From: Nautilus pompilius
Taxonomy: Eukaryota; Mollusca; Cephalopoda; Nautilida; Nautilidae
Direction: 5' to 3'
Assembly (NCBI GenBank): GCA_018389105.1
Contig: JACATO010000591.1
Span: 482,501 to 546,500, forward strand
Length of the DNA stretch: 64,000 bases
Below are positions 1-64,000 of this stretch, one piece after another. Below the pieces are notes generated by a model. That model did not search any database and was not told the origin of the DNA. It saw nothing but the letters and a program-made list of their open reading frames with translations. The translations under genes were made by a program, and so were the position numbers. Numbering within the stretch: position 1 is the first letter of the stretch; each line of letters starts with the position of its first letter.

Positions 1-1250
1 TATTCCCACCAACAGTAGTAGCATTATTACATTTGAACAGTCTTTGATCTTTCACAGATGTACACCAGTTATTCTTTGTTTTAGTTTCCCATGCAATGTG
101 ATCTGTTCAGTTTAAATTATGCAACAACACATGGGTATCTCCAAATTCTATTTAAGCACCAGGAAACAGAGTTTTTCTGGACAGTCCACTTGTTTTATTA
201 TTATTTGGCTCAGTTATATGTTTATTTAATGCTTTGATCTCCTGACTTTAACTTTGATTATGTAACATTTTAGCAGAAAATAATTATTATTTATTTGTAC
301 TCTGGTTATTCACCTGTCAGACCAGGTCAACTTGCTGGATTTTGTGATTTTGGATTACCGACAACATTATGCTTAGATTAAAACCCAAATGTGTTGTTAT
401 TTAGAGAGTTACTCATGGACTTACAGTGACATCAGATCAGGATTTGTAACTATTCAACATAAATTTATTGTCATACTATAAATATGTGATTTGGAATCTC
501 GATTCTTTGGTGCAACTTTCATGAATTGTACTTTGCATTGGTTTATCATATCTTGATCGTTTAAATCCATTTCTGCAAACTTATTTTCACATTGTTTTAC
601 CTGGATTTTTACTATCTTTAGACTTTTTACCAAATCCCAGCAACATCTATGCTATTTCAGCCTTGATACACACACACATATATATATATTGTTTTACGCA
701 CTGTATTATGTAGACATGTATACATGCCAATTTGTTAAAGCAGGTGTGTACACTTTTATCAACATTTCATTACCTTTAATTTATTTTCCTGATTATAGTG
801 TAATACTCCTTTTACAGATTTAGAGAAGTTCGTACAACACGTGCAGAGCTGGACAACGCTAGATTTAGGTCACAACTGACAAAACTGTTCATGCTACTGC
901 TCTGACTGAATCCTGCCGGTGGGTTGTGCAGTTGGTAAAATAGCTAAAAGTACCCAAGCAGTAAATTGGAAGAAAAGCATTAATAGTAAAAGCTACTGCA
1001 GCCAATGTGCTTATATTACGGTTTACCTTTAATTCTAAGTTTATAATACAAAGTCACTTTTAAAAATTCCAGTTATTTGACGAGGAGTTACAAAACATCA
1101 TAAAGAATTTATTTCTGCATGATAGCAAGAAAAATAAATGAACACTTACACAGTTACAGCATAACTTAGCAGAATATAGTGCCCATCGGTTCTTTCATTC
1201 AGTATAAAGTCTTCATCATCGTCTTTTAATAGAAGGCATTTTGTTTTCAG
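1..1250. other. RENBP intron sequence, no gene recognised
   Basis: This is AT-rich sequence upstream of the first RENBP exon in the window, presumably intron. It contains a short (CA)n(TA)n run near 666-690. I found no segment that fits the missing RENBP N-terminal exons. Confidence 0.6.
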
Positions 1251-1475
1251 GATGAAGCTCTTCACATGATGGACCGGATTGTTTTCTGGGTTCGTAAAGA
1301 TGACAGTGAACTGAATCGTCCTCATCTGTCTGGAATGACAGCTACAAATACACTAGCAGTGCCAATGATGATGCTGTGTCTGGTGGACCAGTTGCTGACA
1401 ATGGATCAAAGTCTGGCTGATGGTTTCGTGGAAGTATCAAAGTGGTCGGTACAAAAGATTTTGGATCACGTCCAG
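1251..1475 (+). CDS. RENBP: RENBP exon A
   Basis: The acceptor TTTTGTTTTCAG precedes GATGAAGCT, and the donor is CCAG/GTAAAA. The exon is 75 codons in phase 0/0 and encodes [17 protein letters not shown] through LDHVQ, matching the RENBP block with EMMDQIV, AVPMM and ILQHVQ. The ATG at 1266 is internal and is not a translation start. Confidence 0.92.
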
Positions 1476-4400
1476 GTAAAAGCTCGGCAATGTTTGTACC
1501 TTACAAATTTTTCTTTTTTTTGGAAAATGCCAGCTTATTCCATCTTACAAAAAAGCATTTTATTAGAAATCTGTAAATTGTGAACAAATCTTAATTATTG
1601 AAAAAAATAGAATTGGTGTAAGAGTACTAACCTGCCAATTTAGGCCTAATAACAGTCGACTGCGAAAACTAATTGGTGGAATCAGAAATGCGATCAATCA
1701 CAAGTTTTCATACAAATAAGCAAATTTCTTAATACTCATTAGCTGAATATTTATCTCACTGTGCATAAACATTTTAAATTCATTTTTAAATGTATTTCAT
1801 ATTTTAGAGAGACGGAAAGGCAGTTTTAGAAAACATCTTTCCCAATGGTAAAGAAAAACCAGGTTGTGAAGGGAGGCTAATGAATCCAGGTTTGATGAAA
1901 CACTAAAATCGTTAGACCAGCACAGAATTACAAACCAACCACTTTAAATTACACCTGAAAAAGAATGAAATGGGCAGATCCGTAACACAGGCCTGCAAAA
2001 TTTGGGTCACTGAAAATTGTCTGCAATGCTATAACTGATTGTTATGTTGTTTGGTGTGCTGATTTCAAATACGACCACCATTTTTCTCTATCACGTAAGG
2101 ATTTTTCACAAAGTGAATCCAAAAATATGGGGGAAAAAGATTATTAATACGTATTCTGGTTGAAACATTTATTTGCAAAAAAAAAAAAAATTTTAAATAG
2201 TTTAATTTACAAAATTATTGATAGAAAACCGTTCTCAACACTTACTCACCTTTACAAGTCCTTATACCACCTTTTCCGTTTTCCCTCAAAGCTCCTTTTG
2301 GTACTTTTTCTCTTGTAGGCAGCTTGTGGCTCTTTTCTGTGCAGCATACAACAGCAGTCCGCAATCATGTCGACGTTCCACCTACCCCGGTATCTGCGTT
2401 CCACCTCCTCGATATCTTGATGAAATCTTTCCCCCTGCTCTTCACTAACAGCACCAAGATTTTCAGAGTAGTCAAAATGAGAATCCAGGAAGTGCACCTT
2501 CAAGCTCATCAAACAACCCAAGTCTTTGAATTTCATCAGCATGTTTTCCACAATACACTTAAAGTTGGGTCCTTATAGTTCCCAAGAAATTTCTGTACAA
2601 CTTCTTTGAAAGCTTTCCAGGCCTCTTTTTCAACTGTTTCCATTTTTGTTTCAAACACCGTGATCATCTTTCAGAAGTTTCCGAATATCTGGACCAACAC
2701 CTTATTTCACTTTTCCTTCTGACAGTCCCAGAAACTTGTTACGCAGGTATATAAAACACTCTCCTTCTTTTGACAGAGCCTCTACTAATTGTTTCATCAG
2801 TCCAAGCTTGATATGAAGTGGAGGCAGGACTTTCCTTGGATCAACCAAACTTTCCTGTACTACATTTTTGCTTCCAGGTTCTAATTATACCCTACACGGC
2901 CACTCCTTTTTGATCCAGTGTTGGCCCCTATCCTAGCTGTCCCATTCACATAAGAAGCAGGGGTACTTGGTGTATCCTCCCTGCTGTCCAAGAAGCATGG
3001 AAATTACTTTTAGACTCCTGCATATTGTCCATCCATGATCCTTCAGTTTGGTGAGAATTAAGGCTAAATTCTCGTAGCATTCTTTCAGTTACACAGAATG
3101 CCCTACTGGTACTGAAGCGTACTTGCTGCCATTGTGGAGAAGCACTGCTTTGAGGCGTCTTTTGACGAGTCAATAAAGAGCCTCCACTCGTTCACATCAT
3201 ACTGTATGTTAAACCTCTCCATCAGTCCAGGGACATTGCTACAGTAAACCAGGTCACCTTCTTTAGAAAAGTATGGAATGAAATATTTTTCTCTATTTCT
3301 AAACCATGAGAAAGAGGTACCAGGGGCCAACAAGTTCTTTTCTTTTAACCTAGAGCCTAACAGTTCTGCTGCATGTTTAGGAAGACCCAAGTCTCTGACT
3401 AAGTCATTCAATTCAAGCTGTGAAAAAAGTTGGGGCTCACTGCTGCCTGAAACATCATGAAAGTCCTCATCAGAATCCTGGCCTTCTTTTTCAGAGTCCT
3501 CAGGTGTGTCTTCTAGTTTTTCTGGAGATAAAGGTACTGGTATATCTGGGCCATGAGGTACAGGGCGTATTGCCGATAGAAAATTTCTTTCTTATTTTTT
3601 AGATTGAACCCCTGTACATTACCTGAACAAAAGTAACAGTCATCACTGTGATTTTGGGGTTCCCTCCAGATCATAGGGATCCCAAAACGGAAAGATTTTT
3701 TTCTTACCTTGAGGCCACTGTCGGAGTTCTTCCACACAAATAGAACACACTTTATGTGGGGGCCCAGAACTTACCCTGCTCAACAAGTTTCACACCAAAA
3801 TACGCATAATACACTTTCTTAACAAAGTCTGTAATGTTTCTTCACTACAAAGTTCCCACAAATGTAACAAAGGTTATCAGGTGCATCAAGACGACCCCCC
3901 CCCCCTTGCAGCCATTTATTACACTTATAGACAAAAGAAAATCACTAAGGAAAAAGGAGAAAGAGCAAACTTCTGCAGAAACGACATCTGGAAAAGTACA
4001 TTGGTTATGACAGAACCTTCTCACACAAAGATCTAATTGCAACTGAGTCCAAGTAGGGAATGTGGAGAGAGGGGGGGGGGGCAAAAAAGAATGAGTAAAA
4101 AAGAGTAAAAACAAGAAAAATGAATTATAATTAATTTTTTGTTTAGAAGCTTAATACAGCGATTCTGGAGATATTGAAATCGAAAATTTGAGTTTGTGGA
4201 AAAATGGTACGTGATGGAATTTCTAAACTATTTCTACCGAAAACAGCACCCAAAAATCTATAAGAAATCAGCTATTAGTTTTCAGAGCAGGCCTGTGTAA
4301 TTATTCACAGGTTTGTTTCTTTGTATAAAAAAAAAAACAATACACCTTTTTTTCATCAGCATCTTAATGAACATCAACTTCTTCAGGATCCATTCTCCTG

Positions 4401-6121
4401 TTAACACTATAATAACCTTGCAACCAAACAGTAACATCCTGAAGACAGCAACAGAAAAAGTTCAATAAAACATCTGTGGAAGTTCCTTTTTCTAGGAAGT
4501 GATCAAAAGACTTCAAAATACCAAATAACACTATTTAAGATTAAAATGTAACACTGCTAGTGAATTCTAACTGTAATAGACCATTTTCTGATTAGTTTTG
4601 TATACATCCACAATCTGCAGTAGTTAGTATCCTCTAAACTGATACACAATATACTGGATGGATAGGTGGGTAACTAACCTCCCATAGTCATGGCTTTTAG
4701 AACTAACTTTAAAAAATGGCCATTACAATGTTTAACCCCATTCAAGGATGAGATGGAAAATCCTGTCTATTTAGCAGTTACATTCTGGAACACTCACTGG
4801 TTATTTTGTCAGGGTTTATATATTTTCAGGTCACTCTATAGAAGCTGGGTGGTTTCTGTTGCAGCATGCAAGAAACAGTGACCACCAACTGAAGACAACA
4901 GCCATTAAGCAGTTTATTGCTGGTCAGTTTCAAGCTGGCTGGGATAGAGAGTATGGCGGCCTATTCTACTTTCTAGATGTGGATGGTCTTCCACCCATAC
5001 AGCTCGAGTGGAACATGAAGCTGTGGTGGCCTCATAATGAGGCTTTGGTGGGCTTACTCATGGCTTACAAGGAAACTGGCAATGCTGAGTATTTGGACAA
5101 GTTTGCCAAGGTTTTTGACTATACTTTTTCACATGTACGTTCTTTCAACTTTCTAGCGTTCATAGGCAATAAGAGTTTGCAACAATTACTCACTGAAACC
5201 TTCACCTATTCCATACAAAATTCACTTTTACATGAAGAGTTTTCTTTAATTGTTATAGGAAAAAGCGTATCCACTATCAAATTTTCTGGCAGTTTTTTTT
5301 TGCAATGTAAAAGTCAGCACGTAACCATAGTAACAGCTACTGATGTTAGTCTTTCACCCGATACATAAACTAGCTTTCGATTATCAAGTAATTAATAGCT
5401 CCCCCCAGGTGAGAACTCAAACCTACCCAGCTTTATTGGATAAAGAATACCTAAGAGCATCTTTCGTGTATGTTTCAGTTTTCTGATCCAGAGCATGGAG
5501 AATGGTATGGCTACTTAAACAGAGAAGGGAAAATAAACATGGATTTTAAAGGTGGCCCCTTTAAGGGTGAGTACAGCTTGTAGAATTGCTGTAACGAAGG
5601 AAAACTACAAGAAAAATACTGGGGCTGGTAGAAACCACTGTTAAAATTCTCTGACCCAGCTTGTGCAAGCAAACCACAGATAAGTTGTCTGATAACGTGC
5701 AATTGCTAGGAATAATTATGGTAGGCCGATGTTATTAAAGATAAATATTTACCAGTATGATTTTGGTAGTGTGCTTATTTGCCAATCATTAAAAGAGAGA
5801 AAATTTTAAAAATGTGCTGATTTTAAAATTAATTTCACTTTAGAAAGAAAACTAGATTTGCCATTTAACATTTCTGGATGTAGCAATAAGAGCACTACTC
5901 ATTCTCACACTGCAAACCTATTTCTCATTTCACCTGCAAAACACCAGGTGTGTATCTGGCATAAAACAGATAAACTGGACAGACAGACACAGACAAACGA
6001 AGAGTATTTGATGTGCCATAATTCAAAATAATTTTTAAGTAATTTGTTTGCAGGATGCTTTCACGTCCCTCGGTGTCTCATGATGTGCGAGAAAATGTTG
6101 GCAGAAATTATGAATGCCTAA
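1251..6121 (+). CDS. RENBP: RENBP, N-acylglucosamine 2-epimerase (renin-binding protein), C-terminal 255 residues
   Basis: Family role: reversible epimerisation of N-acetylglucosamine and N-acetylmannosamine, a cytosolic step of amino-sugar/sialic-acid metabolism. Seen: five exons (1251-1475, 1808-1889, 4830-5134, 5479-5566, 6054-6121) join with matching phases into 255 residues plus a TAA stop. They match the animal RENBP C-terminal half as I recall it, in order: [69 protein letters not shown]. The WWPH and FHVPR blocks carry histidines that belong to the (alpha/alpha)6-barrel active site in this family. The N-terminal exons are upstream of the window, so the start cannot be set. The gene converges on RAD54L2. 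No internal stop is seen, so it is probably functional. Confidence 0.93.
1808..1889 (+). CDS. RENBP: RENBP exon B
   Basis: This 82-nt exon encodes [20 protein letters not shown] and ends NPG, a clear RENBP block. It starts after TTTTAG in phase 0 and ends in phase 1 (CCA G). The donor reads G/GTTTGA, a poor match to GTRAGT, but it is the only one that joins in frame to the next exon (GT CAC TCT, giving G-H-S). Confidence 0.87.
2240..3890 (-). mobile_element. Decayed repeat-family ORF (unnamed transposon-like family) in RENBP intron
   Basis: Read on the - strand across frameshifts and stops, pieces line up in order: an N-terminal Cys pair (LCYICGNFV, about 3870), [18 protein letters not shown] (about 3680-3640), [20 protein letters not shown] (about 3400), [10 protein letters not shown] (about 3180), GGRIHQVP-type pieces (about 2970), [13 protein letters not shown] (about 2820) and [12 protein letters not shown] (about 2440-2400). 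I recall this layout from a multi-copy ORF family in invertebrate genomes, but I cannot name its superfamily. It is broken by several frameshifts and is a pseudogene-like copy. Confidence 0.6.
3895..4081. repeat. C11 and G11 homopolymers about 165 bp apart
   Basis: An 11-base C run at 3895-3905 is followed by an 11-base G run at 4071-4081. The two are complementary and could pair as a hairpin stem. The rest of 3891-4829 is AT-rich intron with no recognisable gene. Confidence 0.8.
4830..5134 (+). CDS. RENBP: RENBP exon C, active-site barrel exon
   Basis: The acceptor is TATTTTCAG and the donor CAT/GTACGT. The 305-nt exon encodes [55 protein letters not shown] and ends DYTFSH. WWPH is a family active-site block. 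The exon begins upstream of the ATG at 4866, so that Met is not a start. The open frame after 5134 is intron read-through. Confidence 0.93.
5479..5566 (+). CDS. RENBP: RENBP exon D
   Basis: An 88-nt exon between TGTTTCAG and G/GTGAGT. It encodes [18 protein letters not shown] and then the conserved KGGPFKG. It enters in phase 0 and leaves in phase 1, which fits both neighbours. Confidence 0.92.
6054..6121 (+). CDS. RENBP: RENBP last exon with stop
   Basis: After TTTGCAG the exon encodes [19 protein letters not shown] and ends MNA followed by TAA (6119-6121). FHVPRCL is the terminal conserved RENBP block containing an active-site histidine. The short tail after it is normal for the family. 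Confidence 0.92.
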
Positions 6122-6750
6122 CTTTTGAAATTTGTATTTCATTAAACCATTTTTGGAAACATCAGTTTCTTTAATTTATTAAATTACAGAACCAGTATAA
6201 GAGTATAGAGGCAGCTTGCAGAAACAGTATGACCAACTAAGTCATAAGTGGACTTCAAGATTGATTTTTTATTTGCCTGTCTACTAGAATCTAGCACCTG
6301 ATGGTGGGCCTCTATCCAGGTGCCTAATGAACTGTTGATTGCGACAACTATCGTAAACTGTCGGAATGCCTCTGTGCAGACTTAGTACTTTTTTTCCCTG
6401 CATTTATTGATAATGCCATCTCTTCAATTAAATAAGAAAAGCTTTTCAGAACACTTGATCCAATTCTGCTCTCTCTCTAAATGACTGTCTTTCAGTTATC
6501 AGACATTTCTCCACATTTACCTGGTTTTGGAAAAAGAGGTTGTTTGTTTAATAATTTCATTTCAAATATGAGCAGATTATTTCAAACCACTCTTATATAA
6601 TACAAAAATATATATATACATATTTTTTTAATTTTTAAAAAATTAATTGGATGTACATCTTATGAAAAGGTATTAGACCAAGAGAGAAATCAATTACAGA
6701 ACTAATATCGCAAAAGTCAGCTAACTCTTACACACGTATTTAAGGTTCAA

Positions 6751-6778
6751 AATAAACACTTTATTGTAGTGCAATAAA
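6751..6778. terminator. Candidate bidirectional poly(A) signals between converging genes
   Basis: AATAAA occurs on the + strand at 6751-6756 and 6773-6778 (about 630 bp past the RENBP stop). On the - strand it occurs at 6760-6765 (about 4 kb past the RAD54L2 stop). Such hexamers are frequent by chance in AT-rich DNA, so use of these particular ones is inferred from position only. Confidence 0.35.
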
Positions 6779-8384
6779 ATCTATGAAGTTTACAGTCTGG
6801 GTGAAAAATAAAACAAAGAAAATGCAATTTTTAAATCAAAAAGTGTTTGTATATAAATAATTTTAATAAATTTTATTATTACATCATCTTATATGAAAAT
6901 TAGGTCTGAATACTTTAACATAATTAATGCTGGTTAGCTCATCTTATCTAACATGTTAAAAAACAACAGGCATCTCTTACAGAACACCAATGCATCTGAT
7001 AAAGAATGTTACAGCTTTAATTTTAATTTTTTTTTCAAAAGTTCTTTCCAAAACTGAAAACACTGATGTGCTGAGCAAAGTACTGACATTAGACTTAGCA
7101 AGTTAAAGGTATTTAAAGCTTACTATTAAATAGATAAGACAAGCTGGTTTAACTTATGATGGGAAGCATAATAAAGTTTTGAAAAGCACAAAATTAATTT
7201 CACTCAGAAATCTTGATAATTGTTAGCAGTGGTGAAATCCTACTAATCAGGTACACTGAACCAAACTTACATCTACATTTTCACATCCATGAACTGAATA
7301 AATACTATATAAACTACTTTATTTCAGTTTCTAAGGACATCAGACTTGCTGAATATACAGAGTCAGTTTGCAAGGTTTATTGTGTCCAAAATTACAGTAC
7401 AAGATAATGAATTTCAGCATTGCAGTGTTCTTTATTCTTTAATACACAAATATTTTGAAAACTGATTAGTTTGAATCATGAGCATTCATTGCTTGAGGGC
7501 TGTTATTAAAGTCTTTTAAGAATGAAAGATCACACACATTTTCATGCAGTGTATTAGTTATCTTATTTAGATAAACTATGAAACTCAAGCAGCCAGCAAA
7601 ATGTGAACTGGCTGCTAAAACGAACTTGAAGAGCATTAAGACTGTAAAAGTAACAAAACAAGGTGAACGTCTATGTTAAAATCAAAACCAAAGGAACAAA
7701 AAGTAGCTGACAACTAATCAATGTTCTCAACTATAACTTGTTGGCCCCTGTGGCACTTGGAGAAAATTTCTAACATTATTCAGTTTTCCTACTGCTGCAC
7801 ATTATACTAGAAAACACACACACACACACACATTACCACCAAAGGGACTGCCACAGAACAAGTTTCAAAGCCATAGAAAGGATACAAGGTTTTGGCTCAC
7901 TAATTACTTTTTAAAAGCAAAATCAAACATATTCCAGCAGATCTTTATCCTCAAAATTGGGAGTTTAGTAAGTGAAGGTACTCAAATATCAAAATGAGAA
8001 GCACTGACATAATGTTCCAAAAAAAAAGTTATACATTTTCAATACAAAAGCAGCATCAGATTAGAATTTTTCTGTTAATATATAAAAAAGTTTTATCCAT
8101 CTGAAAATATGAAGTATTTTTACAAATTCAATTTTTCTAACACTGTTGCTATTAAAATCTATAAAAATACAATTAAATCCTACTAAATTTTTCAGCCCTT
8201 CAGTTGAATTTTTTTACAGAGGGTGGAAAATTTTCAAAAAATGGATTCTACCACACAACCTGAGAATTTATCGCTAAAAATTAATTTTTCTTTTTTTTTT
8301 TACTATTAATAGTTTTGCTGTAAAAAAAAAACAAACAAACAAACACTAAGATACGTGATACACTGATTATTTATGTAATTAATA

Positions 8385-8650
8385 TTGTATGCTGTACTGC
8401 CACGGCCGAGGGTCAGAGTTCGAATCCAAGTTGAGACTGGCTTGGTTTGGCATGTCGCCCTGTGGTTTCTTCTCAACTTCCTCCAGGTTTCTCCTACCTC
8501 TAAGAATGAAGAGTTCAGGTAGGATTTCCTGGGTAATTGTGGAATGTGGGTACTAAGTTGTCTGGTTTGCTCAGATATTCCTTCACACCAGATTGTGCTA
8601 CCTAAGAGTGCAGATGGCATGGGTACCAGTACCACCCAGGTCAGTCATCT
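8385..8650 (+). repeat. Possible tRNA-derived SINE fragment
   Basis: GAGTTCGAATCC at 8416-8427 matches the Pol III B box (GGTTCGANNCC) in an unusually GC-balanced 250-bp block within AT-rich surroundings. No clear A box or terminal tail was found, so it may be truncated or coincidental. Confidence 0.35.
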
Positions 8651-10603
8651 TAGATATATACATGACTAGATAATCATCATTGTAAGAATTGAAAAATTTG
8701 AATACATGCAACTTTCTCATTGTCTAAAAATCTTAAATGTTATAATTGCAGGAAAATGAGTTTTAGTATGCATTTTGTTTTAAATTATTAAAATAATTTC
8801 ACTTTTTTTTTTTTTGCAATCATCATCTCCCTTGTTTCAAAATGGCTGCTTACACACCAGTTTAAAATAAACAGTAGAAAAACCACACACATGCACTATG
8901 CAGTTGATTTTTTCATTCTCTTTTGAATGAAACAATTAACTATTCTTAAATGTTGTTAAGTGCAAAAAAGCCCACAACATAATAATATAAATGTTATTAT
9001 AGATTTTAATGTTCTTATCACTTTTAATGTTTAAAAGAAGACAAAGATCAGTTTATAGTATGTTGTGATCTGTTTTTTTCCCCATATTAACTGCTTAACT
9101 AATTTTTCTTTAATTCTAGGATTAAAAAATTGATCATTTTCTAATGGATATAGATCTGTGAGCAGATACTGTAAGCATGTAAAGGGGTGTATTTTTTAGC
9201 AAAGTGGAAAATAATGGTTGAATGTGACATTGTCAATAAAAATAAGATTGAACATCTACTAAAACACTTTTAATAGTGAAAACAATCCAGTCTATTAGAC
9301 TTTTCCCATTGACAGATACTTTACAACACAACTGCCCATTTGAATAATATTCTCAACATGTCTATTTAAATTATTATATCGCTCTGGTAAGCAAGAGTTC
9401 TTGAAACAACACTTTTCACAAATATATATTTAAAAAACCTATTTAAAAATCTTGAAGTAATTTAAGAAAAAAATTCTGTTCTACTTGTTTTATAATTCAA
9501 GTAATAGTGAATCAAAAACATCTTTTATATTATAGGTTTTTTTTTTCTTTTTTTTAGCATACCAAAATTTCCTCCGATTCTTTTGTCGACCTAAAGGATT
9601 AAATTAAGTCTCTTGGTCACTTCAATAACTCTGTTTATTGTGCAGAAAAATTGTTCTAGGAAATACATTCCCAAAAACATGAAAACAGAATTTTACGGTG
9701 AACAATTTAGCCACAAGGGAGTGATGCTTATCATATTAGTGTGACTACAACTGAGTGGTATTGCCTAGTGTTGCTGTTGGTTGTAGACATTAAACACGGT
9801 TAAGTAATCTCAGAAGAATCAGATCCAAAGACTGAAATGATTGTTTCTGAGTGTACTTAAATTTCCAAAAATCTGTGTAGCTGATAGAATGCTGAGATAA
9901 GAGAATTCTTTAACATCAGAACTTTACAGGTTTCACTGTTATTAAGTAGCATTCTTTAATCAAGAACCGCTTCTTATGTGGGCCCAGTAACAAATCAATA
10001 TTTAACCTGAATTCCTGTTCACTGGCTATAAGCAACTCCAGTTGAGCTAAAGAAATACCATCTAATATCACTCAGCAACACTCAACCCTCATGCTTTGGT
10101 CAGCTGTTCATGGCCACTTCACACATTGGATATGTAACACTCCTCTCAGAAAAGATATTACCATAGAATCCTTTTTAAGCTTGGGTCTGGTAAGTAAATA
10201 TGTCTGAAAGTTTTCTTGAACAATAAGTGGTTTTAAAGTTATAGCTGTCAAAACTGGCCAAGAAACTATTAACAAGCTCTGTTTTATATCAAAGCAAACT
10301 TTTGTACACCAAACAAATACTGGAGACTACAGATTTCATAGACATTATCTGAACAAACTATTTATCTCATACAATAAAGAAAAAAATATAGAAATAAAGA
10401 ATATTCACTGCAGGTTTATTTTAAAAAAAATTCTTTATTTGAACCCATCCATTTACTTTCTAACAACTTCATGCAGCATCTGTTGATACATGGTGGACCA
10501 CTGATTAACAGGGAATTCCATAACCACTAGGATTCAAACATTGGCCAGATTTGTACATAAAAAAATGGAAAGAATTATCTTTTGAAAAAAATTGTTTATG
10601 TAA

Positions 10604-10609
10604 TTTATT
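10604..10609 (-). terminator. Candidate proximal RAD54L2 poly(A) signal
   Basis: AATAAA on the - strand about 115 bp past the TAG stop. Further - strand copies lie at 10434-10439 and 10415-10420. Position supports it; use is not shown. Confidence 0.3.
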
Positions 10610-10724
10610 TTGTCACATTGATCAGAGATGATTTGTAGCAAATGTGTTTTTTTCCAATGATACTAGACTTGAAATATTATGGACTGAGAGAGAAGGGAAA
10701 CAAGTCTGGTGCCTCAGGATCCTA

Positions 10725-11635
10725 CTACTCTGATGGATGTGGAGCAAGGGAATCTGACCTAAATCCCTGCTGAAGAGGTAATGTACTTGGTGTTGACATG
10801 CTAGAGATAGCAGCAAGTGGATTGGAAGCAATTTGCTGTGGTCCAATGTTTGCTGTGTTGTTTTGCATGGGCAGATACATAGCATTGGGATTGTTAGAAG
10901 GCATAAGTAGATTCTGAGGTAGTACATACTGGTATGTAGAGAGAGGTAAGCCGTACATCCCTTGCTGAAGAGGCAGATTCGGTATGCCACTATTACCCAT
11001 TCCCATTAAAGGATTCTGTAATGGAGGTAACTGAATCTGAGATGTTGAGTAGGGTGACTGATCAATGGCAGGATGATTATCTGGTGCTGTCTGTGTTGGA
11101 TTGATAGAAACTTGTCTTTGGCCAATGATTTGCTGAGTGTTGGACAATGAGGGCTGAAAGTTGCTTGTGTTTAATGCTGAAGTGTTAGACAGGAGACATG
11201 ATGAAAACTCTGTTGAACTTGATGGTAAAGATGCTAATGCTGCTGAATTATCAGCAACAGTATTTTGCAAATTCATAAGTGGAACCATTGCATTATCTTG
11301 TAGTACTCTCTTGTTATCTAGTTTGCTTTCATCATCACTAATAACAAAAATGTCATCAAAAGAGCTGCCAACTTGTTGAGTAAAACTGTTGTTTGGAGGA
11401 AGAACTGCAATTGCAGGTTGTGGCTGCTGAGGTTGTAGTAAAGTTTCTGCATGTGATAAGCCCAGGGCCACTTTATTAAGGTCTTTCTTTTCTGGCAATG
11501 TTTCTTGTACACTGTTCATGTTCAGATTAGTAACAAGACTTGGGAATAAACTGCTGTTATCCATTCTTTGATCTGGGTTTGATCCACTCATCTGCGTTGT
11601 TGGTGATGATGATGACGATGATGATGATGCAACAC
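10725..11635 (-). CDS. RAD54L2: RAD54L2 last exon, Gln/Ser/Pro-rich tail with stop
   Basis: After CTAACTACAG the exon codes for 302 residues and a TAG stop (10725-10727). It opens with a poly-Ser run encoded by a GAT-type microsatellite (11605-11630). It continues with [18 protein letters not shown] (a SUMO-interaction-like motif) and a Pro/Gln/Met/Asn-rich low-complexity tail, as in the vertebrate protein's C-terminus. Phase 2 entry agrees with exon 19. Confidence 0.92.
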
Positions 11636-14600
11636 CTGTAGTTAGGCAAAGAGACAATAAAGTATTAATAAGGTAACACAATTCCATTAAAGCAGCATAG
11701 ACTAGACATAATTTTAGTTTGAAATTATCATATCTTGTTCTGTTTTTAACTTTTCAAAATCATTAAAGGTGTAAAAATACTAATGATTTATTTTTGAGTC
11801 ATTATAAGATTAATGTGTTGTTTACTACTCTTATTATGAAAGTATGTATTTCAAATAAGTGATGTAAAACAAGAGAGCATTTTACCTACTGTACCATTAT
11901 ACTTTCAAGCATAAGTAATGTACAAAAATCATGTCCCGTTTGCTTATTGTTTTTGTTATTTTCCACTTCTTAAATGTGTTCACTCTTTAACAAAATTGCA
12001 CATATATGGAAAACTAACCCATTTTACTGTATTTATCTACACATGTCCTAAATCTTTCTGACCAACTTTCACACAAGAATCAATTTCACATTGTTTTAAT
12101 TTAAAATTAGCAGGTCTTGTTTTAAAACCTAAGAGTACCATAGACACACCACCATCACTAGACCACACAGCTGTGAGATTAATCAGACTATGAACAAACT
12201 AAAAATCTTTGTAGCATATGTAAACAGTTTAGTCACCTGTTGTGTGTTAGGGATAAACATCAAAGACGTAGGTAGTAGCTTTTTATTCTTTTTTTAAATC
12301 AATACCCAATAATATGTCACCTGGTTGAATTTCTATTTAATAGTACTATATTTATTTTAATGAAGTAAAATATACAAATTTTCAATTTGTAATTATTAAT
12401 TACTGCATTCAAATCTTCTTTTAATAGCATAAAAGAACAGATTAAATCTGGGCCTGTAAAATAAAAATTTTTAAACATCTTCAGAAAAAAGCAAAGAAAA
12501 TTCATCCACTTAGAATTTCTCTGCAAGATTCCTTGCAACACGCTGCCATTTTAGATCTCTGTGGGAGATAAATTTGTTTCCTGAAATGTACTCATGTAAA
12601 CACCTTGCCATTTATCCATAAAGAGTAATATTTTTTGTCTTTCACCTATGAAGGAATGCATATTTCTGTTATTGGCCAAAACGTGCACATTCTGATTTCC
12701 AGAAACAAGCAAGAAACTTCAGTTGATCTAAGGATAAATTCTTAAGGTCTTTCAAATTTCATTTCAGTAGAACTTGCACATATACTGGTTATGACTGCAT
12801 ACATTCTGTTCATGGTCAATAGATTGGTTTGTAATTTCTTCTACAATTATATAAGGTTATAAATCTGTTGTACAGAAAACGTTGACAATTTCATTAAAAT
12901 ATCAGGTCGTTACAAAAGTTTCGTCAGCTTTTATATTATGTTAATATGAGGTTCATTTTTTTGCATACTTGTGAAGGGGTATGTAGATAAGTTATGTACC
13001 GTTTTTCAGGGTGTGCTTTGGCGTACATTATGCAAAACCTACCTTTTTAAAAATCATAAAATGGATATTTGTTTCAGGGTTCTGAGTGAAGAGTGGATAG
13101 AAACGTTTTTCATGCCATTTTGCTTCACGAGTTCAAACCAGGCCACAAAGCGAGCGAGGCGACTAGTAATATTAAGCCAGCATGGAGCAAGGACACAGCA
13201 ACTGAGCGTACAGTACAACAATGGTTTGCAAAGTTTCGATCAGGAGATGAGAGCCTGGAAGATATGGAACGTAGCAGCTGTCCTTCCAGCTGTGATGACG
13301 ACTCTCTGAAAGCCTCAGAGCCTCAGTTGAATCTGATCCAAAAAAAATGCGAGAAATTGCTGGAGAGCTTGACATAGCAATGCAACTATTTCCCAGCATC
13401 TTGATGAAATTGGCAAGCTGAAAAGGCTTGAAAAGTGGGTGCCTAACGAATGAACAACAACAAAATCGTTGTCAATTGGAGATCTGCTCTTCACTTGTCA
13501 TAAGAAACAAAAACGACCCATTTCTTGACCGAATCATTACGTGATGAAAAATGGATCCTTTACGACAACCACAAACAATCAGCACAGTGGCTCAACAGAG
13601 ACAAAGCGCCTAACCACATTCCAAAACCCAGACTCCATCCAAAGAAGGTCATGGTCATTGTCTGGTGGACTGCAACTGATGTCATCCACTATAACTTCTA
13701 GCAACCTGGCAAAACCATCACAGCTGAAAGGTATTGTCATGAATTAAATGTTGTTCATCAGTAACTCTCCCAACGACAGCCGGCATTGGTGAATCGAAGA
13801 GGCCCAATCCTGCTCCACGACAATGCTCATCCTCCTCTTGCAAAAGTGACTCTTCAGAAACTGACCACAGTGGGTAAGAAGTTCTCCATCTCCCACCTAT
13901 TCACCAGACCTTTCTCCCACAGACCACCATCTTTTCAAACACCTCGGCATCTTCCTCCGTATTAAATCCTTCTCCAACCAAGCAGCAACTGAAACTGCCT
14001 TCCAACAGTTTATTGACTCCAGAAATCCAGATTTTTTTTCATGTGCTTGTAACTCTCTGGCAGACGTGTATTGATTGTGATGGAAGGAACTTCCTTTGAT
14101 TAATGGACTACACGTTCAGCGACGAAATGAAGTCTCATTGTTGTGGTTAAAAAAAAAGATGACAAAACTTTTGTAACAACCTAACTCAACAGCATAATAC
14201 TCTAATTGTGTTTAAATTACAGTGTTTCCATCATTTTTATATTTGATCCCCCATCCAAAATCAGACAATGTAATTTTCAGATACTAATTATGAAAATATA
14301 TGAAGGGATTCACTTACAAGAAGCAAGAATAAATCCAATGCCAAAACAAACAGTAGCATTAAAAGAGTTAGATTAGAAACGTTTATATCATGCATGCAAT
14401 CTCTAATTACCACAGAACACCTTGAAAAAAATTTTAAAAAGGTTAGAAATTGAGTTCCAAATACATCGTAAACATTGCCAAAGGTTCCCAAGGAATTTTG
14501 GGGCTGCTTTAACTTTCTTTTAGAAATTAAGTCTCACTTATGCTACCTGATATCCATATCAAAACCGCGATGATCAAGGCGGCAGCTGTCTATGATTTCT

Positions 14601-17600
14601 TTGGCTTCTGTAGACTTCAAATAACCAGCAATAAGTTTGCTTGCTTATCTGCACAGTTTTCTTCCTAGAATACTGGGACAGATTAAATCACATCCCCCCG
14701 AGTAGGGCACGATGAATAAGAACTTGCCCGTACTTTTCAGCATCCATTTCTCCAATTTTAACAAATTTCCCCATTCTATTTATCGAATGCACACCATCAA
14801 AGCTTAAACTGTGCCTCCCCGTCTCCTCACAACTAAACAGTTAGAATTTTGATTTATCTGTAAGCAATACAAATTTAATCTTCAATTCTTGTGATTTCTC
14901 GCTCATGTCCATCTCTGTCGTTATCCTCGCCTTAATAAAGGCTTTGTTACTGCTGTAATACTATTAAGAGCCCCCACACTTCTTCAACATTTTTTTTTTT
15001 TTCACTAGCAAAAGTACTAACTCTCTTATTTGTGTTCGTTCTTGTGCAGTTATTTGCTGCTCTTTCTTCTATACCTCAAACTTAGTAAACTCACACATCT
15101 TTCCTCACCTTTGGTTCTTGTATGGCCTTTCTCAACTTGAATTGTGCCTTCTTCCCAATGTTTCTTTATGAGCTTTGAGACTGTAACTTTATCGTTTCTT
15201 TCCAACATGCTCTAATAAATAAGGGCTTTAAACATGGCTAACCATTCTTGCCTTTTCCTCATCAGATAATTCTTTGTGAGGAGCCACAGCAGTGTAAAAC
15301 TTGATGTACCCCACTTGGCCACTTTATTAGGACTTGTGTACCCTTTTAGATTTGAACCTGACAAGCTGCAGTTAGCAAGAACATCGGCAGTCAGTCTGAC
15401 AGTTACAGAGAAAGCCACACAGATCACCCATCCAACTCCTCTTGTGTGGTTCCACCTGTGAGACTCTTGGGGTGGGCCATGTTTTGCTGGCATACCCTGG
15501 GATCCTCGGCCCTTTTAGAAGGTAGAATTGAATGCTGAAGCACACCCCAACATCATTTCCAAACAAGTATGTCCAGCAATACTTCATGTGCATCCAGGCG
15601 GAGTTGGTCACTCCCAGGACAGCATCCCCCTCCCATCCACCATGCCTTCAGGCATTTCCCATTCCACCCTTGGAACATCTTCCAGTACTTTGCGGATCCT
15701 GTACCATGCCTTGTCATGGCTGTCATATGGGGGTGGCCAACCTGTCATTAGGTAGAAAGTGGCCAGCCAGTGTATGTTCAAGAATGGACATCACAGGTAA
15801 TAATTTCCATTGTTTTGTTAAAATATTCAAATGACATTGGCTGTTGTTGAATCAGGTTTATCATTATATTTTCCAAGCAGTAAATAAACAAAAGCACATG
15901 CACCTTTAACAGGTCAATCAATCACTATTAAGTACTTTTGTTTACATAATTCAAGTCCCACACAAAGTAGAACTTTTCATGAAAAAATATATATATATAT
16001 ATAAATTGCATGCAGAATAATTTTGTAATTCCTACAATGCAATTGTATCTTGCCATTTAATGTATCACATTCTCTGTGTAAGTAATTAGCATTTATACAT
16101 TATCTTTTCTGTTACACAAATAAATTGTCAGTCAGCCAAACAAATTTTTCTCGTACAGAAGCCATTATAAAAATTGTACTTACTGACAGATGCGGGCATG
16201 GTTGTGCTGACCGTCCTGCCAACAGACAGAGAATTTTCCGATGTAGGCTTGGTTTCATCACACTGATAGCCCTGACCAGACGGTTTGGATCGCACTGCAA
16301 AGATTCGACCTTCTTTAGTACGAATGTACACACCTCTTGGAGTCTTAATGACATAGACCTGCTCCCCAGCAGGAATTGTGTCAACTCCATCTGTTGTATT
16401 GCTTCCTTGAGGAAGAATTATATCTGTAAGAAATAAAATTTTATATCATTTGAAAACTAAATCTGAAATATTTAGATTAGAAATTAGCTTAAAGAGAAAA
16501 TGGCTCCGACTTCACAATGCTTACTCTCCTCAACACTGAGATCTTCTTTTACATTCTATGGTTGTTCCAGAAAATAACGTTTTTGCAGTATGAGAATAGC
16601 CAATCTCTTAGTCAGGGTTCATCATCATTGTCTTCTTTGGCAGAAGTCTTCAGATGCTATTCTATATGACTTATGTACATGGGTAAGATCTCTTTAGTTG
16701 GTACTGGATCAATTTGCCCATAAATCCTTCAGGGTGACTTTACTAACAAAGAAAGCTCATCTTTTTTGCAGTGCTTGACAAATTCGTCGGTTTTTAAATC
16801 TGGTTTGGGCCACTGCACCAAAGTCAAGATGCATCTGCAAAACCAGATCTCTTCCATTCATTCTCTAGGATAGTGGCAGTCAACAAAGACCTGGCACTCT
16901 ATTGAATCTGACATCTGTGCCAAGGTAGATCACTCAGATTGGGCTGCTCCTGTTGCATTGCAGTCTCAAGAGCAGATGTCTGACAAAAGGCCCACAGCAT
17001 GCCAAAGCAAATGTGCTCTTTGGGATCTAGACAGAGGTATCCACAGCTGGTCCCACAAGACCTTGTGCAGCCATGCCACAAACTTGGAACAAGCACACAG
17101 TGAATGTGACAGAAATAAAAAAGTAGATCACCCAGCAATCAAGGTAGCCAAACACAATCACAAACGGTGTGGCCAAGATCACCATTAAAATGGCATATAA
17201 TCTACAGAAGAGTTGTCAATAAAAATATTCAAAATGAGGACAGGCCTGAAGTAGACACCCGTGTTTGTGGACACTCACAGGAGACAATGGAGTGTGTTCT
17301 GCTAGATGAATGCCCAAAATACTCACTCAGTGGAAACAACAACACAAAAAACGACAATCTTCACCAAAAATTCTATAGGACCAGACTATTCAAGGTCTTC
17401 AACCTGCTGCAATTATGAGGCAATTTTGATTACTGTACAGTTAATACATGGTAACTAAACCAGTGCTGTTCTATGCTCAAAATCCAACGACAAACTACTG
17501 TATTCATTTGCAGCTGTCTTTAAAGATATTTTCCCCTGTTAGTAGTATTAGGCATTTAAAATCTCTGTAAATCTGACCACCCATAATAAATAGTCAATGC

Positions 17601-20600
17601 CCCCAAATTTAGTTTAAAGAAACTTCCCAGTTAATTTATAACCTTCAGTTATTCTGTTAATTCTTCAGCATGAAAAGGTGTTCTTGAAAATGAAGCACTT
17701 CTTTTAAAAAAGGTGGGAGCAGTGGCTCAATCTTAAGTTTGCAGGGCTGAGGTCTTGTGCCAGAGAAAATCATCAAATTAAAAATAACATTCTAATAGAT
17801 TCTCAGCACAGGTTTGAAATCAAAACATTGTGCATGCAGAATTTTAAATATTAAAGCCACTTTGTCTTAATCTAGAAAGTTTCTGGGTTTCACGTATTTG
17901 GAGCATGAAAAATGATTACAGATCACATGTCTCAAAGGTTACCTGAAATAGTTTTGAAAATAATTGAGAGATAACCAAGGAATAGTAATAAATTCTACAG
18001 TTAAAACACTAGGGGTTCATAATTATACAAAGGCTAAAACACCAGCTGATATTAAAAGAAAAGAAAAACATCTTTTATTAAACAAATGGGATAAATTAAT
18101 GGCAGCAGTTGTTAATAAAAGAAAGTTACAAAATTAAATAAAATTCTAAAATGCTTTAAAAATCAAATTAATATGCATTACTTCCACCTGTTTTACTGGG
18201 AGCTTTGATTCTTGTTGGTTTATCTGTTTCTTTTACTAATTATGGACACCTGACTGGATTTTTCAGTTTTTTTTTTAAAAAAGTGTGCATAAAAAATAGT
18301 ATTCTCTATTTCTGTAAACTGTGCATAAAGACTTTGAAAAAAAAGCAAGAAATAAATAGAATTTTTAAATTATACAAGCAGCACAAAATACGAAAGATAC
18401 CTTTGGTTCTAGAGCAGGGGCATCTGCCCCCTGGAAAGTTGATGATGTTAGTGTTAAAATAGCACTATTTTTTGTGCAATTTTCTATGTTCAATGGTGCA
18501 TGGTGAATTGGGCAAGAAATAGCAGGAATGAACACACCCAGCCAAAGGCCGGGAAGAAAGTAGCAATATAGCACAATACAATATTAGGTACTGGCAGCCG
18601 CCACCCACACAACCTGCAGGCATCTTTTTGGCATTTTTGCTCCACCACCCTGGAAAAAATCTTGCAGACACCCATGTCTCCAAGTAGATATTTAAAAAAT
18701 TAACATTGATTATTGCTGTTTTGATATGCAGCCTTACTCACCTGTTGAGTTTACCACCTGATGTACAGACACACCAGGCTGTAAGATCTTGTTCATCTGA
18801 TAATTCAACTGTGATAGTTCAAGTGGCACTGGAGTAGAAACCATGGGTTTAACGCTCGCAACTGGACGTGAAATATGAGAATGATAACCAGTTGGCCTAA
18901 GGAAGAAAAAAATCCAGAAAGATTATTATACATTTGTGCAACACAGGTAAACTTTTTTAAAACAAATTTTTAATTTTCTTTATGTTAATAAGATATCATA
19001 ATTGAAATCATCACATAAAATTTTTCCTTTTATTTAGCAATAGGAGTTTTCAACTATAGCCATAAATTTCAACCTTTAACTTTTATAAAACTTTCTATCA
19101 GCAATTTTCTGTAAATTATATTTTATATACAGATAAAGAGACAGATATAATTACAAAGACACATAATTATAAATTAAGCAATCCACCTAAAAGGCTTAAT
19201 ATTGGAAAATAATTTACTCATCAGCTTAAGATTCTAATGTCAGTTTTAACCAAAAACTACAATGAGAAATACAACAACCTAGCCAGTCTGCATTTTAATT
19301 CTACTTTATTCTTAACCCTCTGTATACCGCTAAGATGCTTTTGCACCCCCCCCCCCATCTTTCAAATCTTGTGTTACTCGGCACAGGTGAGCCAAGGGGG
19401 TGGAGTGGTTGGCTTTGACACACATGACCCTCCAACCCAATGTGCATTGACTAATGATACACAACCAGTTCAACACAAATACTAACTACTGCTTATAAGC
19501 TGGGGTGGCATAAGGTAGAAACTGACATAACACTGGTACTAAAACAAGGAAATTTCTGGTAAAATGTCTTTAAACTGATAGACAATCACCAACTAAGAAA
19601 TACTATCATTAAGTTAAAACAAAATATATACTACAGAAAATAATGTGACATAACTAAAAAGTAAAATATACACACCACTGATTGTTAGGTAAATAGCAGC
19701 TGTTTGGATTGGACTTCGAATAATAAGCAGCATAGGACTGACGGCCATAGTTAACACTGAGTTTCTTCTCCATCACATAACTTTGTTTGGCCAAACGCTT
19801 TTCGTATTTTGTCAGCTGTAATTCTTTTTTGTCGTAAAGCAGAGACTGGTGTGTGAATGGTTCCTGAAAGATGGATGCAATGTATGAGTGTGTTAGGTAT
19901 ATCTTAAAAAAAAAAATTTAATGAAGTTACAAACCAGTAAAATATTAACTACGGTTAAATGATCATTTAAACTCTTCTACTGCACGTACTTCATTCTGCC
20001 CTGTTACTGAAATATTTTCTATCAAATTCTGCTCACAGTTTGGTTAATTGATACTTTGATAGAAGCATTTAAATTATTAAATACATGGTGATGCACCCAG
20101 TACTTGTAATTGTTGACAAATGAAAGGATTTGTTACCATCGGTGTTCAGAATCTGTAATGGAGAACTTGCATTCACTATTAACCAGACGTATCTTAGTCT
20201 CCAGCTTTTCTCAATTTACTAAACCTAACAATACAGTGCACATTATCCCTTTGTTTGATTGATCAATCATAATTAGATGCCATAAATCCTTATTTTTTTT
20301 TTTTTTTACTCTTATTCCAGTCTGTTTCTGTATTACAGGAACTTTGATTAGACTTTAAAACTTGATTACAGAAAGAAAATACACCTGCTTTAACTTACTA
20401 TTTTTTTCTATGTTAAGTGACAATGTTTTGTACCATATACTGACTCAGTAAGAGAGGTACTAGATTAGATCAATGAACTGAAAATAATGGATTGTTTAAT
20501 TTTCTAGGAGATATTAAAATCAAGGGTTTCCCATCAGTGTGTTAGTTCAAGACACAAGAGACAACCAGCTGCTGCCAGATACCATTAAGGCAGAGCGGTT

Positions 20601-23600
20601 TCGAAAAATGGTCCTAGTTTGTTGCCAACTAACAAAACCAAAAACTTATTGTTTTAGTTTGTTTATTACTTTCCTTAGTTCACTTGAGCGTTATAGACTG
20701 TTTTTCTTCTAACATAATGAAGGTAAATAAAGTTGAACATATACAAAGTATTAAACAGATACTTAGCGTGCTTTTCTCCAATGGAGCATTACAACTAAGT
20801 AGCTTGGAAAAAATTTCACATCTAATAAAGTATTTCTTATTAAGCTTTAAGCACAGTCTACTACATATACCACAAACAAAACTCAGCAGCCTTGATTTTG
20901 AATTCCATAATGGGTTTTTATTACAGTAAAACCTCAGTTTAATGGACCTCCATTCAACGGACTTTGGAAGCAATGAACTATATCTGGTTCTCCTGACAAA
21001 AGTCTGCGATGAGTTGTGCAAAAACAAATTTTTTGCTTGGGCGCCTTTTGCATACGCATCGATACATGGTGTGTGGACATCTGCAGGCATCCATCTCCCA
21101 CTCTGTCGTTGACCACATTCCATGTCAGAAAGTAGTCTTTACGTCACGAGTTTTGCTTTCAATTCAGCATTTGTTTATGCTTTATTAGCATCTAAAGCGA
21201 ACAGAAAAGCTATCAACCATGGCCTCTTAAGATGGTGGTGGGAAAAGAAAGCATGTGGATTTGAGTGTTTTGCAAAAACTCAAGTTGATGGTGAAGTTTG
21301 AGTCTGGTGTGTGAGGAGTGTGGAGGAAAGAAACAAATGTCGAATATTCATGAGTGTGACATAAAGCTCAAACAATTTACGTTAAAGTTTGATGTTGATG
21401 TTTCAGGCAGTGGTTCGTCAATTGGTGGCAGGAAGCATATGAAAGTGGCGCAGGATAAAAACCTCGAGGAAGCTGTGTGTAAATGATATGTGCCACAACG
21501 GTTTAGTGGTATAAATGTTCATGGTGTCGAACTTCGCTCCACTGCGAATACGTTAGCGAAGCACATGAACAAAGTTTCAGGCTAATGATGGTTGGCTTTG
21601 GCATTTCCACAAATGCCATAGTATAATCAATAAGAAAACATATGGTGGATCTTTGAGTGCACTGACAGAGGAGACTGAGCCATTTAGAAATAATTTAAAT
21701 GATCTCATTAAGAAAGGGCTGATTTTGTCACTGGTTTACAATTTGGCAGCATTCGCTCCTGGAAAACACATTGGCCTATAAACACAAAAGCTCTACACCA
21801 CGCCGTAAGATAAGTAAGGAAAGGGTCTCAGCCTTACTTTGTGCTGATGCTGATAGAATTTATCATTTTAAACCTGTTGTTAGTGAATCCAAGTGACCAC
21901 GTTTTAAAGAACATCATGAGAGAGCTTCCAGTGATTTATTACAACTTGAAGAAAGCGTAGTTTACCATGGAAATCTTTAGCAACTGGTTGTGTAACCATT
22001 TCATCCCCAAGGTTCACAGGTACCAGACAGAGGTGCTAAAGATTGCACCAGAGAATGTCAATGCTATTCTCATCCTCAATAACATGCCTGCACATCCTAA
22101 CGTCGACAAGCTGTGCAGCAGTGATGGCATAGTTAAGTGTATGACCCTGCCACCTAATACCATGTCACTTATCCAGCCAATGAATCAGGGAATCATTGTT
22201 GCCTGCAATTGGTTGCATTGCAAGAAGTTCCTTGATGAGGGATGGTTATGTTGGAGGAAGATAGAGGACGACAACATGAGAGGGGAGCGAACGTTGCAGC
22301 CTCAAGCACTACAACTTGAAGTCTGCAATCTTCAACTTTGCTGCAGCATTGAAAGAGATGAAGATGTTCTTTAGCCAATGGTTGGAAGCTGCTGCTGTAT
22401 GATACTGATCCTGATTTTGACTTTGAGGTCAGTGATTACCATCATACAATTCTGAAGGCTGGAGATGATGATGAAGGCAATCCTGGGTACCAGGTTTTGA
22501 CAAAAAAGGAGATTGATGAAGAGGGTACTGCTGGCAAACCCCAAGAGTAGAGCAAAGAGGAAGAAGAACCAACAGTCAGCAAACCAAAAGCCTCCATTGT
22601 AAGAGACTACATGGATGACATCATCAATTACATTGGTGCATCATCAGGCTGCAAAGAGCAGCCATATTATCAACACTTTCACACGTTCAGGGAGACTATA
22701 ATAAGGAAGCAGCACAAGCATAGGGCTCAAATGAAACTTGACTCCTTTTTTAAACCTGTTGCTGCTTCTCCTTCACCTCCAATAAGAGGGCAGTAGAGCT
22801 TTCTAGCTCCTTAGACTGAGAATAAAACTTATTAAATATTTTTGTTAGTGTTTTCATTGCTGCTATTAGATAAGTACTCTTTAATGGGCTCAATATATGT
22901 CATCAGATATGGTCATTATATAAGATTGTATGTAAATGTCCGTTAAATTGAGGTTTTACTGTAAAAACCATAGTTTTCTCATATGATAAATTCTGTAGAA
23001 TATATTTTGCATTCAATAAAAATGAAAAATTATTCACTTCCATCAGAGTAAAGGGTGAAATTTTTATACATTTATATTTAATTATAGAACAATAAGTTAC
23101 AGTATTACAATTACTTGTGTGTGTGTGTGTGTGTTCGTTCATAAAAAACAGAAATATTAAAGGAAACCAATCTATCTTGAAAATTCTTACCTTTGTTAAC
23201 CAGTTACCATAATTTTCTAAAATATTCACCAACACGGAATCAGTAAATTTACTTTTAACATTTGAAAAATCGACTTCTGGTATGTCTTTGTCCTGAAATA
23301 ACAGAAACATTCACTTAAAAATGTATAATTAAGAAATAATTAATTAAATTACGACTTAAGGACTTAACTAATTAATAATAAAGGTATTTTTGAGTGCTTT
23401 AGAAGCTATGCTCTGCTTTATACTATTACAGCTAAATTCTTCAAAGTTAATTACCTGTATGGCTATAAAACCCAAAGGAAGGTAATCCACAAAAAAGATA
23501 ATATGTGGCAAACCTCATTCTGGTTAAACCAAATTTCCTGATTTTTTATTTTTGTTTTACATTAGTTTCTGTGGTGTTGGATGCTTACACACTGCTGGAT

Positions 23601-26600
23601 AGTGACATTTTGTCTTGTTTTTACCTGGTTTGAAAAATCATCTTTTACTTACTCTCTATATCAAAGACCTGTTTCATGGCACCAGATGAAAGCCACCACT
23701 TTACAGAATCAGATAGCAGTAAAATCAACAGACAAGTACTTGGTAGAACCATTGGCACCTGGACTTGATGAGGTTTTGCACATTTCATCACAGGTGAATG
23801 AGTGCAGTCATTGGTTCATTCACATTAGTTGAACATGGGTACTGTATCACAGTTCTCCATCAATGATCCCTAAACATATTCATCAGGCTCAAGACCTGGA
23901 GAGAAACTTTAAGGTCCAGTAGGCTCCTCCGGTCCGTTATGTTAGCAGTGACAAGCCAAATAAGGTGAGTGGAGACAGCCATCCTTTGTTTTCGTAAAGT
24001 TTCTAGTGGCTTTGATGCTAACCTTTCAGCAAGAGTGTTGAGTTTGATCTCAGTTTGAGTTTAATAAAAAGCTGACTTTGATATTATAGCCTATTTTGTA
24101 TCCTTTCTTGGTGTACAAAGTATAAAAACTTATCAAGACACTTTTAAAAAGTTGGAAAAGATACATATGGAAAAATATTTAGATTCTGGTAGCAAGCATT
24201 CACCCACCATTAAGCAAACCATTTGCTCTGCCCTGTTTCACTGGGCCTTTTAAATTTGTGACTGAACATTTGCCCAACAAAATTAAATAGGTTCATCAAA
24301 TATTAAAACTTATGAACTCAGTAACAAATCTTTAATTAGTCAAGTCAGGCTCTTCTAAGAAAAAATGAACTCCATTTAAATCAAATGTTACTCTTCCTTG
24401 TATTGCAAGATCTAATGATAAAATCTCCAGAATGTTCAGTAAACACAACATTAGCCTTTCTTTTATTTAAAGGACCAAAGTTGGAAATCTTCACTCATTT
24501 GTGTAAATGGCCCCTTAGATGTCAAATGTATCCCTGACATTTATTCCACTCCTTGTAGTTGGGAACATCAGCTGAACACAATGTCCTTTAAATATTAGGG
24601 TATCTGAATTCAGAAAGTTGGGTTCCCAGGATGATTATCTCAAATCTGCATTTGCTTCACTTGTTAACAGTAAAACATAACAGTTCTCCCGTTTGGTCTG
24701 GCACCAAATTCTTAGCTTCTGAATCAACAAAAGAGACAAATCAAAGAATCTCTTGTCCCTAAACAATGAGCTAACAAAAAAGAACGACCTTAGAAGTGAC
24801 AATGTTTGGTTCATTTTTCAAAAATATAAAAATAATTTTCTGTACTCGGGTTATAACAAGTTCCACTCAGTTGAAAACATCCCCACATGTGGATTAATTC
24901 GTAACCTTTTCCTTTGAATATTTTTACTATTATTCTAATTTTGTTTCTCATCACTTTGACAAAGTCAATGAAAGCTCAGTTATTGTCATAACTTACAGTG
25001 TTTTATCCCATTTAAAAGATTAGGATAGTATAACATATTCAGTACAGTGTAGTATATTCTTTCACTAAATATCTACTAATATTGTGCTCTGTCCTAACAG
25101 ACAACTAGTCGAGGAAATATCTAGAAATGCTGGAAGTAAACATGGTGCTAAGTTAGAAACTTGTGTACAGTAAAAGATTAATTAGTATAAACATAGTTAA
25201 TAATTGTTTATTTTTTAATTAATATGATTTAGGGGTGTGTTTTATATCTAGGGTACATGGTTCACAAATATTTCAGAAGCTATTTAAAATACTCTGATTA
25301 TAAGCAAAAAGTTAATAAGTAACACAAACTTACTACATAGCGCAGCAAACTGTCAACCTGTTGTTTGGTAAAATGATTTTCTGGATTCAGTTCATCAACC
25401 ACACGATCTGAAGAGAAATAACTTCAAGTCAGTTGGATATTGATATTCGCAGGACAGAAACAATGGTAAAATGACAATATCAGTTTTTCTGTTTTAAACA
25501 ATTTCATGCACTTTCTTCTATAGATGAAGCCCAATAAACAAAAAGTGAAAAGACGCGTTCTAATTGCCAGGATGGTTACCTGTCGATCAATTTTTCGTAA
25601 AGATGCAAACACATCATGAAAAACTATGCGAAAGATAACAAAAAATAATAACTGCAGATATAAATAAGAATCAACAGTAAAAAAAAATAAAAATACCAAA
25701 GGAAAAAAGTATAGAACAGAGATAACAAAGGACTTTAAAAGAAATGACTCCTTCAAAATGCAACTGGAAAAACATGAGTGCCACTAGTTAACTCATCATC
25801 CAAGTTGACCGGTCTCTGGCCTCTTTCATACTAAATTCATAACTTAACTCCTATCTAACAACACACAAACAAATAAATTCTTTTTCTGCATAAAAGTTAT
25901 AAGAGGTTAAAAAAATCTAGTTCTTTAGGAAATGGTTAGCCATGGTTTTTCTCATTCTTTTGTAGTCACCAGAAAGTCTCCCCAGCCCACCATGAACCAA
26001 ATGAGTTCCAGTAGCTTCTTTCTTACATCCTGTGCAAGTTTGCTGGCTAATTCAGATCCACTGTCACATGGTCCCAGGTCACAGACTACATCAACTAGTT
26101 GGTGGGCCACGTCAGCTGTTGCTATGCTGTCAAACATGAGGTGATCTCTTGTGGGCAATACAGGCCAAGTTGCCACAGAAAAGATGTACAGCGCTGACTC
26201 CATTATCATCAAATGTAACATCTAATGACTTTAGAAAATAAAAAATTTCAATTTTTAAATGTTTATCATGGAAACACATTAACTAAAGGGCTGATTACAG
26301 TAAATATGCAAAACAACTGAGTAATGCACACAAAATCTAGTTAAAATACTGGATAAAAATTTTAGTTGATGTTGTCATGATCTGATCCATTCTTTTCAAA
26401 TTTTACTGCCCATTTAAGATTATTGTAGTGATTAATATAAATTAACTTAAATTGAAATTTACTGTGGACTCTCTGAGAAACAAAGCGTATTTGTAAACAT
26501 TACTATACTAATGACATTGTTATCATTATAGTTTCTTATTCTTGAAAGGTTACTAATTTAAAGATGAAACTAATTGTTTTTGTGTTAATTAATTCCCTCT

Positions 26601-29600
26601 CAATCAAATAATTAGCTAGTTATTAAAGTGTTTATTATTATTATTATTATTATTTTTTTTTTTTTACAAGTTATGCTTTGTCATCTCCTTCGCCATTTTT
26701 TGGAGTCCATATTTGCCTTTTCATGCTTCCTTGATTCCTTTTGAATTGTCTTTGACATGTCATGCATGCACACCAGATTTCTCCAATCTGGCTTCCTAAA
26801 CAGCTAAGTAACACAATTGGCTTATTTTAAATTGTGCTAACGTTTATTACACATTTTTTGGAGAGAAAGTCAATGTGAAGTGTAAGTTGGATTGACTCCT
26901 TTCCCCGTTTTTCTTACCTTCGTTCCCATATAAGATGGTTTTGAGTATGAGACAAAGTCAGATCAACTACGGCAGTTAACCAAACTTACAACAAATCTTT
27001 CATAACAATGTCACACTGATTTGCTCTCAATGGTACTTTCAGGCTCATAAATACTGATGAACTTTGCCTGTGTATATCAGTGAACTACTCTGTGGGACAA
27101 GGTTCCAGATAAATCAGGTATTGATAGTTTTCCAACAAGTTTGTAATCATGGAGAAATATTTGAAACAAACTACAAACATTGTCGTCGGTTCTGGTATCA
27201 AAAGCCCAGTGTCTATTTTTAATCACTGAATGACAAGTGATCAGGTGATCCAGTGTCGTTTGCACCATGTTAAATTGCCTACTTTAAAAGGCCTTGTGTG
27301 TCAGTTTTACCTACCTTCAACATGTTTATTTTATTTTGAGATATTACAGCACACTCAAATTCAGAAATCAGACTCTCAATTCCATTTTGGGGTTAGTCGG
27401 ACATTACAGTCATAACAAAATTGAAATTGTGCTTCACAGTTAGTTTCTATTATTTTTCTCAACCTCTCTGTGAAAATCATTTTACCGAGATTACCTCGGT
27501 TTGAATTTTGCCTCCTTCAACTTTCATTTAACTTTCCCATTTCAATAAACCCCTTCAAGACTTATTAAGAGTCTACCTCAGTTTTCAGATATATATTTTG
27601 CAGTGTGTATTATATGCCCAGGAATATATGTTGGTTTGTCAATGGTATATCTTATCGACATTTTTAAATGATTAGATTTTATTATCTTTAATCAATCCTG
27701 GACATCTGTGTGTGTTGTATTTTTTTTTTTTTATCCAGCTACTGAAGAAGTTGACTTTCAGATAGTAGATGAAGTAACAAATGAGACATGTAGTGTAGAC
27801 ACTAACTGGGACAATAAGATGTTAATCGGGGTGAATAATTGTATAATAAAGACATGCATGCCCAATTTCAGACCCACTAACCTGCCATGCCTTGTTTGTT
27901 GATCTGTCTGTCATAGATTTTCTTTTCTAGTGTGTTGTCTGTAATGAGTCTGTAGATAAAGCAGCTTTTTTCCTGGCCATATCGATACACCCTGCATACA
28001 GCCTGGCAGTCATGACATGGATTCCATGAAGCATCCACAACAATCACTCTGTTAGCTCCTATCAGGTTAATACCCAGGCAGCCAGCTCTGGAACAGAGAG
28101 AGAGAGATACAAATAACAGACATCTCATCCCATAAATCAAACATAGCCACACTACACTTCAGTTTATGAAACAAGTTCCAATGTTGTGTTAAAGCAGAAA
28201 AACCACAAACTAGAGCATGCAGGTGACTTCTTGGAATTAAAATCCCAACAATGAACTGGTCGTAGATTTTGACCATGTCCTGTTGGTCTCTGGGTTCTCT
28301 CTGCTCATACTCTATTTTAACCGCCAGTCTCCTTTATATAAAAAAAACCTGCAGTAGTCAAAACCATACTTTATTTTTATCAACTATAATCCCCTTAGAT
28401 ATCTGTCTTGCTGCCTGTTGCCCATATGTGCAGCACAGTGTGAATTTTTACATTCAAATCAGAAACAACAGACTGAAGAATATTCGCAAAGAAACTGAAA
28501 TGTAGATTCTGTACAGTTTATGATGCATCCAGTGAAACCGATAGACTCTGACAAATATAAAACAGAATGATCCTGCAGCACTAATTCATAACACATTTCT
28601 CAAGTTTTTCTATTGATGATAATAAATAGTAACTTCACTTGCCTCAAATTTTTTGCTTTGTCTTTAAATCAATGGCATTTTCTGTGTTAATATCACTATA
28701 TACATATATATATATATATTTATTACACACATATGCTTGACATAGATAAATAGACACATCCTAAGATTCAAATAGGCCATCCCAGTCATGTGATAAGCAT
28801 GTCATTGCAAGCTTTGAGAAAGGGATACAGGCCAGTGAAAGCCTCAATCTGCAGACAGCCACGCCTCAAGCAGAAAGTTGAGAGAAACCGATTGACTTTC
28901 AAAGGCACATAGTTGGACAATTGGATTGGTAAAAGCCAGCGGAACACCTCGAAAGCACTGGATATTCCGCCATCAAAGGTTAATGGGTTGGCTTTCTGGT
29001 TCAAGAGCAGTCATTCGTGTGTGTCCTGGATGCCTAGAGCCAACAAAATAAAAAACTTCATGCAGTGAAAAGAAGTGTGGAAATCAAACCCTCAGCTACA
29101 GATGTGGCAGATGCACAGGTATTAATGAAAGCCAGGTCTCCACAGCTTGTGGGGTGGAACGAGAGGTTGGCAAGGTGGCATCGAATGCAATGAGCACCAG
29201 AAGATGATAGCTATGCTCTCTTTCACCTTTCGGAAAGCTGGAATTTTTTTCTGTTGAGTCCAGGTTTCCACAGAGTGGCCATGCACGGATATGGTGCTAT
29301 CCATCACAGGCATTACCACTGAAGTTTCTGCAGACCACGATAAAATAATATGCTAGTCTTGTCTGTCGTGCTGTGGGGTGCAATATTTGGGTCACTAGAC
29401 AGTCCCCACTGGTGGTCTGCGAAGGAACTGTAACTTCTGCCCAATGCATCAACAGTCTCTGAGAGAGACTTCTGCCCGTCCAGGCCACTGGTCCAAAGAG
29501 GAAATCCTTAGGGAACACAGTTCCCTTCCCAACCCCCTACCCTCCAACACTGAACAATACAAAAATAGAAAAATGATTAAGGCATCACAACCTTGCAATG

Positions 29601-32600
29601 GCCTGGCCAATTGACAGACATGAACCAAAATGAGCAACTGTGGGCACAGAAAGCATCCCTGTAAACCCACTTCCCAAGACTCAGTTACAGATTCTGCCAA
29701 ACAATAGGTAGCGATCATGTGGACCAGGATGGCTCATCTCATCCACAGAATCTGTTAGTGTGCTGCTGCCACGCATAAGGCAAAAGTGCTACATCACAAA
29801 ATGTTAATCCCCATTCATATTTTGCCAGTGCTATGTATGGTTCAGAGATTAAATAGTTATTGTTTCAAGCCTGGATGTCTATTTACTTAGGTCAAGTCTC
29901 TGTGTACCATTTCCATCATGCTGTGATTTTGAAGACTATGAAGCCTAACCTCAGCCAGGTGTCACCCATCTCAATAGATTCTGGTTAGCAATATTTAGAC
30001 ATGTTACTACCAGCCAAAATAAGTCGATACTTTTTTCTGCAAGGGCCTGACCATCGACTTGCACTCCACTCCGACTTATATATGGATGAAATCATGATGC
30101 CAGGAACATGGGACCCTTAAGTATCATTGGGAAATTTAAGTATGGTTGTATGTGCATGTGTGTGGGTGCATGCTGACTCAGATTCAGTTACCTGCCTTTT
30201 ATTTAGTCTTTAGGTGGGGGCACAGATATCATTGTGTTAAGAGAGCTTCAATTCATCAAAGTTGAGAATAAATATCAACTCTTACTTGAAAATGCCTGCT
30301 ATAAAGGAAAAAAAAAAGCATATACCACAGCTTTTAAACTGGAAGTAGTGAATTTTGCTGAAAACAATGGTGGAAATATGGCAGCAGAACAGCAGTATGG
30401 TGTAAGTGAGAAATGTGTTCGTAGTTGGCAAAAAGCGAAGGATTCATTACGATGGACTGGAAAAGGGAAAAAAAGCAAACTATGGATGCAAAGCAAGATG
30501 GACCAATGTCAAAGATAAGCTTGAAGACTGTTTAGACACAACATGCTGCATGCCATGGACTAAATACAATCCAATTACGAATGAAAGCCCAACAAATCGC
30601 TGAAATATAGACAGTTGTACAATATGTCCTGGAATGGGTCACCTACTGTTATTTTGGAATCTCTACACAGTTGTCTACCATGTTTATTATTTGATTACGG
30701 AAGGGTTTTTTTTAAATAGTATATTAAAAGGTGAGAAACCTCTTTTTCTTTTGTAGATTTTGTGTGTTCTTTTCCTTGAAAATATTAATTTTTATGTTTA
30801 ACTTCATAAATTTGTCCTATAGAAATTTTAATTTGTAAAGAGTTGAGTTACAATAACTGACTGATTTCAAGACAAACATGTTTGGAAAATCGGTCAAACA
30901 TATGCTATTTTAAAAACATCACAGTTTAAAAACTACTCAAAATATAAGATTAATTTTTTTAGGTTTTTACTCCAAATACATGTAATGTTATTATGTCCAA
31001 TTTTCATGCACATATGTATAGAGGGTAAGAAGTCATGGGGTTGGAAATTCAAAATATGCCTCATTTAGACTCATTCTAGGATGACAGACCCTACACAAAA
31101 ATTCCATCTTTCCTTAAGTCATCATCAACACCTGTTACAGCTTCTTCATGCCATATGGCGTTTTACAATTTCCCTTCTCTCACCTCTACCGTGTGGTTTG
31201 TGTATCAACATCTGCATGGTAAAGTTTTTGGAGCCTAGATTTCTGTTGACCTGGAAGGCCCATGTTGTCTTCGGTCTACTCTGAAGATGATTTGTAAACA
31301 AAGACAGTTTTTGTATCACTACACAAACGCTCAAATAACAGTCTAAATGGTTATACCACTATACTCGCTAATTTCTAAGAACTATTCTTAAGGGTTTACA
31401 TAATTTGTAACACTGTATACGTGATTCAACTTTTTGTTTCATACGCATCTTTCGCTTAGATGTTATCCACCACCGCTGTCTTATAACCCTGACAAAGATG
31501 TTATACTGTTATTACTGTACAACAGTATGATCTTACTATCGACTTATATGTGGATGAAGGTTTGGTAAACAGGAAAATTGACCTATTCCACTTACACTTC
31601 ACATCGACTTATAATCAGAAAAAGATATGTACATTTCTTAAAAAAAAAAAAAAAACAGACCTGACAATGTCTGATCTCTTTACCTTGTAGATAGAAGGAA
31701 CAACCAGACTTTGGTGTTATCTGTAGCATTGAATTGAGAAATTAATCCTGCTCTGTCTATACCAGATGTGCTTCCATCCAACCCTGTAATCAAATATACA
31801 TGCAACTAAAATAATTGAAAAGCTTCATGTTGTTTTTTCAATGTGTACTCTCCAAAAAATTCCATCTCTCTTAAACCTTAAATTTATTTGAAAATTAGAA
31901 AAAAATAATAATTTAGAAATAATTTCACAAATAATTATGAAATTATTAATTATCTATTCTATATTGGAAATTAATCAGTTTGATTTAGACATGACACTCA
32001 AGATTTAAAACCTATTTATATTTAAAGAGGATACTCTCACTTTTGGTCTTGGCAAAAATATAAAGTTAATTGATTAATTAAAATTAGTATTTATCATTTT
32101 TATATTCAAACTTTTCTGATAGCACCAATATTGTTTATCTTGATGGTGACATTAAAAGTGACATTCAGAAAAAAATTTTTAGAAATATTTTCCAATTTGT
32201 TCAGTAAAATAGGACAACTAACGCATTGGGAGTAAGTAATTGAGACAAATAATTTTAAAAAAAATACTTTAAAAAAGCATTACTGGCTGCCCCAAAATTG
32301 ATAATGTAGAAATGCTTATAAACCTTAAGTTACTGAAGCCATTCATACTGGTTTCTCTGTGCTTCATCTTCTGAAGAGAACACTTAACACAGTTTGTAAA
32401 CAATAAAGGTGGTCAATCTTTAGTTCCGTCACTTTAAGGCTCTCAATAAGTAAACAGAAATAAGCTAAAAGTTAACAATCTGAAATCAGTATTTTTTTGT
32501 AAATGTTGGGAGTATACTGAAGCTAATTTTGGTAGGGAATAGAAAACTGTGGTCGTTCCACTAAGCAGATATTTTCTTCTTCTTCTTCTTTTTTATTATT

Positions 32601-35600
32601 ATTAGATTTTTACTCACACATTTATTTAACTTTCTTTCCTCAAGGGAATCCCTAAACCACATTTCTAATAAACCACCTAAAATTTTTGTCCCAAATGTAA
32701 CAAATAATCAAACTAAAACAAAAGGAAATTGAGCTGCATGTCGAGGATAAACTACAACGGGAGTTAATGACCAATCAGAACAAAACTTATCCCCACCAAC
32801 CATTTTTGCCAAATTTGCATTAGAAATTGAAAGGATCTTGCAATCGTTTCTTTACATTATAAGTTAAACGTGTCTTTTCTTTTCTTCTCCAAAATTTGCC
32901 TTCACACAACGTGGTTTTCCATCTCCTAGAATTCTGTCTGACACAATGGCAGATAAAAAGCTAGCAGATGGCTAGCAATGCATTCACCGGATAAAGAAAG
33001 CGTTGGAATGCAAAAGGGGCATCAACAGTGTAACATTGTGAGACACTAGTTTGACTACTTTGTTGTTTTATAAATTACATCATCTTCAAAATATAAAATC
33101 AAGATGTAATGAAAAGGTATTTTCGTCTCCGAACTTTGTGAAGTGTCCACTACAAATAAATACCAAAAAGCCATCTCACTTACTGAAATAGTTCTTGTTT
33201 TTGCACCATTTTTCATCTACATCTGGTAATGGAACATTCCATCTGGCCAAAAACTCTTCAATTATATTTAAAGTGTATAAACTCTGACTGGAAAAAAAAA
33301 GAGAGTCAATTTTAACTTTTACGAAAATGAACAAAAAGTAAAACAATGCTGGGATCAGTAGGAATTGTAGATTATTAGAACACCTAAGGTAATTAAGTTA
33401 GAATTCTGGACAAGTATGAGCTAGGTGGAGCGAAGATTCCCATCCTCAGAGTAATTACTACAAGATGAGAATTTTAACAGATGTGTCCACGATGCTTCTC
33501 AAAGCTGCCTTCTAACTTCATTTATTATCTGCAAACAAACAATTTATACTCATGGTTTCTCTCTTTTGCTTCCCTCTTCCTTTTACAACCTCCCATCCAA
33601 TAGATTTGTTCTTTTTTGTTGTTGCTTGAACCTAGCAGCTGCCACTTTGTTTCTGGTTGTTCCTCATCCTCCAAGACTCACAGCCAGCACACAAAAAAAG
33701 GATTTTCATTTACAGGTGACAAAATAGAATCAGCAGATGCACCATGAACCGATTAATTAAGCAGCTTCGTTATCCTCCCCATTTCAACAATATGTTCTTT
33801 TCCAAAAATTTGTGCGCGGTCCATCTTCTTTTTTTTTTAAATCTCTCATAAAATCCCACACTTCTGTATTCAAAGCCAGTGTAGGAGAGGCGATGTGTCC
33901 TAACTAAATGAGTAGAGAGAGAGAGAAACGCAGAGTGACCGGAGGTATTTGAAAATCAGCGCTGATAAAGCTGTGTGAAGACCACGACAAAGGGGAAGAA
34001 CCTGGAAACACCACACACAGAGCGTTAACTCGCTTCACTGTTCACAGGAGGATCAGAAATGCAGGGAAAGGAGCTTGATGAGTGGCTTTATGCCAGGGTT
34101 ATTGTTAGGTAAGGTAACTAGACTCCTGCAGAAGGTATTCTGGTCCTGGCCGAACAATGTTTAGACCGAGATTGTGGCATCCTTCACATTCCAGTCAGAC
34201 TATGGTTACCCTCACAACCCGCCCGACCCAAGCACACCTTTTTACTGAACTGGTCTGACCTGCACTAAATCAGGGCTGGTGAAAACAACCAGAAATTAAC
34301 CAAGTGCATGGATAGACTTTCCACAGTCCAAATAACGGCTTGAGATGGGCAGATTCTTGAGTCCCTCCATAATAAGTTGCAAGGTGCTGGAGTCTGTCTG
34401 TTTTTAGTTTAAAGGAACTGGAAGTGACTGTGTGTGTTAACTTATATTTTAATAGTGTTAGTATAATTATTTGGTATAGTGTAGACAGTTCGTGTTTAAT
34501 TCACTTCAGCTTATTTAATTGTGTAAACTGAATAAAAATGTAGAAACAAATAACAAGGTATTTCTGACTGCTTACCTGAAGACAAGAATTTTATCGCCAC
34601 ACTGAATAGACTGCTCTATTAAGTTAAAAAGTAAAACTAGTTTTCCCCCATTTTCCAAAGTTCCAGGAACATAGTTCTCCAATATTTTTTCAACCTAAAA
34701 TGAAAGAATTCAGCATAAGAAAACATAAACATGGACTGGGTCAGAGATACATACATAACAAAGGCTAAACAGCGCATAAAATAGAAGAATTTTTAATGAT
34801 AAAATACTGAACTTATACAAATAACATCTTACATAATTTCCTACCTTTATGCATCAGCCTGGAGTAAAAATTTTTAAAATGTCAGGTCTGCGATTATCAG
34901 AGCTCAGTCATTTTTATAGCTCCTGAGCCTTAAAAATTAATCAGTAACATTAAAATTCTCTGTTTACCAGCACATGGCAGATTTTATAGCAAAAATGTCT
35001 TTTAAAATCAATCTATAGTTTTGTACGCACATACATAAAGGGAAATGGGCCTAAGAACAGTATAAAACTTACCCAATCATATGATATGACTGTGTCTGAT
35101 TTCTTATCAGAGAATGGACATAAACCTTCTGTCTGGGTGTGATTTGAATTCTGATTCTGACTTTGGTTAGTTTGGACTTTACTCACTGATGGTACTCTAC
35201 GTTTGGCTCCAGATGACACACTATTCACCTTGCCATCTGGCTCCAAGTCAAGGTCATTGTCTTCAGACAGATTCTTCTTTTGTACCATAATCTTGTGGAT
35301 TACATCAGGATGGTTCCATATCTTTAAAAGAAAAAAAAACAGAAAAGTTTCAATTTACAAAAGTATAGGCAAATTATTAATGATAAAAAGGGAAAAAATT
35401 ATTTTCTTTTAGATTTTTGATGACAAAGTTTTTTTCAAACAGACATCCCCTCGAGAAACCATAGATCTATTTCTTGGACTGTACTTTAAGCAGGAATGAA
35501 CCCTGTGAAAAGGAAGAGAAAGGTGGTCAGATCCTTCATCATCAAATGGCTTAACACACTTGTACTAGAGCACCACCAACCCTCAAAACTACAAGAGGAA

Positions 35601-38600
35601 AGTGTGTGTGTGCAAAGTGGAAGATATATGAAGAAAGTTCTTGATAAGCGAAAATACAACTGGGAAAAATCTCAAAAGGCAGGAGGGCTAGGAAACGCTG
35701 TAAGAGTATAGTTCCGCAAACAAGGAACCTTGAATGCTTAGTTGACTTAACAAATCTCGCTTAAGACGACAATCTCAGTAAGGACCACTGCCAGATCCAC
35801 CACTATCACTTACCAAAAGCAGTTTGTGAAAGAAAAAAAAAAGCTGCATTAGTGAGCAGGGACCGAAAAAGTCAGAAAACAACATACATACGTGGCACTT
35901 CAGCCAGGCTGGAAAAATCATCAACAGCGGACCACGCATGGTTACACGTAATAGCATGTCAAATATCAGGTCGCTTTATATATTATGTTAATTTGGGGTT
36001 CATTATTCTCAAGCTTGTGAAGGTGTATGTAGATAAATTATATACCGTTTTGTAGCCTGTGCTTTGGCGTACGCTATGTAAAACCTACCTTTTTAAAAAT
36101 CATAAAATGGATATTCGTTTCAGGGTTCTGAGTGAAGTGTGGATAGAAAAGATTTTCATGTGATTTTGCATTACAAGTTCAAACCAGGCCACAAAGCGAG
36201 CATGGGGCGAGGACACAGCAAATGAGCGCACAGTACAACGATGGTCTGTAAAGTTTTGATCAGGAGATGAGAGCCTGAAAAATAAGGAATGTAACGGACG
36301 TCCTTCCAGCTGTGATGATGACCTAAAAGCCTCGGTTGAAACCGATCCAAGAAAAACAGTACAAAAAATTGCTGGAAAGCTTGACGTAAGAACTGCAACT
36401 GTTTTCCATCATCTTGACGCATTCATCCAGGAGAAAGAGCTTGACAGGTGGGTGCCTCACAAATTGAATGACCAACAACAAAATCGATGATTGGAGATCT
36501 GCTCTTCACTTGTCATAAGAAACAAAAACGATCCATTTCTTGACCAAATCATTACGTGTGATGAAAAATGGATCCTTTATGACAATCACAAACAATCAGC
36601 ACAGTGGCTCGACAGAGACAAGACATCTAACCACATTCCAAAACCCAGCCTCCACCCTAAGAAGGTCATTGTCACTGTCTGGTGGACTGAAAATGGTGTC
36701 ATCCATTATAACTTCTAGCAACCTGGAAAAACCATCTCAGCTGAAAGGCACTGTCATGAATTAAACGTTGTTCATCAGAAACTCTCTAAACAACAGCTGG
36801 CATTGGTAAATCGAAGAGGTCCAATCCTGCTCCACGACAATGCTCATCATCAGGTTGCAAAAGTGAATCTTCAGAAATTGACCACATTGGGTAAGAAGTT
36901 CTCCATCTCGCACCTATTCACCAGACCTTTCTCCCACAGACCACCATCTTTTCAAACACCTCGACAGCTTCATCTGTATGAAATCCTTCTCCAACCAAGC
37001 AGCAACTGAAACTGCCTTCCAACAGTTTATCGACTCCAGAAATCCAGATTTTTTTCATGTGCGTGTAACTCGCTGAAGGAACTTCCTTTGATTAATGGAC
37101 TACACATTCAGCGACGAAATGAAGTCTCATTGTTGTGGTAAAAAAAACCGACAAAACTTCTGTAACCTAATGGATACCGAACAACAAGACTAAAGGAGGA
37201 AACTGAAAGAAGCAATTCATACCTACTGTGAGAGGCAAGCACAGCATATAAAACCAATAATATTTTTTCATCAGCTTACCTGGCCAGTCCTGATGATAAC
37301 AGAAAAACCACCAAAATATACATATATAATATTTCTAATACTACAAGGAAATCTGAATAAATATCATGCCTACTTTTTAAGAGACCAGTAACATAAAGTG
37401 CCATGTATTATACACTATTGTATATAATACACCCCAATTTTGATCTGTAAAAACCCCAAAAACGTATAATTCCCATTATAATAGGCAGGTATATTTAGCT
37501 CATATTTCAGGCGCCATCAGATTGGGCCATCCTGAAGGATAACAGGTGTTATACAACAGACAAATGGCCATATTCAACTTAAAATCAACTGAGAAATTAC
37601 GCCATCTTTCCTTTAGTGGGGCCATCCAGAATAAACTAAATGTGGAGATATTTTATGGGACATATGTAATAGTTTCACAAAAATCAAAAATTCACTCACT
37701 CAGCTGCAGTAGTGATGTGGTAAACCGAGTCACTGGAATACACAAATCAGGTTTTCATGAATACCTCGTATATTATGCGATGGCGTTCAAGGGTCTTTGC
37801 GAAAAAATTTAATTTCAATTACTATGCCATCCTCGTTTATTTCACCACCTCACCTACTACACCTTGGTGTAGTGACTGAAATATTACAGTAGCAGGTATA
37901 TAATCTCTGCACAGGGATAATCTTCATTCAGTCCCTGTTTCTACATATTGTTACACACAACCATGCCGCAAACACAATGTATGAGCTACACTGGCACAGA
38001 TAAACTCCAAACGATCAGCTATGCAGTTGGCCATGGCAACAGAGCTGCCAGAGTGAACAAGGGCAACATCAGGTCCTGGTGATGTTCTCAGTAGAAGATT
38101 GAAACCATGTTGTATTCAAAACATGCTGATGCCAGGGTGCAGCTTATCCCAAGCTTGAGGAAGTACTTTTCTTCATCACTGAAAGGCACATGCAGGGTGA
38201 GGGGGGTTTTCACCACAGAGATAAGCATGCATGCACCTTCTGTCTACAAAACTGAGTCTCTGCCTGACTTTAAGGTATCGCAGAAATGGTGCGCATGCTT
38301 CATGGCCCGCAAACAACTGAGCATATGCCAGTAGACCACCATCGCCCAGAAGCTGCCTGATGATTACGAAGATCAGCTGTTGAGGTACCAACAGTTCATC
38401 ATCAAAATGAGAAAACAACATGACTACCCCCTGAATCACATAGGGAATTCCGACCAGATGCCCATGACGATTGACCATTCCTACAACAGCACATTGGCCC
38501 CCATCAGGTCGAAGACCATCACCATGAAGACAACTGGCCATGAGAAGACCCGCTTCACAGTCATGCTGGGGCGTATGGCTGTCGGAAGTAAACTCAGGTG

Positions 38601-41600
38601 CTGCCTGTCCAATGCCATGGACGGAACCGAAGATGACATTTTGTGGTCTGAGCCGAGGGATGAGGCAGTAGAAGCAACAGATAGTGACGACAACAATATC
38701 TACTATAACACAACTGCTACCATGACTGATGAACAGTTCTTGCAGTGGAGGGAAGACGACAGCAGGGATGAGTTTGATGGGTTTTAATCTAGACATACAT
38801 CATATCAATGCATGCCACTTATCCTGTATTATATTTATCAATTTCATCAAATTTCAATAAAATTGTGAAAAAAATATTACTTCCATTTTTGTTTTTGTGG
38901 TCAAATTTTACCCAGTTTCAGTATGAACTCCTCGTTCTGTTTCTACCCATTCCATTGCCAATATCAGTGATACTCAACCCAATGACATTCAATAGTCATA
39001 TTCCCCCAAAATAAGACAAATCTTTTATCAATATTCGGTCAAATTGCCACATGGGATTTTCTAATGCAAACGTATGAACTATTGCTCGCTCATCTGTCAC
39101 TGGTGATGGCCCCAGCAGTCTGGGAACGAAATCTGTGACATCTGATATCTTGTATAATATGCACCCAATTTTTAAACGGTAAATTTTCTTTTAAAAAAAA
39201 AGTGTCTAAAACGACATTTTACAGTATTCAAAATCCTAATGAAGACTGCCACAATTTTTTTATTGCCATCATATAGATGGCGCTTCACACTTTTTTAAAT
39301 GACGTGTGGCACACACAGATCTGTTTACTAGAAATTTCCAAACAATTTGCCGTAATTTATAAACAAAGGCCCTTTCTTAGATGATGCAGTGACATAATCA
39401 CAGGAAAACCTTTTATTGCATGACTAGTAAGTTTGGATGTGGAAAATTACTTTGGAAAAAGAAAATGACAGCTTTTGTAGTTGTTGTTGGACTATGCCAA
39501 AATCAGAAATTAGCCAAAAGAATTTGTTGTGTGTGTTTGTGCCACTGATGAGTGCTGGCCTCTCCTCACAGACCAACGTTCCATCCTAAGTTACTTTTAA
39601 AAGTGCAGCAACCTTGTAGATATTATTTGTAGTAGTTTTTGTGTGGGAATCATTGCTGGGAATTCTTTGTTTGCAGTAACACTGATAATTGAATTTCCAT
39701 AAACAAGGCACATGATCAGTGTATGTTCCAGAGATGATACAATTATCATCATGACTAGCACAATTCTGACTAAACCTGTAAAAACAAAAAAAAAATAAAA
39801 TTAAAGTCTGTCTGCTTGAAGTATCTGGCTAATTAGTGAAGATCTCACATATGCAAAATAGGTAAAATAAGGAGTTCCTTTTTAACTGACCTCATGTAGT
39901 GACAGAGTTGTCTGTGGTTTAGAAATATAACCTGTCACTCAAAAGATATTGCTATACCCTTTTTTTCTCCCTTTTCTGGAAAAGGAGACAAATTGTATGA
40001 CAAAATTATGACTGTAGAAGATTCCTATGAACCAAAGTCACCAAATTTAAATTTTAAATTTAATATGAAGTAGCTTAATATGATATATCTTCTCCAGAAA
40101 GCATCCATGATTCCTTAGAAATGAAGTTCTATAAAATAATGAAAATAAAAATTAGTACTACAAAAAAAGAAGAACTGACCTTACAACACATAGAAAAAGC
40201 TTTCAGCGGGTTGTTGTTAGCCCAGCCTGCCATCTCACAGTCGTTAATGCAATCCATGAATTTTTTGTACAAACATCTCTGTATTGGGGACATTCTAATC
40301 TGAAATACCACCTCTTGTTTAGGAGGAAGAGTTGACTGTAATATAGCATGACCTCTCCTGAAATTACAGAGATTCAAAAACTTTACAGATATTTCAATTA
40401 GAAACATTGCAAAAAGAATGATCTTGAGAATACATATATATTCTGTTTACAACTCAAAACAATATATTAAAAACGATTTTATGTCTATAATTATTATACA
40501 GTACAAACCTATCCTGGTTTGTACATGTAAAGCAACATATTTAAATACTATAAGATTATATATATGCATATTTTTTAAATAGAAATCTATGCACAAATAT
40601 ATGCATCAACCATATCACACAGTAGGGAAGTAAATAAAACAACTAAGATAATTGTAGACTTCCGCTACAGTCAATTTTTATGGTGTTCAATAAGTTAGAT
40701 TTTAAAAGAAAAAAATTATATGAATTAAAAATGAATGTAATTTGATATTGTATTGTAAGTGTGAGATGGATCTCAATGAACAAGCTTAGTAATGTATAAG
40801 CATCATCTTGTTTCGGCCAACAAAATATTTTTGCATTGAAAAGCGTAAACAAATAACACAAAATAAAGCGAACAACTTTCCCTTCAGTGCATTTCATGTG
40901 GAGAACGTACACCGGACGTCTGTGAACGGGCTGACTACTGGAGAAAGTGGTCAAGGGGGCCTACGACACCACCCTGTGGTCACAAACATCCTAAAGCCGG
41001 ATCGCCTGTGACACACCCACAAATAACCCCTGCGTACCTTCATCACCAGAGCCTCTTTCCCAAGTGAACACAATAGGAGAATCAGTATAAGAGAGAAAAT
41101 TAAATTCAACAACAGTCAGGACCCCCTACTCTCACTGACAATCTTCTGAAGGTACCATCTGCACAGGCGGGGCTGACAGCTATGAAGCACCGAAAGTTGC
41201 AGCAACTTCCACCCATCAGCCAACATTTTGCAAATGAACAGTTTTATTTTTCATGGTCACGTAATGTGTCAGCAAACCATCACCGCGAATTTCACTGCAC
41301 AATTGCTGTCAGCCACACCGCACCTACATTTCCATACCAATAAATTCACATGCATGACGTTACATGATAGCTGTTTCGTTTGTTTTATTAGATTTTAGAC
41401 CCATCTGATAACTTGCAATAATTTACATAAAATGTAACCCACCTCCAACACACACGAGTTGCTTGATACTATTAGAAGAAATAAAATCGTATTAACTCTT
41501 TACAAACCCAAAAACACCAACAACTAATTCCAGCCTATTCAGAATAATGTCATTAAAGGGGCTATTCAGCTAAAAGGATAAAATTTTTTTCTTTGTTTAC

Positions 41601-44600
41601 ACAATCCAACACAAAGTGGTCAAGAAACGATGAGGCACATTGTAGAAAATCTAGAGTTAATTCTCAATAACTAGCATTAATATTGTTTATTTTAACGTGT
41701 GAACAACAGCAAACTCTCCTTTCTGCCATTAACGCCTGTATTACCTTTGAATAAAACCTGCCAGAAGACTATGCAAAACATGGGCTCTGAAGCGCATCAA
41801 CTTCAGATCTTCATGTGTGCTGTCGACGCACTGCCCATTCATTATTGGTCTTTCAAACATATTGCAAAATTCTGCCTTTGTTCCAAGGAAATTGGGACGT
41901 ACAAAATCCACCATGCACCAGTATTCAAGCAGATTATTCTGCAAAGGATAACCGGTCAGCACAATTCTCCTTCTGAAATACAATGGAAATAAATGATTTA
42001 CACTTCAGCGTGAAGAGTTAATTCTGTGATTTATCTCATTTTGGTGACCACCTAATCAAAAAAAAACAATTCTCGGCATTATACTTGGTGGCCCGGACTG
42101 TTCCTTTGTTTGTGGATCAGATTATTTTGTTTTGTAAACCAGTCTTCTGTGGATTTTACTGGCTTTGTTTCTTTATTTCTTTTGGTATGGCAGGGCTTCG
42201 TCAATAGGCAAATGACAAAAACTAAAACATCACAGATGGTAAAATGGGAAATATAAGGAACAGGATTATTACTATACTGTAAAACACAGAGCCGCGCACA
42301 CCCCTTGCCATCAGTTCTGTGCAGTTTCCAGCTGTTATTTACACTTGTTTCCTGCGATGGGCCCAAATATAAGGGTTAAATGGATACACAAAATGTTGTT
42401 TCTGTTTTACCTAGTCCTGATGTTCTTTAATGACTGTGAGATTCCAGCATGACTGTTTTTAATCCGGTGGCCTTCATCACAAACTACCAGATCAGGGCCA
42501 GGGTTCACCAAAGCTTTATGAATTCCTGAAGACAAAAGAGAACAGGTAAAAGTCACAAGTCTGGAGGTGCTTGAACCAAGCTAAGATCACAACAGGTAAA
42601 AATTACACACAAAATGCCCATGATTTTAAGATCAGACGGCTTAATGAACAGAAGACCCTACATTTGATGTTTTTTTTTCTCAAAACTTCCATGCTTTGCT
42701 AAGTTCTCAATTAATCAGTTTCAAGTATTTACCACAATTAAGGGGGCAGATTTAGAATAATCACGCACCTGACTGCAGAATTTTGTTTTGATCTTCCTCT
42801 TCGATATCTATTATTTCTGGTTCAGTGCTTTTCTTCTTCTTCTTCTTATGGCTGTGTATTGTGATTTTTCTTGAAGACAAAAGACGATACATCTCGTAAC
42901 CTAAGAGAAGAACGCCGCCAACGTTTTGCCACTCATCTGTTTAAGATAATCAGAAAAAAATTATTATTGAGCTACTGCAATAAAATTAAGAGATCAGACA
43001 AAAAAAATTACATGGGAAACGTTAGTTAATTTTTCTTTTTAAATTACTTAGAATCACTACATCGTTACTTGAAATTAGCATAAACAGAAGCTAAATATTT
43101 TAGTCATGTATCACAATGTGATCTATTTTTTCTTCTTTCAGATTATTCTGTCATTCTTAAAGAGCCAATTAACTACGGTCATTGATTTGAATTGTTTTTT
43201 TATCTTACACATGTACAATGGTTACATAACTGTTTTGCTGTTGAGTTTTCTCGTTGTATAGCAGCATATAATAGTGGTAGTTTTCTACATCACATCACTC
43301 TGTAAAATTGCCTTTCAACGAAAATCAAAGCGGTCGTTTTACAAGGTCAGCAGGACACAATGCTGGGCCTACCAGAGTTTTCCATGTTGTTATCCCAGCC
43401 ACGTGTGACCTGCTGCAGCAAAACAGTCAAGGTGGTGTGCGACTGGCTCATTTTTAATTATGCAAAACGTTTCCAGGTGTGCTGATCCCTTAAGCTATTC
43501 TTCAAGCCTGCTGCCATTCTAACTTCACTCGCTGAAATTTTTTTTAATGCTATGACCTCCTGACCTCAACTCTAATTATATGCTATTGGAGAAGATTAAT
43601 ACAAAATAATGGTAGTAAAAATGTAAATGAATCGAGTTAATTTATTAGATAATTTTTTGGGGGGTTTTGGATTACTGACCTTAACAGGGGATTAACACAT
43701 GCTTTTCATTCTGAGGAGTTATTTGTAGGCTTAATTCATATTATTTCTGAATCATTTTAGTCCTGTTTTCTTCATATTCTTGTTTTAGTTGGCTTTTACC
43801 TGGCTTTCTTTAGAACGCTACCTTGGCTCATATGCCGCATGTTGTTGTTGCACTATGCATTAGATGCTGATATGCATGTGCTGGTGTTGCTAAAACAGTT
43901 GCATCATAATCAATATTAGCCAATTTATCTGGACACTTGTGTGGCAAATTTTAATCCATTTATTTATCACACTAAATGAGCCAGCTTTATACAGAATATG
44001 AGCAGCAGACACTCACCCAAAACCTTTGCTCGAGAAAGCATTGTTTTATGACAATCATTGATGACAAAGAGTTTAAATGGTCTGTAGTGAATATCTGGAT
44101 CTTCCGGCTCACCATCCCGTGTTTCTGGCAGCCATAAGTTAAACTCTGCAATCCAGTTCTGTAGTGTGTTGATAGGGACGATACAAAGCACGGTCTGAGC
44201 TCCGGTGTGAGACAAGAACAAATCTATAACACCAACCAGCTGAATCGTTTTCCCTAGCCCCATACTGTGCGCCAGGATACAACCAAATCCACTGCTACTG
44301 TTGAAGCGTGACAGAGATTCTATCACATTGTCATACAGAAACCGTATACCACCTATCTGAGAAAGAGAGAGAAAAAATAGATAGATAGATATAGATATAT
44401 AGCTTCTACTAAAAAAATATATTAAGATCTTGAACTTGTTAAAACGTGACAGCTTAGTAACATCAGAATTTTTATGAAAAAGTATCATGTCATGATCAAA
44501 ATTCAAAATCTGTCCAGTGCTCATAATGGCTGACCATTATCAGTATTCGCTGTGTGATTCAGCAAATGTCTGGAACAATTAAAAATCAGGCAAATCGGGC

Positions 44601-47600
44601 AATATCAATGTTGCCTGTTCTCTTCTGCTGGCAAAAGTTTGAAATCCAAATTGATTAGAATAATTATTTCAAATGTTGGCAGGGCAATGTTCAAGTTTAG
44701 GAACTGACTGACACAAAATTCCCCTAACTTTACACTTGCATCTCTTTATTACATTTGAGTGTCCTTGCCCGTCGCCAGTAAACAATTGACTAGATGCCAC
44801 TTCCCCACAGTGATTTTCCTTCTTTAGAGACAGACAGATTCCATAGTCACTGGTTTTTTCTGCACAGATCGGGAATTCACATTAGGCATAAAGTTATTTC
44901 AAAACTCCATGTTCAACACCAAGCTTGTAAAAAAGAGGGTTGTCATCAACCACCACAATCACAGCCAATACACTTGTTGAATCTCACTGGCCTCGATCTA
45001 CATCAGATACTCTAACAAAGTTCCCTACTTTTGCTGGAAGAAACTTAGTCAAAGCCTGGGTATGGAAACTAGTGTTTTTTTTTTCTTGCTGCAAAGAATG
45101 CCAGTCACTTTGGACCCCTAACCCCTTGATCTCCTATCCAGAGGACAATGAAAACTACATAAGCGCATCTTCTGTTGCATCATATAGAACTATAGAACTG
45201 TGAGCACCTGCATATTCTTTTTCAAAATTTGTATGGTCAGTTTAAGACAAAATTACATCTTCATTAAGCTGATTTTCCACGTTACTATTGCCAGCACCAT
45301 TCTGATTGTTCTGTTGTTCTTATTGTGTTTTTGAGCTATAAACCTTGTCTTTGGCTATGCTGATGCTTCTGATGAACAATCTTTAGTTCTGAACACATTT
45401 AAGAAATCTCATGACAATATGATTTGAAAATTCTCAGACACTTTCAGATTGTAATGCACTGGATGCACCAATAATAGTAAAAATGTCCCATAAATTATGT
45501 GCAACTTCCTTAGCCCTTTTAGATTTTAGTGGTCACAAAAATAATAATAAATTTGTGAGGTGATATTGATAATTCACAATAAGTTTGTACCCCCCCATTG
45601 GGATTAGGTAATACGTGTGTATCGACTGTGCCCAATACCGATATGCATACCATCAAGATTGTCGAATAGCTCCTTGTGTAGGTAATATTGAATTTTCTCT
45701 CCTTGGTCAATAGTTGGCACAATAAGTTTCTCATTACTGCCTACAACAATCTTGTCAAATTTATTCAAGCAACAATAATCAAGTGGTTCATTCTTCATCT
45801 TTGCTTTGGCTTCTTCGACTTCCCTTGAATTGACAGTACTTTGTGTTGTCACTGTTTTTTCTCTCTAGTAAATGTTACATTTTCACAAAATTTTCTAACA
45901 TGTTCTTCCATTGCACTCACTCCATTTCTATCAACACTATTAATATTATCATCATCGGCCAAACTTTCATTGTTGTTAAACAAACTAAAAATTAATAACA
46001 CAAAGGAATCACACATATGCACAATAAAACAAAAGAATAATATGCTGGAGAATCAACCATGGGCAACAATGCCTGGACACTACTAATATTGGTCATCTAA
46101 TGTTTGAAAAAGTTTATTTTTAACAGGTATTTCAAACATTGGCTGGTCAAGGTGGCCAGCACTGACATTATGAATAGTGGCCAATTTCAAGTTTTGACTG
46201 TAACATATATTTTACAGCAAAGAATTAACTTTCGAAAACCAAATAAATCTTTTCAAGGCTTGTAAACGAACAGTAAGTTCAACATAATCAAAATGATAAT
46301 GGCAAACAAATAACAAAAGTATAGGAGGACAAAATTTTAAAAATGTAATGGCATTTTTTTAAAAATGGGGGGAGGGGACTTGTACTGCAAGTGAGTTGTC
46401 CACCATTATTACAGTCAGAAGACGCTGAAAACAGACTAAACATCTGTCATTTTTCATTTTCTTTCTTTGCTTTTGCTATTTGCAAGTCGAGAAATGTGCC
46501 AAAACATTTTATTCACGTTTCTGCTGCTGACAGTGAAATATTGGAGATGGAATGTTTCAGGACAACAAGATCATCAATATGATGACTTTACACATTTTTC
46601 CTGACCCAATTCCCTGATCTCAAGCCCACCAAGCATATGTGGCATGCCTTCAAATAATAGAGAGTTTGTCCACAGCTACTATTCTCTGGAACAACCACAC
46701 ACAGTAATCATTGGCAAATAGTTACAAATACTCAGGGATGCCTTCTGTTAAAACGGTCATCTAGACAGAAAGTGGTCCTGCCTACTATTAAGGGCGGTGT
46801 ACTTCCATTAATTAAAGAAAATGTAATAATAAATATTTGTCACTATCTTAGATGTAAAAAAACACCACTGTACAGTAAAAACTGAGAGAGAGACAACATC
46901 CATAATGTGTACACAAAATCAGTAAATTAAAGTGAAAAACAAAAAGGTGACATCACTTTGTATTAATTATAACTGGAAGTTGAAGCATGTCAGACTTTCA
47001 TTAAGAAATAACAGGAAACATTCTCTCATTACAATAATTTCTGGGCATTACAATCGTACTAAACAAAAACTGACAAACATTTGCAGCAAATCATGCTTTG
47101 AACAACCGTGTCACCAGAGTACATTTTTCTTTCTTTATTATTACTCCAACTAAACCCAAGAGTCTAGTTTCTTTTTTTATATCATAATAAATATTATGTC
47201 CAATTCATTCCCTACAAAGAGTTGAATAATAGAACGTTATTCAAATTTATATAATGTTTTCTGTACTGAATGTCACAGAGAAAAAGTGTTTGTTTTTACT
47301 TTAATTTTCACCCAAACAATGTACAACAAAGTGATTTTAAAAAAATCAAAAAGAGAATTATTCATGAAAGAATCTGGGATTGTCAGTTAAACCTTTTCTT
47401 TTTTTAAAAAGTTAAACCACACCACCTGATTTACAGATCAACATTATGTATTTCAGTATTTGTGGCAGATTTTTTCAAACTAAACCTGGGTGAAATACTG
47501 AAATAGCATTGTAATAAATGGTTGGTATCTGGGCTGGGTTTCCTTTTAAAATTCCCTGCACATAGTTGTTTTTTGTCATAATTTCAAAAGCTTATTCATT

Positions 47601-50600
47601 TTCTACCTAATTCCTACCTGCCAGCTTACATAAAAACTCAATTACTATTTTAGTAAATTCAATGGCTATATCACTGCTCCATATGGATGAGTTTCAATTG
47701 TGTATTATCTTCAGGAGTCTTTTCAAATAAAAATGGCAGATTAGATATCGTGACAAAATCATTTTGGTGAACACTGAAATTGTTTAGAATGTCTCGTGAA
47801 TTTTGTACTTTTCTACCAACAAATAAGATGGATGAAATGTTTTGATTTAATAACCTCAGCTTTATCCATGTTATACACAGAACTTAAATCAGTTATTGCC
47901 ACTGTACTGTACTTTTCTCTCACCGCAAAATGGTGCTTAAGTTATTTGTTCATAGGATATTCAAAATAAATTTGAGCAAAATAAACTCTGACAAGGTCTG
48001 AATTTTGATGCTTATGTATTCATTTATGAAGGTAGATGTTTTGTGTTACATTTGTGAGTGAATTTTGCACGTATACTAATGCATCTACAAATTGTATGAG
48101 AGTGCAGCTATTTGTGTGATTTTCTTGTGTGTTTACTGAAAATAGTCAGCTGAAACTTTACAGTGAGTAATGCCATCATGTTTAGACTATAACCCTGCTA
48201 GAATAGAATCTCATAATAATATCAGGCAAGGTTTTATTTGAATGTCCCAATTAGCTTTTATTTCTGTTTAACTCAGTTACGGGTAAGAAAAGGTATCTTT
48301 TGATTTTCGTAAAGCATTTGGTAAACTTTCACACAGATTAGGTACAGTAATGAAATAATGTCTGGTTGGAAACCTTTTATTACAGATTAAGAATTACTGT
48401 ATTGGTTCATACTGCTAAAATGCAGAAGTACAGGGTACTCAATTATTGAGACCCAAAAAAGGTCAAACTCTGCTGAAAACTGAAAATGAAAAGCAAACCT
48501 TCTTAGGGTCGGTAACAGTCAATAATTCATCGCTATGTAACTATATAAGAATACTATAGTACAAACCAAGTAACACTAAACATACATATAAAAGACAGAC
48601 AGCAGAGACCAGTATTGAAGCAATTTTACTTAGTTCCTTAGTGACACAGGAAGAAAAAAAAAAAATCACACAACACACAAGATCCAAAAAGCAAATACTC
48701 TGGCAAGAAGAAAGAATTGTAGACTTTGTCATGGTGCTGTTCACTTCTAGCATTGTACCTGACACTTTGCAATTCTGTAACATGCTCTGAAAAGTCCCCT
48801 TCATTATCATCTGAATCAAAATGCATGTTCTACTAGATGTCACCATCTGTACCATCTATAGTGCTGGATGTGCCCAGCTTCACAAATTCTTGACCCAAAG
48901 ATGTGGTTCTGCCTTTTCGTCTGTCCCACCCTCCTGTACTTGCGCTACCCATTTACCATCCAACCATCCAATTCTAAGATACATCAGCCAGCTGTACTAG
49001 GCTGGTGCAACCACTTAGAAACCTTGCAATGTGCCCACTCACTGTCTCTTTTACCACCTCAGTCCTATGAGCCTTAAAATAGTTCCAAACAAATTTTTAT
49101 TAGCCATGGTGACCCCATGCATTGTGCACCTAGTACAGAACGTCGTCTCCATCCAACCAGCCTTTTGGGATTTGTCCTGACTAAAACTCCTTCAGTTACC
49201 AACAAACACAATATAGTTCTGGTTTCACTTAAAACAGCAAAAAAGGAGAATAATAATTTTTTCCCATCCACCTTATCATGTCCAGTTGTTCTGCAAGTCA
49301 GTTTACTTCCCAGGGTCATCCAAGGACACACGAAAACAGATAGGCTGTCTCATCATTTTTTTCAATATCAGCAATGAAGTACTTGCAGAATTGTCACATT
49401 CTAATGCTGTATCAGTAAAATGTTTCTACTTTTTTCTCCTGGTGTTGAGGCAAACTTTAGCACAAAAGTTATCTTACATTTGCAAAGCCATCTGGCACTT
49501 GAATAGAAATCTTGGTGGCCAGGAGAGATTAAAAATTCACTACACTTCCAGTTTCATGCTTACCTGTGTCAAAATCATGATGTTTGGAAAATCAGTCAAA
49601 AAGCTGTTGACCTATTTCAGAATCCTGCAGTTTTCAACCATCATCGTGGACAGGTACATAATTAGTTTTCCCATGTTATCTTGTTGTATCCATTCTCAAA
49701 TACTTTTCCCATCCACACCAGATTTCCCTATGGTCTGGCTCACTGTATATATTGTAGTTTGCAGCATCTAGCTTGAACTTGATCAAGTAGCTTGCTGTTC
49801 TTGGTATTCCAACTACTGGTTGTAACTCTTCCACAAACAATACACAATGCTTGATATGAGAATTTCAGATAATGAGTGAACAAACAAGAAAGAAACGCTG
49901 TTGCATGATCTGACAACACAATCATCAAACATGTCACTAACATGTGTTAGTTAAAACAGCCGTTTCTTATGTTTCATCAACATTTTATTACCTTTATCTT
50001 GGTATTTGTGGGAAATTTTTTGAGTTCAGTTAACTCAGGGATCAGCCTGATGATCATAGATTAACAAAGATTTCCCTTAGCTGTAAATACCATAAGTATC
50101 TAGAAATAAAGTTTCCATTTTTTCTGCATCATTAACAAGCTGATATAAGGTGCTGCTAAGCAGTGATGTTTCCATAAACCACAATTAATTACTTTGAAAA
50201 GTTACACATAAGGATAAAATATTGTAACCTAAGTAAAAAGAGAAGTAATAAATATACACATTTAAATAGGTAGTGGATTACCTGATGTGGCTTGACTATT
50301 TTTGCAATTTGCGGAGCTAAGTAAATATCAGGATCATCTGCTGGGTGTCCCACATTGACAAGAACTCGACCAAGTTCATCTGCCTGATTCAGTGCATCAT
50401 TAACATGTGAGCCACTGTTGTTTGGATCATCACCATAATCATTCTCCTCTTCCTTGTCACTGGAAATCATCACCACATCATCATCATCGCTGCTTAGTTC
50501 TATCACATCTAAAAACAGATACAAATAACTTTTAGTATATTTTTCACCATAACCAATGTAAGTTATTCTGGTTCAACTACTGCATAACAGCAATTAAAAC

Positions 50601-53600
50601 TGTTAGAAGGCAAGAGGTGCCTATCTACAGTAATTGCCAAAATTATTAGGACAAGCGTTTTTGTTGAATGTCCCACAAAATGACATAATATGGTGTTCAA
50701 ATAAGAGAAATTTATGGTGCTGAAATGTAAAATGCTATATATTAAGATTAATATAATACAAAATGGGGAGGAAATAGCATTAAAGTTCCATTAAATAGGC
50801 AGTTCCATATTTTGTGAATGTTTTAATTGAAGCTGTGTTAAGATATTCAGTTATCTTCACTATTTTAGCTGTTGATTCTAGATTACTCTTTAAGCTCCAC
50901 AATTTAATGGTCATTTTTGTGTCAGGCCATAATTATCCCACTTACGGAGTGATCACTTGATTGGTGAGCAGTATAGGATTGTGCTACAACATCAGTCCTC
51001 ACATACACACATCAATGCTATAAAAGGCACAAAACCAGTTAACTAGAAAAATAAACAGCCAAGAAGAAATCGGTGTAGAGAAGCCAGCTGCTATAAGATC
51101 ACTGAGGAATGAGATATGCACCATCAGAAACATCGCCAGGAAACTAATGGTCCAACTACATCAAGAAAAAAACCCAGCTTGGCAGTATTTCCAACAGAAA
51201 GGGACATGACCACAAGTGAGTAACTGCTGCTGCCCAGGACAAATTTATTAGTAGCACATCACTTCATAGCAAATGTCTAACTGTCCCAGAGATAACTTTA
51301 AACCCAGCTTCTGCAACAATGTCTGGGGCATCCAAGTCAACAGTCGGGTTTTGACTAAAAGATGCTGGCATCAGTGTTGTGTAGCAGTTTTAAAACCAAA
51401 TCCTCCATTGAAAACAAGCATAAATGAAAGCTATGGGCAAAGAGAATGGTCAGTGGACTCTATAATGGCAGAATTGTCTTGTGAACTGATGAAACAAGGT
51501 TTGTTTTTTTGGTTGTGCCTACATCCGTCGATACTCTCAAAAATTTGTTGATGACTGTTGTGCCAATGGTAAAACATGGAGAAGTTAGTGCAACGGTGTG
51601 GGACTGTTTTTGGAGATTCAGCTATTGGCCAGATTCTGTTCAGGTCAAAGAAACAATGGGGAAGAAGAAATATCACCAAATTCTTCAAACTAATGCAATA
51701 CCCCCCCCCCCTCTCTGGTGAATGGATGTTTGGATGTGGATTTATTTTTTCAACTAAATAATGATCCTAAACACAAGTTCAAGCTCTGCAAGGGGTATCT
51801 GGAGCATCAGAGGTCTTCCATGTTTTGTAACATCATGTGACCCGGCCAGCAGAGCAATTGAACTGCTGTGGGATGAACTGAATAGGAAAGTTAAACTTAG
51901 ATATCAAACAAACATTACTCGGCTACAGCAACATTTCAAAAGAGAATGGAGAAACATTCCAACTAATTATTTACAAAAAGCTGTTGAATTGCATGCCCAG
52001 AGTTTATACAAGGAGGATTATTTTGATGGAAGTGGTGTTTGACTATTAACAGCATCCGTAATGTTACTCCATTGTATGTTGAGCCATTTCTATTTATGAT
52101 TCTTTAAGCTAATAACTGCTTTTTTGTCTATGAATTCATTAAATTTTCAGAATATGACAAATTTAGTGTTTGTCCCAATAATTTTGGAGCCCAATGTGGT
52201 TCCCAAACTCATCAACACTTTCACTACTCGTTAATAACCCTACAACTAAGAAAAAAAATTAGTAGTTTTTCTACAATATTTGTTTGTTTAAATAAAAAAG
52301 AAATTATTTTCAAAAGATGAGAGAGACTTTAACAAATTGACAACAATAATAAATACTAGAAACACTCAAATTTTTTACAATTGTTTTCCCCTTGATATCA
52401 CATTACTGAAAACTACTTCTTAAAAACCACTGATTACATTCATTAAATCTCCTCATAATGAACATATATTACCTTTAACAATTTTCTTCTTTGATTCATC
52501 TCCACTATCCAGTAAAATGATATCGTCATTAATCTTTTTTGCACCATCTTCAGCAGCTAAAACAAGAATTAAATAATTAATTAAGTTGAAAAGTCATTAC
52601 CAGATGAACTTTCACTTTTCCTGTTAACAACTTTTCCAAATGCAAACTCTACCTGGAATGCATCAATGCCAAAACCAGTTCTCCACCTTGCTTTCATTTC
52701 AAACCAAAAATTTTCTGTAAGTGCTACTTCACCACTAAAAGTACATCCTGCAAAACCATGTCTCCAATAACAGATCCACTGCCATAATAATTTGAACACA
52801 ATAAATTCCACACATGATCTACAATAATGAACCACTTGCTTTGCATAGGGTTTTGTAAATGTCCCAACATGGAATCTGAGGGTTTATCAACAGTGGACCT
52901 AGTGTAGGCCTTCCCACAAATTTCGCAGATGTCCTTTCAAATGCTGTTGTAAGGCTGATCTTGGTTATTTGAGTCTTTGGTTTTCAAGATGTTCCCATAG
53001 GTGCCCAATGAAGTTCACATCCAGTCTGTGGGGGGAGGGCCCTAGGGAACAACTGCTGTCCATTCCAAGTTGTAATGGTTCCTCAAAAAATGCTCACCCA
53101 TTTTGCATTCAAAGAAAGTGAGTTGGGAAAAATGTGATAGGTCTGTGAAGATGATAAACAAGCAGTATGGAATAGCCTTGTACTTACAACTGCCCCCTCC
53201 ACCAGTGGCTTCTGTTGAGCACCCTATCTAGTTATCCACATCTATGGAGAATCCATTCAAATTAATGATGCTAAAAAAAGATAGCGGTGGTCACTGCAAT
53301 TTTGGAAGGTATTACCAGCCTGTCAGGCTAAATAGGGAAATATCTTGGCTTTCACATGCTCTCATTATACCACTTTCTGAAAAATAACCAGTTTATCTTG
53401 GGGCGATAATGTGATAAATAAATCTTAGACAAACTCACTTTTCTATGGTGTTCAATTTATTATGACATGAATCTGTTACTGATGATTTCAGGTGTCTTTG
53501 TCATATTTATCTTCCACATAATCATTATAGCAAATAAAATGGTAACCAAGAGTCCAATATTAAGGTATTATGACCAAGCAAGCTTCATTATAGTGAGAGA

Positions 53601-56600
53601 TGGTTCAGTATTGAATAATATCCAGATGTGGAATGGACAATTTATGGCTTATGCAAGTAATGTGCTCTAAGAATGCAGAGACAGGAAAAGGACTATTAGC
53701 AGTTGGCTTTAGATTAAAAAGGTTTCACTGTCATAATTTAATATCTTCATGAACAAACCAAAAAAAAAATAGATGACAAAATAGCATAAAATGGTTTTAA
53801 CTTTTCAATTTTCTTTTCTGCAAAGACAAATAGCATTAAATCAGCATGCAGAGTATCGATGAAGCAGCAGCGTATACAGCCTTGTAAAAGGTTACTTTAC
53901 TGGTATTCTCTAATGCAATTCATATATTCTGTTTCAATCAGACTGGCAGTAAGATAATCCAAAATAATCTATACTTGCTTTTGCTTTTCTGATTTACAAA
54001 ATTAAAAGGAATTTTATTTCACCGGTAATTTAAGCTTTCAAAAAAACAAACAAACAAATCTATGAAGTCTGTTTGTTTTTTTTAACTTACACTGCAAAAG
54101 GGATTTCAACTGTGAATCTTGTTCTTCTGTCTTGATCAATTTCTGGAGATTTTTCTTCAGCTCCTGTAGTCGCTTTTTTCGCTCTAACTCTTCATTTTGT
54201 GCCGCTAATGTCTCTGCTTCCAGCTGATCTTCTCGTAATATCTGCCTAGAAAAAAGATTTAAGAAAAGTTTTTTTCAAAAATATAAAGATTCCTTTTTGC
54301 ATATTTTAGAAAGTTAGCTTTTCTTCACACAAGCGATTTTGAACATTTTCCAAAAACATGAAAAAAGTCAGCATGATTTTAAAATAATTTGACTATTACA
54401 TAGATACAGCAATAGTCAGACAAATTCCATTTTATAGATATTTTAAAAATCTGGTTTTTCTTTATTTTTTCCTATTTGGTCATAAAGCAGTTTAAAATTT
54501 TGATTCAAGTTATTAATTACACAAAATACACAGTTGGATGCATTGACATTTTCTCTATTATGCAAAGATACTATATTCAGCCTTTAATCAGAATAACTGC
54601 TGGCCTGCTGAGTCACAGAAACTCTGATGGTGTTAGTATCTGATAGGTACCATTACCACTATCGCTTACCATGATTATTGGGTCTGGTACAAAAGAATGC
54701 CATTTTACCAACAAACCACCGCAGCCTTGATTGTCCAGGTCCGATCTCGACTGTTCAAACGTTCTCGTCCAAAAGGTGCCACTGTCAAATCATGTAGCCA
54801 TTTCAAGAAGCTGGCTTCACAAAGAGAGCCTGGCATTTTGCTATTGTGAGAAGTGGACCAAATGGGAGAAGATGGCAAATTCATTCTATCCATGAGGTGA
54901 AATCCGAAACTGGTGGTTCAGGGATAATATTTACAAGGACAAGAACAGGAGCAAAGTGTGCTACTAGTATTGCAAAAGGACAAAACCTCTCAAGCATGGA
55001 CGATATACAGGGACATTACTGCAGGATGGATAATGCCAACTTTGTAGCACAAAAGAGTACAACTATGCTTTGGAAACTTCACAGAAAGATGTTGCAGTCA
55101 AGGTTAATAATATGAAGAGGAAGGCACATGAAACCAAGTGCACCTGTCCAAAGTTAGAGATTAGATCAATAATATACCAGGCCCCTGCCAGTATCCAATG
55201 CCAAGTCATCATGCACTGTGACAGGTTGTAAAGGGGGTATGAAGGGAAGACTACCTGCCAGAGCCATCATTGTTATTGGATGACAAAGAAGTCACACTTA
55301 GCAAGAGACTCCTCTTTTGGTGATGAGCAGGTATTGTTATTTAGCACACCAGAAAACAAAGCTCTTAAAAGCTTCCAAATATTGGATAATGGATGAAACT
55401 TTCAAGACTATCCCAACAATATTCTGAAACTGGAATGTGACAAAACAAAGATCCTGCTACTTGTCTGAGCAGCAAGTCAGAAAATGTTACATAGACCTAT
55501 TTGAAAATGTATACGATTATGCCGCTGATCATTGGCACGAGTGGAACCCTGAATTTATTATTATGAATTTTCAGCAAGCAGCGACTGATAATGCGAGACA
55601 GAAATTTCCCAATATAACAAACAAAGGCTACTTTTCTCTCTGACCCAAAGTGGTTAGAGATACCAAAGAACACAAAATCAGGTGGAGGCGTGGCACAAGG
55701 TTTGAAAAATTGGTCAGGAAAGCACATGTAGGCATATACCATATAATTAAAGAATTTAGGAAAGAAAAATGACTGTCAAAAGAAGGGTTAAAGACATCAT
55801 TTGCAGCATGGTTCGCTCACCAACAAGATGGAATTCTGTTGAAAAAGAAAAAAATGAATACCCATGATCCCAAGCAACAAGAAATAAAAAGATTGGTGTT
55901 GGATTTCTTAAGTGGTATCACTGATAATAACAAGGAGTAAATTTATCATATATTTGTTGGTAAAATAGATTGTTGGCCAGATGAATGTGTTGCTCATTAA
56001 ATGTGTCAATCAATTAACCTGATCCCTAATTATTAGCATGGTATTTTTCTAAATACTACTATATTTTTTTTTTTACATTAAGGATAGATATTAAAGAAAA
56101 TTATATTTCATGTATGGTTCCAAGGATCATTATTAAAACTTGTCCTGATGTAAATTGCTTTTCAAATATTATATGATGCCATCTGATTGTCACATGATTC
56201 AGCTTTCTGTAGAATGGTCAGTCACCAGCCCCATGCAGCATGATTTAAAATACACTACATTGTGAATGAGTAGGAAATCAAATTCAAAGCAAAAGAAATT
56301 TTTTTAGGATGAAGAAACTGCATTGAATGCAACTGTTCAAAATAATAACAGCATTAAAATCATTATCGTGTCGGCAAACCATTCTGTCTAACCTATTATT
56401 CAATTACATCGGCAGCTTGTTTGCAATTTCAACTAAATACAGAGCAAGAGAAATGTGAAAAAGTTCTGGGAATCAAAGATCAGTCCTATAGCTACATCGT
56501 TGTAGCATTTAGTCCAATATGTCATTAAACCGACCAAAGTAAAGATTCACCATTCCGAAAAAAGCTGAAAAGTAAAGACTTCAATGGAAACAGTTATCAC

Positions 56601-58000
56601 AGCTTTTCTTCTCAGTGCGGCTGTACCTTTAATAGTTTGAATGCTGATGCACAAACATTGGTGGCCGTACAAGGTGAAGATGGCACCATGAATTGTTCCT
56701 TTGTCAACTGCCAGATAACTGTAAACATTTCTTTGATCAATTAAATGTTATGCAGTCATTGCACATAGTAATGAACTCTTGCAAAGTCCTTTTTTTTAAA
56801 ATAGCTTAACATCTTAATAACTGTACTTCACATGCAATGATGCTATATAGGGCTTATAACTGAGTAATCAATCTCAATACTAAATGTCAAAGGCAAGCCA
56901 CAATGTCTTTACATTACTTTTCTCTCTGGTTGTTTTAACCATGTCTTTGGTCATTCATAGATCTTCTTACTACTTGTTTAAATATTTTACTTCCTGTTAT
57001 CAACATCATCACGTCTAATGTATACAGTGTTAATAATTAATTGTTCTAGAATAGTCTTTGGAAATTATATAAAGAAACAACAATTTTAAACAGATGAATT
57101 TTAGTGTGTGGGTATCAAAATGCTTATTATATTAGTGCTGCATTCATCCTGACATTTTTTTCAAAAAATGAAGCCAAGTGCATATTGATTACAGAATTTT
57201 TAAAAAAGGATTAAAGTAAATATCTTTGTTTTTTTAATCCTTATCCACTCAACTGTTATCAGATAACTCAGTGCTGTGCATGTCTTGATAAAAATTTGTT
57301 CATCAATATCACCAAGGTAACACAAAGGTAAAAAAACAATCACAAGACTTTTTCTACATTTTAAAACAGTGCCATTAGAAATAACAGTATCAGTTAATAA
57401 AGTATCGGTTAGGTTACTTTTAGAGTTTGTAATACAGGTTTGGAAAAGATCCTTTTGGGCGGTCAGTAATACTATAACACCAGAGGTCATGTATAAGATA
57501 AGAAAAAAAAAAGAATACACTTAAAATGCTAAGAAACAGAAAATTACCTGATATTTTTTCGTTGGGCTTTCTCTTTATCACTTTTACTGCTCTTCTTGCG
57601 GCGTGAAAGCTTCCGTTTTTTTTTTACTGGCTCACTGCGGCTCTCCGTATTATCACTCTCGTCAGCCTCTTCACTTCCAGACTTGTTAGTAGCATCCCCA
57701 CCACGAGTGCTGTTGCTCCCTTCGGTTCCGCTGTCAGAGTTATCTGACGTACTACCCGAGGTGCTCTGTTCTGAGTCATTGTCGTCGTCCTCCTCTTCAG
57801 AATTGCCCTCACTTGAACAGTTACTTTTGCTGTCTTGATTTTTTCCCATGGAATCATTTGGTTCATCTTGTTTCACTGATGCTCTGTCCAAAGACAAATC
57901 CTGTGATAGTACAGAGTTCAGTGCATTACTTTCTTCTTGGCTTCTTTCCATCATAGCTTCTTGAGCAGCTGATAGCGAATGAGCATACAAATTTTCAAAC
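10725..58000 (-). CDS. RAD54L2: RAD54L2/ARIP4, SNF2-family helicase-like ATPase, complete in 20 coding exons
   Basis: Family role: nuclear DNA-dependent ATPase of the Rad54/ATRX branch, which interacts with androgen receptor and other steroid receptors in vertebrates and remodels chromatin or protein-DNA complexes. Seen: 20 exons joined with consistent phases give 1449 residues from ATG 57954. Order: acidic/basic N-terminus (1-135), coiled-coil segment with LREDQLE (136-187), acidic SUMO-interaction-like motifs (188-240), ATPase lobe 1 with GLGKT (324-328) and DEGH (477-480), TGYPLQNN (about 506-513), lobe 2 with LDGST, LLSTRAGCLG and [11 protein letters not shown] (853-863), then the ARIP4-specific C-terminal blocks and a Gln/Ser/Pro-rich tail. 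DEGH rather than DEAH, and Cys in QAVCR, match ARIP4 as I recall it. No stops or frameshifts occur, so it is likely functional. The start is uncertain: the frame stays open for 15 codons upstream of that Met within exon 1. Confidence 0.95.
12902..14184 (+). mobile_element. Mariner-family DNA transposon, copy 1, defective
   Basis: The ends are imperfect inverted repeats: 12904-12925 against 14161-14182 (AGGTYGTTACAAAAGTTTYG). Between them is a transposase-like frame from the ATG at 13061 with HTH blocks ([29 protein letters not shown]), then [13 protein letters not shown]-type, [11 protein letters not shown] and [13 protein letters not shown] blocks, a DD34D mariner layout. Frameshifts and stops break the frame (for example after 13100, about 13380 and about 13700). 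TA precedes the left end (12900-12901). Sits in the intron between RAD54L2 exons 19 and 20. Confidence 0.88.
14550..15215 (-). mobile_element. Tc1-like transposase remnant
   Basis: On the - strand, short blocks in three frames follow Tc1 order: [20 protein letters not shown] (N-terminal HTH-like, about 15200), a TDKSKFxLF block (about 14850) and [20 protein letters not shown] with VLIHRALLG (about 14790-14700), which is the segment after the first catalytic Asp. Heavily broken by stops and frameshifts. No terminal repeats found. Confidence 0.5.
15230..15790. other. GC-balanced segment of unknown origin
   Basis: This block is richer in GC than its AT-rich surroundings and carries overlapping short ORFs on both strands (for example 15212-15493 on -, 15532-15834 on +). 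None is recognised. It may be another repeat. Confidence 0.3.
16184..16423 (-). CDS. RAD54L2: RAD54L2 exon 19, YIRTxxGRIFAVR block
   Basis: Encodes [40 protein letters not shown] and IFAVRSK. The GxYIRTxxGRIFAVR element is a strong ARIP4-specific signature in the C-terminal region. A variable Ser/Thr-rich stretch follows. Acceptor CTTACAG, donor GTCA/GTAAGT. Confidence 0.93.
16424..18741. other. RAD54L2 intron 18; no gene recognised
   Basis: Contains a GC-balanced block at about 16.6-17.4 kb without a recognisable ORF and a short tRNA-like head (GCAGTGGCTCAATC, near 17715) that could be a truncated SINE. The rest is AT-rich intron. Confidence 0.4.
18742..18896 (-). CDS. RAD54L2: RAD54L2 exon 18
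   Basis: Encodes [38 protein letters not shown] and [13 protein letters not shown]. PVASVKPxxSTPxP and the following GVxVxxVV block align with ARIP4. Acceptor CTTCCTTAG, donor ACAG/GTGAGT. Confidence 0.9.
19676..19863 (-). CDS. RAD54L2: RAD54L2 exon 17
   Basis: Encodes [34 protein letters not shown] and [16 protein letters not shown]. It matches EPFEHESLLLNRKDHKLTKAE and RPSYAQYY of ARIP4. Donor CAGTG/GTGTGT. Confidence 0.93.
20924..22961 (+). mobile_element. Tigger/pogo-type DNA transposon with both ends, defective
   Basis: Terminal inverted repeats begin CAGTAAAACCTCARTTTAAY at 20924 and end with the complement at 22961. Both ends are flanked by TA (20922-20923 and 22962-22963), the Tigger target duplication. 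Inside, on +, an N-terminal [12 protein letters not shown]-type piece (about 21270) and a DDE-domain piece [20 protein letters not shown] with [18 protein letters not shown] (about 22050-22195) are visible. Stops and frameshifts split the frame. The Asp expected in LLDNAPAHP is Asn here. Lies in the intron between RAD54L2 exons 16 and 17. Confidence 0.88.
23116..23134. repeat. (TG)n microsatellite
   Basis: A run of nine to ten TG units just upstream of RAD54L2 exon 16's donor side in the intron. Confidence 0.9.
23191..23292 (-). CDS. RAD54L2: RAD54L2 exon 16
   Basis: 102 nt encoding [34 protein letters not shown]. The match to ARIP4 (EKEPAPQV, SVLQLACLKYPHLITK) is weak, but position, phase 0/0 and splice sites (TTATTTCAG; AAAG/GTAAGA) agree. 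Confidence 0.88.
23293..25333. other. RAD54L2 intron 15; no feature recognised
   Basis: AT-rich intron with a 83-residue ORF at 23581-23832 (+) that matches nothing I know. I see no gene or transposon in it. Confidence 0.5.
25334..25407 (-). CDS. RAD54L2: RAD54L2 exon 15
   Basis: A 74-nt exon encoding [20 protein letters not shown] and LLRYV, matching DRVVDDLNP, FTRKEVENLLHFV of ARIP4. Phase 1 in, 0 out. It continues the brace helices after motif VI. Confidence 0.93.
25925..26221 (-). other. Unidentified 89-codon ORF in RAD54L2 intron 14
   Basis: An open - strand frame from 26221 to 25952 encodes a protein-like sequence with balanced composition ([32 protein letters not shown]), more complex than neighbouring AT-rich ORFs. 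It may be a fragment of a transposon ORF or a retroposed exon. No splice sites or family match can be assigned. Confidence 0.3.
26632..26653. repeat. (TTA)n microsatellite followed by T run
   Basis: Seven TTA-type units, then about 13 T, within the intron between exons 14 and 15. Confidence 0.85.
27882..28087 (-). CDS. RAD54L2: RAD54L2 exon 14, motif V/VI exon
   Basis: Encodes [40 protein letters not shown] and ends [11 protein letters not shown]. Motif [13 protein letters not shown] carries the arginine finger region and the Cys (in place of the usual Gly) typical of ARIP4. Acceptor TGTTCCAG, donor GCAG/GTTAGT. Confidence 0.95.
28698..28720. repeat. (TA)n microsatellite
   Basis: Short TA run in the intron between exons 13 and 14. 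The GC-balanced block that follows (28.8-29.75 kb) has several short ORFs on both strands, none recognised. Confidence 0.8.
30018..31615 (+). mobile_element. Pogo-like element, N-terminal (HTH) half, defective
   Basis: On +, 30318-30500 encodes [19 protein letters not shown], then [20 protein letters not shown], a brinker/pogo-type helix-turn-helix. After a frameshift comes [19 protein letters not shown] (about 30480-30540), the CENPB-type second domain. No DDE domain follows. ATAAGTCGAT at about 30019-30028 and its complement at 31603-31612 may mark the ends. The boundaries are tentative, the HTH is clear. Confidence 0.65.
31684..31783 (-). CDS. RAD54L2: RAD54L2 exon 13
   Basis: Encodes [20 protein letters not shown] and [15 protein letters not shown] and LLSTRAG (continued in exon 14) are SNF2 motifs IVa and V. 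Acceptor TGATTACAG, donor CAAG/GTAAAG. Confidence 0.94.
31784..33183. other. RAD54L2 intron 12; nothing recognised
   Basis: AT-rich intron with a (CTT)n(ATT)n run near 32574-32604. I see no gene or repeat ORF. Confidence 0.5.
33184..33287 (-). CDS. RAD54L2: RAD54L2 exon 12
   Basis: Encodes [20 protein letters not shown] and KWCKNKNYF, aligning with SQSLSTLALIEEFL and KWVRNISYFR of ARIP4. Donor TTCA/GTAAGT; the split Arg codon is completed by the next exon. Confidence 0.93.
33288..34575. other. RAD54L2 intron 11; GC-balanced block 33.85-34.4 kb
   Basis: The central 500 bp is less AT-rich and contains a GA run (33910-33925), suggestive of an old repeat, but no ORF or Pol III box was recognised. 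Confidence 0.35.
34576..34694 (-). CDS. RAD54L2: RAD54L2 exon 11
   Basis: Encodes [46 protein letters not shown] is helicase motif IV at the start of lobe 2. Acceptor CATTTTAG, donor TTCAG/GTAAGC. Confidence 0.94.
35073..35321 (-). CDS. RAD54L2: RAD54L2 exon 10, variable insertion between lobes
   Basis: Begins [17 protein letters not shown] (conserved IWNHPDV). A Ser/Asn/Gln-rich low-conservation stretch follows, and the exon ends SDTVISYDW (ARIP4: NIVTYEW). The 249-nt exon is phase 0/0. The middle corresponds to the poorly conserved insertion of vertebrate ARIP4. Confidence 0.92.
35966..37169 (+). mobile_element. Mariner-family DNA transposon, copy 2, defective
   Basis: Same family and orientation as the copy at 12.9-14.2 kb. 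The transposase frame starts near 36107 ([14 protein letters not shown]) and shows [31 protein letters not shown] and a frameshifted third catalytic block. About 20 bp of the left terminal repeat is missing relative to copy 1. TA precedes the left end at 35964-35965, and the right end reads GACAAAACTTCTGTAACCTAA. Stops and indels inactivate it. Confidence 0.88.
37400..39220 (+). mobile_element. Pogo-like element, C-terminal part with deleted catalytic core
   Basis: On +, 38107-38334 and 38336-38787 encode pieces of a pogo/POGK-type transposase: [59 protein letters not shown], then directly the acidic C-terminus ending [20 protein letters not shown] and TAA. The segment with the later catalytic aspartates is missing, so there is an internal deletion. 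Similar TATAATAYRCACCC motifs at about 37423 and 39152 lie in the same orientation; true ends are unresolved. Confidence 0.7.
40180..40357 (-). CDS. RAD54L2: RAD54L2 exon 9
   Basis: Encodes [34 protein letters not shown] and [12 protein letters not shown]. It aligns with RRGHTVLKIHLPAKEE and NPLKAFCVCCK of ARIP4, the linker between the two ATPase lobes. Donor AAG/GTCAGT, phase 0. Confidence 0.94.
40358..41744. other. RAD54L2 intron 8; nothing recognised
   Basis: AT-rich except a GC-richer stretch at about 40.9-41.3 kb that carries no convincing ORF or RNA gene. Confidence 0.45.
41745..41972 (-). CDS. RAD54L2: RAD54L2 exon 8
   Basis: Encodes [20 protein letters not shown], then [25 protein letters not shown] and [21 protein letters not shown] is helicase motif III. 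LHSLL fits the LxxLL nuclear-receptor box and is conserved with vertebrate ARIP4. Acceptor TATTTCAG, donor CAAAG/GTAATA. Confidence 0.95.
42411..42525 (-). CDS. RAD54L2: RAD54L2 exon 7, DEGH box
   Basis: Encodes [20 protein letters not shown] and [22 protein letters not shown] (477-480) is the Walker B/motif II variant shared by ARIP4 and ATRX. The aspartate and glutamate needed for Mg-ATP hydrolysis are present. Acceptor TCTTCAG, donor CTAG/GTAAAA. Confidence 0.95.
42769..42936 (-). CDS. RAD54L2: RAD54L2 exon 6
   Basis: Encodes [20 protein letters not shown], then a Lys run and [12 protein letters not shown], which aligns with [15 protein letters not shown] and VIIDLDEED of ARIP4. The Lys run is encoded by a (CTT)n-like tract at about 42833-42847, a possible length-variable microsatellite in coding sequence. 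Confidence 0.93.
42937..44016. other. RAD54L2 intron 5; nothing recognised
   Basis: AT-rich intron without an ORF or repeat I can assign. Confidence 0.5.
44017..44356 (-). CDS. RAD54L2: RAD54L2 exon 5, Walker A exon
   Basis: Encodes [18 protein letters not shown], then [15 protein letters not shown] with Walker A GLGKT (residues 324-328), motif Ia [13 protein letters not shown] and FNLWLPE. It ends in [12 protein letters not shown]. Intron read-through follows the donor G/GTGAGT at 44011-44016. Strong match to the first ATPase lobe of ARIP4. Confidence 0.95.
44800..46000 (-). mobile_element. KRBA2-type integrase remnant
   Basis: On -, the 45852-45604 frame ([18 protein letters not shown], then [20 protein letters not shown]) matches the segment ahead of the integrase zinc-binding part in KRBA2-like proteins. 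Further down, [14 protein letters not shown] (about 45380) is the post-catalytic block, and [12 protein letters not shown] with [10 protein letters not shown] (about 45030-44950) is the C-terminal region. Most of the integrase core is lost or frameshifted. Lies in the 5.9 kb intron between exons 4 and 5, in the host gene's orientation. Confidence 0.6.
46390..46840 (+). mobile_element. Possible Tc1-like C-terminal fragment
   Basis: On +, after frameshifts, [15 protein letters not shown] (about 46600-46650) resembles the SPDLNPIEHLWD catalytic block and IKGGVLP (about 46790) resembles the usual KGGPT tail of Tc1 transposases. Preceding FQDNKI (about 46556) fits FQQDN. Short and degenerate. Confidence 0.4.
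48480..49950. other. Unassigned ORF-rich block in RAD54L2 intron 4
   Basis: Several overlapping ORFs of 60-160 codons occur on both strands in GC-balanced sequence (for example 49286-49771 on +, 49074-49331 on -). Composition suggests an old transposon, but no family could be assigned. The stretch 46.9-48.5 kb is plain AT-rich intron. Confidence 0.3.
50282..50508 (-). CDS. RAD54L2: RAD54L2 exon 4
   Basis: Encodes [20 protein letters not shown], then [20 protein letters not shown] and ends AKIVKPHQ. HVNDxLNQxDxLGRVLVN is a near-exact ARIP4 signature just ahead of the ATPase core. Two further SUMO-interaction-like motifs ([21 protein letters not shown]) are present. Ends in phase 0. Confidence 0.93.
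50626..52198 (+). mobile_element. Tc1-like transposon with terminal inverted repeats, defective
   Basis: CCAAAATTATTAGGACAAGC at about 50637-50656 is the inverted partner of GTTTGTCCCAATAATTTTGG at 52168-52187. The 1.57 kb length is typical of Tc1. On +, pieces of transposase follow in order through many stops, including [17 protein letters not shown] (about 51755), where the family usually has DND, and a C-terminal helical region ([19 protein letters not shown], about 51925-51980). Inactive. Lies in the intron between RAD54L2 exons 3 and 4. Confidence 0.8.
52473..52556 (-). CDS. RAD54L2: RAD54L2 exon 3
   Basis: An 84-nt exon encoding [20 protein letters not shown] and [17 protein letters not shown] is a hydrophobic core followed by acidic residues, typical of SUMO-interacting motifs, and aligns with ICLDSSSGSED of vertebrate ARIP4. 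The donor AAAG/GTAATA and acceptor TTTTAG fit phases 1 and 1. Confidence 0.85.
52840..53260 (-). mobile_element. Possible Tc1-like fragment
   Basis: On -, [11 protein letters not shown] (about 53090) and [18 protein letters not shown] (about 53010-52965) resemble the end of Tc1 transposases, where the third catalytic residue block precedes HLW. Heavily degenerate; low confidence. Confidence 0.35.
54091..54245 (-). CDS. RAD54L2: RAD54L2 exon 2
   Basis: Encodes [20 protein letters not shown] followed by [11 protein letters not shown], matching the ARIP4 segment with LLREDQLE and ELERRKRLE. It is a predicted helical, coiled-coil-like stretch. IKTE near the end fits the sumoylation consensus psi-K-x-E. 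Acceptor TTTTCTAG, donor CAGT/GTAAGT. Confidence 0.9.
54870..55950 (+). mobile_element. FLYWCH/MULE-type transposase remnant
   Basis: On +, across three frames: [10 protein letters not shown]-type FLYWCH-like piece (about 54935), [13 protein letters not shown] (about 55110), [20 protein letters not shown] with a frameshift (about 55365-55425; family block KHWFMDGTFKTVPTLF), [20 protein letters not shown] (about 55550-55615; family block TDFEQAAINA) and a tail to about 55940. These are MULE transposase blocks in order. In the second block Asn replaces the catalytic Asp. Stops and frameshifts inactivate it. Located in the intron between exons 1 and 2. Confidence 0.7.
55951..57547. other. RAD54L2 intron 1, distal part; nothing recognised
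   Basis: AT-rich sequence without an assignable ORF, RNA gene or repeat. Confidence 0.5.
57548..58000 (-). CDS. RAD54L2: RAD54L2 exon 1 (first coding exon recognised)
   Basis: The acceptor TTTTTTTAACAG precedes GTTTGAAAA, so it is not the transcript's first exon. The first in-frame Met is at 57954 (MMERSQEES); 15 open codons precede it and could be 5' UTR or coding. The product is rich in Ser, Asp and Glu and then basic ([15 protein letters not shown]), a plausible nuclear localisation signal. The donor is ATCAG/GTAATT. Overall layout resembles the acidic N-terminus of vertebrate ARIP4, with little exact identity. Confidence 0.85.
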
Positions 58001-58870
58001 CTGTTAAAAAAAATAGGCACAAAAATATTATTTGCTTTACTAAAATCACTTTAATAACAAAAATCCATTTACTTAAAGTTTGGTATACAGTAGACAACCA
58101 ACAGTGAACATTAGTTAAATGTTTTCTGTCACTAACCAAAAACCTTTTCTTTTCATGTTTTCCTCAACTACTCAACAGATAAGTACAAGCAAAGTAAACC
58201 ACTGGCATTTGAAATTGGAAAGTAAGGCCTACTGTTAAGAAAATGAATAAGAATGAACAGATGCATCTATCTTCCAAGTGATGCAGCCTAGCCTTGAGAA
58301 CTACAAGTTTATTATCCTTCTTTGAACATGTGCACCAAGCTCTGATGAATGCAGCAAATGTCTGAAGATCTGCATGGAGTAGTGAAAACTCAGTTCTCAA
58401 GCCAATCTGGTTTCCTCTTGAGTGTTGGAGCAGTTTATGCAAAATGCACCCATTTGTCTTTGGTAATGGTCCACAAGCAGCAAATACAACTGTGCTTCCG
58501 CTCTATCTCAGTCAAGATATGCTGGTGATCTCTCTTCTCTGGTTTATGGCAGTTCTCTACGTAAGCTTGGCAGCTGATGAGAAGCTGTCCATTTTGTTTA
58601 TAGGTCAAAGTATGCAAGAAGCCACAATGGATAGCTAACTGGACGCATCTGATGTCTCTCCTCTAGAACAGACGAGGCCTGGTCCAATGCAGGTTCTAGA
58701 ATTTTACATAAGAACCTGCCATACTGTTAATAATTAGTCTCTCAAAGCCAAAAATTTTTTGCAATTTGTCATTCTATGAATTTTTACAATTGAGAAATGG
58801 TTAGTTGTCGTTTGAAAGCCAAAGATCATCATTCTGCAAAGTCTGCAGTAAAGTCGCTTTTTGGGTGAGT
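58001..58870. other. RAD54L2 5' intron between exon 1 and GT array
   Basis: Moderately AT-rich. It holds a 92-codon ORF on - (58164-58442) and small ORFs on +, none recognised. Confidence 0.4.
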
Positions 58871-60550
58871 TTGTGTGTGTGTTTCTTGTGTCGTGTGTTT
58901 CTTGTGTGTTTGCGTGTTTCTTGCGTGTTTGCGCATTGTGTGTTTCTTGCGTGCTTGCGTGTTTCTTGTGTGTTTGTGTGTTTCTTGTGTGTTTGTGTGT
59001 TTCTTGCGTGTTTGCGTGTTTCTTGCGTGTTGTGTGTTTCTTGTGTGTTTGTGTGTTTCTTGCGTGTTTGTGTGTTTCTTGCGTGTTTGCGTGTTGTGTG
59101 TTTCTTGTGTGTTGTGTGTTTGTGTGTTTCTTGTGTGTTTGTGTGTTTTTTGCGTGTTTGTGTGTTTCTTGCGTGTTTGTGTGTTTCTTGCGTGTTTGCG
59201 TGTTGTGTGTTTCTTGCGTGTTGTGTGCTTCTTGCGTGTTGTGTGTTTCTTGTGTGTTTGTGTGTTTCTTGCGTGTTTGTGTGTTTCTTGTGTGTTTGCG
59301 TGTTGTGTGTTTCGTGTGTGTTTGTGTGTTTCTTGCGTGTTTGTGTGTTGTGTGTTTCTTGTGTGTTTGTGTGTTTCTTGCGTGTTTGTGTGTTTCTTGT
59401 GTGTTTCTTGTGTGTTTGTGTGTTTCTTGTGTGTTTGTGTGTTTCTTGTGTGTTTGCGTGTTGTGTTGTTTCTTGTGTGTTTGTGGTTTCTTGCGTGTTG
59501 TGTGTTTCTTGCGTGTTTCTTGTGTGTTTGCGTGTTGTGTGTTTCTTGTGTGTTGCGTGTTTCTTGTGTGTTTGCGTGTTGTGTGTTTCTTGCGTGTTGT
59601 GGTTTCTTGTGTGTTTGCGTGTTTGCGTGTTTCTTGCGTGTTGTGTGTTTCTTGCATGTTTGCGTGTTGTGTGTTTCTTGTGTTTGTGTGTTTCTTGTGT
59701 GTTGTGTGTTTCTTGTGTGTTGTGTGTTTCTTGCGTGTTTGCGTGTTGTGTGTTTCTTGTGTGTTGTGTGTTTCTTGTGTGTTTGTGTGTTTCTTGTGTG
59801 TTGTGTGTTTCTTGTGTGTTTGCGTGTTTCTTGCGTGTTGTGTGTTTCTTGTGTGTTTGTGTGTTTCTTGTGTGTTGTGTGTTTCTTGTGTGTTGTGTGT
59901 TTCTTGCGTGTTTGCGTGTTGTGTGTTTCTTGTGTGTTGTGTGTTTCTTGTGTGTTTGCGTGTTTCTTGCGTGTTGTGTGTTTCTTGTGTGTTTGTGTGT
60001 TTCTTGTGTGTTGTGTGTTTCTTGTGTGTTGTGTGTTTCTTGTGTGTTTCTTGCGTGTTTGCGTGTTTCTTTTGTTGTGTGTTTCTTGTGTTGTGTGTTT
60101 CTTGTGTGTTTGCGTGTTGTGTGTTTCATGTGTGTTTGTGTGTTTCTTGCGTGTTGTGTGTTTCTTGCGTGTTGTGTGTTTCTTGTGTGTTTCTTGCGTG
60201 TTTGCGTGTTTCTTGCGTGTTTGCGTGTTGTGTGTTTCTTGCGTGTTGTGTGTTTCTTGCGTGTTGTGTGTTTCTTGCGTGTTGTGTGTTTCTTGCGTGT
60301 TGTGTGTTTCTTGTGTGTTGTGTTTCTTGCGTGTTGTGTGTTTCTTGTGTGTTTCTTGCGTGTTGTGTGTTTCTTGTGTGTTTCTTGCGTGTTGTGTGTT
60401 TCTTGTGTGTTTCTTGCGTGTTGTGTTTCTTGTGTGTTTGCGTGTTTCTTGCGTGTTGTTGTGTGTTTCTTGCGTGTTTCTTGTGTGTTGTGTGTTTCTT
60501 GCGTGTTTGCGTGTTGTGTGTTTCTTGTGTGTTTGTGTGTTTCTTGTGTG
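58871..60550. repeat. 1.68 kb GT-rich tandem array built from three short words
   Basis: The array is a concatenation of TTTCTTGYGTG (11), TTTGYGTG (8) and TTGTGTG (7), giving local periods of 11, 18, 19 and 26 bp in irregular order. The + strand has almost no A (single As seen near 58933, 59653 and 60128), so stop codons are nearly impossible on either strand and ORFs of 440-590 codons appear in several frames. These should not be annotated as proteins. Y varies between C and T at a CpG position. It lies in the 5' intron of RAD54L2, directly beside the CpG-rich promoter region. Confidence 0.95.
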
Positions 60551-60599
60551 CGCGCATTTTAAAGCTGCATTCCAGATGCTGATAATTAACACATCTTTA

Positions 60600-61719
60600 C
60601 AAATTTAGAGGCTCTGGCGTATAAAGGCTGACTGTTCGTTCAGCATCAGCAACAGTACTGCAGGAGCACAAAGAGATGTGCCTGCCTCCGAGCAACTAAC
60701 TACCGTGAGGAGGAGGAGTCGGCGAGGTTCCCACATCAAGACCGAAGCCCTGGTCTAGCTGGGCGAGCCTGCACAGTACAATAAATCTGGCTGTTCGTTC
60801 CTCTCCCTTTCTGGGGTTGGGGTTTTTAATGTCAACGACGGGCCCCGTGTCATCGGCTACTGGCTCTCACCACTGCGGGGGGGGGAGGGGTTATATTGGA
60901 GTCTTCTCCCTCTCGGGTGGACAACTGTTAATCTACATTCGCTTAACATAAACCCACAAAACCGGAAATCGGGTTCCGAGAAGGGGATCGCCAGGGGAGG
61001 GGGTGAGGTCAGACACGGGAAGGACCGACATAGCTGAGAAAAGAAAGGGATGGGGGGAGGGGGGGTAAAGGAAGGGCGCCTGGACCCTTCTTCCCTAATA
61101 AAAGGCTAACGACCGAACGAACGGGACGGATCGTACCTGGTGGGGGAGCGGAACTCTGTCGCTAATATTATTATAATATAAAGTGGTAACAGACACCACC
61201 ACAACTACCCCCCCCCTCTCCCCTGCCGTCGCCGGGGGGGGGCCGTGCGCGCCAGTCGGCTGGACTCGCGTCGCGATCGGGATACAAGAGAGCACGAACG
61301 ATCTTACCGGCCAGCAGCAGCCGCATCAGGAAGTTTTCCCCCCCCGGACAATCAAACCGTGTACACGTACAGTTCTTCCTCCTCCTCGTCCGATCCTGGT
61401 GTACACAAAGAATAGGTCCCACTTATCAATGACATCGTCATGTGACCCAAACATTAAAAAAAAAAACAAAAAAAAAAGGGGGGGAGGCGGCGGCTTCATG
61501 AGGGATTTTATTTTTTAAAGCGTAGAAAAAAAAAATGGTTAAAATACGTATTCATTTTACGGCGAGGGGCCGCCCCCCCCTTTTTTTTCCTCTCTCTCTC
61601 TTTTCTGCGGGCGCCGCTGCGCAGTCATTAAGTAATGTCCGTCCCAGCCTCGCAAAATATATTAAATATTCAGTAGCCTCGAGCCAGATGGGACTTAACT
61701 TATACGGCTCGGGGGGGTG

Positions 61720-61754
<35 letters not shown>

Positions 61755-62340
61755 TGAGTGATTAGGGCAGAGTCGCGACCCGGCCATCGCTGCCCCCGAG
61801 GAAAAAAGAAAGTGAAAGTGCTTTTACTTGTTCCCCTCATAGTTGTTGGCAGACCCTCCCTCCCTGTATTCCACCAACCACTGCATCACTAAGGCTGAAA
61901 TCTGCACTATAATTTCAGAGAAATATGTGGGGGGTGGAGGAGGGCTTATAGTTTTTATTTTAAAGATATTGCAAAAATGTTAGGTATTAAATTCATAGGG
62001 ATATTTAATAGTAAATTAAAAAGTTATTTTAATTATAATATGGTAATTAAATGAACAGCCAGTCTAGTTTTTTTTTTTGTTTTTTTTTTTAAATCCTGGC
62101 TTACGTTTATTAAAAAAAAACCATTAAAATTTTTGTTTTATACCTCATTATTTAAATAATGTAAAATTAGTTATAATATTAATATTAAAATGCCTGAGGA
62201 TTAACTAAGATTTATTGTTGAGACAGCAATAGCGCTCTGGGTTGTAGACTATCTACCGACCCCCCCCCCTCGTCATTAGGTCACGCCCAAACGATGTACG
62301 ATGTCTGTACCAGTAGTAGCGAGGAAGATCGTGTAAAAAT
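60600..62340. promoter_or_regulatory. CpG-rich region with homopolymer runs
   Basis: GC- and CpG-rich sequence in contrast to the rest of the window. It has long G or C runs (about 60876-60890, 61052-61067, 61210-61242, 61338-61345, 61570-61580, 62260-62270), a (TTA)n tract at 61723-61754 and an AT-rich break at about 61.95-62.2 kb. It probably belongs to the RAD54L2 promoter CpG island. - strand donor-like sites occur at 61301-61307 (GTAAGAT) and 61131-61136 (GTACGA), but no exon joining them in frame was found. Confidence 0.55.
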
Positions 62341-62873
62341 TGCTTCGAAACTAGCAGACACTGACGTATTCATTCCAAATATTTAAGAAAAAAGCTTCAG
62401 CTTTCGAAATATGTGCGGAATTCGGGGGGGGGGCCACTTTTCCCCACTCCACCCCATCATTGGTCCGAACAAGGGACCCAAAAGACGGGGAGACAACTGG
62501 AATGGATATCGGGAATGGGGGGCGGTGACCTGGAATCAGATAATCTCTCTCTCTGGAGAATATACTGCCCGAAATAAAACCATCATGTAGTAGATTAGGC
62601 AAAACAGAGAAACCGGGAACCTCTGCTGGTGTAAACCTCCCCACCCAGGTGTTGGGGATGGGGCGGACAAAGAAGACAGACGTAGATGCATCATCCATCC
62701 ATCTACAGATCGTCCATGATAGTATAATTTTAGTCCGTTGTTTGTATCTTGGCAATAAGAATCTCAGGGTAGATGTGGCATTTGTTTGTCTCAGCTTCCG
62801 AGTATCGGAGATGAGCGAAATGCAACTGGCAGCGCGCGATCGTGCAGGCAGGGAAGATAAAGATCGAGCATCG

Positions 62874-63290
62874 GTGACACCTGCGGGGTCGGAGGACGAC
62901 TCTGTGGCAGGACAAACCATTCTCTGCAGTGAAAGATGGCGCGCCCACCCCAGTGACACCTGCGGGGTCGGAGGTAGAAGAGCCGGTCGGAGGACGACTC
63001 TGTGGCAGGACAAACCATTCTCTGCAGTGAAAGATGGCGCGCCCTCCCCACCCCACCCCACCTCAGTGACACCTGCGGGGTCGGAGGTAGAAGAGCCGGT
63101 CGGAGGACGACTCTGTGGCAGGACAAACCATTCTCTGCAGTGAAAGATGGCGCGCCCTCCCCACCCCACCCCACCCCACCTCAGTGACACCTGCGGGGTC
63201 GGAGGTAGAAGAGCCGGTCGGAGGACGACTCTGTGGCAGGACAAACCATTCTCTGCAGTGAAAGATGGCGCGCCTTCCCCACCCCACCGG
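62874..63290. repeat. Four tandem copies of an 80-118 bp promoter unit
   Basis: GTGACACCTGCGGGGTCGGA recurs at 62874, 62953, 63066 and 63184 (steps 79, 113, 118). Each unit ends with CTCTGCAGTGAAAGATGGCG and CGCC. The first unit lacks a 19-bp stretch (GGTAGAAGAGCCGGTCGGA type), and units differ in the number of CCCCA repeats. The AAGATGGCGCGCC part (62931-62945, 63029-63043, 63142-63156, 63260-63274) resembles the YY1 motif AAGATGGCGGC found close to CpG-island promoters. Confidence 0.92.
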
Positions 63291-63479
63291 GGAGGCGTTT
63301 ATAGGGAAACAATTTATTGCTGTCAACCTGGGATTTCTCGACAGACCCCCTTCCATAAGGCTAACGCAAAAAAACCGTACGGGAGAGAGAGAGGAGGAGG
63401 AGTCCAGGGTTTGGCATCGCTCAGGACCCGAACGACTCGCGGTCTCCCCCCCTCCCGGATCCGCTGCGTAACGGAAACC

Positions 63480-63700
63480 GACGCACACCGAACACCGGCG
63501 CAGCGCCATTGTTTCCGCGCATGCTCGGCGGTGTCCGCTGTGGGATGTACCAGCTTCTCGTCCGATCCTCTTTTCCTTTCCTGCCCGCCTGCGGGTGGTG
63601 TTAGCCACTCTACCAGCCGAGCCGAGAGCGGGGTGGGGAGATGAGATCCTTACCTACATGGCGCGACAAGGTTCACGACAGAGACAACGTGGAGCAATGG
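63480..63700. promoter_or_regulatory. Probable RAD54L2 core promoter region
   Basis: CpG-dense sequence with an NRF1-like GCGCATGCTC at 63517-63526 (consensus GCGCATGCGC) and no TATA box. It lies just downstream (in + coordinates, around) of a candidate first exon on the - strand. Assignment rests on CpG density, motifs and gene orientation. Confidence 0.45.
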
Positions 63701-63720
63701 TAAGCCACGACCGACCGACC
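63654..63720 (-). other. RAD54L2: Candidate 5' noncoding exon of RAD54L2
   Basis: On the - strand the sequence ending GCGCCATGTAG is followed by GTAAGG (63648-63653), a good donor. The only ATG just before it is immediately followed by TAG, so the exon would be noncoding and carry a start-stop uORF. The 5' end and the join to exon 1 at 58000 are not proven. Confidence 0.35.
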
Positions 63721-63732
63721 GACCGACCGTCC
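63704..63732. repeat. Short (CGAC)n tandem repeat
   Basis: About six CGAC units in the CpG island, followed by CCGTCCGCCCG. The remaining sequence to 64000 is GC-rich with short A and G runs and no recognised gene. Confidence 0.8.
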
Positions 63733-64000
63733 GCCCGCTAGTGCCACCGACACCGAGGAAGAAGGAGAGGAGAACAGCGCACAATTTAGAATATGGAGCG
63801 ATTTCTTTTTTCATATTTTTTTATTATTATTGCAAAAAAAAAGGAAGCTGTTAGACGGGGGGGGTGCGGGCAACAATCGCGGGTCTCTCTCGGGTGGCGG
63901 GGCTGTTTATTAGCAGCAAGATCAAAATGCCGGGTGACTACTACCGCTGGTTCGCCGAGATAAGTCAGGGGTGGGGGAATAACCATCGTGACCCACCCCG

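Follow-up and report, generated by a model that had tools for sequence, protein, structure and literature searches.

VNTRs beside genes and strand-biased repeats in introns are the described systems closest to the locus studied here. A human survey reports that CpG islands and regions 1 kb upstream are enriched for VNTRs; slipped-strand mispairing, unequal crossover, and gene conversion are named there as their proposed causes (PMC8096271). In Daphnia introns, the sense strand favors GT over AC (PMC3152781). In C. elegans, two motifs in introns that are associated with multiple splicing decisions belong to a minisatellite (PMC4039745), and hnRNP L is reported to bind CA dinucleotides spaced 1 to 3 nt apart, and less so at 4 nt (PMC3823766). 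Among the titles listed for papers on minisatellites that are strand asymmetric or GT rich, on minisatellites in cephalopods, and on those with stop-free frames, none concerned this locus.

The window analyzed is a stretch of 64,000 nucleotides from Nautilus pompilius (contig C568, positions 482501 to 546500), and the repeat lies toward its right end:

58871 to 60550, plus strand: GT-rich minisatellite made of the heptamer TTGYGTG with spacers none, T, or TTTC, forming 7-, 8-, and 11-bp words that mostly come as 18/19-bp pairs (TRF, composition, exact and tolerant parses, heptamer view).
58871 to 58960, plus strand: left end of the array, degenerate and including a short run of TG; 35 of its 90 bases lie outside exact words.

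As in the gene-adjacent human VNTRs, a tandem unit of at least 7 bp is found close to both a gene and CpG-rich sequence; in contrast to them, the array has irregular 7-, 8-, and 11-bp words in place of a single monomer (PMC8096271). It shares with the Daphnia intronic repeats a GT-rich composition and strongly different strands. Unlike them, its AC-rich strand is the sense strand of the RAD54L2-like gene described below, and its unit is longer than 6 bp (PMC3152781).

The 1,680 bp of the array comprise 976 T, 547 G, 154 C, and 3 A on the plus strand, the latter at positions 58935, 59656, and 60128. The longest A-free run is 720 bp, as opposed to 57 bp in the remaining window. TRF reported one array at 58872 to 60550, with a best row of period 19 (score 1602), overlapped by rows with periods of 18, 11, and 9. 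These coordinates, the composition, and the parse all agree with a 1.68-kb array of variable word order, as an earlier sequence-only reading had described it. That reading also held that the array parses completely into TTTCTTGYGTG, TTTGYGTG, and TTGTGTG. As exact words, however, these account for 1,529 of the 1,680 bases (91.0%) and leave 18 gaps; the whole array is covered only by a tolerant parse of 185 words with 27 edits, in which 19 words are imperfect. Bases outside the exact words make up 116 of the 1,590 bases beyond the left edge and 0 of the 90 bases at the right end.

The three words, offered in place of a fixed monomer, do occur, but they reduce to one heptamer, TTGYGTG, with a spacer that is absent, T, or TTTC. 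The heptamer terminates the array words and is found 170 times in the array; the pieces around the heptamers are TTTC in 73 cases, none in 42, and T in 39, together 154 of 171. The order of the words is variable but not free. The 11-bp word alternates with either the T-spacer or the spacerless word, and it follows itself 10 times as opposed to 41.4 times (sd 3.6) in shuffles. Because this self-succession is rare, the basic unit is the 18/19-bp pair, and the idea of a small grammar gains little over an 18/19-bp minisatellite with variant units. Along the array, the T-spacer word yields to the spacerless one, its share of the two short words changing from 0.68 to 0.25 (position test, P 0.009).

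A fixed higher-order period, for which a check on the word order had been proposed, was rejected: none of the word lags between 1 and 60 was conspicuous relative to a first-order chain (best z 1.7). Exact duplications were present within the array, the longest being

59783 to 60042, plus strand: 124 bp from 59783, found again from 59919 (offset 136).

A second one measured 107 bp, with an offset of 173. Over short distances, runs of 6, 7, 8, and 10 words were shared in excess of a three-segment Markov null (uncorrected P of 0.043, 0.039, 0.025, and 0.017, respectively). Against the same null there was no excess of 5-word runs (P 0.153) or of shared word runs at long range (P 0.14 to 1.0), and a run of 12 words, the longest that recurs, was inside the range of a single first-order chain (mean 8.6, maximum 15 in 200 runs). 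The signal of local multiword (segmental) duplication is thus a modest one.

The array has head-to-tail units in the range of about 7 to 100 bp that is typical of minisatellites (TRF periods 9, 11, 18, and 19; words of 7, 8, and 11 bp), together with interspersed variant units and internal duplications, the statistics of the latter being modest. We searched its parts against 727,640,739 bases (727.6 Mb) of the genome in 2,558 contigs, using exact words, for which the counts are lower bounds. All 24 of the matches listed for the compound word TTTCTTGYGTGTTGTGTGTTTCTTG (at least 24 in total) fell inside the array, as did 12 of the 14 listed for TTTCTTGTGTGTTTGTGTG (at least 14 in total). The remaining two TTTCTTGTGTGTTTGTGTG matches were isolated words in a pair of similar stretches on contig C2036. 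These stretches, at about 3975 to 5474 of locus L009 and 4184 to 5683 of locus L010, are 1.5 kb each, nearly identical by eye, and about 0.91 Mb apart on that single contig, which could reflect a large-scale duplication or a duplicate made by the assembly. The left flank (58600 to 58870, 271 bp) and the right flank (60551 to 60860, 310 bp) each had a single match in the genome, namely itself. Within the limits of exact words and lower-bound counts, the array seems private to its locus.

Other classes of repeat were rejected on these results. Satellite DNA does not fit, since the listed exact matches, whose counts are lower bounds, gave no sign of large arrays of the unit elsewhere and lay in the array in 24 of 24 and 12 of 14 cases. 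Single-copy flanks that match themselves alone do not fit a transposable element, nor a solo LTR carrying an internal repeat. Directly right of the array, TATAAA (60620) and AATAAA (60780) stand 160 bp apart and resemble a small transcription unit or an LTR; the solo LTR hinted at by this pair was rejected because neither flank recurs in the genome. An interstitial telomere-like repeat would have G runs in its GT strand, which is at odds with 2 GG dinucleotides in 1,680 bp.

As a background we used 24 loci of the same genome (239,603 bases). They were not a random sample: 20 were taken at chosen steps along the same contig, 2 continue the window, and 2, which look alike, hold the isolated words. 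TRF gave 37 rows in these loci, of which 8 were at least 300 bp and 2 at least 1,000 bp, both from one array. In the background, A-free runs reached 71 bp and T-free runs 40 bp, as opposed to the 720-bp A-free run of the array; within these 24 loci, the near-complete lack of A is particular to the array and extreme, a point against an ordinary origin. One of the 24 loci, L024, contained a further GT-rich array:

C568, 2100005 to 2104211 (L024, 5 to 4211): GT-rich array of at least 4,207 bp with a 22-bp unit, truncated by the end of the sequence taken (TRF, frame scan).

Like the studied array, it is GT-rich and strand asymmetric, consists of variant units, contains CpG, and has very long open minus frames (1,089, 783, and 1,401 codons). 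It differs in its 22-bp unit, in its A content (213 of 4,207 bases), and in having 59 to 63 stops in each plus frame. Strand-asymmetric GT-rich arrays with very long open reading frames are therefore not unique to the studied locus.

Taken together, we consider it very likely that the array, known from one assembly, is a locus-private minisatellite at the edge of the promoter-like region between a RAD54L2-like and an IFT122-like gene, that it grew by slippage or unequal exchange, and that it needs no dedicated function. The data show its composition, its word structure, its gene neighbors, and, as far as the searches reach, its private status; it is an ordinary GT-rich minisatellite. It is real in the one assembly, where an assembly error is still conceivable. 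The adjacent genes are represented by the following exons:

57548 to 58000, minus strand: RAD54L2-like N-terminal exon, with acceptor AG at 58002-58001 and donor after 57548 (score 4.9), assigned by its open reading frame, donor score, and similarity to human RAD54L2.
63641 to 63699, plus strand: first coding exon of an IFT122-like gene, assigned by similarity to human IFT122; joined to position 1043 of locus L011 it reads MRSLPTWRDKVHDRDNVEQCIWDLCFKPDG, which resembles the start of IFT122.

The minus-strand gene is of the SNF2 type, with an SNF2-related domain at 43967 to 44536 (E 1.1e-12) and a helicase C domain at 27877 to 28158 (E 2.9e-6); its nearest solved sequence is ATRX (E 4.4e-15). 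Its N-terminal exons resemble human RAD54L2. The two domains, the ATRX match, and this resemblance make the assignment to RAD54L2 in the sequence-only reading plausible. The clear acceptor of the exon at 57548 to 58000 implies a further exon upstream. Leaving aside the donor of the known exon, all five minus-strand donor candidates that scored at least 4 in the interval 58001 to 64000 lie right of the array, at 61137, 61308, 63062, 63180, and 63654. Intron 1 of the RAD54L2-like gene is for this reason its likely location, and the array would then be part of the pre-mRNA. The RAD54L2-like and IFT122-like genes are divergent. Just upstream of the first IFT122-like exon, TRF also found three copies of a 113- to 118-bp unit (62944 to 63288); a query of 62940 to 63290 found, besides itself, a 66-bp piece next to it and 39 bp of contig C565. 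Elsewhere, the window holds a piece of a DDE_1 transposase (21961 to 22374, plus strand, E 1.9e-11) and, at its left end, an exon of an N-acylglucosamine 2-epimerase (4775 to 5368, plus strand, E 3.5e-19).

If the array is transcribed with the RAD54L2-like gene, its RNA could act as an intronic platform, an unstructured CA-rich tract to which many hnRNP L-type proteins would bind, thereby influencing splicing or the processing of the first intron. The minus-strand RNA carries the dense CACACA of an hnRNP L-type CA repeat, 113 copies in 1,680 nt (67.3 per kb), as opposed to 0.56 per kb for the remainder of that strand in the window. Lacking GU, it offers no 5' splice site; it also contains no AAUAAA, and its pyrimidine runs do not exceed 2. 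AG is absent from the plus-strand RNA. Neither strand folded beyond its shuffles in the one 300-nt piece computed for each (minus, -3.7 kcal/mol versus -3.76; plus, -15.6 versus -14.08, sd 2.39), so RNA structure was rejected as a property of the array; for the minus strand this agrees with an unstructured tract. Binding of hnRNP L to the minus-strand RNA is plausible given the reported spacing rules (PMC3823766), and the splicing-linked intronic minisatellite motifs of C. elegans offer a parallel (PMC4039745). However, these properties are unspecific, being equally true of any CA repeat, and the known RAD54L2-like exon starts about 870 bp from the array. We regard such a platform as unlikely. 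Its more elaborate form is very unlikely: here the array would be a length-variable dial in RAD54L2 intron 1 or at the edge of the promoter, where the nearly U-free CA platform would titrate hnRNP L-type proteins during transcription and so tune RAD54L2 output.

The second alternative is that the array serves to mark or to maintain a border between a CpG-rich promoter region and a CpG-poor gene body. The region in question is

60501 to 64000, no strand assigned: CpG-rich, promoter-like region between the divergent genes (CpG o/e 0.73 to 1.05 in 500-bp bins).

The CpG o/e was 0.32 over positions 1 to 58000 of the window, 0.06 at 58001 to 58500, left of the array, and 1.20 to 1.35 in three 500-bp bins of the array, which probably sits at the edge of a CpG-rich region common to both genes. 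The variable site of the heptamer was CG in 61 cases, TG in 109, and CA in 1. Decay of methylated CpG should yield CA and TG in about equal numbers, so we rejected it as the origin of the C/T variants. Given the scarcity of CA, it is most likely that both states passed through amplification together with the repeat, or else that methylation of the site is low. The step in CpG content and the single CA, too few for decay of methylated CpG after amplification, speak for a border element. Nevertheless, the repeat unit and its homogenization set the CpG content, and the L024 array is CpG rich too, so there is nothing special to the border; we find this explanation most improbable.

The sequence-only reading described the array as stop free in all six frames. 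This stood for five, which contain no stop inside the array and run for 576 to 591 codons between stops, well outside what chance would give, but not for one minus frame, which is divided into 463 and 156 codons by

60126 to 60128, minus strand: TGA at 60128-60126, the sole stop codon within the array (frame scan).

No stop can form without A, since all three stop codons and their reverse complements on the plus strand require it; the near absence of plus-strand A therefore explains the long open reading frames, as had been argued, and the five open frames are a consequence of composition and no separate observation. There is scarcely any chance that one long frame is translated as a low-complexity protein: the five frames and a 442-aa open reading frame starting with ATG would suit a coding repeat, but composition alone accounts for the lengths, one minus frame is stopped, the mixed 7-, 8-, and 11-bp words and 18/19-bp pairs shift the frame where a coding unit would keep it, no Pfam family was found at E 0.01 in the one frame scanned (58829 to 60604, minus strand), and the L024 array likewise has very long open frames.

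For the ordinary, locus-private minisatellite, we infer the growth mechanism, the intronic position, the length polymorphism, and the neutrality. A TG-rich seed would have expanded by replication slippage, unequal exchange, or both, with one-word and multiword segments as the units exchanged. The degenerate left edge and homogenized interior would fit either process. A seed unit without A leads to an array almost without A, and this in turn to few stops, long open reading frames, a minus-strand RNA with hardly any U and no 5' splice sites, and the absence of AG from the plus-strand RNA. The array, as known from one assembly, is probably a VNTR.

These findings call for caution in annotation: when one base is missing from a tandem array, stops are almost automatically absent as well, and the resulting very long open reading frames may be mistaken for genes. 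Should the array tune RAD54L2 or IFT122, its interest would be moderate. If its length varies, an array near two gene starts could act as a population marker.
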